DNA of 64,000 bases from the NCBI RefSeq assembly GCF_045679555.1, contig NC_092087.1:88434966-88498965 (forward strand). Direction: 5' to 3'. This DNA comes from Salvelinus alpinus (taxonomy: Eukaryota > Chordata > Actinopteri > Salmoniformes > Salmonidae). Below the pieces are notes generated by a model. The model was not told the DNA's origin. It saw nothing but the letters and a program-made list of their open reading frames with translations, and searched no databases. A program made the position numbers and the translations under genes. Shown here in pieces: positions 1-64,000 of the stretch; position 1 is the stretch's first letter; each line of letters starts with the position of its first letter.

Positions 1-11
1 GGTTTGTTTCC
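1..11 (-). CDS. Gene A transmembrane exon, first 11 bases only
   Basis: The window opens with the complement of GGGAAACAAACC, preceded on the minus strand by TTTATTATAG. The same junction opens the transmembrane exon of gene C at 22694. The encoded residues begin G-K-Q-T in phase 1. The rest of the exon lies before base 1. Confidence 0.7.
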
Positions 12-3000
12 CTATAATAAAATATGGATGATATGAGTACATGGCATGTTCTTATAATATAAAATCTAACACATTATAGAATATCAACACAATGTTAATA
101 TTTTGGGATCTTATAATACTTGTGACATCATAAGCCAACACATAATTATAAACCAAAGTGTAATCAGTCAAAACAAAATGATTAAGATCAGCTTGAAACC
201 TGTCAATTTGTGTTGAAGTATTGAAGATGTAACTTTACCTGCTACAATGATCATCAGAGCTGTAGAGTTCATAGATCCTCTTCCATTCTGGGCCTCACAG
301 TAATATTCTCCTCTGTCCTCAGAGATGATGTTAGTGATGCTGTAACTCTGTCCTGATGCTTTTGGTGAGGTTACGTTCTTCTTGTACCAGGTGTATTTGT
401 CCACAGGTGGGTTGGCATCACTGCTGCAGGTCAGAGTCACTGAACTGCCCTCCACTATTTCACCAGAGGGACTGACTGACATTGAGGTGTTCTTTGGGCC
501 ATCTGGTGGACAATATGTAACAACAGTGTATTAAATAGTGTTTTTCTTGTTATTGAAATATTAATTTAAATGTGATCCTGTGATCAAAAGATGAGGTTAG
601 GTGTATTTACACTGAACGTCCACAGACACAGAAGAAGAGTTGAGACGTCCATATTTATTCTCAGCCTCACAGTAGTATTCTCCACTGTTCTCAGAGCTGA
701 TGTTAGTGATGCTGTAACTCTGTCCTGATGCTTTTGGTGAGGCTATGTTCTTCTTGTACCAGGTGTATTTGTCCACAGGTGGGTTGGCATCACTGCTGCA
801 GGTCAGAGTCACTGAACTGCCCTCCACTATTTCACCAGAGGGACTGACTGACACTGAGGTGTTCTGTGGAGCGTCTGGTAAAGGAGAATTCGTCAGAGGA
901 TTATTAAGGTGCAATTACAACCTCACATGACATATATCAAAATCTGTGAAGCCAGACTATCAAAAATAAGAATCCACTTACACAAAACATGAACAGGAAC
1001 ACATGTGACACTGAGCTGTACTTTACTCACATTTCACATCAATGTCGATTGACTCAGACGTCCCTGTTTTAATCCCATTCCAGGCCTCACAGTAGTACTC
1101 TCCAGTGTCAGATGACTTGATATGATTGAAGACAGGATGTGGTCCTGTGTTCACATAGGAGAACTGATAGTGACCTCCATTCTTCTTGTACCAGGTGTAT
1201 TTGTCCACAGGTGGGTTGGCATCACTGCTGCAGGTCAGAGTCACTGAACTGCCCTCCACTATTTCACCAGAGGGACTGACTGACACTGAGGTGTTCCTTG
1301 GACCATCTGGTGTTGAAGATGACAGAAAAAATAACAACTCATATAACATGTATGTAACGCTCGTCGTAATCCTCCTCGTCTGAGGAGGAGTAAGGATCGG
1401 ACCAAAGCGCAGCGTGGTTTGAATACATACTTTAATTATTTAAACGAAGACGAAAAACACTTGACAAAATACAAAACAATAAACGACGTGAACAAACGAA
1501 CGAAAACTGTACCGTGTGGTGAACAAACACAGACACGGCAACAATCACCCACAAACAAACAGTGAAAACAGTCAACCTCAATATGGTTCCCAATCAGAGA
1601 CAATGACAAACACCTGCCTCTGATTGAGAACCATATTAGGCCAAACAATAAACCCAACATAGAAATACATTACATAGAATGCCCACCCAGCTCACGTCCT
1701 GGCCAACTAAACAAGACTGAACAAAGGAAATAAGGTCAGGAACGTGACAATGTAAGACACCAAGAGGTGATGTAAATTAGTATTGATTAGTATATTACAC
1801 TGACATGTAGAACCATGTATTACAGAGATGATGTAAATTATTATAGATTAGTATATTACACTGACATGTAGAACCATATATTACAGAGATGATGTAAATT
1901 AGTATAGATTAGTATATTACACTGACATGTAGAACCATGTATTACAGAGATGATGTAAATTAGTATAGATTAGTATATTACACTGACACGTAGAACCATG
2001 TATTAGAGAGATGATGTAAATTAGTATAGATTAGTATATTACACTGACATGTAGAACCATGTATTACAGAGATGATGTAAATTAGTATAGATTAGTATAT
2101 TACACTGACATGTAGAACCATGTATTACAGAGATGATGTAAATTAGTATAGATTAGTATATTACAGAGATGATGTAAATTAGTCTAGAGTAGTATATTAC
2201 ACTGACATGTAGAACCATGTATTAGAGAGATGATGTAAATTAGTATAGATTAGTATATTATACTGACATGTAGAACCATGTATTACAGAGATGATGTAAG
2301 TTAGTATAGATTAGTATGTTACACTGACATGTAGAACCATGTATTACAGAGATGATGTAAATTAGTATAGATTAGTATATTATACTGACATGTAGAACCA
2401 TGTATTACAGAGATGGTGTAAATTAGTATAGATTAGTATATTACACTGACATGTAGAACCATGTATTACAGAGATGATGTAAATTAATATAGATTAGTAT
2501 ATTATACTGACATGTAGAACCATGTATTACAGAGATGATGTAAATTAGTATAGATTAGTATATTACACTGACATGTAGAACCATGTATTACAGAGATGAT
2601 GTAAATTAGTATAGATTAGTATATTACACTGACATGTAGAACCATGTATTACAGAGATGATGTAAATTAATATAGATTAGTATATTATACTGACATGTAG
2701 AACCATGTATTACAGAGATGATGTAAATTAGTATAGATTAGTATATTACACTGACATGTAGAACCATGTATTACAGAGATGATGTAAATTAATATAGATT
2801 AGTATATTACACTGACATGTAGAACCATGTATTACAGAGATGATGTAAATTAGTATAGATTAGTATATTACACTGACATGTAGAACCATGTATTACAGAG
2901 ATGATGTAAATTAGTATAGATTAGTATATTACACTGACATGTAGAACCATGTATTAGAGAGATGATATCAATGACTTTCACTGTAGATATATCAACACCC

Positions 3001-5675
3001 CATGTACTCACATCTGACAGTGAGAGTCTCTTCTGGAGAGAGGATTCTCTCTAAGCCTTTTACAGCACAGGAGTAGTTCCCTGCATCCTCACTGCTGACT
3101 GGGTCTAGGATCAGACTGTTATAACTGGTGACTGGGTCTAGGATCAGACTGTTATAACTGGTGACTGGGTTGGTTAGACGTTGTCTGTGCTTGTACCAGA
3201 TGTAGTTGGGGTTGAGACCGACTGTACATTTGGTTCTACATCTCAGTGTGACTCTCTCCCCCTCTGACACAGACGTAGGATCCATCTCCAACAGGATATC
3301 TAAGAGGAAACATCAGTCATATTTGACTCCAGACAGACTTGTCATGTGATTAGACTTGTCCTATTACAGTACTAACTGTAGGTGGACTATTACCTGTGAC
3401 AGTCAACATCACACCAGGAAGGCCAGAAAATCTCCCCTTATTTGTTGTTAGTAATCTGAATTTGTATTCAGCCGAGTCATTCTCTGTCAGGTGTGTTATT
3501 GTCATGGTGTGGTGGTTCTCTGTGTTTCTATGGTACTCCACACGACCTATATACTCTGGATATGAACTGAGATCTACAGGGTGTTTCTGTGTAAACCAGA
3601 AGGAACCTTGTTCTATATAACTAGTGGGATGAGTGTAAGAGCAGGGTATGTCCACTGTGGAGCCCTTCAAGACACAGATTCTCCTCTTGGTGTAAGTCAC
3701 CCTCCAGCAGTTGTGACCCTGAGCACCTGAAACATAGAGGCTCTCTGTTAATAGTTTTAACTTGTCATGTTTCTTTAGGTGCAAAGTAAAGAAGTTAACT
3801 GTTCATTTCAAGTCGTTTCAGTATAAATCATAACCATTTGAGCTGTTGGTATTGCTAGAGTGAAACACTGTGTTTGAATCAACACTTTTTTTCCCACTCA
3901 CACACTGCAGGAGAGCGGAGAACCTCATGACCTTTTACAGCACAGGAGAAGCTGTCTTCATAGTTACTGGAGACTGAGTCTTTGTACTTGGGGGAGATGC
4001 TCTCATCTAGATGTTGTCCGTTCTTGTACCAGATGTATGTGGGGTTACCAGTCAGAGTACAGGTGGTTTTACAGGTCAGTTTGTAGTAATATATCCTCTC
4101 CACCTTTAGATCTGAAGGGAGAGGATATGAAACAATAATGGAGGAAGTCTGTCAGCCACCACCATTTCACTGTTCTCATAGAACATGTAATAAATGACTT
4201 GTACTATACTATTTATTCAGTACCTGTGAGACTGAGAGGGAATCCATATGAGCCATATTTCCATTCTGAATACTGGTTTATTTTATATCTGAAGTAATAT
4301 GTTGCTATGTCTCTCTCTCTCAGGTCTGTGATTCTCAGGATGCAGTCCTTCTCTGTAGTTCCATGGTACTCCACACGACCTTCATAATTAGGGTCCCATC
4401 TCAGATCATAAGTCTTACCATTCAACTGTGTGTTATACCAGACCATCTCTGTGACTTGGGTCACACTGGGAATAGGACAGCGCAGGTCCACTGATGACCC
4501 CTTTAAGGCACAGACACTCATCACAGTATATTGCCTCAGAACACCTGAAACACAGTGTCACAGGACTCAACCATGAGAGAACTTCATTTGTGACGTCAAG
4601 ACTATAAAGAAACAGACATTACAATATTACATCAAAATGCATGTAAACATGTGTAGCTGTACTATACTATACTGTACTACTATACTGTAGGACCCATCTA
4701 CTCAAATGTACATTCCCTTATATCATTCTAGTATTCATTTCAATATACATCATGGAAGTAAAAAGCACTAGTGGCCAGGGTAGGGGTCAATCCCGTTTAA
4801 ATTCCAGTCAATTCAGTAAAACAAATTACAATTCCACATTTTCTAAATGTTCCTAATTGAAAAGCATTGAAAATAATTGGAATTGGAATTTCAGTCTACT
4901 TCCTGAATTGAGTGGAATTGAGATGGAATTGACCCCAACCCTGCTGGTGGTTGACAACATTCTTATTCTGCTACTGCTGCTGATGTGCAGAAGTGTGAAT
5001 GGAAACCAGAGATAAGCATCACTCAGTGAGGTGTGAAGTATAACTATTTAATGGTGGAGACACCTAACAGAACACACAATGTAACGGTCGTTTTCCTCCT
5101 CGTCTGAGGAGGAGCAAGGATCGGACCAAAATGCAGCGCATTGTGAAGATATAATCTCGTTTATTTAAACGAAGACGAAAAACACTTGAACAAACTACAA
5201 AATAACAAACGACGTGAACAGACCTGAACTTGAGAACAAAAACACATGAACGAACGAACAGGAAGGACAACACGAACGGAACGAAACAGTTCCGTGTGGT
5301 ACAAACACTGACACAGGAACAATCACCCACAAACAAACAGTGTGGACAGCCTACCTAAATATGGTTCTCAATCAGAGGAAACGTAAAACACCTGCCCCTG
5401 ATTAAGAACCATATCAGGCTAATACAACGAACCCAACATAGAAACACATAACATAGAATGCCCACCCCAACTCACGCCCTGACCATACTAAACAAATACA
5501 AAACAAGGGAAAACAGGTCAGGAACGTGACACACAAGCTTAACATTGCAATAGTTATGCTTTTAGAAATGTCTGTAGATTGATATACAGGGCAACTAAAA
5601 CATTATGAAAGAGACCATACCTGCTACAGACCAGAGAAAGACCACCAACACACTTCCTGCTGTTCTCAAGGCCAT
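1..5675 (-). CDS. Gene A: CD22/Siglec-like Ig receptor, 3' end outside window
   Basis: This gene is a multi-exon type I membrane receptor of the fish CD22/Siglec-like family. Exons, 5' to 3' on the minus strand, are 5675-5621 (signal peptide), 4544-4224 (V), 4111-3902 (C2), 3726-3394 (V), 3299-3012 (C2), 1306-1031, 874-611 and 502-239 (three Ig domains), and 11-1 (start of the transmembrane exon). They join in frame to 674 codons up to the window edge. Every internal border has AG/GT and phase 1. The V-C2 pairs carry the extra cysteines typical of the Siglec V-C2 disulfide. The cytoplasmic tail is not in the window, so inhibitory or activating status is unknown. The gene probably acts on the surface of B cells or other leukocytes; that role is inferred from the family. 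Confidence 0.85.
239..502 (-). CDS. Gene A Ig domain 3 (membrane-proximal)
   Basis: This 264-bp exon encodes one C2-type Ig domain. It has the B-strand VTLTCSS, the C-strand YTWYKKN and the F-strand [10 protein letters not shown], so the canonical Cys-Trp-Cys core is intact. It starts after CCACCAG and ends GTAGCAG|GTAAAG, both phase 1. The exon and its introns are nearly identical to 22911-23174 in gene C, which points to recent duplication or gene conversion. Confidence 0.85.
611..874 (-). CDS. Gene A Ig domain 2
   Basis: This 264-bp exon encodes an Ig domain with the same VTLTCSS, YTWYKKN and [10 protein letters not shown] landmarks and an N-glycosylation-like NSSS near its end. The donor is CAGT|GTAAAT; the T joins the next exon to make a tyrosine codon (V-Q-Y-G-P), a usual linker in this family. 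Phase is 1 at both ends. Confidence 0.85.
1031..1306 (-). CDS. Gene A Ig domain 1 of the membrane-proximal trio
   Basis: This 276-bp exon encodes an Ig domain. Its first half (strands A to C) is the same as in the other Ig exons, but its second half differs: [13 protein letters not shown], then the F-strand [10 protein letters not shown]. The acceptor is AACACCAG|ATGG and the donor AAAT|GTGAGT. It is 12 bases longer than its neighbours. Confidence 0.85.
1350..1750 (-). repeat. Interspersed repeat, copy 1 (about 0.4 kb)
   Basis: This intronic repeat opens with TGTAACG and a short palindrome (CCTCCTC...TGAGGAGG) and ends GGTCAGGAACGTGAC. A second copy in the same orientation lies at 5082-5533. 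I recognise it as a common non-coding salmonid repeat but cannot assign a family. No coding capacity is seen. Confidence 0.6.
1751..2970. repeat. 61-bp minisatellite, about 20 copies
   Basis: A tandem array with a 61-bp period fills the intron between the gene A C2 exon (3012) and Ig exon (1306). Each unit contains GATGTAAATTAGTATAGATT followed by ACACTGACATGTAGAACCAT. Copies differ by single bases, and one copy near 2160 is shortened. Confidence 0.95.
3012..3299 (-). CDS. Gene A C2 domain 2, with internal duplication
   Basis: This 288-bp exon encodes a C2-type domain with VTLRCRTKC (two cysteines), YIWYKH and the F-strand NYSCAVKG. The paired cysteines match the Siglec arrangement, in which one bonds inside the domain and one to the preceding V domain. 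A 33-bp block (3097-3129 and 3130-3162) is exactly duplicated in frame, adding 11 residues around [11 protein letters not shown] in the C' to E region. Acceptor CTCTTAG|AT, donor AGAT|GTGAGT. Confidence 0.8.
3394..3726 (-). CDS. Gene A V-set domain 2
   Basis: This 333-bp exon encodes a V-type domain. It has [14 protein letters not shown] (two B-region cysteines), FWFTQK at strand [19 protein letters not shown] over strands E and F, and a closing GVMLTVTG. There is no E-strand cysteine and no usual F-strand YxC cysteine. An arginine sits in the EYKFR motif, where Siglecs have their sialic-acid arginine. Phase is 1 at both ends. Confidence 0.85.
3902..4111 (-). CDS. Gene A C2 domain 1
   Basis: This 210-bp exon encodes the C2 domain that follows the N-terminal V domain. 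It carries [21 protein letters not shown] and the F-strand SFSCAVKG. The second cysteine of CKTTC is positioned to bond with the V domain, as in Siglecs. Acceptor CCCTTCAG|AT, donor GTGT|GTGAGT. Confidence 0.85.
4224..4544 (-). CDS. Gene A N-terminal V-set domain, Siglec-like
   Basis: This 321-bp exon encodes the membrane-distal V domain. It has [18 protein letters not shown] at strand C, a cysteine on strand E ([10 protein letters not shown]) and an arginine on strand F (TYYFRYK). Those last two features are the hallmark of Siglec V domains: a B-E intrasheet disulfide and the arginine that salt-bridges sialic acid. The other V exons in the window lack the E-strand cysteine. It is therefore the best candidate for a glycan-binding domain here. 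Confidence 0.85.
4783..4936. repeat. MITE-like repeat with inverted ends
   Basis: A 154-bp AT-rich block in the gene A signal-to-V intron begins GGGGTCAAT and ends ATTGACCCC, with further complementary AATTCCA/TGGAATT pairs inside. This looks like a short non-autonomous DNA element. No coding capacity is seen. Confidence 0.5.
5082..5533 (-). repeat. Interspersed repeat, copy 2 (about 0.45 kb)
   Basis: This is the second copy of the repeat at 1350-1750, starting TGTAACGGTCG with the same CCTCCTC...TGAGGAGG palindrome and ending GGTCAGGAACGTGAC. The flanking ACACA on both sides may be a target-site duplication. It lies in the signal-peptide intron of gene A; gene B lacks it at the matching place. 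Confidence 0.6.
5621..5675 (-). CDS. Gene A signal-peptide exon
   Basis: This 55-bp first coding exon starts at an ATG in the context CAACAATGGCC and encodes [19 protein letters not shown], a hydrophobic signal peptide. The donor is GTAGCAG|GTATGG, phase 1. The exon in gene B (35271-35325) has the same length and differs by one residue, which supports this start. Confidence 0.85.
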
Positions 5676-5721
5676 TGTTGCATCTCCCACCCTGCAGTCT
5701 TAGAAACATAAACAACAACTC

Positions 5722-6015
5722 ACTCTATAGCTGGTGAATAACTACATACAAACCATCAGGGGCAGCAGGTAGGGCTCTAGTCAAAGTAGTGCACTCTATA
5801 GCTGGTGAATAACTACATACAAACCATCAGGGGCAGCAGGTAGGGCTCTAGTCAAAAGTAGTGCACTCTATAGCAGGTGAATAACTACATACAAACCATC
5901 AGGGGCAGCAGGTAGGGCTTTAGTCAAAGTAGTGCACTCTATAGCTGGTGAATAATTACATACAAACCATCAGGGGCAGCAGGTAGGGCTCTAGTCAAAG
6001 TAGTGCACTCTATAG
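5722..6015. repeat. 71-bp tandem repeat, 4 copies
   Basis: Four near-identical units containing CTCTATAGCTGGTGAATAAC, ACAAACCATCAGGGGCAGCA and GTCAAAGTAGTGCA lie just upstream of the gene A first exon. The matching flank of gene B has only one partial unit. Confidence 0.9.
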
Positions 6016-6130
6016 GGAATATGGTGTCATTTGGGATGCAGATATAACAACACATCATCATCACAGCCTTGAGTGGATGGTGTGTAAATAACATCATAAT
6101 AGTTTGGTAATGGAGTGTGTCACTGGTATC

Positions 6131-6245
6131 AGCAGGTAGCCTAGTGATTAAGAACGTTGGCCCGGTACCTGAAAAATTACTGGTTCAAATCCCCAACCTG
6201 ACAAGGTGGAAAAATCTGCCAATATGAGCAAGGCAGTTACCACCA
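6131..6245 (+). repeat. tRNA-derived SINE fragment
   Basis: An A-box-like GTAGCCTAGTGATTAAGAAC and a B-box-like GGTTCAAATCC are spaced as in a tRNA and followed by GCAAGGCAGTTA, as in salmonid tRNA-type SINEs. It is degenerate and truncated at the 3' end, and is not a functional tRNA. Confidence 0.6.
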
Positions 6246-6692
6246 GCTTGAATGATAACTCCTGTCCCCAAGCTGTGAGGATAAACAGCAAGTCACACAT
6301 ACCTTTTATATCATCATTATATGATAGTGTCTGTATTCACAAAGTATCTCAGAGGAGGATCTAGGATTAGTTTTCCCATTTAGATCATAATTATATGGAC
6401 CAGGAGGACCTGATCCTAGATCAGCACTCCAAGTCTGAGACCCATGAGTACATGACTTGGCTAAAAACTAAAAAACATATTTCAAGATATCAAGAGTACT
6501 TACAGACTGAAGGGGAGAGGTCTTGTACAGTGAGTCAACTGACTGGTAGTGAGTGGAAACTGCTAGTAAGTGTCAGTTCTGTGGTTGATACATATTTATG
6601 TAGTCAGAACACAAGTAGCTGATGCATAACTGTCCTTTCCTTCCTCTTTAAGTCATTAACATGCATGAAGACCAGAACAGCACATCAGAATA

Positions 6693-7305
6693 GTGTTTAC
6701 TTTAGCCTACGATGTGGAATGTTTATAATATATTAGAATGTGTTTACTATAGCCTACGATGTGGAATGTTTATAATATATTAGAATGTGTTTACTATAGT
6801 CTACGATGTGGAATGTTTATAATATCTTAGAATGTGTTTACTATAGTCTACGATGTGGAATGTTTATAATATATTAGAATGTTTACTATAGTCTACGATG
6901 TGGAATGTTTATAATATCTTACAATGTGTTTACTATAGTCTACTATTTAGAATGTTTATAATATATTAGAAGGTGTTTACTATAGCCTACTATTTGTAAT
7001 GTTTATAATATATTAGAATGTGTTTACTATAGTCTACGATGTGGAGTGTTTATAATATATTAGAATGTGTTTACTATAGTCTACGATGTGGAATGTTTAT
7101 AATATCTTACAATGTGTTTACTATGGTCTACTATTTAGAATGTTTATAATATATTAGAAGGTGTTTACTATAGCCTACTATTTAGAATGTTTATAATATC
7201 TTATAATGTGTTTACTATAGTCTACTATTTAGAATGTTTATAATATCTTATAATGTGTTTACTATAGCCTACTATTTAGAATGTTTATAATATATTAGAA
7301 TGTGT
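6693..7305. repeat. 47-bp AT-rich minisatellite, about 13 copies
   Basis: Tandem units of about 47 bp contain GTGTTTACTATAGCCTAC and GAATGTTTATAATATATTAG. It lies upstream of gene A. A single remnant unit (near 36580) exists in the equivalent flank of gene B, so the expansion happened after the two flanks separated. Confidence 0.9.
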
Positions 7306-7367
7306 TGCCTTGCCCCTCTCAGTTCTACATGGAGCAGGTCAAAGTTCTATATATATATATATATTTA

Positions 7368-7845
7368 TTATTATTTATCTAAGACTTATTTTACCAGGTA
7401 AGTTGACTGAGAACACATTCTCATTTACAGCAACAACCTGGGGAATATTTAAAAGGGGGATGAATGAGTCAATTCAAATCTGGGGATGATTAGGTGGCAT
7501 GAGGGCCAGATTGTGAATTTTAGCAGTGGACACCAGGGTTAACACCCCCTACTCTTACAATAAGTGCCATGGGATTTTTAGTGACCACAAAGAGTCAGGA
7601 CACCCGTTTAACATCCCATCCAAAAGACAGCACCCTACACAGGGCAATGTCCCCAATCACTACCATGGGGTATTGGGATGTATATATTTTTAAACCAGAG
7701 GAAAGAGTGCCTCCTTCTGGCTCTCCAACACCACTTCCAGTAGCTTCTGGTCTCCCATCCAGGGACTGACCAGGTGAACACTGCTTAGCTTCAGAAGCAA
7801 GCCAGCAGTGGGATGCAGGGTGGTATGCTGCTAACAGTTGGCTGG
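7368..7845 (-). repeat. 5S rRNA-derived SINE (SINE3-like)
   Basis: Read on the minus strand, the head contains GAAGCTAAGCAGTGT, CCTGGTCAGT and CTTGGATGGGAGACC-like sequence (here CCTGGATGGGAGACCAG). These match the internal promoter region of 5S rRNA. The tail contains GAGAATGTGTTCTCAGTCAA and TTACCTGGTAAAATAA, the 3' end shared with LINE partners. This is the architecture of fish SINE3-type elements. It is degenerate but close to complete. Confidence 0.7.
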
Positions 7846-7970
7846 TTCCATGGACTTGTAAGTAAGCGATTCATGGTAAGATCTACACCTTCCATTAGAT
7901 GTTCCTTCTATTCTACAAACACATTCAATTTACACTCCTCATCAGCTGTGTCAAAGTGGTACTGAAGGTT

Positions 7971-8301
7971 CCAGTGTTCTAGACTAGAGCTCCACCTACT
8001 GGCATCTCAACATTACTGCAGTGTTCTAGACTAGAGTTCTCCCTACTGGCATCTCAACATTACTGCAGTGTTCTAGACTAGAGTTCTCCCTACTGGCATC
8101 TCAACATTACTGCAGTGTTCTAGACTAGAGTTCTCCCTACTGCATCTCAACATTACTCCAGTGTTCTAGACTAGAGTTCTCCCTACTGGCATCTCAACAT
8201 TACTGCAGTGTTCTAGACTAGAGCTCTCCCTACTGGCATCTCAACATTACTGCAGTGTTCTAGACTAGGGTTCTCCCTACTGGCATCTCAACATTACTGC
8301 A
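7971..8301. repeat. 47-bp tandem repeat, about 7 copies
   Basis: Units contain GTGTTCTAGACTAGAG, CTCCCTACTGGCATCTCAAC and ATTACTGCA. Two more units are present at 36748-36843 upstream of gene B, so this block belongs to the duplicated 5' flank of the receptor genes. Confidence 0.9.
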
Positions 8302-8569
8302 CCATCCTAATAATAATGTCCTCAATAATGTTGGACTAATAACAACATTACAAACTGACATTACATCAGATAGAATGGTGAAACACAACACTGGCTACTT
8401 GACAAAGTCACATTTAACCACACAAACACAAACACACGTTTGTAGTAGTACAAAATACCACTGTCATTCTGTTATACTGAATTCGTCCCAAATGACACCA
8501 TAATCCCTTTGACCAGAGCCCTATGGCCTGCAGCCCTGTCAATCACCGTTTGCACCGCTGTTCATCCAA

Positions 8570-9231
8570 CCAATCAGGGTGCTTGGATGCGCTGCAGGAC
8601 ACCGCCTCCCCTCACCTTTAGTTAGTGCACGGCATCGTCAGTCTTCAGAAGAAGTGTTGTGTTGCTGGCAGACTTTTGACATGCAGTTCCTTACTGAAGT
8701 GTGAGTCCAGCGAATATAACCACACAATAACATAAAACATCTTCAAATGGAAACAGCTGTGTCTGCATGTATGTGGTGGTGGTGACCATCAAGAGTCGAG
8801 TGACGGACCTCAACACCATGTTCTGACCAGACAGCACTATAGTGGGCAGAACCAAAACCAATCAGCATTAAGTACGTAGCGGGTCTCGTCATATCCAGCT
8901 AACTGCTCAGACGAGATCCAGCTGTTTATACATGTAAAACGGTCTGGATGACCTCTACTAATCCCTAGGTAGTGACTCAGGAATGTGTGAAGAACCACAG
9001 GGACGTCAGAGCAAAGGGTAGTTATTGTGACCACAACAAGGCCCTCCGGTTCACTTTGGGTTCTTATACAACAGGGTTTCTAGGAGGAAAGAGATACATG
9101 GAAATAGAATGAAAACTTCTCTCCAGCTGCTTCTTACCCGTTGTGCTTTTTGTCCCTTCCTGCCTCCCGTCCAGGATGAGAATATCATGCAGTCTATGCA
9201 TCTGTTCGACAAAGTCATATGGTGACACTTC
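8570..9231 (+). other. Possible small unrecognised gene (CCAAT box, first exon, terminal exon)
   Basis: A CCAAT box at 8570-8574 lies in a GC-richer, non-repeat stretch. At 8681 an ATG opens MQFLTE and runs straight into a consensus donor, GTGAGT, at 8701. At 9135-9174 a strong polypyrimidine tract ends in CAG, followed by an open stretch ENIMQSMHLFDKVIW and a TGA ending near 9225. I do not recognise the product, and no middle exon is convincing. The pieces may be unrelated. This is the only stretch between 5.7 and 16 kb that does not look like a known repeat. Confidence 0.2.
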
Positions 9232-9549
9232 CTGTGGGTGTGGCCTATCAGAAGGGACGCCCATATTTACCCCCACTGCCCCCGCCCCATGTTCTCTCCC
9301 AAAGTCAGACTCAAAGGGGCTGTCAGGGGGGTAAACGATACCTCTTCATTGGATCTCCACTCTCCCATCCACCCCTAACCCCTCTCTTCCTACCTGGGAA
9401 AGTTTGACACTAGTTAGGGGGTCAAGAAACATATGACATCACATTCTCACTAAACAATGATGTATTCTATTCTCTAACTACTAGTTGGACAAAATGGTGG
9501 ATATTCATCTAAGGACAAAGGCTTTAAATCAATAAATAATCTGAACTTG

Positions 9550-11146
9550 TTAAAACCTCTACGGACCCCCCCTCCCGGATCCGGGATCATCCTAATCAGA
9601 AAAGCTGACTAGCATAGCCTAGCCTAGCGCCACAGGGATATCATATAATATAATTTCATGAAATCACAAGTCCAATACAGCAAATGAAAGATAAACATCT
9701 TGTGAATCCAGCCAATATTTCCGATTTTTTTAAATGTTTTACAGCGAAAACACAACATATATTTATCTTAGCTCACCACAATAGGCCAAAACACAACGCC
9801 ATTTTTTCACCGTTGTAGTATCTGGGATCTACATCTGTTTATATTAGTTACTATGCTGTTACTAAGCAGTGATGTATTACGACAGTGTTACGTTACTACA
9901 CCTAATAGGAAATGCACATGCGCACTAGTGTGCCCGGGGAACTGTAGAGCACGAGAGGTTTTGACTAAATGAAAACTAACTGTACTCCCGTCTCCTGCCT
10001 GGTCATTTCTCCACAACACAAATATTACAACCGTAAAGATAGCTTTCACAAAACCCACAAATAGAGATAAAATTAATCACTAACCTTTGAACAACTTCAT
10101 CAGATGACAGTCTTATGACATCATGTTATACAATACATTTATGTTTGTTCGAAAATGTGCATATTTATAGCTACAAATCTGGGTTTTACAACGTAGCCAT
10201 CGTCACAAATAGCACCAAAATGTCCGGAGAAATTTTAGACAACAGAAGAACTCATCATAAACTTTGCTGAAAAATACATGTTGTACAGCAAAGATACACT
10301 GGTTCTTAATGCAACCGCTGTGTTAGATTTAAAAAAATAACTTTAGTACAAAGCACAGCATACAATAATCTGAGACAGCGCTCAGCCATTCTCCGCCATG
10401 TTGGAGTCCAAAGAGTCCACAAAAATACGAAATAACATCATAAATATTCCCTTACCTTTGATGAACTTTCATCAGAATGCAGTGCCAGGAGTCCTAGTTC
10501 CACAAAAAGTCGAATTAGCAACTTTGGCTAGCATAGTGGAGCGCACATGTCCATGAACGTTTGGCGCATGGAACGAAAAATTCCAAAAGTCATAATAAAA
10601 GTCGAATAAACTGGTCAAACTCAGTTGAAAATCCATCTTTAGGATGTTTTTCTTATATGTATCCAATAACGTCCCAGACGGAGCATTTCTTCGTGTCTAC
10701 CTAACGCATTGCAGAAAACGATATGGTGCTCCCAGGTGCGCAGCAAAATACTGCCAATATGGCTGACCTGTCACTCCAAAAGCTCTCATTCGGTCCCACA
10801 TCAGGCTAGACACCTCATTCAACGTTCTACTGCCTGTTGACATCTAGTGGAAGGCGTATGAAGTGCATACATATCCATAAATGAAAGGCAATTGAATAGG
10901 AGCAGCCCTTCACAGAGACCCATTTCAGAATTTTCACTTCCTGTTTGGAAGTTTGCCTGCCAAACGAGTTCTGTTTTACTCACAGATATAATTCAAACAG
11001 TTTTAGAAACATCAGAGTGTTTTCTATCCAATAGTAATAATAATATGCATATCATATGATCTAGAACAGAGTACGAGGCCGTTTAATTTGGGCACTATTT
11101 TTTCCCAAAGTGAAAATAGCGCCCCCTATTAAGAAGAAGTTTTTAA
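9550..11146. mobile_element. Non-autonomous repeat of 1.6 kb flanked by TTAA
   Basis: The block starts TTAAAACCTCTACGG and its other end, read in reverse, starts TTAAAAACTTCTTC, so the tips are weakly inverted and both carry TTAA. The interior has no long reading frame. I recognise the left end as a frequent salmonid repeat. The TTAA ends suggest a piggyBac-type mechanism, but this is inference. Confidence 0.5.
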
Positions 11147-12181
11147 CTGTGAGATGTAATATTATCAATCATGGAACATTCCAGTATGTTCCATCTTTCT
11201 GTGTTCCGGAGTGGAACGCCCTCGCTGGTGGAACTACCTTCAACTCTCCAAACATCCATGATGTCATATTGTGTCTGCATGATGTGTTTTAAAATGGCAA
11301 TAAATAATATTTCATGTAACTGGTTGTGTGTCTAGGTGCTGGACATTGCTCCTTCTGAAAGTGTCTGTGTATATTTTGTACTGATGATGATAGTGAAGGT
11401 GAATAAACCACTATTGCTATACAAACCAATGTAAATGTCTACTTTGTAGTTACTGTATGTAATGTAAAGTACAAGAGGTGTGATTTTGAAAGCGTTCCAT
11501 TTTCTCTCCACTGAAGATACTGTTCTAACAAGGTAAAAACAGTGACAATGAAGTGTAATCTCATACGTTTATTACAAAAAATATCACACTTCACACATTA
11601 TTATTTTTAAAAGCAATAAGAAACCTTGCATCAAGCATAACTCTTTCCTGGACATTGAGGCAAATTTGTGCCATAACTTTGTCATAAAAAAATATATTTT
11701 TAATTCTTGCAAATTTTTTTATTTATTTTTTATTTATTTAACCTTTATTTAACCAGGTAGGCAAATTGAGAACACGTTCTCATTTACAATTGCGACCTGG
11801 CCAAGATAAAGCAAAGCAGTTCGACACATACAACAACACATAGTTACACATGGAGTAAAAACAAACATATAGTCAATAATACAGTGAAAAAAATAAAAAA
11901 AATAAGTCTATATACAATGTGAGCAAGTGAGGTGAGATAAGGGAGGTGAAGGCAAACAGATATATGTATAAATAAATAAAAATATAAAAAGGCCATGGAG
12001 GCGAAGTGAGTACAACACAGCAAGTAAAATAAAAACTAAAAAAAAACACTGGAATGGTTGGTTTGCATTGGAAGAAAGTGCAAAGTAGAGACAGAAATAA
12101 TGGGGTGCAAAGGAGCAAAATAAATTAATAAATAAGTACAGTAGGTAAAGAGGTAGTTGTTTGGGCTAAATTGTAGATGGG

Positions 12182-14206
12182 TTATGTACAGGTGCAGTAA
12201 TCTATGAGCTGCTCTGACAGCTGGTGCTTAAAGCTAGTGAGGGAGATAGGTGTTTCCAGTTTCAGAGATTTTTGTAGTTCGTTCCAGTCATTGGCAGCAG
12301 AGAACTGGAAGGAGAGGCGTCCAAAGGAAGAATTGGTTTTGGGGGTGACTAGAGAGATATACCTGCTGGAGCGCGTGCTACGGGTAGGTGCTGCTATGGT
12401 GACCAGCGAGCTGAGATAAGGGGGGACTTTACCTAGCAGGGTCTTGTAGATGACCTGGAACCAGTGGGTTTGGCGACGAGTATGAAGCGAGGGCCAGCCA
12501 ACGAGAGTGTACAGGTCGCAGTGGTGGGTAGTATATGGGGCTTTGGTGACAAAACGGATGGCACTGTGATAGACTGCATCCAATTTATTGAGTAGGGTTT
12601 TGGAGGCTATTTTGTAAATGACATCACCGAAGTCGAGGATTGGTAGGATGGTCAGTTTTACAAGGGTATGTTTGGCAGCATGAGTAAAGGATGCTTTGTT
12701 GCGGAATAGGAAGCCAATTCTAGATTTGACTTTGGATTGGAGATGTTTGATGTGGGTCTGGAAGGAGAGTTTACAGTCTAACCAGACACCTAGGTATTTG
12801 TAGTTGTCCACATATTCTAAGTCAGAGCCGTCCAAAGTAGTGATGTTGGACAGGCGGGCAGGAGCAGGCAGCGATCGGTTGAAGAGCATGCATTTGGTTT
12901 TACTTGTATTTAAGAGCAGTTGGAGGCCACGGAAGGAGAGTTGTATGGCATTGAAGCTCGCCTGGAGGGTTGTTAACACAGTGTCAAAAGAAGGGCCAGA
13001 AGTATACAGAATAGTGTCGTCTGCGTAGAGGTGGATCAGAGAATCACCAGCAGCAAGAGCGACATCATTGATGTAAACAGAGAAGAGAGTCGGTCCAAGA
13101 ATTGAACCCTGTGGCACCCCCATAGAGACTGCCAGAGGCCCGGACAACAGACCCTCCGATTTGACACACTGAACTCTATCAGAGAAGTAGTTGGTGAACC
13201 AGGCGAGGCAATCATTAGAGAAACCAAGGCTGTCGAGTCTGCCAATGAGGATGTGGTGATTGACAGAGTCAAAAGCCTTGGCCAGGTCAATGAATACGGC
13301 TGCACAGTATTGTTTCCTATCGATGGCGGTTACGATATCGTTTATGACCTTGAGCGTGGCTGAGGTGCACCCATGACCAGCTCTGAAACCAGATTGCATA
13401 GCGGAGAAGGTGTGGTGTGATTCGAAATGGTCGGTAATCTGTTTGTTGACTTGGCTTTCGAAGACCTTAGAAAGGCAGGGTAGGATAGATATAGGTCTGT
13501 AGCAGTTAGGGTCAAGGGTGTCCCCCCCTTTGAAGAGGGGGATAACCGCAGCTGCTTTCCAATCTTTGGGGATCTCAGACGACACGAAAGAGAGGTTGAA
13601 GAGGCTAGTAATAGGGGTGGCAACAATTTCAGCAGATAGTTTTAGAAAGAAAGGGTCCAGATTATCTAGCCCGGCTGATTTGTAAGGGTCCAGATTTTGC
13701 AGCTCATTAAGAACATCAGCTGACTGTATTTGGGAGAAAGAGAAATGGGGAAGGCTTGGGCGAGTAGCAGAGGGGAGGGCAGTGCTGTTGTCCGGGGTAG
13801 GGGTAGCCAGGTGGAAAGCATGGCCAGCCGTAGAAAAATGCTTATTGAAATTCTCAATTATAGTGGATTTGTCGGTGGTGACAGTGTTTCCTATCTTCAG
13901 AGCGGTTGGAAGCTGGGAGGAGGTGTTCTTATTCTCCATGGACTTTACGGTGTCCCAGAACTTTTTTGAATTTGTGTTGCAGGAAGCAAATTTCTGCTTG
14001 AAAAAGCTAGCCTTGGCTGTTCTAACTGCCTGTGTATATTGGTTTCTGGCTTCCCTGAAAAGTTGCATATCACGGGGGCTGTTCGATGCTAATGCAGAAC
14101 GCCATAGGATGTTTTTCTGTTGGTTAAGGGCAGTCAGGTCAGGAGAGAACCAAGGGCTATATCTGTTCCTGGTTCTAAATTTCTTGAATGGGGCATGCTT
14201 ATTCAA
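12182..14206 (-). pseudogene. LINE ORF, C-terminal part: reverse transcriptase
   Basis: This 674-residue open stretch follows in frame, six codons after the TAA at 14225. Reverse transcriptase motifs appear in order: KSAGLDNL (about 176), FKGGD and YRPISILP (about 225-243), FIDLAKAFDSV (305-315), GVPQGSILGP (363-372) and the catalytic YADD (394-397). It ends just before the 3' tail. All catalytic aspartates are present, so the enzyme half looks undamaged. No ATG initiates it; it is the downstream half of a single ORF. Confidence 0.8.
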
Positions 14207-14224
14207 GATGGTGAGGAAGGCATT

Positions 14225-15571
14225 TTAAAAAAATGACCAGGCATCCTCTACTGACGGGATGAGATCAATATCCTTCCAGGATACCCCGGCCAGGTCAATT
14301 AGGAAGGCCTGCTCGCTGAAGTGTTTCAGGGAGCGTTTGACAGTGATGAGTGGAGGTCGTTTGACCGCTGACCCATTACGGATGCAGGCAATGAGCCAGT
14401 GATCGCTGAGATCTTGGTTGAAAACAGCAGAGGTGTATTTGGAGGGCAAGTTTGTTAGGATGATATCTATGAGGGTACCCGTGTTTACGGAATTGGGGTG
14501 GTACCTGGTAGGTTCATTAATAATTTGTGTGAGATTGAGGGCATCAAGCTTAGATTGTAGGGTGGCTGGGGTGTTGAGCATGTTCAAATTTAGGTCGCCT
14601 AGCAGCACGAGCTCTGAAGATAGATGGGGGGCAATCAGTTCACATATAGTGTCCAGAGCACAGCTGGGGGCAGAGGGTGGTCTATAGCAGGCGGCAACGG
14701 TGAGAGACTTGTTTTTAGAGAGGTGGATTTTTAAAAGTAGAAGTTCAAATTGTTTGGGAACAGACCTGGATAGTATAACAGAACTCTGCAGGCAGTCTTT
14801 GCAGTAGATTGCAACACCGCCCCCTTTGGCCGTTCTATCTTGTCTGAAAATATTGTAATTGGGGATAAAAATGTCTGAATTTTTGGTGGTCTTTCTAAGC
14901 CAGGATTCAGACACGGCTAAAACATCCGGGTTGGTAGAGTGTGCTAAAGCAGTGAACAAAACAAACTTAGGGAGGAGGCTCCTAATGTTAACATGCATGA
15001 AGCCAAGGCTATTACGGTTACAGAAGTCATCAAAAGAGAGCGCCTGGGGAATAGGAGTGGAGCCAGGTACTGCAGGGCCTGGATTCACCTCTACATCACC
15101 AGAGGAACAGAGGAGAAGTAGGATAATGGTACGGCTAAAAGCTATGAGAATTGGTCGCCTAGAGCTACTAGAGCAGAGAGTAAAAGGAAGTTTCTGGGGG
15201 CGATAAAATAGTTTAAAGGAATAATGTACAGACAAAGGTATGGTAGGATGTGAATACAGTGGAGGTAAACCTAGGTATTGAGTGATGATGAGAGAGATCT
15301 TGTCTCTAGAAACATCATTGAAACCAGGTGATGTCATCGCATATGTGGGTGGTGGAACTGCAGGGTTGGATATGGTATAGAGAGCAGGGCTAGAATCTCT
15401 ACAGTGAAATAAGCCAATAAACACTAACCAGAACAGCAATGGACAAGGCATATTTACATTAAGGAGAGGCAAGCTTAATCGAGTGATCAATAAGGGTCCA
15501 GTGAGTAGAGGTTGGTTGGGGTCGTGGCGATCCAGACAGCTGGCCGGGTATATGGCTATCGGTAGCAGCAT
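14225..15571 (-). pseudogene. LINE ORF, N-terminal part: 2A-like motif and AP endonuclease
   Basis: These 448 residues start at ATG 15571. A hydrophobic stretch is followed by GDVEVNPGP at residues 158-166, a 2A-like ribosome-skipping motif. An APE-type endonuclease follows: HVNIRSL (193), ESWL (222), GGGVAIY (about 250), GDLN (325-328), TLIDII (366) and SDHW (389-392), covering the expected metal-binding and catalytic signatures. The frame stops at TAA (14227-14225) inside a T7 run. The next codons continue in the same frame into the reverse transcriptase, so one nonsense change separates the two halves. Confidence 0.8.
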
Positions 15572-16482
15572 AGGATGGAGGTCTGTTTGTAGATACCTCG
15601 TGCGTTTCCGTCGGTAGGTTCCGTGTAGTGGGGTTTTGTTCAGATAGCAGCCGATAAGACAGCTAACGATTAGCGGGCCTCAGATGAGCGTTCAGGTAAC
15701 GTCGGGACGGAGGTGCCGGTTGGATAAATCCCTCGGGCAGATAACGTCGGCAGTCAGTCGTGAAGGCCCGGTGGGGTTCCGTATCTGCAGCAGCAACAAA
15801 GAAACGGGTCCGGATGGTGATGGAACTCCTCAGCTGGCTAGCTCCAGCATGATTTGAGTTAGCTCCGGGGTCGACGTAAGCCAATAGTCACACGGTATGC
15901 AGCTAGCTAGCTGCGAAATCAAGGTGCAAGTGTCCAGAGCCTGCGGTTGGATTCCGGGGAAACTGAGAGAAAAAAAGTCCCGGAATGCTCCGGTCCGAGT
16001 CGCGTTGCACAAAAGTGCCGGTAGATTATCGAGCTAAAGGAATAGCTGATGACCGCAAAACGTGGGCAGCTGAAACACCAACGCTAGCCAGCAAACCGGC
16101 TAATTTCGGGGCAGCTACAGATTAGCTTCTGGCTAGCTATCGGAGTAGCTTCTGGTTAGCTTTCAGGCTAGCTTCTGAATTAGCCCCTGGCTATCTTCCA
16201 CGATGGATTTTCAGATTGAGGTAAATAATACTTATTGTAATTGGTGAAGCGGGTTGCAGGAAAGCTTTTGCAGGAAAGCTTTTGTAGTTGAGTTCTTGGA
16301 TAATAAAATAAATAAAAGATATGTGAAGAAAAGGTGTAAATATATATATATACAGGACACGACACGACAATACGGAAAAAGACGTCTGAACTGCTAAGCC
16401 ACCTTGACAATACCATATGAAGTATTACAACATAATAGAACAGATAGAATAACTATTGTTGTTAGACTTCATATATAGTCTC

Positions 16483-16852
16483 TGTCACTCCCTGATCTAT
16501 TTCACCTGTTCTTGTGCTTGTCTCCACCCCCCTCCAGGTGTCGCTCATCTTTCCCACTACCCCCTGGGTACTTATACCTGTGTTCTCTGTTTGTCTGTTG
16601 CCAGTTCGTCTTGTTTGTCAAGTCAACCAGCGTTTTGTCTCAGCTCCGGCTTTTTCCCAGTATCTCTTTTTCTGGCCCTTCTGGTTTTGACCCTTGCCTG
16701 ACCTGACCCTGAGCCTGCCTGTCGTCCTGTACCCTTGCCCCACTACTCTGGATTATCGACCTCTGCCTGTCTTGACCTGACGTTTGCCTGCCCCTGTTGC
16801 TGTAGTAAACATTGTTACTTCAACACAGTCTGCATTTGGGTCTTACCTGAAA
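16483..16852 (+). repeat. LTR-like repeat (possible solo LTR)
   Basis: A pyrimidine-rich block starts TGTCACTCCCTGATC and ends near GGGTCTTACC, with a possible promoter/polyadenylation-like region (GTAGTAAACATTGTTAC) before the end. I recognise it as a dispersed salmonid repeat with LTR-like structure. No internal retroelement genes flank it. Family assignment is uncertain. Confidence 0.4.
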
Positions 16853-17129
16853 CGCAATGGTCTCATACGTTTGATGATTCTTTCTGACAGATACATATAA
16901 CAACATATAGTTATATAAAATATAACTGGACATCGAGGCTGCCTAATTCAGATATCTACAGTTTTTGTCAAAAAGTTTTTGTAGTCAGATTCTGAGTTTA
17001 CTGTAACTTTAAAAAAAAAAAAAAAAAATACATATATACTTTTTAAAATATTTACAATGCCCCTTTCTTATTCATCATAGTTTAAAAGTCAAAACTGACC
17101 CTAGATCAGCACTCCTACTCTGAGTGTGA

Positions 17130-17275
17130 ATACAGCAGTCCTGTGTGACTCAGTTTGTACAGCATGACTCACGGGTTCTATTCCTGCTGGGACTTCCCAT
17201 ATGAAGGATTTATGCACCCATGACTGTAATGACTGAGTGAATGACTTTGGATAAAAGTGTCTGCTAGATGGTATA
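17130..17275 (+). repeat. tRNA-derived SINE, degenerate
   Basis: TGTGTGACTCAGTTTGTACA (A-box region), GGGTTCTATTCCTGC (B-box region) and the tail TTTGGATAAAAGTGTCTGCT follow the order of the common salmonid tRNA-type SINE. The same family occurs in reverse at 37065-37203. Confidence 0.6.
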
Positions 17276-17347
17276 TATTATTGTAAACCGGGTAGTATAT
17301 GTATTTACTTTTCTATTTATGTTGGTAACCAGTTTATAATAGCAATA

Positions 17348-17455
17348 TACCACGGCTAAGGGCTGTGTCCAGGCACTCCGCTTCACGTCACGTTGCCTAA
17401 GAGGAGTCATTAGCCGTGGTACAGTAAATTGGCCAATATACCTCTGGCCTTATTG
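17348..17455. repeat. MITE-like palindromic repeat
   Basis: TACCACGGCTAA near 17349 is repeated in inverted form as TTAGCCGTGGTA near 17410, with TTGGCCAATATACC beyond it. It resembles a frequent short salmonid DNA repeat and has no coding capacity. Confidence 0.45.
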
Positions 17456-17475
17456 CTTAATTACATATATCTGTA

Positions 17476-18275
17476 TACACTGAGTGTACAAAACATAGAC
17501 TAACAAGGTGAATCCAGGTGAAAGCTATGATCCCTTATTGATGTCACTTGTAGATGAAAGGGAAGAAACAGGTTAAATAAGGATTTTATGCCTTGAAACA
17601 ATTGAGACATGGATTGTGTATGTGTGCTATTCAGAGGGGGAATGGGCGAGACAACATATTTATTTGAACAGGGTATGGTAGTAGGTGTCCAGGCGCACCA
17701 GTTTGAGTGTGTCAAGAACTGCAACGCTGCTGGGTTTGATGAATCCTGGCTCCTGCTGTTTCACGCTGATGGAAGGACCACATGAGTACATGCAGCCATC
17801 ATGCTGCGTGTCAACATTACAGGCTGGTGGTGGTGTGACGGTGTGGGGTGTGTTTTCATGGTACACATTGGGCCCCTTGATAAAAGTGGTGCAATGTTTG
17901 AATGCCACAGGATATCTGAACATCATTATTGCCAATCAGGTGCATTCCTTAATGGCACCAATGTATCCATCTGCAAATATATGTTTTCAGCATGATAATG
18001 CCCCATGCCACAAGGCTAGGATTGTCCAGTGACAGTGAACTGACGGGGAGTTCTGCTTACTCAGTAGCCTTAAATTGAGGATCTGTAGGATGAGATGGAA
18101 CGAGCTATTCGGAGTAAAGATCCACTACCAGCCAACTTGACACAACTGTGGGAAGCATTGGAGTCAACATGGGCCAGCATCCCTTTTGACACCTTGTAGA
18201 GTCCATGTCCTGACGAATTGAGACTGTTCTGAGGGCAAAAGGGGGTGTAACTCAATATGTTGTATAGTCAGTGTA
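17476..18275 (+). mobile_element. Degenerate, shortened Tc1-like element
   Basis: The ends read TATACACTGAGTGTAC and, at the far side, GTATAGTCAGTGTATA, forming inverted tips next to TA. Inside are remnants of the Tc1 transposase C-terminal half with many stops: a WWWCDGVG-like stretch at about 17830 and HDNAPCHKA at about 17990. The element is inactive. Confidence 0.6.
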
Positions 18276-18404
18276 TATCACTTAGTTTGAATATACGGGT
18301 CCAGATACAAAGTACATCCCCAAAAGAATGTGGACACCTGCTCGTCAAACATCTCATTCCAAAATCATGGGTATTAAGTGGAGTTTGTCCCCCCTTTGTT
18401 GCTA

Positions 18405-19503
18405 TTACAGCCTCCACTCTTCTGGGAAGGCTTTCACTAGATGTTGAAACATTGTTGTGGGGACTTGTTTCCATTCAGCCACAAGAGCATTAGCGAGGTT
18501 GGACACTGATGTTGGGCGATTAGGCCTATCTCGCTGTCGCCGTTCGATTGGATTGAGGTCAGGGCTCTGTGCAGGCCAGTCAAGTTCTTCCACATCGATC
18601 TCGACAAACCATTTCTGTATGGACCTCGCTTTGTGCACGGGTGCATTGTCATGCTGAAACAGGAAAGGGCCTTCCCCAAAATGTTGCCACAAAGTTCGGA
18701 GCACAGAATTGTTTAGAATGTCATTATATGCTGCAGCGTAAAGATTTCCCTTCACTGGAACGAAGGGGCCTAGGCCGAACAATGAAAAACAGCCCATGAG
18801 CATTATTCATCCTCCACCAATTTGGCACTATGCATTGGGGCAGGAAGCGTTCTCCTGGAACCATCTGCCAGATGGTGAAGAAGGATTCATCACTCCAGAG
18901 AATGTGTTTCCACTGTTCAAATCAAATCCAATTGTATTTGTCACATGAGCCAAATACAGTGAAATGCTTACTTACAAGCCATTAACCAACAATGCAGTTT
19001 TAATAAAATACCGAAAAAAAAGAATAAAAAAGTAAGAGACAAGAAAAACAAATAATTAGAGCAGTAGTAAATAACAATAGCGGGGCCTATGTACAGGGGG
19101 TACCGGTACAGAGTCAATGTGTCAATGTGCAATGGTGTGTGTGCAACAGAGTCAATGTCTCCAGAGTCCAATGGTGGCGAGCTTTACACCACTCCAGCCA
19201 ACGCTTGGCATTGCACATGGTGATCTTAGGCTTGTGTGCGGCTGCTCGGCCATGGAAACCCATTTCATGAAGCTCCGGACGAACAGTTGTTGGGCTAACG
19301 TTGCTTCCAGAGGCAGTTTGGAACTTGGTAGGGAGTGTTGCAACCAAGGGCAGTCGATTTTTACGCGCTATGCACTGCCACTTCGCGGCTGAACGGTTGT
19401 TACTCCTAGATGTTTCCACTTCACAATAACAGCACTTATAGTTGACCGGGGAAGCTCCAGCAGGGCATAAATTTGACAAACTGACTTGTTGGGAAGGTGG
19501 CAT
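18405..19503 (-). pseudogene. Tc1-like transposase pseudogene
   Basis: The N-terminal half (19503-19160) shows SPTTVRPELHEMGFHGR, typical of the helix-turn-helix to catalytic linker. The C-terminal half (18803-18405) keeps FQHDNAPVHKARSIQ and [12 protein letters not shown], the second aspartate region and the glutamate of the DDE catalytic triad. The halves are separated by an inserted repeat, and the C-terminal half is further disturbed after PIE. It cannot make an active enzyme. Confidence 0.7.
18918..19159. repeat. Repeat nested inside the Tc1-like element
   Basis: The block begins AAATCAAATCCAATTGTATT and includes GTGAAATGCTTACTTACAAG and GGGGGTACCGGTACAGAGTC, a familiar salmonid dispersed repeat. 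Tc1 sequence resumes at CCAGAGTCCAATGG, so insertion followed the Tc1 insertion. Confidence 0.7.
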
Positions 19504-19689
19504 GCTATGACATTGCCACGTTGAAAGTCACTGAGCTCTTCAGTAAGGCCATTCTACTGCCAATGTTTGTTTACAGAGATTGCATGGCTGTGTGCTCGAT
19601 TTTATACACCTGTCAGAAACAGGTGTGGCTGAGATAGCTGAATCCACTAATTTGAAGGGGTGTCCACTTTTGTATATATAGTGTACAAG

Positions 19690-19822
19690 GTTTTTGTTAA
19701 ACTTTTTGTGTTTGGGTCTTCTTGGTTCTGAATTTGTTGTGTTCAGGTCTTCTTGGTTCTGGGTTTGTGATTCTACTGTAGATCTCAGAGCAGTTCTCCT
19801 CAGCTGCTTGTGCCGCCACAGG
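19690..19822 (-). other. Possible orphan exon, product not recognised
   Basis: On the minus strand a strong acceptor (TTTCTCTCTCTTCAG) precedes an open, hydrophilic stretch beginning DLWRHKQLRRTALRS and containing an approximate repeat (NQEDLNTTNSE / SEPRRPKHKK). No partner exon is convincing. It may be chance. Confidence 0.2.
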
Positions 19823-20097
19823 TCTGAAGAGAGAGAAACAGAAATTAAACAAATCCGCATCCCAACTCAGGTCAAAACGAGTGCACTAAATAGGGAACAG
19901 TGTGCCATTTGGAACGCAGTCAGAGATAACTTCCTAAAAGATCACTCCCTCATTATTGTCATAGTAATTGTATTGAGATGTCCATTGTTCATAGTTTAAG
20001 GATATAACATCAAAAGTGGCCACTAGGGGTCAACTGTTTTGCATATTGATGACATCTCCTACAATAAGCGGCAGCATATGAATGACCTTCATGCAGA

Positions 20098-20180
20098 ATA
20101 TGGTCACCGGGTGGCAGCAGTGAGGCGGTTACATTTCACAACAGCTTATTGCACATCCTCATCCTGTTTCTGTTGTTGAG
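20098..20180 (-). pseudogene. Relic of an ITIM-encoding last exon
   Basis: Read on the minus strand, this aligns base by base with the end of the gene C tail exon (22050-22133), including CAACAACAGAAACAG versus CAACCACAGAAACAG and the shared terminal GCTGCCACCC and TGA. The codon for the canonical ITIM tyrosine (VQYAAV in gene C) is TAA here, and the upstream tyrosine is aspartate. No upstream exons remain nearby, so this is the last trace of a lost paralogue. Confidence 0.75.
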
Positions 20181-20361
20181 GCATGAATTACCTTAATGCA
20201 GAATATGCATTATTTATGACATCATCATTGTCTACTCCTCCAATGGGCATATGGCCGTAACTACATATGAGAACACTAAGATTCGGACCTTGTAATTGTT
20301 TTCTAATTAAAACTAATAATAATATCCCAATACAAATACTGTACCCAATAAAGAAAATTAA

Positions 20362-20673
20362 TTACGGATCAACATTTAAATATTGCTCCCAACGTTGGTC
20401 AAAGCTCAGAACTCTTATGTTCTTGATCTGACTAATCGCTCCCGCCTCTTTGTGAACGAGTGGAATCATGAACTGTGTTTTTTTGTTATGTTCTCCTGCG
20501 TCCCCCGGATTTGCCTCCCTGATTTGACTTTTCAGCAGCACATTCACCATTTTCTCAGAAGGATAATAATTCACCTTCTCGCGGCACAGGCCGAGGGCGA
20601 CGTGAAACGAACTACCCCAGCCCGCAGGTTGCTCTGCTAACAGTGTGTTTGCGAAATGCCGGACAAAAGGCAA
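20362..20673 (-). other. Unrecognised open stretch, non-repetitive
   Basis: This open frame of about 100 codons has an internal ATG (MVNVLLKSQIREANPGD) and ends at TGA or TAA before 20362. It is relatively GC-rich compared with its surroundings. I recognise neither a domain nor a repeat family. It could be an exon fragment or chance. Confidence 0.15.
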
Positions 20674-21146
20674 TTTTTAAAACCGTCCTGTCATGTCTAA
20701 AGAAATCCCCCATCAAAAAATCACTCTCAGAGAATAGTCTCTTATAGATTCATACTGTATGTCAGTCATTCAGGTCAGAGGATAGCTGCCGGCAGAGACT
20801 TCGATTGCAGTAACATTGAAGGGTTCTGGTTAGTGTTACTTAGCCAGCTAGAATGATGAAGTAAGAAGCTTACGTTAAACAGAGTCTACCTCAGCAGGAG
20901 CAACAAATACACTACTAAGTCCTTTACAGAGAGTAGAATACTGAGAGACATTGATGTGGTACTCGGTGGAGAGGCTGAGACAGGCGGCATTGCAGGTAGA
21001 AGTAGAGGAGACATAGAGAGAGAGGACGCACGCTGAGAGAGAGGTTTTTAAAGTGGTCCCCAAACTTGGGGTTGGGGCACATGTTGGGTCCACTAATAAA
21101 ATATGTATCTAATCAAACAATGTAGGAATATGTTTCAATATGAATA

Positions 21147-21704
21147 CAGTGGGGCAAAAAAGTATTTAGTCAGCCACCAATTGTGCAAGTTCTCCCTCTT
21201 AAAAAGATGGGATTATCCGTGGTCTTGTATGTCTAACATTTCCTAATAATTGCTCCACAGTTGATTTCTTCAAACAAAGCTGCTTAGCTATTGCAGATTC
21301 AGTCTTCCCAGCCTTTGACAGCTCTTTAGTCTTGGCCATAGTGGAGTTTGGAGTGTGACTGTTTGAGGTTGTGGACAGGTGTCTTTTATATTGATAACAA
21401 GTTCAAACAGGTGCCATTAATACAGGTAACGAGTGGAGGACAGAGGAGCCTCTTAAAGAAGAAGTTACAGGTCTGTGAGAGCCAGAAATCCTGCTTGTTT
21501 GTAGGTGACCAAATACTTATTTTCCACCATAATTTGCAAATAAATTCATTAAAAATCCTACAATGTCATTTTCTGGATTTTTCCCCTCATTTTGTCTGTC
21601 ATAGTTGAAGTGTACCTATGATGAAAATTACAGGCCTCTCTCATCTTTTTAAGTGGGAGAACTTGCACAATTGGTGGCTGACTAAATACTTTTTTGCCCC
21701 ACTG
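21147..21704 (-). mobile_element. Internally deleted Tc1-like element
   Basis: Inverted ends CAGTGGGGCAAAAAAGTATT and their complement at 21704 are flanked by TA on both sides. The interior keeps only the start of a transposase on the minus strand (ATGGCCAAGACTAAAGAGCT at about 21340) before the right half begins. It is a non-autonomous deletion derivative. Confidence 0.8.
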
Positions 21705-21940
21705 TATCTCCAAAGGACCTATCTTCCCTGTAGTCCTACATTAAAGTACTATCAACATGCAAACAATACAGTCCTAAACATGTCACACGTTTCTGTTTCT
21801 TCTCTGATTAGTGTGTCAGTGTGAATCATTCCCATATTTCCTCCCTTCCAGGTGTATAACATTACAACTGTATAGCTAATAGGCTATCTGTTTGTAAATG
21901 GACTGAGGTGAAATAACCCTCAGCAGCCAAGGTGATAATG

Positions 21941-21954
21941 CCCCCCCCCCCCCC
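21941..21954. repeat. C14 homopolymer
   Basis: Fourteen C residues lie about 100 bases downstream of the gene C stop codon. Length is likely variable. Confidence 0.8.
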
Positions 21955-21986
21955 ACAGATTTGGTTGTAAACAAACAAACTTCACC

Positions 21987-21992
21987 TTTAAT
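21987..21992 (-). terminator. Possible polyadenylation signal of gene C
   Basis: ATTAAA on the minus strand lies about 60 bases after the TGA of gene C. This variant hexamer is a plausible cleavage signal. No other supporting element was checked. Confidence 0.3.
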
Positions 21993-22049
21993 GCTGTGTG
22001 TTCACAATGTTCTAGTATTGACTCTATGTTGTTGTAATGTAGAATATGC

Positions 22050-22289
22050 TCACTGGGTGGCAGCACTGGGGAGGTTGAATTTCACAGCAGCGTATTGGAC
22101 ATCTTGGTACTGTTTCTGTGGTTGATGCAGCTGGACGGTGGAGTACAGAGGCACTTCCTGGTTTTTGGAGCGAGAGAAGTGGACGCTGGCGTAGTGAACA
22201 TCATCCTGGTCGTCTGTGGCTGCTGTCTGTGCTGCAGTAGAGGTCATGGTCATGCCTGAGATGCTGTCATACACTGGACTAGAGTCTCC
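22050..22289 (-). CDS. Gene C last exon: cytoplasmic tail with two ITIMs
   Basis: This 240-bp exon encodes 79 residues and TGA. Tyrosine motifs in order are SPVYDSI (ITIM-like), DVHYASV (canonical V-x-Y-x-x-V), VPLYSTV (ITIM-like) and DVQYAAV (canonical). Phosphorylated ITIMs recruit SHP-type phosphatases in mammalian CD22 and Siglecs. Acceptor CTCCATCAG|GGAG, phase 0. Confidence 0.85.
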   Translation of the reverse strand, partial: GDSSPVYDSISGMTMTSTAAQTAATDDQDDVHYASVHFSRSKNQEVPLYSTVQLHQPQKQYQDVQYAAVKFNLPSAATQ

Positions 22290-25200
22290 CTGATGGAGGG
22301 AGAGAACAGACAACATGAGGAGTGGAAATGTCCCACAAAGAATACACAGTCATCACAGTCATCTTCTGATTCCAACAGACTCACCTGTCCATCATCTGCT
22401 GTGTCTCTTGTGTTGGAGGTGGATGTGGAGACCTTCCTGTTGTACATTAATGAATGTATGAAGATATCAATCAATTAATTAATAAAGTTACTTTTATTTT
22501 TATTTTTTTAACCTTTATTTAACTAGGCAATTCAGTTAAGAACAAATTCAAATTTACAATGACTAAAGTGAAATTATATAAAAAGATATGCAATCTCACT
22601 CACCTGAACCACATGAGTCCAAAGAGACAGAGGATGAGAACCAGAACAACCACTGTGATTCCTACAGCTGCAGTCATAACTGAGGTCTGTTTCCCTATAA
22701 TAAAATATGGATGATATGAGTACATGGCATGTTCTTACACATTATAGAATATCAACACAATACATGTTAATATTTTGGGATCTTATAATACTTGTGACAT
22801 CATAAGCCAACACATAATTATAAACCAAAGTGTAATCAGTCAAAACACAATGATTAAGATCAGCTTGAAACCTGTCAATTTGTATTGAAGTATTGAAGAT
22901 GTAACTTTACCTGCTACAATGATCATCAGAGCTGTAGAGTTCATAGATCCTCTTCCATTCTGGGCCTCACAGTAATATTCTCCTCTGTCCTCAGAGATGA
23001 TGTTAGTGATGCTGTAACTCTGTCCTGATGGTTTTGCTGAGGTTACATTCTTCTTGTACCAGGTGTATTTGTCCACAGGTGGGTTGGCATCACTGCTGCA
23101 GGTCAGAGTCACTGAACTGCCCTCCACTATTTCACCAGAGGGACTGACTGACACTGAGGTGTTCCTTGGACCATCTGGTGGACAATATGTAACAACAGTG
23201 TATTAAATAGTGTTTTTCTTATTATTGAAATATGAATTTAAATGTGATCCTCTGATCAAAAGATGAGGTCAGGTGTACTAACACTGAACGTCCAAAGACT
23301 CAGAAGAAGAGTTGAGACGTCCATATTTATTCTCAGCCTCACAGTAGTATTCTCCTCTGTCCTCAGAGCTGATGTTAGTGATGCTGTAACTCTGTTCCGA
23401 TGCTTTTGGTGAGTTTACATTCTTCTTGTACCAGGTGTATTTGTCCACAGGTGGGTTGGCATCACTGCTGCAGGTCAGAGTCACTGAACTGCCCTCCACT
23501 ATTTCACCAGAGGGACTGACTGACACTGAGGTGTTCTTTGGGCCATCTGGTGGACAATATGTAACACATTGTTCATACATAGTGCTTTACATGAGTAGCA
23601 TCATGGAACGTGGACTTATGATTGAAATAAGTTAAATATTACTTTAAATATGTGTGATTCTCTGATCAAAAGAAGAGAAGTTTAAGTGTATTTACACTGA
23701 ATGTCCACAGACACAGAAGAAGAGTTGAGACTCCCATATATACTCTCAGCCTCACAGTAGTATTCTCCTCTGTCCTCAGAGTTAATGTTGGTGATGAGGA
23801 ATGTGTTTTCAGATCCTGTCAGTGAAGCTCCATTCTTCTTGTACCAGGTGTATTTGTCCACAGGTGGGTTGGCATCACTGCTGCAGGTCAGAGTCACTGA
23901 ACTGCTCTCCACTATTTCACCAGAGGGACTGACTGATACTGAGGTGTTCTTTGGAGCATCTAGTAAAGCAGAATTTGTCAGAGGGTCAGGACTGTAGTAC
24001 ACTACCTCAAATGACATCATGTCAAAAATAAATGATATCTAAAGTCAGAGAACTATCTAAAACTATCACTTACACAAAACATGAACAAGAATACATTTGG
24101 AGATACTTTAGGACTTGAGTGTCTACTAAACTATTCTTCAAGTGTTTGAGGTGCTGAACATTCTAACTATAGACATACATACATCTATGACATTGTGTGT
24201 AATTTCTATGTAATGATGAATATTGATAGATAAAGCAGTAATACTCTTCTCATTGATATTAAATGATTGATACTTTCTAAGTGGAATAGTAGTTTAATTC
24301 ATACTCACACACTGCAGGAGAGTGAAGGTCCTCATGGTGTTCTACAGTACAGGAGTAACTGTCCTCAGAATGACCCAACACTACTAGGGTATTACTAGAG
24401 TATTGTTGGGGAGTAGGCTCATCGAGACGTTGTCCGTTCTTGTACCAGATGTAGGTGGGGTTGTCAGTCAGAGTACAGGAGGTGATACAGGTCAGTGTCT
24501 TCTGTCCCTCTGCAGCAGGAGTCACCTTCACCTGCAGACCTGAAACAATATGTATAAAACCACATACACCTCTGTGTTAACAGGATGGTCAATTTATTTT
24601 CTCCTGTAATTCATTATGATATAGTATTGTAAAATACAGGGTAGTATTACCTGTGACAGACAGAGTTGTTCCTGGGATACTATGACCCCATTCAAAGTTG
24701 TATGTTTTAAAAGTGAAGCGATACTCAGCTAAGTCTTCCTCTCTCAGATCTGTGATTCTCAGGGTGAAGTGACCTTTGTATGTTCCAGTGTACTCCACAC
24801 GACCTGCATACCCTGGGTCTGTGGTTAGGTCCTCAGGGGTCGACTTATCACTTCTAAACCAGAATGTTGATGTGGTGGAATAATAACCAACATAAGTACA
24901 GGATATGTCCACTGTTGACCCCTTCAAGACACAGATTCTCCTCTTGGTGTAAGTCACTCTGCTGCAGCTCTGACCCTGAACACCTGAAACACAGTGACAT
25001 AACAAGAGGTCAACTGGATTATATTCTCAGTTCTTTATAGAAATGCTAACAGTTCTCATATTACATAGTGAAACCAACACACACACAGAAATACATTTTA
25101 TACAGTTTTACAGTGATGTATTAGGGACAGATCTATTTAGTTTTTTCTATGGGGAGGATTGTGTGGTTTTTTACATTCAGCCCAGGACCTCCACATCCGG

Positions 25201-28200
25201 CTTCTTCACCTGCGGGATCATCTGAGAACAGCCACCCAGACAGCTGATGAAACTGAGGAGTATTTCTGTCTGTGATAAAACCCTTTTGTTGGGAAAACCT
25301 CAGTCTGATTGGCTGGGCCTGGTTCCCCATTGGGTGGGCCTATGCCCTCCCAAGCCACCCATGGTTGAGACCCTGCCCAGTCATGTGAAATCCATAGATT
25401 TTGGCCTAATGAATTTATTTCAATTTACTGATTTCCTTATATGAACTGTAACTCAGTAAAATGGTTGAAATTGTTGCACGTTGCGTTTATATTTTTGTTC
25501 AATATAATTGTATATGTATTTATGTAAAACATAGGGACCACAATGGAAATAAGTCCCCGACTTTATTGTACAATCCTGGTCACTTAAAAAATATTGTTTA
25601 TGTGTGTATTTTTTTAACAGACACATAAAATCAATCAGTTAATCAATCCAAACTGAGCTGCAGACATTTGATGAACAGAAAGAGACATCTGTTACAAAAC
25701 ACCAACAAGTTGAATGACATTCAGAGATTGTCAAGCCTTCAATACTGGGTAAGACTACAAGGTAGGGAGGGATGTGTTCTCTGTCCAGATTTACATTGTC
25801 TATTTATTGTGGTGTTGAAAACACAAACCATGACATTGAAGTGACTGAAGTTGGTCTGCTTTGTTTATTGGTTGTGTGCTGCATTGGTACAGAAACCTGA
25901 TGGTGGAAAATGTGTTGCATATATTTTGTTTATGATCGCAGTGTAATGGAACAGGCAGGGTGAGCTTGTCTGTGGTGGTCGGGAACCCTCAAACTTCTGG
26001 CCCGTAGCCCTACGTGGCATCGATCATGCCACAACAGCAGGATGAAGTGACAAAGTCGGTATTCACGTTTACAAATGCAGGGTCGCAACAGTTATTCTTA
26101 TTTGTGGTCGTAAACATTATTTTGAGTTAATTTTATGAGGGGGGAGGGTGTTCAATTTATTTTACAGTACAATAGGAGGGTCATGTGAAAATATTTTAAA
26201 CTTTGAAGACCAGTCCTGTCTAGTCCCCCAGAAAATGTCATTCTGTCCCTTAATAAATAAACACTCACACACTGCAGGAGAGTGGAGATCCTCATGGCCT
26301 TTTACAGCACAGGAGTAACTGTCTTCATAGTTACTGGAGACTGGGTCTTTGTACTGGGGGGAGGTGCTCTCATCTAGATGTTGTCCGTTCTTGTACCAGA
26401 TATAGATGGGGTTGGGGTTGTCAGTCAGAGTACAGGTGGTGCTACAGGACAGTGTCTTCGACTCTGATCTCCGTTTAGAAGTCACCTTCACCTGAAAACC
26501 TGAATTAAAGGAGAGCAAGAAAATGGTACATGGTTCAGAATTGGTGTGAGTTAATTATTAATGTCATGACTCTTCAAAACTGTATAATGTGGAATGCAGT
26601 GTTACCTGTGACAATCAGAGTGGTTCCAGGGAAGCTGTAACCCCATCTTGCTTCATCAGTTGTAAATATGAACTTGTACTCAGTTGAGTCACTCTCTCTC
26701 AGGTCTGTGATTCTCAGGGTGGAGTCCTTTTCTGTTTGTTGATGGTGTTCCACACGATCTGCATACTCTGAGTCCTGTCTCAGGTCTTTAGTTACTCCAG
26801 ACTCCCATTTGTTGAACCAGGATACTTCTGTGACGTTATGCCAACTGGGATGTGTGTAAAAGCATGATATGTCCACTGTTGACCCTTTCAAAGCACAGAT
26901 ACTCTGATGGGTGTAAGTCACATTCATACAGCTCTCATCCACAACACCTGAAACATAATGTAACTGATCAATTCCTGAAACGATAATGAGACTAAATGTT
27001 TTAGATGTATTGGACAGGTTCATTTTGAATTATACTTTTTTTTGTTGACATACAGTGGGGAGAACAAGTATTTGATACACTGCCGATTTTGCAGGTTTTC
27101 CTACTTACAAAGCATGTAGAGGTCTGTAATTTTTATCATAGGTACACTTCAACTGTGAGAGACGGAATCTAAAACAAAAATCCAGAAAATCACATTGTAT
27201 GATTTTTAAGTAATTCATTTGCATTTTATTGCATGACATAAGTATTTGATCACCTACCAACCAGTAAGAATTCCGGCTCTCACAGACCTGTTAGTTTTTC
27301 TTTAAGAAGCCCTCCTGTTCTCCACTCATTACCTGTATTAACTGCACCTGTTTGAACTCGTTACCTGTATAAAAGACACCTGTCCACACACTCAATCAAA
27401 CAGACTCCAACCTCTCCACAATGGCCAAGACCAGAGAGCTGTGTAAGGACATCAGGGATAAAATTGTAGACCTGCACAAGGCTGGGATGGGCTACAGGAC
27501 AATAGGCAAGCAGCTTGGTGAGAAGGCAACAACTGTTGGGGCAATTATTAGAAAATAGAAGAAAATAGAAGAAGTTCAAGATGATGGTCAATCACCCTCG
27601 GTCTGGGGCTCCATGCAAGATCTCACCTCGTGGGGCATCAATGATCATGAGGAAGGTGAGGGATCAGCCCAGAACTACACGGCAGGACCTGGTCAATGAC
27701 CTGAAGAGAGCTGGGACCACAGTCTCAAAGAAAACCATTAGTAACACACTACGCCGTCATGGATTAAAATCCTGCAGCGCACACAAGGTGCCCCTGCTCA
27801 AGCAGGCGCATGTCCAGGCCCGTCTGAAGTTTGCCAATGACCATCTGGATGATCGAGAGGAGGAATGGGAGAAGGTCATGTGGTCTGATGATTCAAAAAT
27901 AGAGCTTTTTGGTCTAAACTGCACTCGCCGTGTTTGGAGGAAGAAGAAGGATGAGTACAACCCCAAGAACACCATCCCAACCGTGGAGGTGGAAACATCA
28001 TTCTTTGGGGATGCTTTTCTGCAAAGGGGACAGGACGACTGCACCGTATTGAGGGGAGGATGGATGGGGCCATGTATTGCGAGATCTTAGCCAACAACCT
28101 CCTTCCCTCAGTAAGAGCATTGATGATGGGTCGTGGCTGGGTCTTCCAGCATGACAACGACCCGAAACACACAGCCAGGGCAACTAAGGAGTGGCTCCGT

Positions 28201-29678
28201 AAGAAGTATCTCAAGGTCCTGGAGTGGCCTAGCCAGTCTCCAGACCTGAACCCAATAGAAAATCTTTGGAGGGAGCTGAAAGTCCGTATTGCCCAGCGAC
28301 AGCCCCGAAACCTGAAGGATCTGGAGAAGGTCTGTATGGAGGAGTGGGCCAAAATCCCTGCTGCAGTGTGTGCAAACCTGGTCAAGAACTACAGGAAACG
28401 TATGATCTCTGTAATTGCAAACAAAGGATTCTGTACCAAATATTAAGTTCTGCTTTTCTGATGTATCAAATACTTATGTCATGCAATAAAATGCGAATTA
28501 ATTACTTAAAAATCATACAATGTGATTTTCGGGATTTTTGTTTTAGATTCCGTCTCTCACAGTTGAAGTGTACCTATGATAAAAATTACAGACCTCTACA
28601 TGCTTTGTAAGTAGGAAAATCGGCAAAATCGGCAGTGTATCAAATACTTGTTCTCCCCACTGTATATGTACATACATCTATAAAACTGTTTATCATTCCA
28701 ATATATATAGTTAAGATTATTGATAGAGAAAATAATACCATTCTTATTAGTTTTAAATGATACCACATAAAATTCTAGTTTCATTCAACTCACACACTGC
28801 AGGAGAGTGGTGATCCTCATGGCCTTTTACAGCACAGGAGTAACTGTCTGAATAATAACTATTGACAGAGTATTGATGGGAAGTGGGCTCATCTAGACGT
28901 TGTCTGTTCTTGTACCAGATGTAGGTGGGGTTGGGGTTGTCAGTCAGAGTACAGGTGGTGATACAGGTCAGTGTCTTCTGTCCCTCTGCAGCAGGAGTCA
29001 CCTTCACCTGCAGACCTGAAACAATATGTATAAAACCACATACACCTCTGTGTTAACAGGATGGTTAATATATTTTCTCCTGAAATTCAATATGATGTAC
29101 ATTTGTGTCATACAGTGTAGTATTACCTGTGACAGACAGAGTTGTTCCTGGGAAACTATGACCCCATTCAAAGTTGTTCGTTTTAAAAGTGAAGCGATAC
29201 TCAGCTGAGTCCTCCTCTCTCAGATCTGAGATTCTCAGGATGGAGGGACCTTTATATATCCATCTCTCTTTGTCAGGGTACTTCACACGACCTGCATACC
29301 CTGGGTCTCTGGTTAGGTCTTCAGGGGTTGACGTATCACTTCTAAACCAGAATGATGATGTGGTGTAATAATAACCAACATAAATACAGGATATGTCCAC
29401 TGTTGACCCCTTCAAGACACAGATTCTCCTCTTGATGTAAGTCACTCTGTTGCATCTCTGATCCTGAACACCTGAAACACAGTGACATAACAAGAGGACA
29501 ACTGGATTGTATTCTCAGTTCTTTCTAGAAATGCTAAAAGTTCTCAAATGACAAAGTGAAACCAACACACTGTATAATGTATTAAAGAAACACTCACACA
29601 CTGCAGGAGAGTGGAGATCCTCATGGCCTTTTACAGCACAGGAGTAACTGTCTTCATAGTTACTGGAGACTGGGTCTG
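22050..29678 (-). CDS. Gene C: ITIM-bearing CD22-like Ig receptor, 5' end missing
   Basis: Intact exons on the minus strand are 29471-29127 (V), 29015-28794 (C2), 26947-26606 (V), 26499-26269 (C2), 24983-24651 (V), 24539-24309 (C2), 23959-23696, 23546-23283 and 23174-22911 (Ig), 22694-22604 (transmembrane), 22436-22385 and 22289-22050 (tail with ITIMs, TGA). Joined, they are open and in frame over 960 codons including the stop. Upstream, the next C2 exon is truncated at 29678, and no signal-peptide exon is seen before gene B. The gene is therefore 5'-truncated, or its exons are reached from the gene B promoter. Inhibitory signalling at the leukocyte surface is inferred from the tail. Confidence 0.75.
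22385..22436 (-). CDS. Gene C juxtamembrane cytoplasmic exon
   Basis: This 52-bp exon completes an arginine codon with the transmembrane exon and encodes [17 protein letters not shown]. The acceptor is TACAACAG and the donor GGACAG|GTGAGT, phase 0 at its 3' end. Confidence 0.8.
22488..22562 (-). repeat. SINE/LINE 3'-tail fragment
   Basis: This intronic block, TTAACCTTTATTTAACTAGG followed by CAATTCAGTTAAGAAC, is the tail shared by tRNA-type SINEs and the LINE in this window, without the tRNA head. Confidence 0.55.
22604..22694 (-). CDS. Gene C transmembrane exon
   Basis: This 91-bp exon encodes [12 protein letters not shown] and then [18 protein letters not shown], a single hydrophobic span without a charged residue. 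A receptor without a basic membrane residue does not need a DAP12-type partner, which fits signalling through its own tail. Confidence 0.85.
22911..23174 (-). CDS. Gene C Ig domain 3 (membrane-proximal)
   Basis: This 264-bp Ig exon has VTLTCSS, YTWYKKN and [10 protein letters not shown]. It is almost identical to 239-502 of gene A, including its introns. Phase is 1 at both ends. Confidence 0.85.
23283..23546 (-). CDS. Gene C Ig domain 2
   Basis: This 264-bp Ig exon has the VTLTCSS, YTWYKKN and [10 protein letters not shown] landmarks and ends SLDVQ. The donor is CAGT|GTTAGT. It is the counterpart of 611-874 in gene A. Confidence 0.85.
23696..23959 (-). CDS. Gene C Ig domain 1 of the membrane-proximal trio
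   Basis: This 264-bp Ig exon has [24 protein letters not shown] and [10 protein letters not shown]. The acceptor is TTTACTAG|ATG. It has slightly more changes in the shared first half than the other copies (ESSSVTL). Confidence 0.85.
24309..24539 (-). CDS. Gene C C2 domain (third pair)
   Basis: This 231-bp exon encodes [32 protein letters not shown] and [11 protein letters not shown]. The double cysteine is as in the other C2 exons. The acceptor is TTGTTTCAG and the donor GTGT|GTGAGT. Confidence 0.85.
24651..24983 (-). CDS. Gene C V-set domain (third pair)
   Basis: This 333-bp exon has [38 protein letters not shown] and GTTLSVTG. The F-strand motif is YRFTF, with no arginine at the Siglec position, and there is no E-strand cysteine. 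Confidence 0.85.
25180..25513 (+). repeat. Internally deleted Tc1/mariner-type fragment
   Basis: This intronic block runs from GGACCTCCACATCCGGCTTC to CATGTGAAATCCATAGATTT and TATATTTTTGTTCAATATA. These are pieces of a familiar fish Tc1-type element whose central transposase part is missing here. Confidence 0.5.
25560..26160. other. Gene C intron, nothing recognised
   Basis: About 600 bases between the deleted transposon fragment and the next C2 exon. No open exon, repeat array or known element was identified. Confidence 0.5.
26269..26499 (-). CDS. Gene C C2 domain (second pair)
   Basis: This 231-bp exon encodes [36 protein letters not shown] and [11 protein letters not shown]. Its second half matches the truncated exon at 29598-29678, which identifies what that fragment once was. 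Confidence 0.85.
26606..26947 (-). CDS. Gene C V-set domain (second pair)
   Basis: This 342-bp exon encodes [39 protein letters not shown] and GTTLIVTG. There is no E-strand cysteine, and isoleucine replaces the Siglec arginine (YKFIF). Confidence 0.85.
27053..28662 (+). mobile_element. Tc1-like transposon with long inverted repeats
   Basis: A 1610-bp element lies between TA dinucleotides. Its ends begin CAGTGGGGAGAACAAGTATT and are inverted repeats of about 200 bp (27053-27262 and 28453-28662) with few differences. It sits in the gene C intron between 26947 and 28794 and carries a damaged transposase on the plus strand, opposite to the receptor gene. Confidence 0.9.
27421..28446 (+). pseudogene. 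Tc1-like transposase pseudogene
   Basis: The frame starts ATGGCCAAGACCAGAG at 27421. The N-terminal helix-turn-helix part runs to a TAG at 27556. Here a codon expected to be TGG is TAG, and GAAAATAGAA is tandemly repeated, shifting the frame. The central part resumes at 27581 ([19 protein letters not shown] with the first catalytic aspartate) until a second frameshift near 27985. The last part (from about 27985) has [16 protein letters not shown] and [11 protein letters not shown], the second aspartate and the glutamate. The catalytic residues remain but no single frame joins them. Confidence 0.85.
28794..29015 (-). CDS. Gene C C2 domain (first pair)
   Basis: This 222-bp exon encodes [32 protein letters not shown] and [11 protein letters not shown]. 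Phase is 1 at both ends. Confidence 0.85.
29127..29471 (-). CDS. Gene C V-set domain (first intact pair)
   Basis: This 345-bp exon encodes [40 protein letters not shown] and GTTLSVTG. It is a close copy of 33156-33500 in gene B. Confidence 0.85.
29598..29678 (-). pseudogene. Truncated C2 exon at the 5' edge of gene C
   Basis: Only the 3' part of a C2 exon remains: [20 protein letters not shown] and the normal GTGT|GTGAGT donor. At about 29678 the match to 26269-26499 stops abruptly and becomes repeat DNA. The B and C strands and the acceptor are gone. Confidence 0.8.
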
Positions 29679-29689
29679 TGTTTGAGTAA

Positions 29690-29800
29690 TCAACTTGACA
29701 GTAAGATTTGATTATTTGAATCAGCTGTGTAGTGCCTGGGATAAAACCAAAACATTCACCCCTTGGGGTCCCCAAGACTGAGTTGAGGAAACGCTGGCCT
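29690..29800 (-). repeat. Short dispersed repeat at the exon breakpoint
   Basis: This sequence, including CACCCCTTGGGGTCCCCAAG and GATTATTTGAATCAGCTGTG, belongs to a common salmonid dispersed repeat. A second copy lies in the other orientation at 31504-31630 (GGTTTCCCAAACTC, CCCTAGCACTACACAGCTGA). Its position suggests it caused or healed the truncation of the adjacent exon. Confidence 0.55.
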
Positions 29801-29889
29801 CGCCACTCATGGTTCAATTATTCAATGCCGCCATCATGTGTCCTAATAGGCAGAAATACAAGAAACAAGAGCTGAGTGGAAATAGTTAT

Positions 29890-30600
29890 GAATCAATGTA
29901 TTATTAGTTGATCAAATAATCTATGTATTTATTGTTGAAATGTTGATCTTATTTAAAACATGATGCTTATACTGTATTGACACTAAACCACACAGTAAAA
30001 ATTGCAAAGGTAAACATGTATTTAACGTATATAAAATACATAATAATGAAAAATGTGATGACAAAACAAGTGATATCATGACACTGAACAATATAGCATT
30101 ACGTAATATACAATTATAATTAATATAAAATGTAAAAAACTGCAAATGTTTAAATGTATGTAATGTGCTGATTACATGTTTTTAAATTTAAAAAACAATA
30201 TAATATGATAAAATATAAAACATATAATAAGTAATAATGTCTGACAGCAATACAACGTAAATCATTAAACACATCAGGGGAAACTTGTCCCAAAAGCTAA
30301 ATATATTAAAACGCTGTTATCAATATTATCCATATTAGTTGCTGTGGAAAGTAGGACTTTTGATGTTATAAATCCCTAAAATAGCAAAATCCCATCGAAA
30401 TATAATTTTAAACTATAGATAGTAAACAGATTGCTACACAAGAAAAAATATGGAAATGGAAAAATCCCATTGAAAAAAAGCAGAAGCATAACCCATCCCA
30501 TCTATCATCAAAATAAAAAAATATAATAAGAAAATAAAAAATATATTCCAGCATTTACTCAAAAGCTAAAGTTCATGGTCTGGAAAACCATCTTGTTAAG
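29890..30600. other. AT-rich intergenic stretch, nothing recognised
   Basis: About 700 bases of very AT-rich sequence between genes B and C. No signal-peptide exon, promoter or repeat family could be identified. Confidence 0.5.
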
Positions 30601-30647
30601 GTAGCAAGAGAATAGAGGTGAGAGGACTATTTTTGGATTGGAACCGT

Positions 30648-30922
30648 AGCTCTTCAGTCCAGCTTCTGTGGTGGTTCTCTTCAGTCCAGCTTCTGTGGTG
30701 GTTCTCTTCAGTCCAGCTTCTGTGGTGGTTCTCTTCAGTCCAGCTTCTGTGGTGGTTCTCTTCAGTCCAGATTCTGTGGTGGTTCTCTTCAGTCCAGGAT
30801 CTGTGGTGGTTCTCTTCAGTCCAGCTTCTGTGGTGGTTCTCTTCGGTCCAGATTCGGTGGTGGTTCTCTTTAGTCCAGGATCTGTGGTGGTTCTCTTCAG
30901 ATCAGGTTCTGTGGTGGTCTCT
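30648..30922. repeat. 27-bp minisatellite, about 10 copies, in the gene B 3' UTR
   Basis: Units contain CTTCAGTCCAGCTTCTGTGG followed by TGGTTCT. Because 27 is a multiple of three, several frames stay open on both strands. The array starts immediately after the gene B stop codon. Confidence 0.9.
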
Positions 30923-30946
30923 TCAGTGGGAGGGTCCCCTCACATT
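30923..30946 (-). CDS. Gene B terminal exon
   Basis: After the acceptor CTTTCAG, the frame reads NVRGPSH and TGA. It continues in phase 0 from the preceding exon (EYDTLG). The rest of the exon is the 27-bp repeat, untranslated. Confidence 0.75.
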   Translation of the reverse strand, partial: NVRGPSH

Positions 30947-31197
30947 CTGAAAGAAGACACTGAATTAGCAATTTACACTCCCACTAAAATGTTTATGGAC
31001 ACACACACACAAATACACTTACTCCCAGGGTGTCATACTCTGGTGACCTGGTCTTCATGTTCAGAGGTGAGTACATGTCACTGTTGGCGTCATTGTTAGG
31101 GTCAGGATGGACATTCTGTGGACAGAAAGAGGGGGAGGGAGAGAGAGAGAGGGAAAAATATAGAGAGAGGGGGAGGGAGAGAGAGGGAAAGATATAG

Positions 31198-31229
<32 letters not shown>

Positions 31230-34200
31230 AATCCATGTGTTCATTGAAACACCAGTCTTTCCATCATTTTCTCTAAACACATTCAAGTATAAAACACAAA
31301 CACACTAACAAACAATCAAAATGAATTATAAGAGACTTACTGCCAGAGTGTCGTAGTCAGGGGACATGGTCCTCATGTTCAGACCTGTGTACGTGTCACT
31401 GTTACAGTCAGGACGGACACTCTGTGGAGAGAGAGAGAGGTAACAATGAAAATAGTACGAAAGAGACTGTCGTGAAACAGTAAACTAATGAAAATGGAGT
31501 TGTAACTCAGGGTTTCCCAAACTCAGAGCTGTGCCCTGCACGTTTTGAGCTCAGAGCTGCACAATTAGTTTTTTGCCCTAGCACTACACAGCTGATTCAT
31601 ATAATCAAAGCCTGATGAGTTGTGTGTGTGTGGGGGGGGGGGGGGGGGGGGGGGGGTCCAGGTGTAACTAATAGAATCACCTGTGGTTGTTGACATTATT
31701 ACCTGTGTGTCTGCTGTGGCATCACTTCCTCCTGTGGATCTCCTGTAATGAGGGACAGAGTGAGTTCTGCTCTCAACTGACCTCTAGTGGAAGTTGATAT
31801 GTTACTAATACATTTTAGCAGGTTTCTTACTTTATCTTTATTTAACTAGGCAAGTCAGTTAAGAACAAACTCTTATTTTCAATGTCGTCCTAGGAACATT
31901 GGGTTAACTGCCTTGTTCAGGGGCGGAACGACATATTTTTATCTTGTCAGCTCAGGGATTCAATCTTGCAACCTTTCAGTTACAAGTTCAACGCTCTCAC
32001 CACTAAGCTACCTGCCACCCCAGGTGGCCTAGTGGTTAAGGGCATTGGGCCTATAACTTAATGAATGCATTAAGTTAATAACAAATCAGAGGTCTAAGGT
32101 GAAAGAATAATACAAACATCAATGTTCCCTTCTTCACTCACCTGAACCACATGAGTCCAGAGAGACAGAGGATGAGAACCAGAACAACCACTATGATTCC
32201 TACAGATGCAGTCAGAACTGAGGTCTGTTTCCCTACAATAAAATATGGATGATATGAGTACAGGCATGTAATACAAAAGTACAAAATATTTGTTAACTGA
32301 TCTAATCTCAACGTATATATAATTATAAAACAAAGTATGTTAAGCCAAAGTATAACTATTAATATTAGTTTGAAACAATTTTGTGTTGAAATATATAAGA
32401 TGAATCTTCACCTGGTAAAATGATCATCAGAGCTGTAGAGTTCCTAGATCCTCTTCCATTCCAGGCCTCACAGTGGTAATGTCCATTGTCCTTAGACTTG
32501 AAGTTACTTATGTTGTAGATCTGTCCAAATCTCAAAGTCTCATTTTGAAAGTACCAGGTGTATTTGTCCACAGGTGGGTTGGCATCACTGCTGCAGGTCA
32601 GAGTCACTGAACTGCCCTCCACTATTTCACCAGAGGGACTGACTGACACTGAGGTGTTCTTTGGTTTATCTGATGTTAAAGACCAAACATTTTGTCAGAG
32701 TAATATTAACAATTAGTAAAAAATATATTTTTGTTCTGTAATGATTGATAAAGTAAGACATGTCTCTTTTGCCTGAATATATGATACTTGCTAAGTAGAA
32801 TACTGTACTATTGTACTGTACTCACACACTGCAGGAGAGCTGAGATCCTCATGGCCTTTTACAGCACAGGAGAATGAACTGTCTTCATCCTCACTGCTGA
32901 TGGAGTACATGGGGGAGGAGTTATCTAGTACATTCCATCCATTCCTGTACCAGATGTAGGTGGGGTTGTCAGTCAGAGTACAGGTGGTGATACAGGTCAG
33001 TGTCTTCTGTCCCTCTGCAGCAGGAGTCACCTTCACCTGCAGACCTGAAACAATATGTATAAAACCACATACACCTCTGTGTTAACAGGATGGTTAATAT
33101 ATTTTCCCCTGTAATTTAATATGATTTACAGTTGTATCATACAGTGTAGTATTACCTGTGACAGACAGAGTTGTTCCTGGGAAACTATGACCCCATTCAA
33201 AGTTGTATGTTTTAAAAGTGAAGCGATACTCAGCTGAGTCCTCCTCTCTCAGATCTGTGATTCTCAGGATGGAGGGACGTTGTAAACTCCATCTCTCTTT
33301 GTCAGGGTACTTCACACGACCTGCATACACTGGGTCTGTGGTTAGGTCCTCAGGGGTCGTCGTATCACTTCTAAACCAGAATGTTGATGTGGTGTAATAA
33401 TAACTAACATAAGTACAGGATATGTCCACTGTTGACCCCTTTAAGACACAGATTCTCCTCTTGGTGTAAGTCACTCTGCTGCAGCTCTGACCATCAACAC
33501 CTGAAACACAGTGACATAACAAGAGGTCAACTGGATTATATTCTCAGTTCTTTCTAGAAATGCTAAAAGTTCTCAAATGACAAAGTGAAACAAAGACACA
33601 CAGGTTAAACAGTATTGTTAATTAAATAAACACTCACAGACTGCAGGAGAGTGGAGATCCTTATGGCCTTTTACAGCACAGGAGTAGCTGTCTGCAGCAT
33701 AAGGATAGACTGAGTAGGGTAAAGTGTTCTCAGTAACAACCTGTCCGTTCTTGTACCAGATGTAGGTGGGGTTACCAGTCAGAATACAGGTGGTGCTACA
33801 GGTCAGTGTCGTCCATGTTGGAAACTGTGAAAAAGGAGTCACCTTCACCTGCAGGTCTGGAGTAGACAACATCAACCTGAATCACCTGTTGTCTAGTGTC
33901 GTCACATGATGCAATACATTTACCCTGAAGAAGGTTGGTGTTTTTTACACAATAAATGACTGGGAGGTTATACATATGGAGTGTGTGACTCTCTTTGTTG
34001 TTATAGCTTCCAGTTTATTCTCCGTTAGTCAGCACCTCTACACTAAATACGTTTCTCTGGGTGTGTTGTTATAGCTTCCAGTTTATTCTCCGTTAGTCAG
34101 CACCTCTACACTAAATACGTTTCTCTGGGTGTGTTGTTACAGCTTCCAGTTTATTCTCCGTTAGTCAGCACCTCTACACTAAATACGTTTCTCTGGGTGT

Positions 34201-35325
34201 GTTGTTATAGCTTCCAGTTTATTCTCCGTTAGTCAGCACCTCTACACTAAATACGTTTCTCTGGGTGTGTTGTTATAGCTTCCAGTTTATTCTCCGTTAG
34301 TCAGCACCTCTACACTAAATACGTTTCTCTGGGTGTGTTGTTACAGCTTCCAGTTTATTCTCCGTTAGTCAGCACCTCTACACTAAATCAGTTTCTCTGG
34401 GTGTGTTGTTATAGCTTCCAGTTTATTCTCCGTTAGTCAGCACCTCTACACTAAATCAGTTCCTCTGGGTGTGTTGTTATAGCTTCCAGTTTATTCTCCG
34501 TTAGTCAGCACCTCTACACTAAATCAGTTTCTCTGGGTGTGCGCCAGCTCATTACTTTTATTAGATTAATACAAATCAAGACCATTTCCAGACCTAAAGG
34601 GACAATGAAGATTAAACAGAACATCAGACAATAGAATGTTACCTGTGACAGACAGAGTGACTCCAGGATCACCAGTATATTTCCCTCCGGTCTGATCTGT
34701 TATAAAGCTGAACTTGTACGTAGCTGAGTCACTCTCTCTCAGGTCTGTGATTCTCAGGGTGTGTCCATTCGTCTTATCACTACGGTACGTCAAACGACCA
34801 TAGTAGTCTGGGTCATCACTCAGACTCACAGGATTCCCCTCAGCATCATATTTAGTGAACCAGAAGGTTGTTGTGACTGTACCACTGGGATATGTGTAAG
34901 AGCAGGACAGCTCCACTGATGACCCCTTCAAGGCACAGATACTCTGAGTGGTGTATGTAACACTCCAGCCATTCTGACCCAGTACCACTGAAACACAGTT
35001 AGACATCACAAGGACGTTACATTAAGTTCAAGGTCTTTTGACTCACACTAACACTTTGTTCCATAGTTGCTGAGCTGAGACATAGATACTCTTTGGTTGA
35101 GTGTGAATGGAAACCACAGAAGCTTCACTCAGTGAGGTGTGAAGAGCAACTGTTTAAAGTGAAGTGGAGACGGAAAATGTGTCGACAGTAGAACATAAAA
35201 ATGGTTATGCTTTTAGAAATATCTGTAGTTTGACAAACTGGGCAACTAAAAGATAAGAATGAGACCATACCTGCTACAGACCAGAGAAAGACCACCAACA
35301 CACTTCCTGCTGTTCTCAAGGACAT
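30923..35325 (-). CDS. Gene B: complete CD22-like Ig receptor with ITAM-type tail
   Basis: Eleven exons join in frame: 35325-35271 (signal), 34987-34643 (V), 33856-33638 (C2), 33500-33156 (V), 33044-32826 (C2), 32669-32412 (Ig), 32232-32142 (transmembrane), 31742-31703, 31421-31341, 31115-31023 and 30946-30923 (tail). The total is 1770 bp, 589 residues plus TGA. All borders are AG/GT. The tail has two YxxL-x8-YxxL motifs and no canonical ITIM, unlike gene C. The transmembrane span has no charged residue. An activating or dual role in leukocytes is inferred from the motifs. No frame damage was seen. Confidence 0.85.
31023..31115 (-). CDS. Gene B tail exon, second ITAM-like motif
   Basis: This 93-bp exon encodes [13 protein letters not shown], then [18 protein letters not shown]. 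The two tyrosines form YSPL-x8-YDTL, with acidic residues just before each. The acceptor lies after a long CT-rich tract and the donor is GGGA|GTAAGT. It is clearly a duplicate of the exon at 31341-31421. Confidence 0.85.
31126..31230. repeat. GA/CT-rich low-complexity tract
   Basis: About 100 bases are almost pure GAGAGG on the plus strand (CT on the minus strand). It immediately precedes the acceptor of the exon at 31115 on the minus strand, so it also serves as an extended polypyrimidine tract. Confidence 0.8.
31341..31421 (-). CDS. Gene B tail exon, first ITAM-like motif
   Basis: This 81-bp exon encodes [10 protein letters not shown], then [21 protein letters not shown]-x8-YDTL fits the ITAM spacing (6-8, sometimes more, residues between the two YxxL/I), with aspartate two residues before the first tyrosine. 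Acceptor CTCCACAG, donor GCA|GTAAGT, phase 0 at both ends. Confidence 0.85.
31504..31630 (+). repeat. Short dispersed repeat (opposite orientation to 29690-29800)
   Basis: GGTTTCCCAAACTC, GCACGTTTTGAGC and CCCTAGCACTACACAGCTGA mark this common salmonid repeat. It is intronic in gene B and ends at a GT/G tract. Confidence 0.55.
31632..31656. repeat. G25 homopolymer
   Basis: Twenty-five consecutive G residues follow a short GT run inside a gene B intron, 46 bases downstream (minus strand) of the 31703-31742 exon donor. It can form G-quadruplexes; its length is probably unstable. Confidence 0.85.
31703..31742 (-). CDS. Gene B juxtamembrane cytoplasmic exon
   Basis: This 40-bp exon completes the arginine codon after the transmembrane exon and encodes [13 protein letters not shown]. 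Acceptor ATTACAG, donor ACACAG|GTAATA. It is the positional counterpart of 22385-22436 in gene C. Confidence 0.8.
31831..32016 (-). repeat. tRNA-derived SINE, near complete
   Basis: Read on the minus strand: GGTAGCTTAGTGGTGAGAGC (A box), GGTTGCAAGATTGAATCCC (B box), a body with GAACAAGGCAGTTAACCC, and the tail TTGCCTAGTTAAATAAAGAT. It lies in the gene B intron after the transmembrane exon. A partial head of a similar element follows on the plus strand at 32022-32058. Confidence 0.75.
32142..32232 (-). CDS. Gene B transmembrane exon
   Basis: This 91-bp exon encodes [12 protein letters not shown] and then [18 protein letters not shown]. It has the same length and phase as 22604-22694 in gene C and differs from it at only a few residues, although the tails differ completely downstream. 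Confidence 0.85.
32412..32669 (-). CDS. Gene B membrane-proximal Ig domain
   Basis: This 258-bp exon has VTLTCSS and YTWYFQNE, then [10 protein letters not shown]. Gene B has only one Ig exon where A and C have three. The first half is identical in core sequence to the A and C copies. Acceptor AACATCAG, donor CCAG|GTGAAG. Confidence 0.85.
32826..33044 (-). CDS. Gene B C2 domain 2
   Basis: This 219-bp exon encodes [32 protein letters not shown] and [11 protein letters not shown]. Phase is 1 at both ends. Confidence 0.85.
33156..33500 (-). CDS. Gene B V-set domain 2
   Basis: This 345-bp exon encodes [40 protein letters not shown] and GTTLSVTG. It is a near copy of 29127-29471 in gene C. Confidence 0.85.
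33638..33856 (-). CDS. Gene B C2 domain 1
   Basis: This 219-bp exon encodes [32 protein letters not shown] and [11 protein letters not shown]. Acceptor CTCCAG|ACC, donor GTCT|GTGAGT. Confidence 0.85.
33980..34545. repeat. 68-bp minisatellite, about 8 copies
   Basis: Units contain TATAGCTTCCAGTTTATTCT, CCGTTAGTCAGCACCTCTAC and GTTTCTCTGGGTGTGTTGTT. It fills the gene B intron between the first V and C2 exons. The corresponding intron of gene A has no such array. Confidence 0.95.
34643..34987 (-). CDS. Gene B N-terminal V-set domain
   Basis: This 345-bp exon encodes [40 protein letters not shown] and GVTLSVTG. There is no E-strand cysteine and no Siglec-position arginine (YKFSF). The acceptor is TGTTTCAG|TGG. 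Confidence 0.85.
35271..35325 (-). CDS. Gene B signal-peptide exon
   Basis: This 55-bp exon encodes [19 protein letters not shown]. Start and donor (GTAGCAG|GTATGG) match gene A at 5621-5675. A short out-of-frame ATG eight bases upstream could modestly reduce initiation; gene A shares it. Confidence 0.85.
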
Positions 35326-35866
35326 TGTTGCATCTCCCACCCTGCAGTGTTAGAAACATAAACAACAACTCACTCTATAGCTGGTGAATAACTCCACCTG
35401 ATACATTGAAGTAGAAACTGTAAATGGGGTCCAGGGCCTCATTACTGAAAATGAACCAGGCTCATATTGTGTTGTGTTGTATTGTGCTGTATGGTTGTCT
35501 ATGTGAATACTGTCTGTCTGTAAGTATATTGCACTATGTATGTAATGTGTGTGATGTGTTGCATGTCTGTCTACGTCTATGTATTTAAGATGACATGTTG
35601 TATGATGCAAAAATAATTTCCTAATGGATACAATAAAGTCATCAACAACAACATCAACAACAATAACTTATTGAACAGATGTGTAGAACTGTAAACACAT
35701 ATTTCTACATTGATTGTTCTGAAGCTGTTTTATTCTCAGAACCCCAAATATAGGAGGATAAATGTTCAACCTCTACGGTCCGTCAAGCTGTACAGCAGCC
35801 TAAAGACTGACCACCAGGTTCAATGATAGCTCCTATCCCCAAGCTGTGAGGCTAAAAAGGAAGTGA

Positions 35867-36022
<156 letters not shown>

Positions 36023-36239
36023 GCAGTGGTACACTGAGCAGGCATTCACACGTTTGTCTGCATGTCTTTTTTACCCTGGTTAATCATCTCATCACTATGT
36101 AGATCAACACTCCTACACTGAGACACTTTATGAATACTGACCCTGATGTAACAACCAAAACACAGCTCAAAACATAACAAGAAGTAAAATGATACATTAC
36201 CTTCAAGTATATGACTTATGACTAAAACAAATAACCAAA

Positions 36240-36870
36240 AACTATATTTCAAGATATTGTCAAGAGTACTTACAGACTGAAGGGGAGAGGTTTTGTACAG
36301 TGAGTTAACTGACTGGTAGTGAGGGGGAACTGCTAGTAAGTGTCAGTTCTGTGGTTGATACATATTTAAAGTAGTCAGAACACAAGTAGCTGATACAGAA
36401 CTGTCCTTTCCTTCCTCTTTAAGACATTAACATGCATGAGGACAAGAACAGCATGTCAGAAAAGGGAGGTTACTGTATTAAAATGGGCCCTACATTTCTA
36501 TAATGGACAAAATGTCCCCCATTTCCACTTTTATTTAAATACAGAACCATGTTAACAATATGTTGACTATTCTTTATAGAATGTTTATAATATATTAGAA
36601 TGTGTTGCCTTGTCCCTCTGAGTTCTACATGGAACAGGTCAAAGTTCCATTTACATTTGGTCAGTTCCATGATGTCATTCATTCTATTCTTCAAACACAT
36701 TCAATTTACACTCCGCATCAGCTGCATCAAAGTGGTACTGAAGGTTCCAGTGTTCTAGACGAGAGCTCACCCTACTGGCATCTCAACATTACTGCAGTGT
36801 TCTAGACTAGAGCTCCCCCTACTGGCATCTCAACATTACTGCAGCCTCCAGTCCTGATGTCCTTATTCAT
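36240..36870. other. Duplicated 5' flank shared by genes A and B
   Basis: This interval matches pieces of 6470-6680 (TACAGACTGAAGGGGAGAGG and onward) and 7290-8300 (GTTCTACATGGA, GTGTTCTAGAC...). It is the gene B version of the gene A upstream region without the minisatellite and SINE expansions. Any shared promoter elements would lie here, but I could not identify one. Confidence 0.6.
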
Positions 36871-37064
36871 TTGTGCCGTAATATGAATAGAATGAATGGA
36901 TACTGTTCCATTAATTCCTGCCATTCCTCCTATATCTCTGCCCACCAGCCTCCTCTGTTGTACAGTACTAGTATTAGCTTAATCTATCAGAGGCATCAAT
37001 GAACATCACCATAGCCTGCTGTATTGACTGTGTAGTGTGTTGTAGTCTGCTGTCCATAAATAAT

Positions 37065-37203
37065 GCCATTTAGCAGATGCCTTTATCCAAAGCGACTTAC
37101 AGTTAGTTATATGTGCATATATTTTACGTATGGGTGGTCCAGGGAACAAAACCCATCACGTTGCAGGTGCCATGCTCTACCAACTGAGCTACAGAGGACC
37201 ATA
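37065..37203 (-). repeat. tRNA-derived SINE
   Basis: On the minus strand, CCTCTGTAGCTCAGTTGGTA (A box) and GATGGGTTTTGTTCCC (B-box region) precede the tail TTTGGATAAAGGCATCTGCT. It lies about 100 bp before the giant satellite array. Confidence 0.7.
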
Positions 37204-37318
37204 TTCTATAAAGTCTAATGTGCATATATAGATTTCTGATATGATTCAGGAGGCCTGTCAGAGGACAGACAGGAAAGGAGAACAGGAAAGTGATTGTTTT
37301 CATCTAAACCAACAAACC

Positions 37319-40300
37319 CACAACACTGTGTCTCATGTTAATACTACTCCTAAACACAACCCACCATCACTGTGTCTCATGTTAATACTACTCCTAAACA
37401 CAACCCACCAGCACTGTGTCTCATGTTAATACTACTCCTAAACACAACCCACCATCACTGTGTCTCATGTTAATACTACTCCTAAACACAACCCACCATC
37501 ACTGTGTCTCATGTTAATACTACTCCTAAACACAACCCACCCTCACTGTGTCTCATGTTAATACTACTCCTAAACACAACCCACAACACTGTGTCTCATG
37601 TTAATACTACTCCTAAACACAACCCACCATCACCGTGTCTCATGTTAATACTACTCCTAAACACAACCCACCATCACTGTGTCTCATGTTAATGCTACTC
37701 CTAAACACAACCCACCATCACTGTGTCTCATGTTAATACTACTCCTAAACACAAACCACCATCACTGTGTCTCATGTTAATACTACTCCTAAACACAACC
37801 CAATATCACTGTGTCTCATGTTAATACTACTCCTAAACACAACCCACCATCACTGTGTCTCATGTTAATACTACTCCTAAACACAACCCACCATCACTGT
37901 GTCTCATGTTAATACTACTCCTAAACACAACCCACCCTCACTGTGTCTCATGTTAATACTACTCCTAAACACAACCCACAACACTGTGTCTCATGTTAAT
38001 ACTACTCCTAAACACAACCCACCATCACCGTGTCTCATGTTAATACTACTCCTAAACACAAACCACCATCACTGTCTCATGTTAATACTATTCCTAAACA
38101 CAACCCACCATCACCGTGTCTCATGTTAATACTACTCCTAAACACAACCCACCAGCACTGTGTCTCATGTTAATACTACTGCTAAACACAACCCACCATC
38201 ACTGTCTCATGTTAATACTACTCCTAAACACAACCCACCATCACCGTGTCTCATGTTAATACTACTCCTAAACACAACCCACCATCACTGTGTCTCATGT
38301 TAATACTACTCCTAAACAGAACCCACCATCACCGTGTCTCATGTTAATACTACTCCTAAACACAACCCACCATCACCGTGTCTCATGTTAATACTACTTC
38401 TAAACACAACCCACCATCACTGTGTCTCATGTTAATACTACTCCTAAACACAACCCACCATCACTGTGTCTCATGTTAATACTACTCCTAAACACAACCC
38501 ACCATCACTGTGTCTCATGTTAATGCTACTCCTAAACACAACCCACCATCACTGTGTCTCATGTAAATACTACTCCTAAACACAACCCACCATCATTGTG
38601 TCTCATGTTAATACTACTCCTAAACACAACCCACCATCACTGTGTCTCATGTTAATACTACTCCTATACACAACCCGCCATCACTGTGTCTCATGTTAAT
38701 ACTACTCCTAAACACAACCCACCATCACTGTGTCTCATGTTAATACTACTCCTAAACACAACCGACCATCACTGTGTCTCATGTTAATACTACTCCTATA
38801 CACAACCCACCATCACTGTGTCTCATGTTAATACTACTCCTAAACACAACCCACCATCACTGTGTCTCATGTTAATACTACTCCTAAACACAACCCACCA
38901 TCACTGTGTCTCATGTAAATACTACTCCTAAACACAACCCACCATCATTGTGTCTCATGTTAATGCTACTCCTAAACACAACCCACCATCACTGTGTCTC
39001 ATGTTAATACTACTCCTAAACACAAACCACCATCACTGTGTCTCATGTTAATACTACTCCTAAACACAACCCACCATCACCGTGTCTCATGTTAATACTA
39101 CTCCTAAACACAACCCACCATCACTGTGTCTCATGTTAATACTACTCCTAAACACAACCCACCATCACTGTGTCTCATGTTAGTACTACTCCTAAACACA
39201 ACCCACCATGACTGTGTCTCATGTTAATACTATTCCTAAACACAACCCACCATCACTCTGTCTCATGTTAATACTACTCCTAAACACAACCCACCATCAC
39301 TGTGTCTCATGTTAATACTACTACTAAACACAACCCACCGTCACTGTGTCTCATGTTAATACTACTCCTAAACAGAACCCACCATCACCGTGTCTCATGT
39401 TAATACTACTCCTAAACACAACCCACCATCACCGTGTCTCATGTTAATACTACTCCTAAACACAACCCACCATCACTGTGTCTCATGTTAATACTACTCC
39501 TAAACAGAACCCACCATCACCGTGTCTCATGTTAATACTACTCCTAAACACAACCCACCATCACCGTGTCTCATGTTAATACTACTCCTAAACACAACCC
39601 ACCATCACTGTGTCTCATGTTAATACTACTCCTAAACACAACCCACCATCACTGTGTCTCATGTTAATGCTACTCCTAAACACAACCCACCATCACTGTG
39701 TCTCATGTTAATACTACTCCTAAACACAACCCACCATCACTGTCTCATGTTAATACTACTCCTAAACACAAACCACCATCACTGTGTCTCATGTTAATAC
39801 TACTCCTAAACACAACCCACTATCACCGTGTCTCATGTTAATACTACTCCTAAACACATCCCACCATCACTGTGTCTCATGTTAATACTACTCCTAAACA
39901 CAACCCACCATCACTGTGTCTCATGTTAATTCTACTCCTAAACACAAACCACCATCACTGTGTCTCATGTTAGTACTACTCCTAAACACAACCCACCATC
40001 ACTGTGTCTCATGTTAATACTACTCCAAAACACAACCCACCATCACTGTGTCTCATGTTAATACTATTCCTAAACACAACCCACCATCACTGTGTCTCAT
40101 GTTAATACTACTCCTAAACACAACCCACTATCACCGTGTCTCATGTTAATACTACTCCTAAACACAACCCACCATCACTGTGTCTCATGTTAATACTACT
40201 CCTAAACACAACCCACCATCACTGTGTCTCATGTTAATTCTACTCCTAAACACAAACCACCATCACTGTGTCTCATGTTAGTACTACTCCTAAACACAAC

Positions 40301-43300
40301 CCACCATCACTGTGTCTCATGTTAATACTACTCCTAAACACAACCCACCATCACTGTGTCTCATGTTAATACTACTCCTAAACACAACCACCATCACTGT
40401 GTCTCATGTTAATACTACTCCTAAACACAACCCACCATCATTGTGTCTCATGTTAATGCTACTCCTAAACACAACCCGCAATCACTGTGTCTCATGTTAA
40501 TACTACTCCTAAACACAACCCACCATCACTGTGTCTCATGTTAATACTACTCCTAAACACAACCGACCATCACTGTGTCTCATGTTAATACTACTCCTAT
40601 ACACAACCCACCATCACTGTGTCTCATGTTAATACTACTCCTAAACAGAACCACCATCACCGTGTCTCATGTTAATACTACTCCTAAACACAACCCACTA
40701 TCACCGTGTCTCATGTTAATACTACTCCTAAACACAACCCACCATCACTGTGTCTCATGTTAATACTACTCCTAAACACAACCCACCATCACTGTGTCTC
40801 ATGTTAATACTACTCCTAAACACAACCCACCATCACTGTGTCTCATGTTAGTACTACTCCTAAACACAACCCACCATCACTGTGTCTCATGTTAATACTA
40901 CTCCTAAACACAACCCACCATCACTGTGTCTCATGTTAATACTATTCCTAAACACAACCCACCATCACTGTGTCTCATGTTAATACTACTCCTAAACACA
41001 ACCCACCATCACTGTGTCTCATGTAAATACTACTCCTAAACACAACCCACCATCATTGTGTCTCATGTTAATGCTACTCCTAAACACAACCCGCAATCAC
41101 TGTGTCTCATGTTAATACTACTCCTAAACACAACCCACCATCACTGTGTCTCATGTTAATACTACTCCTAAACACAACCGACCATCACTGTGTCTCATGT
41201 TAATACTACTCCTATACACAACCCACCATCACTGTGTCTCATGTTAATACTACTCCTAAACAGAACCACCATCACCGTGTCTCATGTTAATACTACTCCT
41301 AAACACAACCCACCATCACCGTGTCTCATGTTAATACTACTCCTAAACACAACCCACCAGCACTGTGTCTCATGTTAATACTACTGCTAAACACAACCCA
41401 CCATCACTGTCTCATGTTAATACTACTCCTAAACACAACCCACCATCACCGTGTCTCATGTTAATACTACTCCTAAACACAACCCACCATCACTGTGTCT
41501 CATGTTAATACTACTCCTAAACAGAACCCACCATCACCGTGTCTCATGTTAATACTACTCCTAAACACAACCCACCATCACCGTGTCTCATGTTAATACT
41601 ACTTCTAAACACAACCCACCATCACTGTGTCTCATGTTAATACTACTCCTAAACACAACCCACCATCACTGTGTCTCATGTTAATGCTACTCCTAAACAC
41701 AAACCACCATCACTGTGTCTCATGTTAATACTACTCCTAAACACAAACCACCATCACTGTGTCTCATGTTAATACTACTCCTAAACACAACCCACTATCA
41801 CCGTGTCTCATGTTAATACTACTCCTAAACACAACCCACCATCACTGTGTCTCATGTTAATACTATTCCTAAACACAACCCACCATCACTGTGTCTCATG
41901 TTAATACTGCTCCTAAACACAACCCACCATCACTGTGTCTCATGTAAATACTACTCCTAAACACAACCCACCATCATTGTGTCTCATGTTAATGCTACTC
42001 CTAAACACAACCCACCATCACTGTGTCTCACGTTAATACTACTCCTATACACAACCCGCCATAACTGTGTCTCATGTTAATACTACTCCTAAACACAACC
42101 CACCATCACTGTGTCTCATGTTAATACTACTCCTAAACACAACCCACCATCATTGTGTCTCATGTTAATGCTACTCCTAAACACAACCCACCATCACTGT
42201 GTCTCATGTTAATACTACTCCTAAACACAACCCACCATCACTGTGTCTCATGTTAATACTACTCCTAAACACAACCGACCATCACTGTGTCTCATGTTAA
42301 TACTACTCCTATACACAACCCACCATCACTGTGTCTCATGTTAATACTACTCCTAAACACAACCCACCATCACTGTGTCTCATGTTAATACTACTCCTAA
42401 ACACAACCCACCATCACTGTGTCTCATGTTAATACTACTCCTAAACACAACCCACCATCACCGTGTCTCATGTTAATACTACTCATAAACACAACCCACC
42501 ATCACTGTGTCTCATGTTAAAACTACTCCTAAACACAAACCACCATCACTGTGTCTCATGTTAATACTACTCCTATACACAACCCACCATCACTGTGTCT
42601 CATGTTAATACTACTCCTAAACAGAACCACCATCACCGTGTCTCATGTTAATACTACTCCTAAACACAACCCACTATCACCGTGTCTCATGTTAATACTA
42701 CTCCTAAACACAACCCACCATCACTGTGTCTCATGTTAATACTACTCCTAAACACAACCCACCATCACTGTGTCTCATGTTAATTCTACTCCTAAACACA
42801 AACCACCATCACTGTGTCTCATGTTAGTACTACTCCTAAACACAACCCACCATCACTGTGTCTCATGTTAATACTACTCCTAAACACAACCCACCATCAC
42901 TGTGTCTCATGTTAATACTATTCCTAAACACAACCCACCATCACTGTGTCTCATGTTAATACTACTCCTAAACACAACCCACCATCACTGTGTCTCATGT
43001 AAATACTACTCCTAAACACAACCCACCATCATTGTGTCTCATGTTAATGCTACTCCTAAACACAACCCGCAATCACTGTGTCTCATGTTAATACTACTCC
43101 TAAACACAACCCACCATCACTGTGTCTCATGTTAATACTACTCCTAAACACAACCGACCATCACTGTGTCTCATGTTAATACTACTCCTATACACAACCC
43201 ACCATCACTGTGTCTCATGTTAATACTACTCCTAAACAGAACCACCATCACCGTGTCTCATGTTAATACTACTCCTAAACACAACCCACCATCACCGTGT

Positions 43301-46300
43301 CTCATGTTAATACTACTCCTAAACACAACCCACCAGCACTGTGTCTCATGTTAATACTACTGCTAAACACAACCCACCATCACTGTCTCATGTTAATACT
43401 ACTCCTAAACACAACCCACCATCACCGTGTCTCATGTTAATACTACTCCTAAACACAACCCACCATCACTGTGTCTCATGTTAATACTACTCCTAAACAG
43501 AACCCACCATCACCGTGTCTCATGTTAATACTACTCCTAAACACAACCCACCATCACCGTGTCTCATGTTAATACTACTTCTAAACACAACCCACCATCA
43601 CTGTGTCTCATGTTAATACTACTCCTAAACACAACCCACCATCACTGTGTCTCATGTTAATGCTACTCCTAAACACAAACCACCATCACTGTGTCTCATG
43701 TTAATACTACTCCTAAACACAAACCACCATCACTGTGTCTCATGTTAATACTACTCCTAAACACAACCCACTATCACCGTGTCTCATGTTAATACTACTC
43801 CTAAACACAACCCACCATCACTGTGTCTCATGTTAATACTATTCCTAAACACAACCCACCATCACTGTGTCTCATGTTAATACTGCTCCTAAACACAACC
43901 CACCATCACTGTGTCTCATGTAAATACTACTCCTAAACACAACCCACCATCATTGTGTCTCATGTTAATGCTACTCCTAAACACAACCCACCATCACTGT
44001 GTCTCACGTTAATACTACTCCTATACACAACCCGCCATAACTGTGTCTCATGTTAATACTACTCCTAAACACAACCCACCATCACTGTGTCTCATGTTAA
44101 TACTACTCCTAAACACAACCCACCATCATTGTGTCTCATGTTAATGCTACTCCTAAACACAACCCACCATCACTGTGTCTCATGTTAATACTACTCCTAA
44201 ACACAACCCACCAGCACTGTGTCTCATGTTAATACTACTCCTAAACACAACCGACCATCACTGTGTCTCATGTTAATACTACTCCTATACACAACCCACC
44301 ATCACTGTGTCTCATGTTAATACTACTCCTAAACACAACCCACCATCACTGTGTCTCATGTTAATACTACTCCTAAACACAACCCACCATCACTGTGTCT
44401 CATGTTAATACTACTCCTAAACACAACCCACCATCACCGTGTCTCATGTTAATACTACTCATAAACACAACCCACCATCACTGTGTCTCATGTTAAAACT
44501 ACTCCTAAACACAAACCACCATCACTGTGTCTCATGTTAATACTACTCCTAAACACAACCCACCATCACTGTGTCTCATGTTAATACTACTCCTAAACAC
44601 AACCCACCATCACTGTGTCTCATGTTAATACTACTACTAAACACAACCCACCGTCACTGTGTCTCATGTTAATACTACTCCTAAACAGAACCCACCATCA
44701 CCGTGTCTCATGTTAATACTACTCCTAAACAGAACCCACCATCACCGTGTCTCATGTTAATACTACTCCTAAACACAACCCACCATCACCGTGTCTCATG
44801 TTAATACTACTTCTAAACACAACCCACCATCACTGTGTCTCATGTTAATACTACTCCTAAACACAACCCACCATCACTGTGTCTCATGTTAATGCTACTC
44901 CTAAACACAACCCACCATCACTGTGTCTCATGTTAATACTACTCCTAAACACAACCCACCATCACTGTCTCATGTTAATACTACTCCTAAACACAAACCA
45001 CCATCCCTGTGTCTCATGTTAATACTACTCCTAAACACAACCCACTATCACCGTGTCTCATGTTAATACTACTCCTAAACACAACCCACCATCACTGTGT
45101 CTCATGTTAATACTACTCCTAAACACAAACCACCATCACTGTGTCTCATGTTAATTCTACTCCTAAACACAAACCACCATCACTGTGTCTCATGTTAGTA
45201 CTACTCCTAAACACAACCCACCATCACTGTGTCTCATGTTAATACTACTCCTAAACACAACCCACCATCACTGTGTCTCATGTTAATACTATTCCTAAAC
45301 ACAACCCACCATCACTGTGTCATGTTAATACTACTCCTAAACACAACCCACCATCACTGTGTCTCATGTTAATACTACTCCTAAACACAACCGACCATCA
45401 CTGTGTCTCATGTTAATACTACTCCTATACACAACCCACCATCACTGTGTCTCATGTTAATACTACTCCTTAACAGAACCCACCATCACCGTGTCTCATG
45501 TTAATACTACTCCTAAACACAACCCACCATCACCGTGTCTCATGTTAATACTACTCCTAAACACAACCCACCATCACTGTGTCTCATGTTAATGCTACTC
45601 CTAAACACAACCCACCATCACTGTGTCTCATGTTAATACTACTCCTAAACACAACCCACCATCACTGTCTCATGTTAATACTACTCCTAAACACAACCCA
45701 CTATCACCGTGTCTCATGTTAATACTACTCCTAAACACAACCCACCATCACTGTGTCTCATGTTAATACTATTCCTAAACACAACCCACCATCACTGTGT
45801 CTCATGTTAATACTATTCCTAAACACAACCCACCATCACTGTGTCTCATGTAAATACTACTCCTAAACACAACCCACCATCATTGTGTCTCATGTTAATG
45901 CTACTCCTAAACACAACCCACCATCACTGTGTCTCATGTTAATACTACTCCTATACACAACCCGCCATCACTGTGTCTCATGTTAATACTACTCCTAAAC
46001 ACAATCCACCATCACTGTGTCTCAAGTTAATACTACTCCTAAAAACAAACGACCATCACTGTGTCTCATGTTAATACTACTCCTAAACACAACCCACCAT
46101 CACCGTGTCTCATGTTAATACAACTCCTAAACACAACCCACCATCACTGTGTCTCATGTTAATACTACTGCTAAACACAACCCACCATCACTGTGTCTCA
46201 TGTTAATACTACTCCTAAACACAACCCACCATCACTGTGTCTCATGTTAATACTACTCCTAAACACAACCCACCATCACTGTGTCTCATGTTAATACTAC

Positions 46301-49300
46301 TCCTATACACAACCCCGCCATCACTGTGTCTCATGTTAATACTACTCCTAAACACAACCCACCATCACTGTGTCTCATGTTAATACTACTCCTAAACACA
46401 ACCCACCATCACTGTGTCTCATGTTAATACTACTCCTAAACACAACCCACCAGCACTGTGTCTCATGTTAATACTACTCCTAAACACAACCCACCATCAC
46501 TGTGTCTCATGTTAATACTACTCCTAAACACAACCCACCATCACTGTGTCTCATGTTAATACTACTCCTAAACACAACCCACCCTCACTGTGTCTCATGT
46601 TAATACTACTCCTAAACACAACCCACAACACTGTGTCTCATGTTAATACTACTCCTAAACACAACCCACCATCACCGTGTCTCATGTTAATACTACTCCT
46701 AAACACAACCCACCATCACTGTCTCATGTTAATGCTACTCCTAAACACAACCCACCATCACTGTGTCTCATGTTAATACTACTCCTAAACACAAACCACC
46801 ATCACTGTGTCTCATGTTAATACTACTCCTAAACACAACCCAATATCACTGTGTCTCATGTTAATACTACTCCTAAACACAACCCACCATCACTGTGTCT
46901 CATGTTAATACTACTCCTAAACACAACCCACCATCACTGTGTCTCATGTTAATACTACTCCTAAACACAACCCACCCTCACTGTGTCTCATGTTAATACT
47001 ACTCCTAAACACAACCCACAACACTGTGTCTCATGTTAATACTACTCCTAAACACAACCCACCATCACCGTGTCTCATGTTAATACTACTCCTAAACACA
47101 AACCACCATCACTGTCTCATGTTAATACTATTCCTAAACACAACCCACCATCACCGTGTCTCATGTTAATACTACTCCTAAACACAACCCACCAGCACTG
47201 TGTCTCATGTTAATACTACTGCTAAACACAACCCACCATCACTGTCTCATGTTAATACTACTCCTAAACACAACCCACCATCACCGTGTCTCATGTTAAT
47301 ACTACTCCTAAACACAACCCACCATCACCGTGTCTCATGTTAATACTACTCCTAAACACAACCCACCAGCACTGTGTCTCATGTTAATACTACTCCTAAA
47401 CACAACCCACCATCACTGTGTCTCATGTTAATACTACTCCTAAACAGAACCCACCATCACCGTGTCTCATGTTAATACTACTCCTAAACACAACCCACCA
47501 TCACCGTGTCTCATGTTAATACTACTTCTAAACACAACCCACCATCACTGTGTCTCATGTTAATACTACTCCTAAACACAACCCACCATCACTGTGTCTC
47601 ATGTTAATGCTACTCCTTAACACAACCCACCATCACTGTGTCTCATGTTAATACTACTCCTAAACACAACCCACCATCACTGTCTCATGTTAATACTACT
47701 CCTAAACACAAACCACCATCCCTGTGTCTCATGTTAATACTACTCCTAAACACAACCCACTATCACCGTGTCTCATGTTAATACTACTCCTAAACACAAC
47801 CCACCATCACTGTGTCTCATGTTAATACTACTCCTAAACACAAACCACCATCACTGTGTCTCATGTTAATTCTACTCCTAAACACAAACCACCATCACTG
47901 TGTCTCATGTTAGTACTACTCCTAAACACAACCCACCATCACTGTGTCTCATGTTAATACTACTCCTAAACACAACCCACCATCACTGTGTCTCATGTTA
48001 ATACTATTCCTAAACACAACCCACCATCACTGTGTCATGTTAATACTACTCCTAAACACAACCCACCATCACTGTGTCTCATGTTAATACTACTCCTAAA
48101 CACAACCGACCATCACTGTGTCTCATGTTAATACTACTCCTATACACAACCCACCATCACTGTGTCTCATGTTAATACTACTCCTAAACAGAACCCACCA
48201 TCACCGTGTCTCATGTTAATACTACTCCTAAACACAACCCACCATCACCGTGTCTCATGTTAATACTACTCCTAAACACAACCCACCATCACTGTGTCTC
48301 ATGTTAATGCTACTCCTAAACACAACCCACCATCACTGTGTCTCATGTTAATACTACTCCTAAACACAACCCACCATCACTGTCTCATGTTAATACTACT
48401 CCTAAACACAACCCACTATCACCGTGTCTCAGGTTAATACTACTCCTAAACACAACCCACCATCACTGTGTCTCATGTTAATACTATTCCTAAACACAAC
48501 CCACCATCACTGTGTCTCATGTTAATACTATTCCTAAACACAACCCACCATCACTGTGTCTCATGTAAATACTACTCCTAAACACAACCCACCATCATTG
48601 TGTCTCATGTTAATGCTACTCCTAAACACAACCCACCATCACTGTGTCTCATGTTAATACTACTCCTATACACAACCCGCCATCACTGTGTCTCATGTTA
48701 ATACTATTCCTAAACACAACCCACCATCACTGTGTCTCATGTTAATACTATTCCTAAACACAACCCACCATCACTGTCTCATGTTAATACTACTCCTAAA
48801 CACAAACCACCATCACTGTGTCTCATGTTAATACTACTCCTAAACACAACCCACTATCACCGTGTCTCATGTTAATACTACTCCTAAACACATCCCACCA
48901 TCACTGTGTCTCATGTTAATACTACTCCTAAACACAACCCACCATCACTGTGTCTCATGTTAATTCTACTCCTAAACACAAACCACCATCACTGTGTCTC
49001 ATGTTAGTACTACTCCTAAACACAACCCACCATCACTGTGTCTCATGTTAATACTACTCCTAAACACAACCCACCATCACTGTGTCTCATGTTAATACTA
49101 TTCCTAAACACAACCCACCATCACTGTGTCTCATGTTAATACTACTCCTAAACACAACCCACTATCACCGTGTCTCATGTTAATACTACTCCTAAACACA
49201 ACCCACCATCACTGTGTCTCATGTTAATACTACTCCTAAACACAACCCACCATCACTGTGTCTCATGTTAATTCTACTCCTAAACACAAACCACCATCAC

Positions 49301-52300
49301 TGTGTCTCATGTTAGTACTACTCCTAAACACAACCCACCATCACTGTGTCTCATGTTAATACTACTCCTAAACACAACCCACCATCACTGTGTCTCATGT
49401 TAATACTATTCCTAAACACAACCCACCATCACTGTGTCTCATGTTAATACTACTCCTAAACACAACCCACCATCACTGTGTCTCATGTAAATACTACTCC
49501 TAAACACAACCCACCATCATTGTGTCTCATGTTAATGCTACTCCTAAACACAACCCGCAATCACTGTGTCTCATGTTAATACTACTCCTAAACACAACCC
49601 ACCATCACTGTGTCTCATGTTAATACTACTCCTAAACACAACCGACCATCACTGTGTCTCATGTTAATACTACTCCTATACACAACCCACCATCACTGTG
49701 TCTCATGTTAATACTACTCCTAAACAGAACCACCATCACCGTGTCTCATGTTAATACTACTCCTAAACACAACCCACTATCACCGTGTCTCATGTTAATA
49801 CTACTCCTAAACACAACCCACCATCACTGTGTCTCATGTTAATACTACTCCTAAACACAACCCACCATCACTGTGTCTCATGTTAATTCTACTCCTAAAC
49901 ACAAACCACCATCACTGTGTCTCATGTTAGTACTACTCCTAAACACAACCCACCATCACTGTGTCTCATGTTAATACTACTCCTAAACACAACCCACCAT
50001 CACTGTGTCTCATGTTAATACTATTCCTAAACACAACCCACCATCACTGTGTCTCATGTTAATACTACTCCTAAACACAACCCACCATCACTGTGTCTCA
50101 TGTAAATACTACTCCTAAACACAACCCACCATCATTGTGTCTCATGTTAATGCTACTCCTAAACACAACCCGCAATCACTGTGTCTCATGTTAATACTAC
50201 TCCTAAACACAACCCACCATCACTGTGTCTCATGTTAATACTACTCCTAAACACAACCGACCATCACTGTGTCTCATGTTAATACTACTCCTATACACAA
50301 CCCACCATCACTGTGTCTCATGTTAATACTACTCCTAAACAGAACCACCATCACCGTGTCTCATGTTAATACTACTCCTAAACACAACCCACCATCACCG
50401 TGTCTCATGTTAATACTACTCCTAAACACAACCCACCAGCACTGTGTCTCATGTTAATACTACTGCTAAACACAACCCACCATCACTGTCTCATGTTAAT
50501 ACTACTCCTAAACACAACCCACCATCACCGTGTCTCATGTTAATACTACTCCTAAACACAACCCACCATCACTGTGTCTCATGTTAATACTACTCCTAAA
50601 CAGAACCCACCATCACCGTGTCTCATGTTAATACTACTCCTAAACACAACCCACCATCACCGTGTCTCATGTTAATACTACTTCTAAACACAACCCACCA
50701 TCACTGTGTCTCATGTTAATACTACTCCTAAACACAACCCACCATCACTGTGTCTCATGTTAATGCTACTCCTAAACACAAACCACCATCACTGTGTCTC
50801 ATGTTAATACTACTCCTAAACACAAACCACCATCACTGTGTCTCATGTTAATACTACTCCTAAACACAACCCACTATCACCGTGTCTCATGTTAATACTA
50901 CTCCTAAACACAACCCACCATCACTGTGTCTCATGTTAATACTATTCCTAAACACAACCCACCATCACTGTGTCTCATGTTAATACTGCTCCTAAACACA
51001 ACCCACCATCACTGTGTCTCATGTAAATACTACTCCTAAACACAACCCACCATCATTGTGTCTCATGTTAATGCTACTCCTAAACACAACCCACCATCAC
51101 TGTGTCTCACGTTAATACTACTCCTATACACAACCCGCCATAACTGTGTCTCATGTTAATACTACTCCTAAACACAACCCACCATCACTGTGTCTCATGT
51201 TAATACTACTCCTAAACACAACCCACCATCATTGTGTCTCATGTTAATGCTACTCCTAAACACAACCCACCATCACTGTGTCTCATGTTAATACTACTCC
51301 TAAACACAACCCACCATCACTGTGTCTCATGTTAATACTACTCCTAAACACAACCGACCATCACTGTGTCTCATGTTAATACTACTCCATACACAACCCA
51401 CCATCACTGTGTCTCATGTTAATACTACTCCTAAACACAACCCACCATCACTGTGTCTCATGTTAATACTACTCCTAAACACAACCCACCATCACTGTAT
51501 CTCATGTTAATACTACTCCTAAACACAACCCACCATCACCGTGTCTCATGTTAATACTACTCATAAACACAACCCACCATCACTGTGTCTCATGTTAAAA
51601 CTACTCCTAAACACAAACCACCATCACTGTGTCTCATGTTAATACTACTCCTAAACACAACCCACCATCACTGTGTCTCATGTTAATACTATTCCTAAAC
51701 ACAACCCACCATCACTGTGTCTCATGTTAATACTACTCCTAAACACAACCCACTATCACCGTGTCTCATGTTAATACTACTCCTAAACACAACCCACCAT
51801 CACTGTGTCTCATGTTAATACTACTCCTAAACACAACCCACCATCACTGTGTCTCATGTTAATTCTACTCCTAAACACAACCCACCATCACTGTGTCTCA
51901 TGTTAATACTACTCCTAAACACAACCCACCATCACTGTGTCTCATGTTAATACTACTCCTAAACACAACCCACCATCACTGTGTCTCATGTTAATACTAT
52001 TCCTAAACACAACCCACCATCACTGTGTCTCATGTTAATACTACTCCTAAACACAACCCACCATCACTGTGTCTCATGTAAATACTACTCCTAAACACAA
52101 CCCACCATCATTGTGTCTCATGTTAATGCTACTCCTAAACACAACCCGCAATCACTGTGTCTCATGTTAATACTACTCCTAAACACAACCCACCATCACT
52201 GTGTCTCATGTTAATACTACTCCTAAACACAACCGACCATCACTGTGTCTCATGTTAATACTACTCCTATACACAACCCACCATCACTGTGTCTCATGTT

Positions 52301-55300
52301 AATACTACTCCTAAACAGAACCACCATCACCGTGTCTCATGTTAATACTACTCCTAAACACAACCCACTATCACCGTGTCTCATGTTAATACTACTCCTA
52401 AACACAACCCACCATCACTGTGTCTCATGTTAATACTACTCCTAAACACAACCCACCATCACTGTGTCTCATGTTAATTCTACTCCTAAACACAAACCAC
52501 CATCACTGTGTCTCATGTTAGTACTACTCCTAAACACAACCCACCATCACTGTGTCTCATGTTAATACTACTCCTAAACACAACCCACCATCACTGTGTC
52601 TCATGTTAATACTATTCCTAAACACAACCCACCATCACTGTGTCTCATGTTAATACTACTCCTAAACACAACCCACCATCACTGTGTCTCATGTAAATAC
52701 TACTCCTAAACACAACCCACCATCATTGTGTCTCATGTTAATGCTACTCCTAAACACAACCCGCAATCACTGTGTCTCATGTTAATACTACTCCTAAACA
52801 CAACCCACCATCACTGTGTCTCATGTTAATACTACTCCTAAACACAACCGACCATCACTGTGTCTCATGTTAATACTACTCCTATACACAACCCACCATC
52901 ACTGTGTCTCATGTTAATACTACTCCTAAACAGAACCACCATCACCGTGTCTCATGTTAATACTACTCCTAAACACAACCCACCATCACCGTGTCTCATG
53001 TTAATACTACTCCTAAACACAACCCACCAGCACTGTGTCTCATGTTAATACTACTGCTAAACACAACCCACCATCACTGTCTCATGTTAATACTACTCCT
53101 AAACACAACCCACCATCACCGTGTCTCATGTTAATACTACTCCTAAACACAACCCACCATCACTGTGTCTCATGTTAATACTACTCCTAAACAGAACCCA
53201 CCATCACCGTGTCTCATGTTAATACTACTCCTAAACACAACCCACCATCACCGTGTCTCATGTTAATACTACTTCTAAACACAACCCACCATCACTGTGT
53301 CTCATGTTAATACTACTCCTAAACACAACCCACCATCACTGTGTCTCATGTTAATGCTACTCCTAAACACAAACCACCATCACTGTGTCTCATGTTAATA
53401 CTACTCCTAAACACAACCCGCAATCACTGTGTCTCATGTTAATACTACTCCTAAACACAACCCACCATCACTGTGTCTCATGTTAATACTACTCCTAAAC
53501 ACAACCGACCATCACTGTGTCTCATGTTAATACTACTCCTATACACAACCCACCATCACTGTGTCTCATGTTAATACTACTCCTAAACAGAACCACCATC
53601 ACCGTGTCTCATGTTAATACTACTCCTAAACACAACCCACCATCACCGTGTCTCATGTTAATACTACTCCTAAACACAACCCACCAGCACTGTGTCTCAT
53701 GTTAATACTACTGCTAAACACAACCCACCATCACTGTCTCATGTTAATACTACTCCTAAACACAACCCACCATCACCGTGTCTCATGTTAATACTACTCC
53801 TAAACACAACCCACCATCACTGTGTCTCATGTTAATACTACTCCTAAACAGAACCCACCATCACCGTGTCTCATGTTAATACTACTCCTAAACACAACCC
53901 ACCATCACCGTGTCTCATGTTAATACTACTTCTAAACACAACCCACCATCACTGTGTCTCATGTTAATACTACTCCTAAACACAACCCACCATCACTGTG
54001 TCTCATGTTAATGCTACTCCTAAACACAAACCACCATCACTGTGTCTCATGTTAATACTACTCCTAAACACAAACCACCATCACTGTGTCTCATGTTAAT
54101 ACTACTCCTAAACACAACCCACTATCACCGTGTCTCATGTTAATACTACTCCTAAACACAACCCACCATCACTGTGTCTCATGTTAATACTATTCCTAAA
54201 CACAACCCACCATCACTGTGTCTCATGTTAATACTGCTCCTAAACACAACCCACCATCACTGTGTCTCATGTAAATACTACTCCTAAACACAACCCACCA
54301 TCATTGTGTCTCATGTTAATGCTACTCCTAAACACAACCCACCATCACTGTGTCTCACGTTAATACTACTCCTATACACAACCCGCCATAACTGTGTCTC
54401 ATGTTAATACTACTCCTAAACACAACCCACCATCACTGTGTCTCATGTTAATACTACTCCTAAACACAACCCACCATCATTGTGTCTCATGTTAATGCTA
54501 CTCCTAAACACAACCCACCATCACTGTGTCTCATGTTAATACTACTCCTAAACACAACCCACCATCACTGTGTCTCATGTTAATACTACTCCTAAACACA
54601 ACCGACCATCACTGTGTCTCATGTTAATACTACTCCATACACAACCCACCATCACTGTGTCTCATGTTAATACTACTCCTAAACACAACCCACCATCACT
54701 GTGTCTCATGTTAATACTACTCCTAAACACAACCCACCATCACTGTGTCTCATGTTAATACTACTCCTAAACACAACCCACCATCACCGTGTCTCATGTT
54801 AATACTACTCATAAACACAACCCACCATCACTGTGTCTCATGTTAAAACTACTCCTAAACACAAACCACCATCACTGTGTCTCATGTTAATACTACTCCT
54901 AAACACAACCCACCATCACTGTGTCTCATGTTAATACTATTCCTAAACACAACCCACCATCACTGTGTCTCATGTTAATACTACTCCTAAACACAACCCA
55001 CTATCACCGTGTCTCATGTTAATACTACTCCTAAACACAACCCACCATCACTGTGTCTCATGTTAATACTACTCCTAAACACAACCCACCATCACTGTGT
55101 CTCATGTTAATTCTACTCCTAAACACAAACCACCATCACTGTGTCTCATGTTAGTACTACTCCTAAACACAACCCACCATCACTGTGTCTCATGTTAATA
55201 CTACTCCTAAACACAACCCACCATCACTGTGTCTCATGTTAATACTATTCCTAAACACAACCCACCATCACTGTGTCTCATGTTAATACTACTCCTAAAC

Positions 55301-58300
55301 ACAACCCACCATCACTGTGTCTCATGTAAATACTACTCCTAAACACAACCCACCATCATTGTGTCTCATGTTAATGCTACTCCTAAACACAACCCGCAAT
55401 CACTGTGTCTCATGTTAATACTACTCCTAAACACAACCCACCATCACTGTGTCTCATGTTAATACTACTCCTAAACACAACCGACCATCACTGTGTCTCA
55501 TGTTAATACTACTCCTATACACAACCCACCATCACTGTGTCTCATGTTAATACTACTCCTAAACAGAACCACCATCACCGTGTCTCATGTTAATACTACT
55601 CCTAAACACAACCCACTATCACCGTGTCTCATGTTAATACTACTCCTAAACACAACCCACCATCACTGTGTCTCATGTTAATACTACTCCTAAACACAAC
55701 CCACCATCACTGTGTCTCATGTTAATTCTACTCCTAAACACAAACCACCATCACTGTGTCTCATGTTAGTACTACTCCTAAACACAACCCACCATCACTG
55801 TGTCTCATGTTAATACTACTCCTAAACACAACCCACCATCACTGTGTCTCATGTTAATACTATTCCTAAACACAACCCACCATCACTGTGTCTCATGTTA
55901 ATACTACTCCTAAACACAACCCACCATCACTGTGTCTCATGTAAATACTACTCCTAAACACAACCCACCATCATTGTGTCTCATGTTAATGCTACTCCTA
56001 AACACAACCCGCAATCACTGTGTCTCATGTTAATACTACTCCTAAACACAACCCACCATCACTGTGTCTCATGTTAATACTACTCCTAAACACAACCGAC
56101 CATCACTGTGTCTCATGTTAATACTACTCCTATACACAACCCACCATCACTGTGTCTCATGTAAATACTACTCCTAAACAGAACCACCATCACCGTGTCT
56201 CATGTTAATACTACTCCTAAACACAACCCACCATCACCGTGTCTCATGTTAATACTACTCCTAAACACAACCCACCAGCACTGTGTCTCATGTTAATACT
56301 ACTGCTAAACACAACCCACCATCACTGTCTCATGTTAATACTACTCCTAAACACAACCCACCATCACCGTGTCTCATGTTAATACTACTCCTAAACACAA
56401 CCCACCATCACTGTGTCTCATGTTAATACTACTCCTAAACAGAACCCACCATCACCGTGTCTCATGTTAATACTACTCCTAAACACAACCCACCATCACC
56501 GTGTCTCATGTTAATACTACTTCTAAACACAACCCACCATCACTGTGTCTCATGTTAATACTACTCCTAAACACAACCCACCATCACTGTGTCTCATGTT
56601 AATGCTACTCCTAAACACAAACCACCATCACTGTGTCTCATGTTAATACTACTCCTAAACACAAACCACCATCACTGTGTCTCATGTTAATACTACTCCT
56701 AAACACAACCCACTATCACCGTGTCTCATGTTAATACTACTCCTAAACACAACCCACCATCACTGTGTCTCATGTTAATACTATTCCTAAACACAACCCA
56801 CCATCACTGTGTCTCATGTTAATACTGCTCCTAAACACAACCCACCATCACTGTGTCTCATGTAAATACTACTCCTAAACACAACCCACCATCATTGTGT
56901 CTCATGTTAATGCTACTCCTAAACACAACCCACCATCACTGTGTCTCACGTTAATACTACTCCTATACACAACCCGCCATAACTGTGTCTCATGTTAATA
57001 CTACTCCTAAACACAACCCACCATCACTGTGTCTCATGTTAATACTACTCCTAAACACAACCCACCATCATTGTGTCTCATGTTAATGCTACTCCTAAAC
57101 ACAACCCACCATCACTGTGTCTCACGTTAATACTACTCCTATACACAACCCGCCATAACTGTGTCTCATGTTAATACTACTCCTAAACACAACCCACCAT
57201 CACTGTGTCTCATGTTAATACTACTCCTAAACACAACCCACCATCATTGTGTCTCATGTTAATGCTACTCCTAAACACAACCCACCATCACTGTGTCTCA
57301 TGTTAATACTACTCCTAAACACAACCCACCATCACTGTGTCTCATGTTAATACTACTCCTAAACACAACCGACCATCACTGTGTCTCATGTTAATACTAC
57401 TCCATACACAACCCACCATCACTGTGTCTCATGTTAATACTACTCCTAAACACAACCCACCATCACTGTGTCTCATGTTAATACTACTCCTAAACACAAC
57501 CCACCATCACTGTGTCTCATGTTAATACTACTCCTAAACACAACCCACCATCACCGTGTCTCATGTTAATACTACTCATAAACACAACCCACCATCACTG
57601 TGTCTCATGTTAAAACTACTCCTAACCACAAACCACCATCACTGTGTCTCATGTTAATACTACTCCTAAACACAACCCACCATCACTGTGTCTCATGTTA
57701 ATACTATTCCTAAACACAACCCACCATCACTGTGTCTCATGTTAATACTACTCCTAAACACAACCCACTATCACCGTGTCTCATGTTAATACTACTCCTA
57801 AACACAACCCACCATCACTGTGTCTCATGTTAATACTACTCCTAAACACAACCCACCATCACTGTGTCTCATGTTAATTCTACTCCTAAACACAAACCAC
57901 CATCACTGTGTCTCATGTTAGTACTACTCCTAAACACAACCCACCATCACTGTGTCTCATGTTAATACTACTCCTAAACACAACCCACCATCACTGTGTC
58001 TCATGTTAATACTATTCCTAAACACAACCCACCATCACTGTGTCTCATGTTAATACTACTCCTAAACACAACCCACCATCACTGTGTCTCATGTAAATAC
58101 TACTCCTAAACACAACCCACCATCATTGTGTCTCATGTTAATGCTACTCCTAAACACAACCCGCAATCACTGTGTCTCATGTTAATACTACTCCTAAACA
58201 CAACCCACCATCACTGTGTCTCATGTTAATACTACTCCTAAACACAACCGACCATCACTGTGTCTCATGTTAATACTACTCCTATACACAACCCACCATC

Positions 58301-61300
58301 ACTGTGTCTCATGTTAATACTACTCCTAAACAGAACCACCATCACCGTGTCTCATGTTAATACTACTCCTAAACACAACCCACTATCACCGTGTCTCATG
58401 TTAATACTACTCCTAAACACAACCCACCATCACTGTGTCTCATGTTAATACTACTCCTAAACACAACCCACCATCACTGTGTCTCATGTTAATTCTACTC
58501 CTAAACACAAACCACCATCACTGTGTCTCATGTTAGTACTACTCCTAAACACAACCCACCATCACTGTGTCTCATGTTAATACTACTCCTAAACACAACC
58601 CACCATCACTGTGTCTCATGTTAATACTATTCCTAAACACAACCCACCATCACTGTGTCTCATGTTAATACTACTCCTAAACACAACCCACCATCACTGT
58701 GTCTCATGTAAATACTACTCCTAAACACAACCCACCATCATTGTGTCTCATGTTAATGCTACTCCTAAACACAACCCGCAATCACTGTGTCTCATGTTAA
58801 TACTACTCCTAAACACAACCCACCATCACTGTGTCTCATGTTAATACTACTCCTAAACACAACCGACCATCACTGTGTCTCATGTTAATACTACTCCTAT
58901 ACACAACCCACCATCACTGTGTCTCATGTTAATACTACTCCTAAACAGAACCACCATCACCGTGTCTCATGTTAATACTACTCCTAAACACAACCCACCA
59001 TCACCGTGTCTCATGTTAATACTACTCCTAAACACAACCCACCAGCACTGTGTCTCATGTTAATACTACTGCTAAACACAACCCACCATCACTGTCTCAT
59101 GTTAATACTACTCCTAAACACAACCCACCATCACCGTGTCTCATGTTAATACTACTCCTAAACACAACCCACCATCACTGTGTCTCATGTTAATACTACT
59201 CCTAAACAGAACCCACCATCACCGTGTCTCATGTTAATACTACTCCTAAACACAACCCACCATCACCGTGTCTCATGTTAATACTACTTCTAAACACAAC
59301 CCACCATCACTGTGTCTCATGTTAATACTACTCCTAAACACAACCCACCATCACTGTGTCTCATGTTAATGCTACTCCTAAACACAAACCACCATCACTG
59401 TGTCTCATGTTAATACTACTCCTAAACACAAACCACCATCACTGTGTCTCATGTTAATACTACTCCTAAACACAACCCACTATCACCGTGTCTCATGTTA
59501 ATACTACTCCTAAACACAACCCACCATCACTGTGTCTCATGTTAATACTATTCCTAAACACAACCCACCATCACTGTGTCTCATGTTAATACTGCTCCTA
59601 AACACAACCCACCATCACTGTGTCTCATGTAAATACTACTCCTAAACACAACCCACCATCATTGTGTCTCATGTTAATGCTACTCCTAAACACAACCCAC
59701 CATCACTGTGTCTCACGTTAATACTACTCCTATACACAACCCGCCATAACTGTGTCTCATGTTAATACTACTCCTAAACACAACCCACCATCACTGTGTC
59801 TCATGTTAATACTACTCCTAAACACAACCCACCATCATTGTGTCTCATGTTAATGCTACTCCTAAACACAACCCACCATCACTGTGTCTCATGTTAATAC
59901 TACTCCTAAACACAACCCACCATCACTGTGTCTCATGTTAATACTACTCCTAAACACAACCGACCATCACTGTGTCTCATGTTAATACTATTCCTATACA
60001 CAACCCACCATCACTGTGTCTCATGTTAATACTACTCCTAAACACAACCCACCATCACTGTGTCTCATGTTAATACTACTCCTAAACACAACCCACCATC
60101 ACTGTGTCTCATGTTAATACTACTCCTAAACACAACCCACCATCACCGTGTCTCATGTTAATACTACTCATAAACACAACCCACCATCACTGTGTCTCAT
60201 GTTAAAACTACTCCTAAACACAAACCACCATCACTGTGTCTCATGTTAATACTACTCCTAAACACAACCCACCATCACTGTGTCTCATGTTAATACTACT
60301 CCTAAACACAACCCACCATCACTGTGTCTCATGTTAATACTACTACTAAACACAACCCACCGTCACTGTGTCTCATGTTAATACTACTCCTAAACAGAAC
60401 CCACCATCACCGTGTCTCATGTTAATACTACTCCTAAACACAACCCACCATCACCGTGTCTCATGTTAATACTACTCCTAAACACAACCCACCAGCACTG
60501 TGTCTCATGTTAATACTACTCCTAAACACAACCCACTATCACCGTGTCTCATGTTAATACTACTCCTAAACACAACCCACCATCACTGTGTCTCATGTTA
60601 ATACTATTCCTAAACACAACCCACCATCACTGTGTCTCATGTTAATACTGCTCCTAAACACAACCCACCATCACTGTGTCTCATGTAAATACTACTCCTA
60701 AACACAACCCACCATCATTGTGTCTCATGTTAATGCTACTCCTAAACACAACCCACCATCACTGTGTCTCACGTTAATACTACTCCTATACACAACCCGC
60801 CATAACTGTGTCTCATGTTAATACTACTCCTAAACACAACCCACCATCACTGTGTCTCATGTTAATACTACTCCTAAACACAACCCACCATCATTGTGTC
60901 TCATGTTAATGCTACTCCTAAACACAACCCACCATCACTGTGTCTCATGTTAATACTACTCCTAAACACAACCCACCATCACTGTGTCTCATGTTAATAC
61001 TACTCCTAAACACAACCGACCATCACTGTGTCTCATGTTAATACTACTCCATACACAACCCACCATCACTGTGTCTCATGTTAATACTACTCCTAAACAC
61101 AACCCACCATCACTGTGTCTCATGTTAATACTACTCCTAAACACAACCCACCATCACTGTGTCTCATGTTAATACTACTCCTAAACACAACCCACCATCA
61201 CCGTGTCTCATGTTAATACTACTCATAAACACAACCCACCATCACTGTGTCTCATGTTAAAACTACTCCTAAACACAAACCACCATCACTGTGTCTCATG

Positions 61301-64000
61301 TTAATACTACTCCTAAACACAACCCACCATCACTGTGTCTCATGTTAATACTATTCCTAAACACAACCCACCATCACTGTGTCTCATGTTAATACTACTC
61401 CTAAACACAACCCACTATCACCGTGTCTCATGTTAATACTACTCCTAAACACAACCCACCATCACTGTGTCTCATGTTAATACTACTCCTAAACACAACC
61501 CACCATCACTGTGTCTCATGTTAATTCTACTCCTAAACACAAACCACCATCACTGTGTCTCATGTTAGTACTACTCCTAAACACAACCCACCATCACTGT
61601 GTCTCATGTTAATACTACTCCTAAACACAACCCACCATCACTGTGTCTCATGTTAATACTATTCCTAAACACAACCCACCATCACTGTGTCTCATGTTAA
61701 TACTACTCCTAAACACAACCCACCATCACTGTGTCTCATGTAAATACTACTCCTAAACACAACCCACCATCATTGTGTCTCATGTTAATGCTACTCCTAA
61801 ACACAACCCGCAATCACTGTGTCTCATGTTAATACTACTCCTAAACACAACCCACCATCACTGTGTCTCATGTTAATACTACTCCTAAACACAACCCACC
61901 ATCACTGTGTCTCATGTTAATACTACTCCTAAACACAACCCACCATCACTGTGTCTCATGTTAATACTATTCCTAAACACAACCCACCATCACTGTGTCT
62001 CATGTTAATACTACTCCTAAACACAACCCACCATCACTGTGTCTCATGTAAATACTACTCCTAAACACAACCCACCATCATTGTGTCTCATGTTAATGCT
62101 ACTCCTAAACACAACCCGCAATCACTGTGTCTCATGTTAATACTACTCCTAAACACAACCCACCATCACTGTGTCTCATGTTAATACTACTCCTAAACAC
62201 AACCGACCATCACTGTGTCTCATGTTAATACTACTCCTATACACAACCCACCATCACTGTGTCTCATGTTAATACTACTCCTAAACAGAACCACCATCAC
62301 CGTGTCTCATGTTAATACTACTCCTAAACACAACCCACCATCACCGTGTCTCATGTTAATACTACTCCTAAACACAACCCACCAGCACTGTGTCTCATGT
62401 TAATACTACTGCTAAACACAACCCACCATCACTGTCTCATGTTAATACTACTCCTAAACACAACCCACCATCACCGTGTCTCATGTTAATACTACTCCTA
62501 AACACAACCCACCATCACTGTGTCTCATGTTAATACTACTCCTAAACAGAACCCACCATCACCGTGTCTCATGTTAATACTACTCCTAAACACAACCCAC
62601 CATCACCGTGTCTCATGTTAATACTACTTCTAAACACAACCCACCATCACTGTGTCTCATGTTAATACTACTCCTAAACACAACCCACCATCACTGTGTC
62701 TCATGTTAATGCTACTCCTAAACACAAACCACCATCACTGTGTCTCATGTTAATACTACTCCTAAACACAAACCACCATCACTGTGTCTCATGTTAATAC
62801 TACTCCTAAACACAACCCACTATCACCGTGTCTCATGTTAATACTACTCCTAAACACAACCCACCATCACTGTGTCTCATGTTAATACTATTCCTAAACA
62901 CAACCCACCATCACTGTGTCTCATGTTAATACTGCTCCTAAACACAACCCACCATCACTGTGTCTCATGTAAATACTACTCCTAAACACAACCCACCATC
63001 ATTGTGTCTCATGTTAATGCTACTCCTAAACACAACCCACCATCACTGTGTCTCACGTTAATACTACTCCTATACACAACCCGCCATAACTGTGTCTCAT
63101 GTTAATACTACTCCTAAACACAACCCACCATCACTGTGTCTCATGTTAATACTACTCCTAAACACAACCCACCATCATTGTGTCTCATGTTAATGCTACT
63201 CCTAAACACAACCCACCATCACTGTGTCTCATGTTAATACTACTCCTAAACACAACCCACCATCACTGTGTCTCATGTTAATACTACTCCTAAACACAAC
63301 CGACCATCACTGTGTCTCATGTTAATACTACTCCTATACACAACCCACCATCACTGTGTCTCATGTTAATACTACTCCTAAACACAACCCACCATCACTG
63401 TGTCTCATGTTAATACTACTCCTAAACACAACCCACCATCACTGTGTCTCATGTTAATACTACTCCTAAACACAACCCACCATCACCGTGTCTCATGTTA
63501 ATACTACTCATAAACACAACCCACCATCACTGTGTCTCATGTTAAAACTACTCCTAAACACAAACCACCATCACTGTGTCTCATGTTAATACTACTCCTA
63601 AACACAACCCACCATCACTGTGTCTCATGTTAATACTACTCCTAAACACAACCCACCATCACTGTGTCTCATGTTAATACTACTACTAAACACAACCCAC
63701 CGTCACTGTGTCTCATGTTAATACTACTCCTAAACAGAACCCACCATCACCGTGTCTCATGTTAATACTACTCCTAAACACAACCCACCATCACCGTGTC
63801 TCATGTTAATACTACTCCTAAACACAACCCACCAGCACTGTGTCTCATGTTAATACTACTCCTAAACACAACCCACTATCACCGTGTCTCATGTTAATAC
63901 TACTCCTAAACACAACCCACCATCACTGTGTCTCATGTTAATACTATTCCTAAACACAACCCACCATCACTGTGTCTCATGTTAATACTGCTCCTAAACA
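37319..64000. repeat. Giant 44-bp satellite array, about 600 copies, runs off the window
   Basis: The unit contains TGTGTCTCATGTTAATACTA, CTCCTAAACACAACCCACCA and TCAC. Most copies are 44 bp; 42-bp (GT lost in CACTGTCTCATG) and 43-bp (AGAACCACC) variants recur. The consensus has about 15 C and 3 G on the plus strand. Variant blocks recur at long distances, showing higher-order repetition. The many short frames of 62 or 76 codons are the repeat read through, since three 44-bp units are 44 codons, and are not genes. The array starts about 2 kb upstream of the gene B start codon and its far end is not in the window. Confidence 0.97.

Follow-up and report, generated by a model that had tools for sequence, protein, structure and literature searches.

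Three receptor genes on the minus strand

The window, i.e. the whole stretch of 64,000 nt of Salvelinus alpinus DNA that was analysed (NC_092087.1, labelled C2 in our analysis, where L numbers denote fetched loci), carries on its minus strand the three receptor genes B, C and D, whose exons are collected in Table 1. A 26.7 kb satellite adjoins the region. Gene B is predicted to be complete: its eleven exons read through as a single open frame, each internal junction has GT/AG, and no defect was seen in frame or splice sites. The stretch around its leader (35192-35396) is 92% identical to the leader stretch of gene D.

Table 1. Features of genes B, C and D (window positions, except for the gene D tail, given on contig C2)
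Gene	Feature	Position	Strand	Remarks
B	Leader exon	35271..35325	-	open frame, GT donor
B	First V-like Ig exon	34643..34987	-	GT/AG, phase 1; Pfam Ig_CD22; YKFS at the Siglec Arg site
B	C2-like Ig exon 1	33638..33856	-	
B	Second V-like Ig exon	33156..33500	-	
B	C2-like Ig exon 2	32826..33044	-	
B	I-set Ig exon	32412..32669	-	
B	Transmembrane (TM) exon	32142..32232	-	membrane span without charged residue
B	First cytoplasmic exon (T1)	31703..31742	-	
B	ITAM exon 1 (T2)	31341..31421	-	YTGL-x8-YDTL; phase 0-0, GT/AG; copies occur throughout the cluster
B	ITAM exon 2 (T3)	31023..31115	-	YSPL-x8-YDTL
B	Last exon (T4)	30923..30946	-	NVRGPSH, then stop
C	3' remnant of broken C2-like exon	29580..29681	-	97% to 26251-26352
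C	First remaining V exon	29127..29471	-	
C	C2-like exon	28794..29015	-	
C	V exon 2	26606..26947	-	
C	C2-like exon 2	26269..26499	-	
C	V exon 3	24651..24983	-	
C	C2-like exon 3	24309..24539	-	
C	I-set exon 1	23696..23959	-	
C	I-set exon 2	23283..23546	-	
C	I-set exon 3	22911..23174	-	
C	TM exon	22604..22694	-	
C	First cytoplasmic exon	22385..22436	-	
C	ITIM exon	22050..22289	-	VYDSI, VHYASV, VPLYSTV, VQYAAV, stop
	Breakpoint: ITAM-gene 3' flank joined to mid-C2 exon of an ITIM gene	29669..29681	.	L016/L032 matches
D	Part inside the window	1..5675	-	leader 5621-5675, V 4224-4544, C2 3902-4111, V 3394-3726, C2 3012-3299
D	I-set exons	1031-1306, 611-874, 239-502	-	TM exon crosses the window edge
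D	ITIM tail	C2:88434332-88434568		just outside the window

A preliminary description of this DNA had presented genes B and C as paired receptors with nearly the same ectodomain and unrelated tails. The TM exons are indeed 95.6% identical and the ectodomains are related, but 'nearly the same' is too strong: the best exon matches reach 93% for the second V, 81-84% for the C2-like and 85% for the I-set exons, the first V of gene B finds a match of only 68%, and there are 5 Ig exons in gene B as against 9 in gene C. The ITIM tail of gene C is present where it had been placed, with VHYASV and VQYAAV following the pattern [I/V/L/S]-x-Y-x2-[I/V/L]; the -2 residue of VPLYSTV and PVYDSI is P. Gene C has no leader, no first V domain and only half of the exon that follows; this part is present in a copy elsewhere that is 99% identical. 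A search for a leader homologue between the broken C2-like exon of gene C and gene B found none. The position of the break follows from two matches, that of L016, which runs from 31018 down to 29669, and that of L032, which runs from 29677 down at 99%. In this assembly gene C is a 5'-truncated ITIM copy and therefore not the whole partner of gene B that it had been taken for; gene D is the fuller ITIM neighbour.

Since the gene B leader is the nearest one upstream of gene C, B and C might form one transcription unit, in which a single promoter would give opposite isoforms by splicing the B leader either to the ITAM tail or into the C exons and the ITIM tail. The Ig exons start and end in phase 1, so that a C2 exon of gene B could join a V exon of gene C in frame. 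However, AATAAA occurs at 29933, between the gene B stop and gene C, and the four other ITIM genes with their 5' end read (D, L029, L031 and L032, the last three with no stop seen) each have their own leader. The state of gene C thus looks like a local accident, and we regard a single unit as highly improbable here; a common leader as the general plan of ITAM/ITIM pairs is rejected, given these four own leaders.

An assembly artefact, accounting for the truncation and for part of the copy number described below, is a somewhat more serious concern, though still an unlikely one. It would agree with the near-equal ITAM-to-ITIM spacings in the blocks at 88.65, 89.00 and 130.94 Mb (18,921, 18,921 and 18,903 bases, respectively) and with the neighbouring satellite. 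Against it, the breakpoint lies within ordinary sequence, and a divergence of about 1% plus a 1.6 kb insertion sets gene C apart from L032, so that the two are not simply one locus.

The ITAM exons of gene B

The two ITAM-type pairs claimed for the gene B tail are present as described, each preceded by an acid (D at -2 of the first tyrosine), and they follow the pattern Y-x2-[L/I]-x6-8-Y-x2-[L/I]. When positions 20001-36000 were read in six frames, this loose pattern occurred 7 times; 100 dinucleotide shuffles averaged 1.3, and one of them reached 7. A tighter pattern, written after the motif had been seen, asks for an acid one or two residues before the first tyrosine and another directly before the second, with a spacing of 7 or 8; it occurred twice, and never in 100 shuffles. 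The strict pattern as given in PMC2832619 places the acid at -3 of the first tyrosine, a position where neither T2 nor T3 has one, and the Pfam ITAM model PF02189 gives the tail 15.6 bits, below its cut-off of 22.2. Both exons are in phase 0, with a CAG acceptor and a GTAAGT donor, and they share 74% of their nucleotides, flanks included; T3 is probably a duplicate of T2.

Among copies found by likeness to gene B, a sample that favours conserved copies, both tyrosines of T2, the first leucine and the acid before each tyrosine are invariant in 21/21 full-length exons and the last leucine is kept in 20/21, while T3 keeps every tyrosine and leucine in 18/18. Left out of this set, as broken or partial, were T2 exons in L009, L015 (three), L020 (two) and L021 (one) and T3 exons in L010, L013 and L019; over all its pairs, dN/dS is 0.47 for T2 and 0.90 for T3 (31-aa form). 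At -2 of all four tyrosines gene B has D or P rather than I, V, L or S, and for this reason the sequence favours binding of Syk over that of a phosphatase.

Could these motifs serve mainly as endocytic or phagocytic sorting signals, of the AP-2-type YxxPhi kind or for CEACAM3-like uptake, rather than as Syk-activating ITAMs? Every tyrosine in the two exons has the form YxxL, the acid position and the Pfam score depart from the strict definition as noted above, and for the ITAM-like motifs of CEACAMs themselves PMC2832619 leaves open whether they are internalisation or activation signals. But a lone endocytic motif needs neither a fixed spacing nor pairing, and the x8 spacing with paired tyrosines and leucines is kept throughout the 39 full-length exons, apart from one change of L to V. 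A mainly sorting role is, in our judgement, quite unlikely, and we retain the ITAM reading.

The end of the tail recurs as well: with the predicted acceptor, 13/20 fetched ITAM loci close with NVRG-x-[ST]H-stop. L020 and L021 have NVR-stop and L023 has NLRGISH-stop; L018, L019 and one L024 copy read on differently. A 27-bp repeat 3' of the gene B stop was considered as coding and, given these ends, rejected for gene B. Searched against PDB sequences, the ITAM tail gave one match, at E 1.5, which we take as chance.

A family of copies with either tail

The ITAM exon query has 63 matches in the genome, none with an internal stop and all on contig C2; the ITIM exon query has 64, of which 62 are on C2 and 3 contain a stop. 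On this contig, which is of chromosome size, the related genes form an array that extends over several megabases. The two tails are mutually exclusive. When each of 92 TM exons on C2 was followed to a tail exon within 3.5 kb (one of the 93 TM matches, on C20, was left out), 32 led to a scored ITAM exon, 52 to an ITIM exon, 8 to neither and none to both. Paired ITAM and ITIM receptors with a shared TM exon, related ectodomains and their own ITAMs are thus supported, now at the scale of a family, with the proviso that the counts come from one assembly and that some copies look like duplicates. There is no strict alternation of ITAM and ITIM genes along the contig (44 runs, shuffled mean 48.6, P 0.86; C17, C20, two fragment rows of ITIM matches and the 130.9 Mb rows were left out of this test). 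An intronless copy on C17 joins V-C2-V-C2-I-TM-T1-ITIM, which matches the predicted splicing; no intronless ITAM copy was found, since no genome match of the ITAM exon query spans both ITAM exons. The I-set exon of gene B, used as a query, found no relatives in viral contigs.

The absence of a charged membrane residue, asserted earlier for genes B and C, holds for both and extends to the family: in 22/22 TM exons read in fetched loci there is no charge inside the span, a K lies at its outer edge, and the inner basic residue that marks coupling to DAP12 or FcR-gamma occurs in none.

Many copies are imperfect. Only 10/20 fetched ITAM loci passed a piecewise test, which asked for a leader, a V, a TM and both ITAM exons, free of stops, inside 10 kb; L020 and L027, which are among the ten, have broken Ig exons. 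Stops occur in L009, L016 and L019, and L015 has ITAM exons with no Ig or TM exon in the 10 kb read. Such evident birth and death, to which the truncation of gene C can be added, would suit the view that gene B is itself an unexpressed copy and its ITAMs relics. Yet its frame and splice sites are sound as far as seen, and the T2 and ITIM exons have dN/dS below 1. In hand-chosen, non-overlapping pairs the values are 0.38 for T2 (7 pairs, P 0.048), 0.37 for the ITIM exon (2 pairs, P 0.03), 0.50 for the I-set (8 pairs, P 0.0045) and 1.06 for the first V (7 pairs, P 0.84), i.e. there are signs of purifying selection in the tail exons and none in the first V exon. We therefore consider a relic very unlikely.

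ITAM and ITIM genes are mixed in the V-domain tree, where placing the 4 ITIM genes among the 15 ITAM genes takes 4 changes, and from this we infer that the tails were probably exchanged repeatedly; well-supported branches of the I-set tree force only 2 label changes. Homologous ectodomains with opposite tails are seen in L014/L029, L017/D and L011/L032. The first V of L029 (ITIM) is 95.6% identical to that of L014 (ITAM), and the megablast pieces extend through the TM exon, the tail being covered by none.

Relation to Siglecs and to other paired receptors

The Siglec/CD22-type label given to gene B earlier stands in part. Pfam PF24518 (Ig_CD22, cut-off 27) scores 54.5, 57.7 and 61.2 bits in B, C and D, respectively, but neither V domain of gene B has the F-strand arginine that marks the N-terminal V-set of Siglecs (there is a serine at the site), and gene C, having lost its N-terminal V, lacks the site. 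The arginine is present in gene D and in 10/15 other ITAM genes read (L024, in which the pattern was not found, and L015, L019, L023 and L028, with no V in the piece read, were left out). A second mark, the E-strand cysteine, is seen in gene D (KDCIL), not in gene B (NGHTL), and in 10/15 first V domains of other ITAM genes, 6/15 having both. Among PDB sequences the V-C2 pair of gene D has sialoadhesin on top; this match, in which the gene D arginine aligns with the FR of sialoadhesin, is weak (E 0.0014), and antibodies follow closely. Two V models (pLDDT 81 and 80) gave generic V-set matches, without a Siglec among the best 50 matches listed for each, so that the fold search says nothing on the family. 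Going by these marks, the Siglec label suits the gene family better than gene B itself.

A built-in ITAM had been called unusual for a Siglec/CD22-type chain. Paired receptors offer precedents (NILTs, a few NITRs, CEACAMs). For a CD22/Siglec-like array such as this one we found none in the literature: titles and abstracts among the matches listed include none on fish Siglec/CD22-like genes with their own ITAM, subscription papers lying mostly outside this scope. The NILTs (novel immunoglobulin-like transcripts) of salmonids and carp are likewise a multigene family with either ITAM or ITIMs in the tail and a phase 0 ITIM exon (PMC3022915); a NILT consists of one V-type Ig domain, or two, plus a connecting peptide, whereas gene B has five CD22-type Ig exons and two ITAM exons. 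In the CEACAM1/CEACAM3 type, too, a common ectodomain, and often common TM exons, precede an ITIM or an own ITAM tail, with the likeness kept by recombination (PMC2832619), but the CEACAM ITAM is split by phase-0 introns, while here each ITAM lies within one exon and the ectodomains are CD22-type by Pfam. Siglec-5/Siglec-14, Siglec-11/Siglec-16 and CD22 share with our family the V-set marks (in some members), the ITIM tails and the pairing of alike ectodomains; mammalian activating Siglecs, however, use DAP12 through a charged TM residue, in contrast to the uncharged TM and built-in ITAM found here, and to gene B without the arginine. Catfish IpLITRs also comprise activating and inhibitory teleost receptors, and 2.6b, the activating one that was tested, acts together with adaptors, FcR-gamma among them (PMC4810170). 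With two ITAMs in its own tail, gene B resembles FCRL1, a receptor not known to be of the Siglec type. The two ITAMs in the tail of FCRL1 are described in PMC12981233.

The reading we favour, with a probability of about 0.8, is that gene B is an activating receptor in a large CD22/Siglec-like paired-receptor family with ITIM siblings, tail recombination and a truncated gene C. As predicted from sequence, its ITAM exons would be spliced into the mature mRNA. Phosphorylation of the ITAMs would most likely be due to Src-family kinases, and Syk or ZAP70 would then most likely dock with their tandem SH2 domains; in that case gene B would need no adaptor such as DAP12 to signal. The ITIM siblings (D, L029, L031 and L032), whose ectodomains are homologous and whose TM exon is of the same type, should recruit SHP-type phosphatases. 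Repeated recombination, at the TM exon or directly behind it, would have joined ectodomains of one kind now to an ITAM tail, now to an ITIM tail. There is about an even chance that the family is a Siglec-derived counterpart of KIR/LILR: at least 80 CD22/Siglec-like copies, some decayed, over about 4.7 Mb of one contig. In it, the V domains would change fast and be in part sialic-acid-competent, and recombination hinged on the common TM exon would exchange self-contained tails, double-ITAM or ITIM, among them. If this is true, activating Siglec-like receptors exist that do not need DAP12. The common TM exon points to the site of tail swapping, so that dozens of copies within a single genome offer a test of models for the birth of paired receptors. 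According to PMC7226832, fish regularly have only four Siglecs and no CD33-related ones; a large CD22/Siglec-like array with both tails would mean that a fish came to the paired Siglec strategy separately, and with a receptor that carries the activating motif itself.

Structure and tail of gene B

The three CD22-like receptor genes B, C and D are all encoded on the minus strand. Between the leader (35325) and the stop (30923; positions without prefix are those of the window), gene B comprises eleven exons, with GT/AG at all internal junctions and a single open frame 590 codons long, stop codon counted. Two of its cytoplasmic exons, T2 and T3, are 74% identical, flanks included, and each holds one Y-x2-L-x8-Y-x2-L motif, the four tyrosines of the tail thus making up two ITAM-type pairs. 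A preliminary description had proposed such pairs with acidic residues before the tyrosine. The core ITAM pattern is indeed there, and the x8 spacing falls in the x6-8 range quoted in the excerpt of PMC2832619, but the acid position of the strict pattern, as quoted in that excerpt, is not occupied and the tail scores below the cut-off of the Pfam ITAM model. Every tail tyrosine has D or P at position -2, at odds with the ITIM pattern; in the ITIM exon, V stands at -2 of two tyrosines. A 27-bp tandem repeat (30650-30927) follows the gene B stop and has counterparts at no fewer than 18 of 20 ITAM loci.

Coordinates of the gene B tail exons and of the ends of gene D
Feature	Position	Strand	Remark
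Gene B T1	31703-31742	-	tail exon
Gene B T2	31341-31421	-	ITAM exon, phase 0 both sides
Gene B T3	31023-31115	-	ITAM exon, phase 0 both sides
Gene B T4	30923-30946	-	tail exon, ends at the stop
Gene D leader	5621-5675	-	third gene of the window
Gene D ITIM tail	C2:88434332-88434568	-	just beyond the window

The ITIM genes C and D

Gene C, presented earlier as the ITIM partner of gene B, extends from 29471 to 22050 and does end with an ITIM exon; it is its 5′ end that fails. The only homologue of the gene B leader stretch in the window is that of gene D, and gene C, as assembled, has no leader of its own and is truncated. At 29580-29681 a C2-like exon is represented by its 3′ part only. From 29677 downwards, the related ITIM-tailed locus L032 matches gene C at 99.0%, a 1.6 kb insertion excepted, and upstream of this point it goes on with the remainder of the C2-like exon, a further V exon and a leader reading in frame. 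Sequence on the upstream side of the join instead resembles ITAM-gene 3′ flanks: L016 matches at 86% as far as 29669, and L017 (90%) and L021 (95%) match to the ends of the fetched pieces, 29722 and 29804. Since the latter two pieces stop short, the position of the join depends on L016 for the upstream side and on L032 for the downstream side. The insertion, in an intron of gene C (27052-28663), is Tc1-like with a broken transposase frame and is absent from L032. Downstream of gene C, 20091-20183 is a decayed second copy of the ITIM exon's 3′ portion (82%, with stops).

Gene D is open through seven Ig exons, its transmembrane (TM) exon lying at the window edge. For ten V exons resembling its own (87-100% identical), the next downstream tail within 5 kb is ITIM in six and ITAM in three, the remaining one having no tail within 25 kb.

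Splicing of an ITIM message is suggested by an intronless member on another contig (C17:31036600-31039000), ordered V-C2-V-C2-I-TM-T1-ITIM in one open frame of 569 amino acids if counted from the first ATG, which is inside the V domain. Its exon junctions are those predicted for gene C, whose ITIM part is 53% identical to its own; the simplest reading is a copy of a spliced ITIM message from this receptor family. No intronless copy with an ITAM tail was seen in the genome searched.

Opposite tails along one array

Searches of the same genome, in which matches are exons rather than proven genes and only the best-scoring candidates are considered, place most listed exons of the family on the chromosome-sized contig C2. 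The two ITAM exons gave at least 63 matches (among those listed, all on C2 and none with a stop), the ITIM exon at least 64 (among those listed, 62 on C2 and three with a stop) and the TM exon at least 93 (92 of those listed on C2); the best 40 of 116 leader candidates are all on C2. With neighbouring exons merged and copies at 130.9 Mb left out, at least 40 ITAM units and at least 59 ITIM tails lie at 84.60-89.33 Mb, a stretch with two gaps (0.6 and 0.8 Mb) along which no regular alternation of the two was found. Among the 92 listed TM exons of C2, three of them at 130.9 Mb, 52 are followed within 3.5 kb in gene direction by an ITIM exon, 32 by ITAM exons, eight by neither among the scored matches and none by both.

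Other features of the region may be mentioned. Three alike blocks with nearly equal ITAM/ITIM spacing (C2:88.64-88.67, 88.99-89.01 and 130.94-130.96 Mb, the third near the contig end) represent either recent duplication or assembly redundancy. The 10 kb read at C2:88532600-88542599 contain a row of several copies and fragments of ITAM exons, with no Ig or TM exons. A 44-bp satellite array with strong GC skew (37311-64000, about 608 copies, 95% matches) reaches the window end. A LINE-like open frame at 14225-15679 includes an endonuclease-like segment as well as the string GDVEVNPGP, which we take to resemble a 2A skipping peptide.

The recurring exon order in the fetched loci is leader, V/C2-like, I-set, TM and tail. 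Within the 10 kb read per locus, a leader is present in 16 and a TM exon in 19 of the 20 loci fetched for their ITAM exons; L029, L031 and L032, fetched for their ITIM exon, have both. Ten of the 20 (L011, L012, L014, L017, L020, L021, L022, L025, L026, L027) passed a test applied to pieces, not whole frames, which asked for a leader, at least one V exon, the TM exon and the two ITAM exons, free of stops; in two of these, L020 and L027, Ig exons are nevertheless broken. The tree of 19 first V exons showed no clustering by tail: the four ITIM genes need four label changes (shuffled-label mean 3.8), and therefore each is placed separately among ITAM genes. The I-set tree (24 rows, five ITIM) also needs four changes, only two of them forced by well-supported branches. 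The closest first V exons with opposite tails are 91-96% identical, and the pairs L014/L029 and L011/L032 match piecewise from leader to TM, with no matching piece in the tail.

Affiliation, signalling and selection

The Pfam Ig_CD22 domain scores above cut-off in genes B, C and D, and the Siglec V-set marks are found in gene D (E-strand Cys, F-strand Arg) and in several of the 15 other ITAM genes with a readable first V (Arg in ten, Cys in ten, both in six), for which reasons we consider the family CD22/Siglec-like. Gene B has neither residue; judged from its sequence, it is a CD22-like member that has probably lost sialic-acid binding. Of the proposed Siglec/CD22-type label, the Siglec half does not suit gene B itself, which should not be called a Siglec. 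In the excerpts at hand, NILTs and a few NITRs have their own ITAM or ITIMs (PMC3022915), CEACAMs form ITIM/ITAM pairs held alike through recombination (PMC2832619) and activating Siglecs depend on DAP proteins (PMC7226832, PMC2832619). No account of a CD22/Siglec-like ITAM/ITIM array of this kind was present among the matches listed in the literature searched.

As previously claimed, the gene B TM has no charged residue inside the membrane span, and coupling to DAP12 or FcR-gamma via the usual salt bridge is therefore not expected. For the maraena whitefish, a salmonid, the excerpt of PMC7226832 reports expression of LYN, SYK, ZAP70, PTPN6 and PTPN11 in head kidney, gill and spleen. From the tail motifs, the uncharged TM and this expression, we infer a likely path in which ligand would cluster the receptors, Src-family kinases would phosphorylate the tails, and Syk/ZAP70 would dock on gene B and SHP on its ITIM siblings.

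For non-overlapping pairs chosen by hand, dN/dS is 0.50 in the last I-set exon (eight pairs, P 0.0045), 0.38 in T2 (seven pairs, P 0.048) and 0.37 in the ITIM exon (two pairs, P 0.03). The first V exon gave 1.06 (seven pairs, P 0.84), and these data do not show a ratio significantly above 1. When every pair of unique sequences is taken, T2 gave 0.47 and T3 0.27 (27-aa form) or 0.90 (31-aa form); the last value counts against strong constraint on the whole exon, although its ITAM residues are invariant. The tyrosines are unchanged in all 39 full-length T2 and T3 exons read, a set found by likeness to gene B in which broken copies are under-counted. Our interpretation is that the tails have been retained for their function, with a ligand-facing domain free, or pushed, to change.
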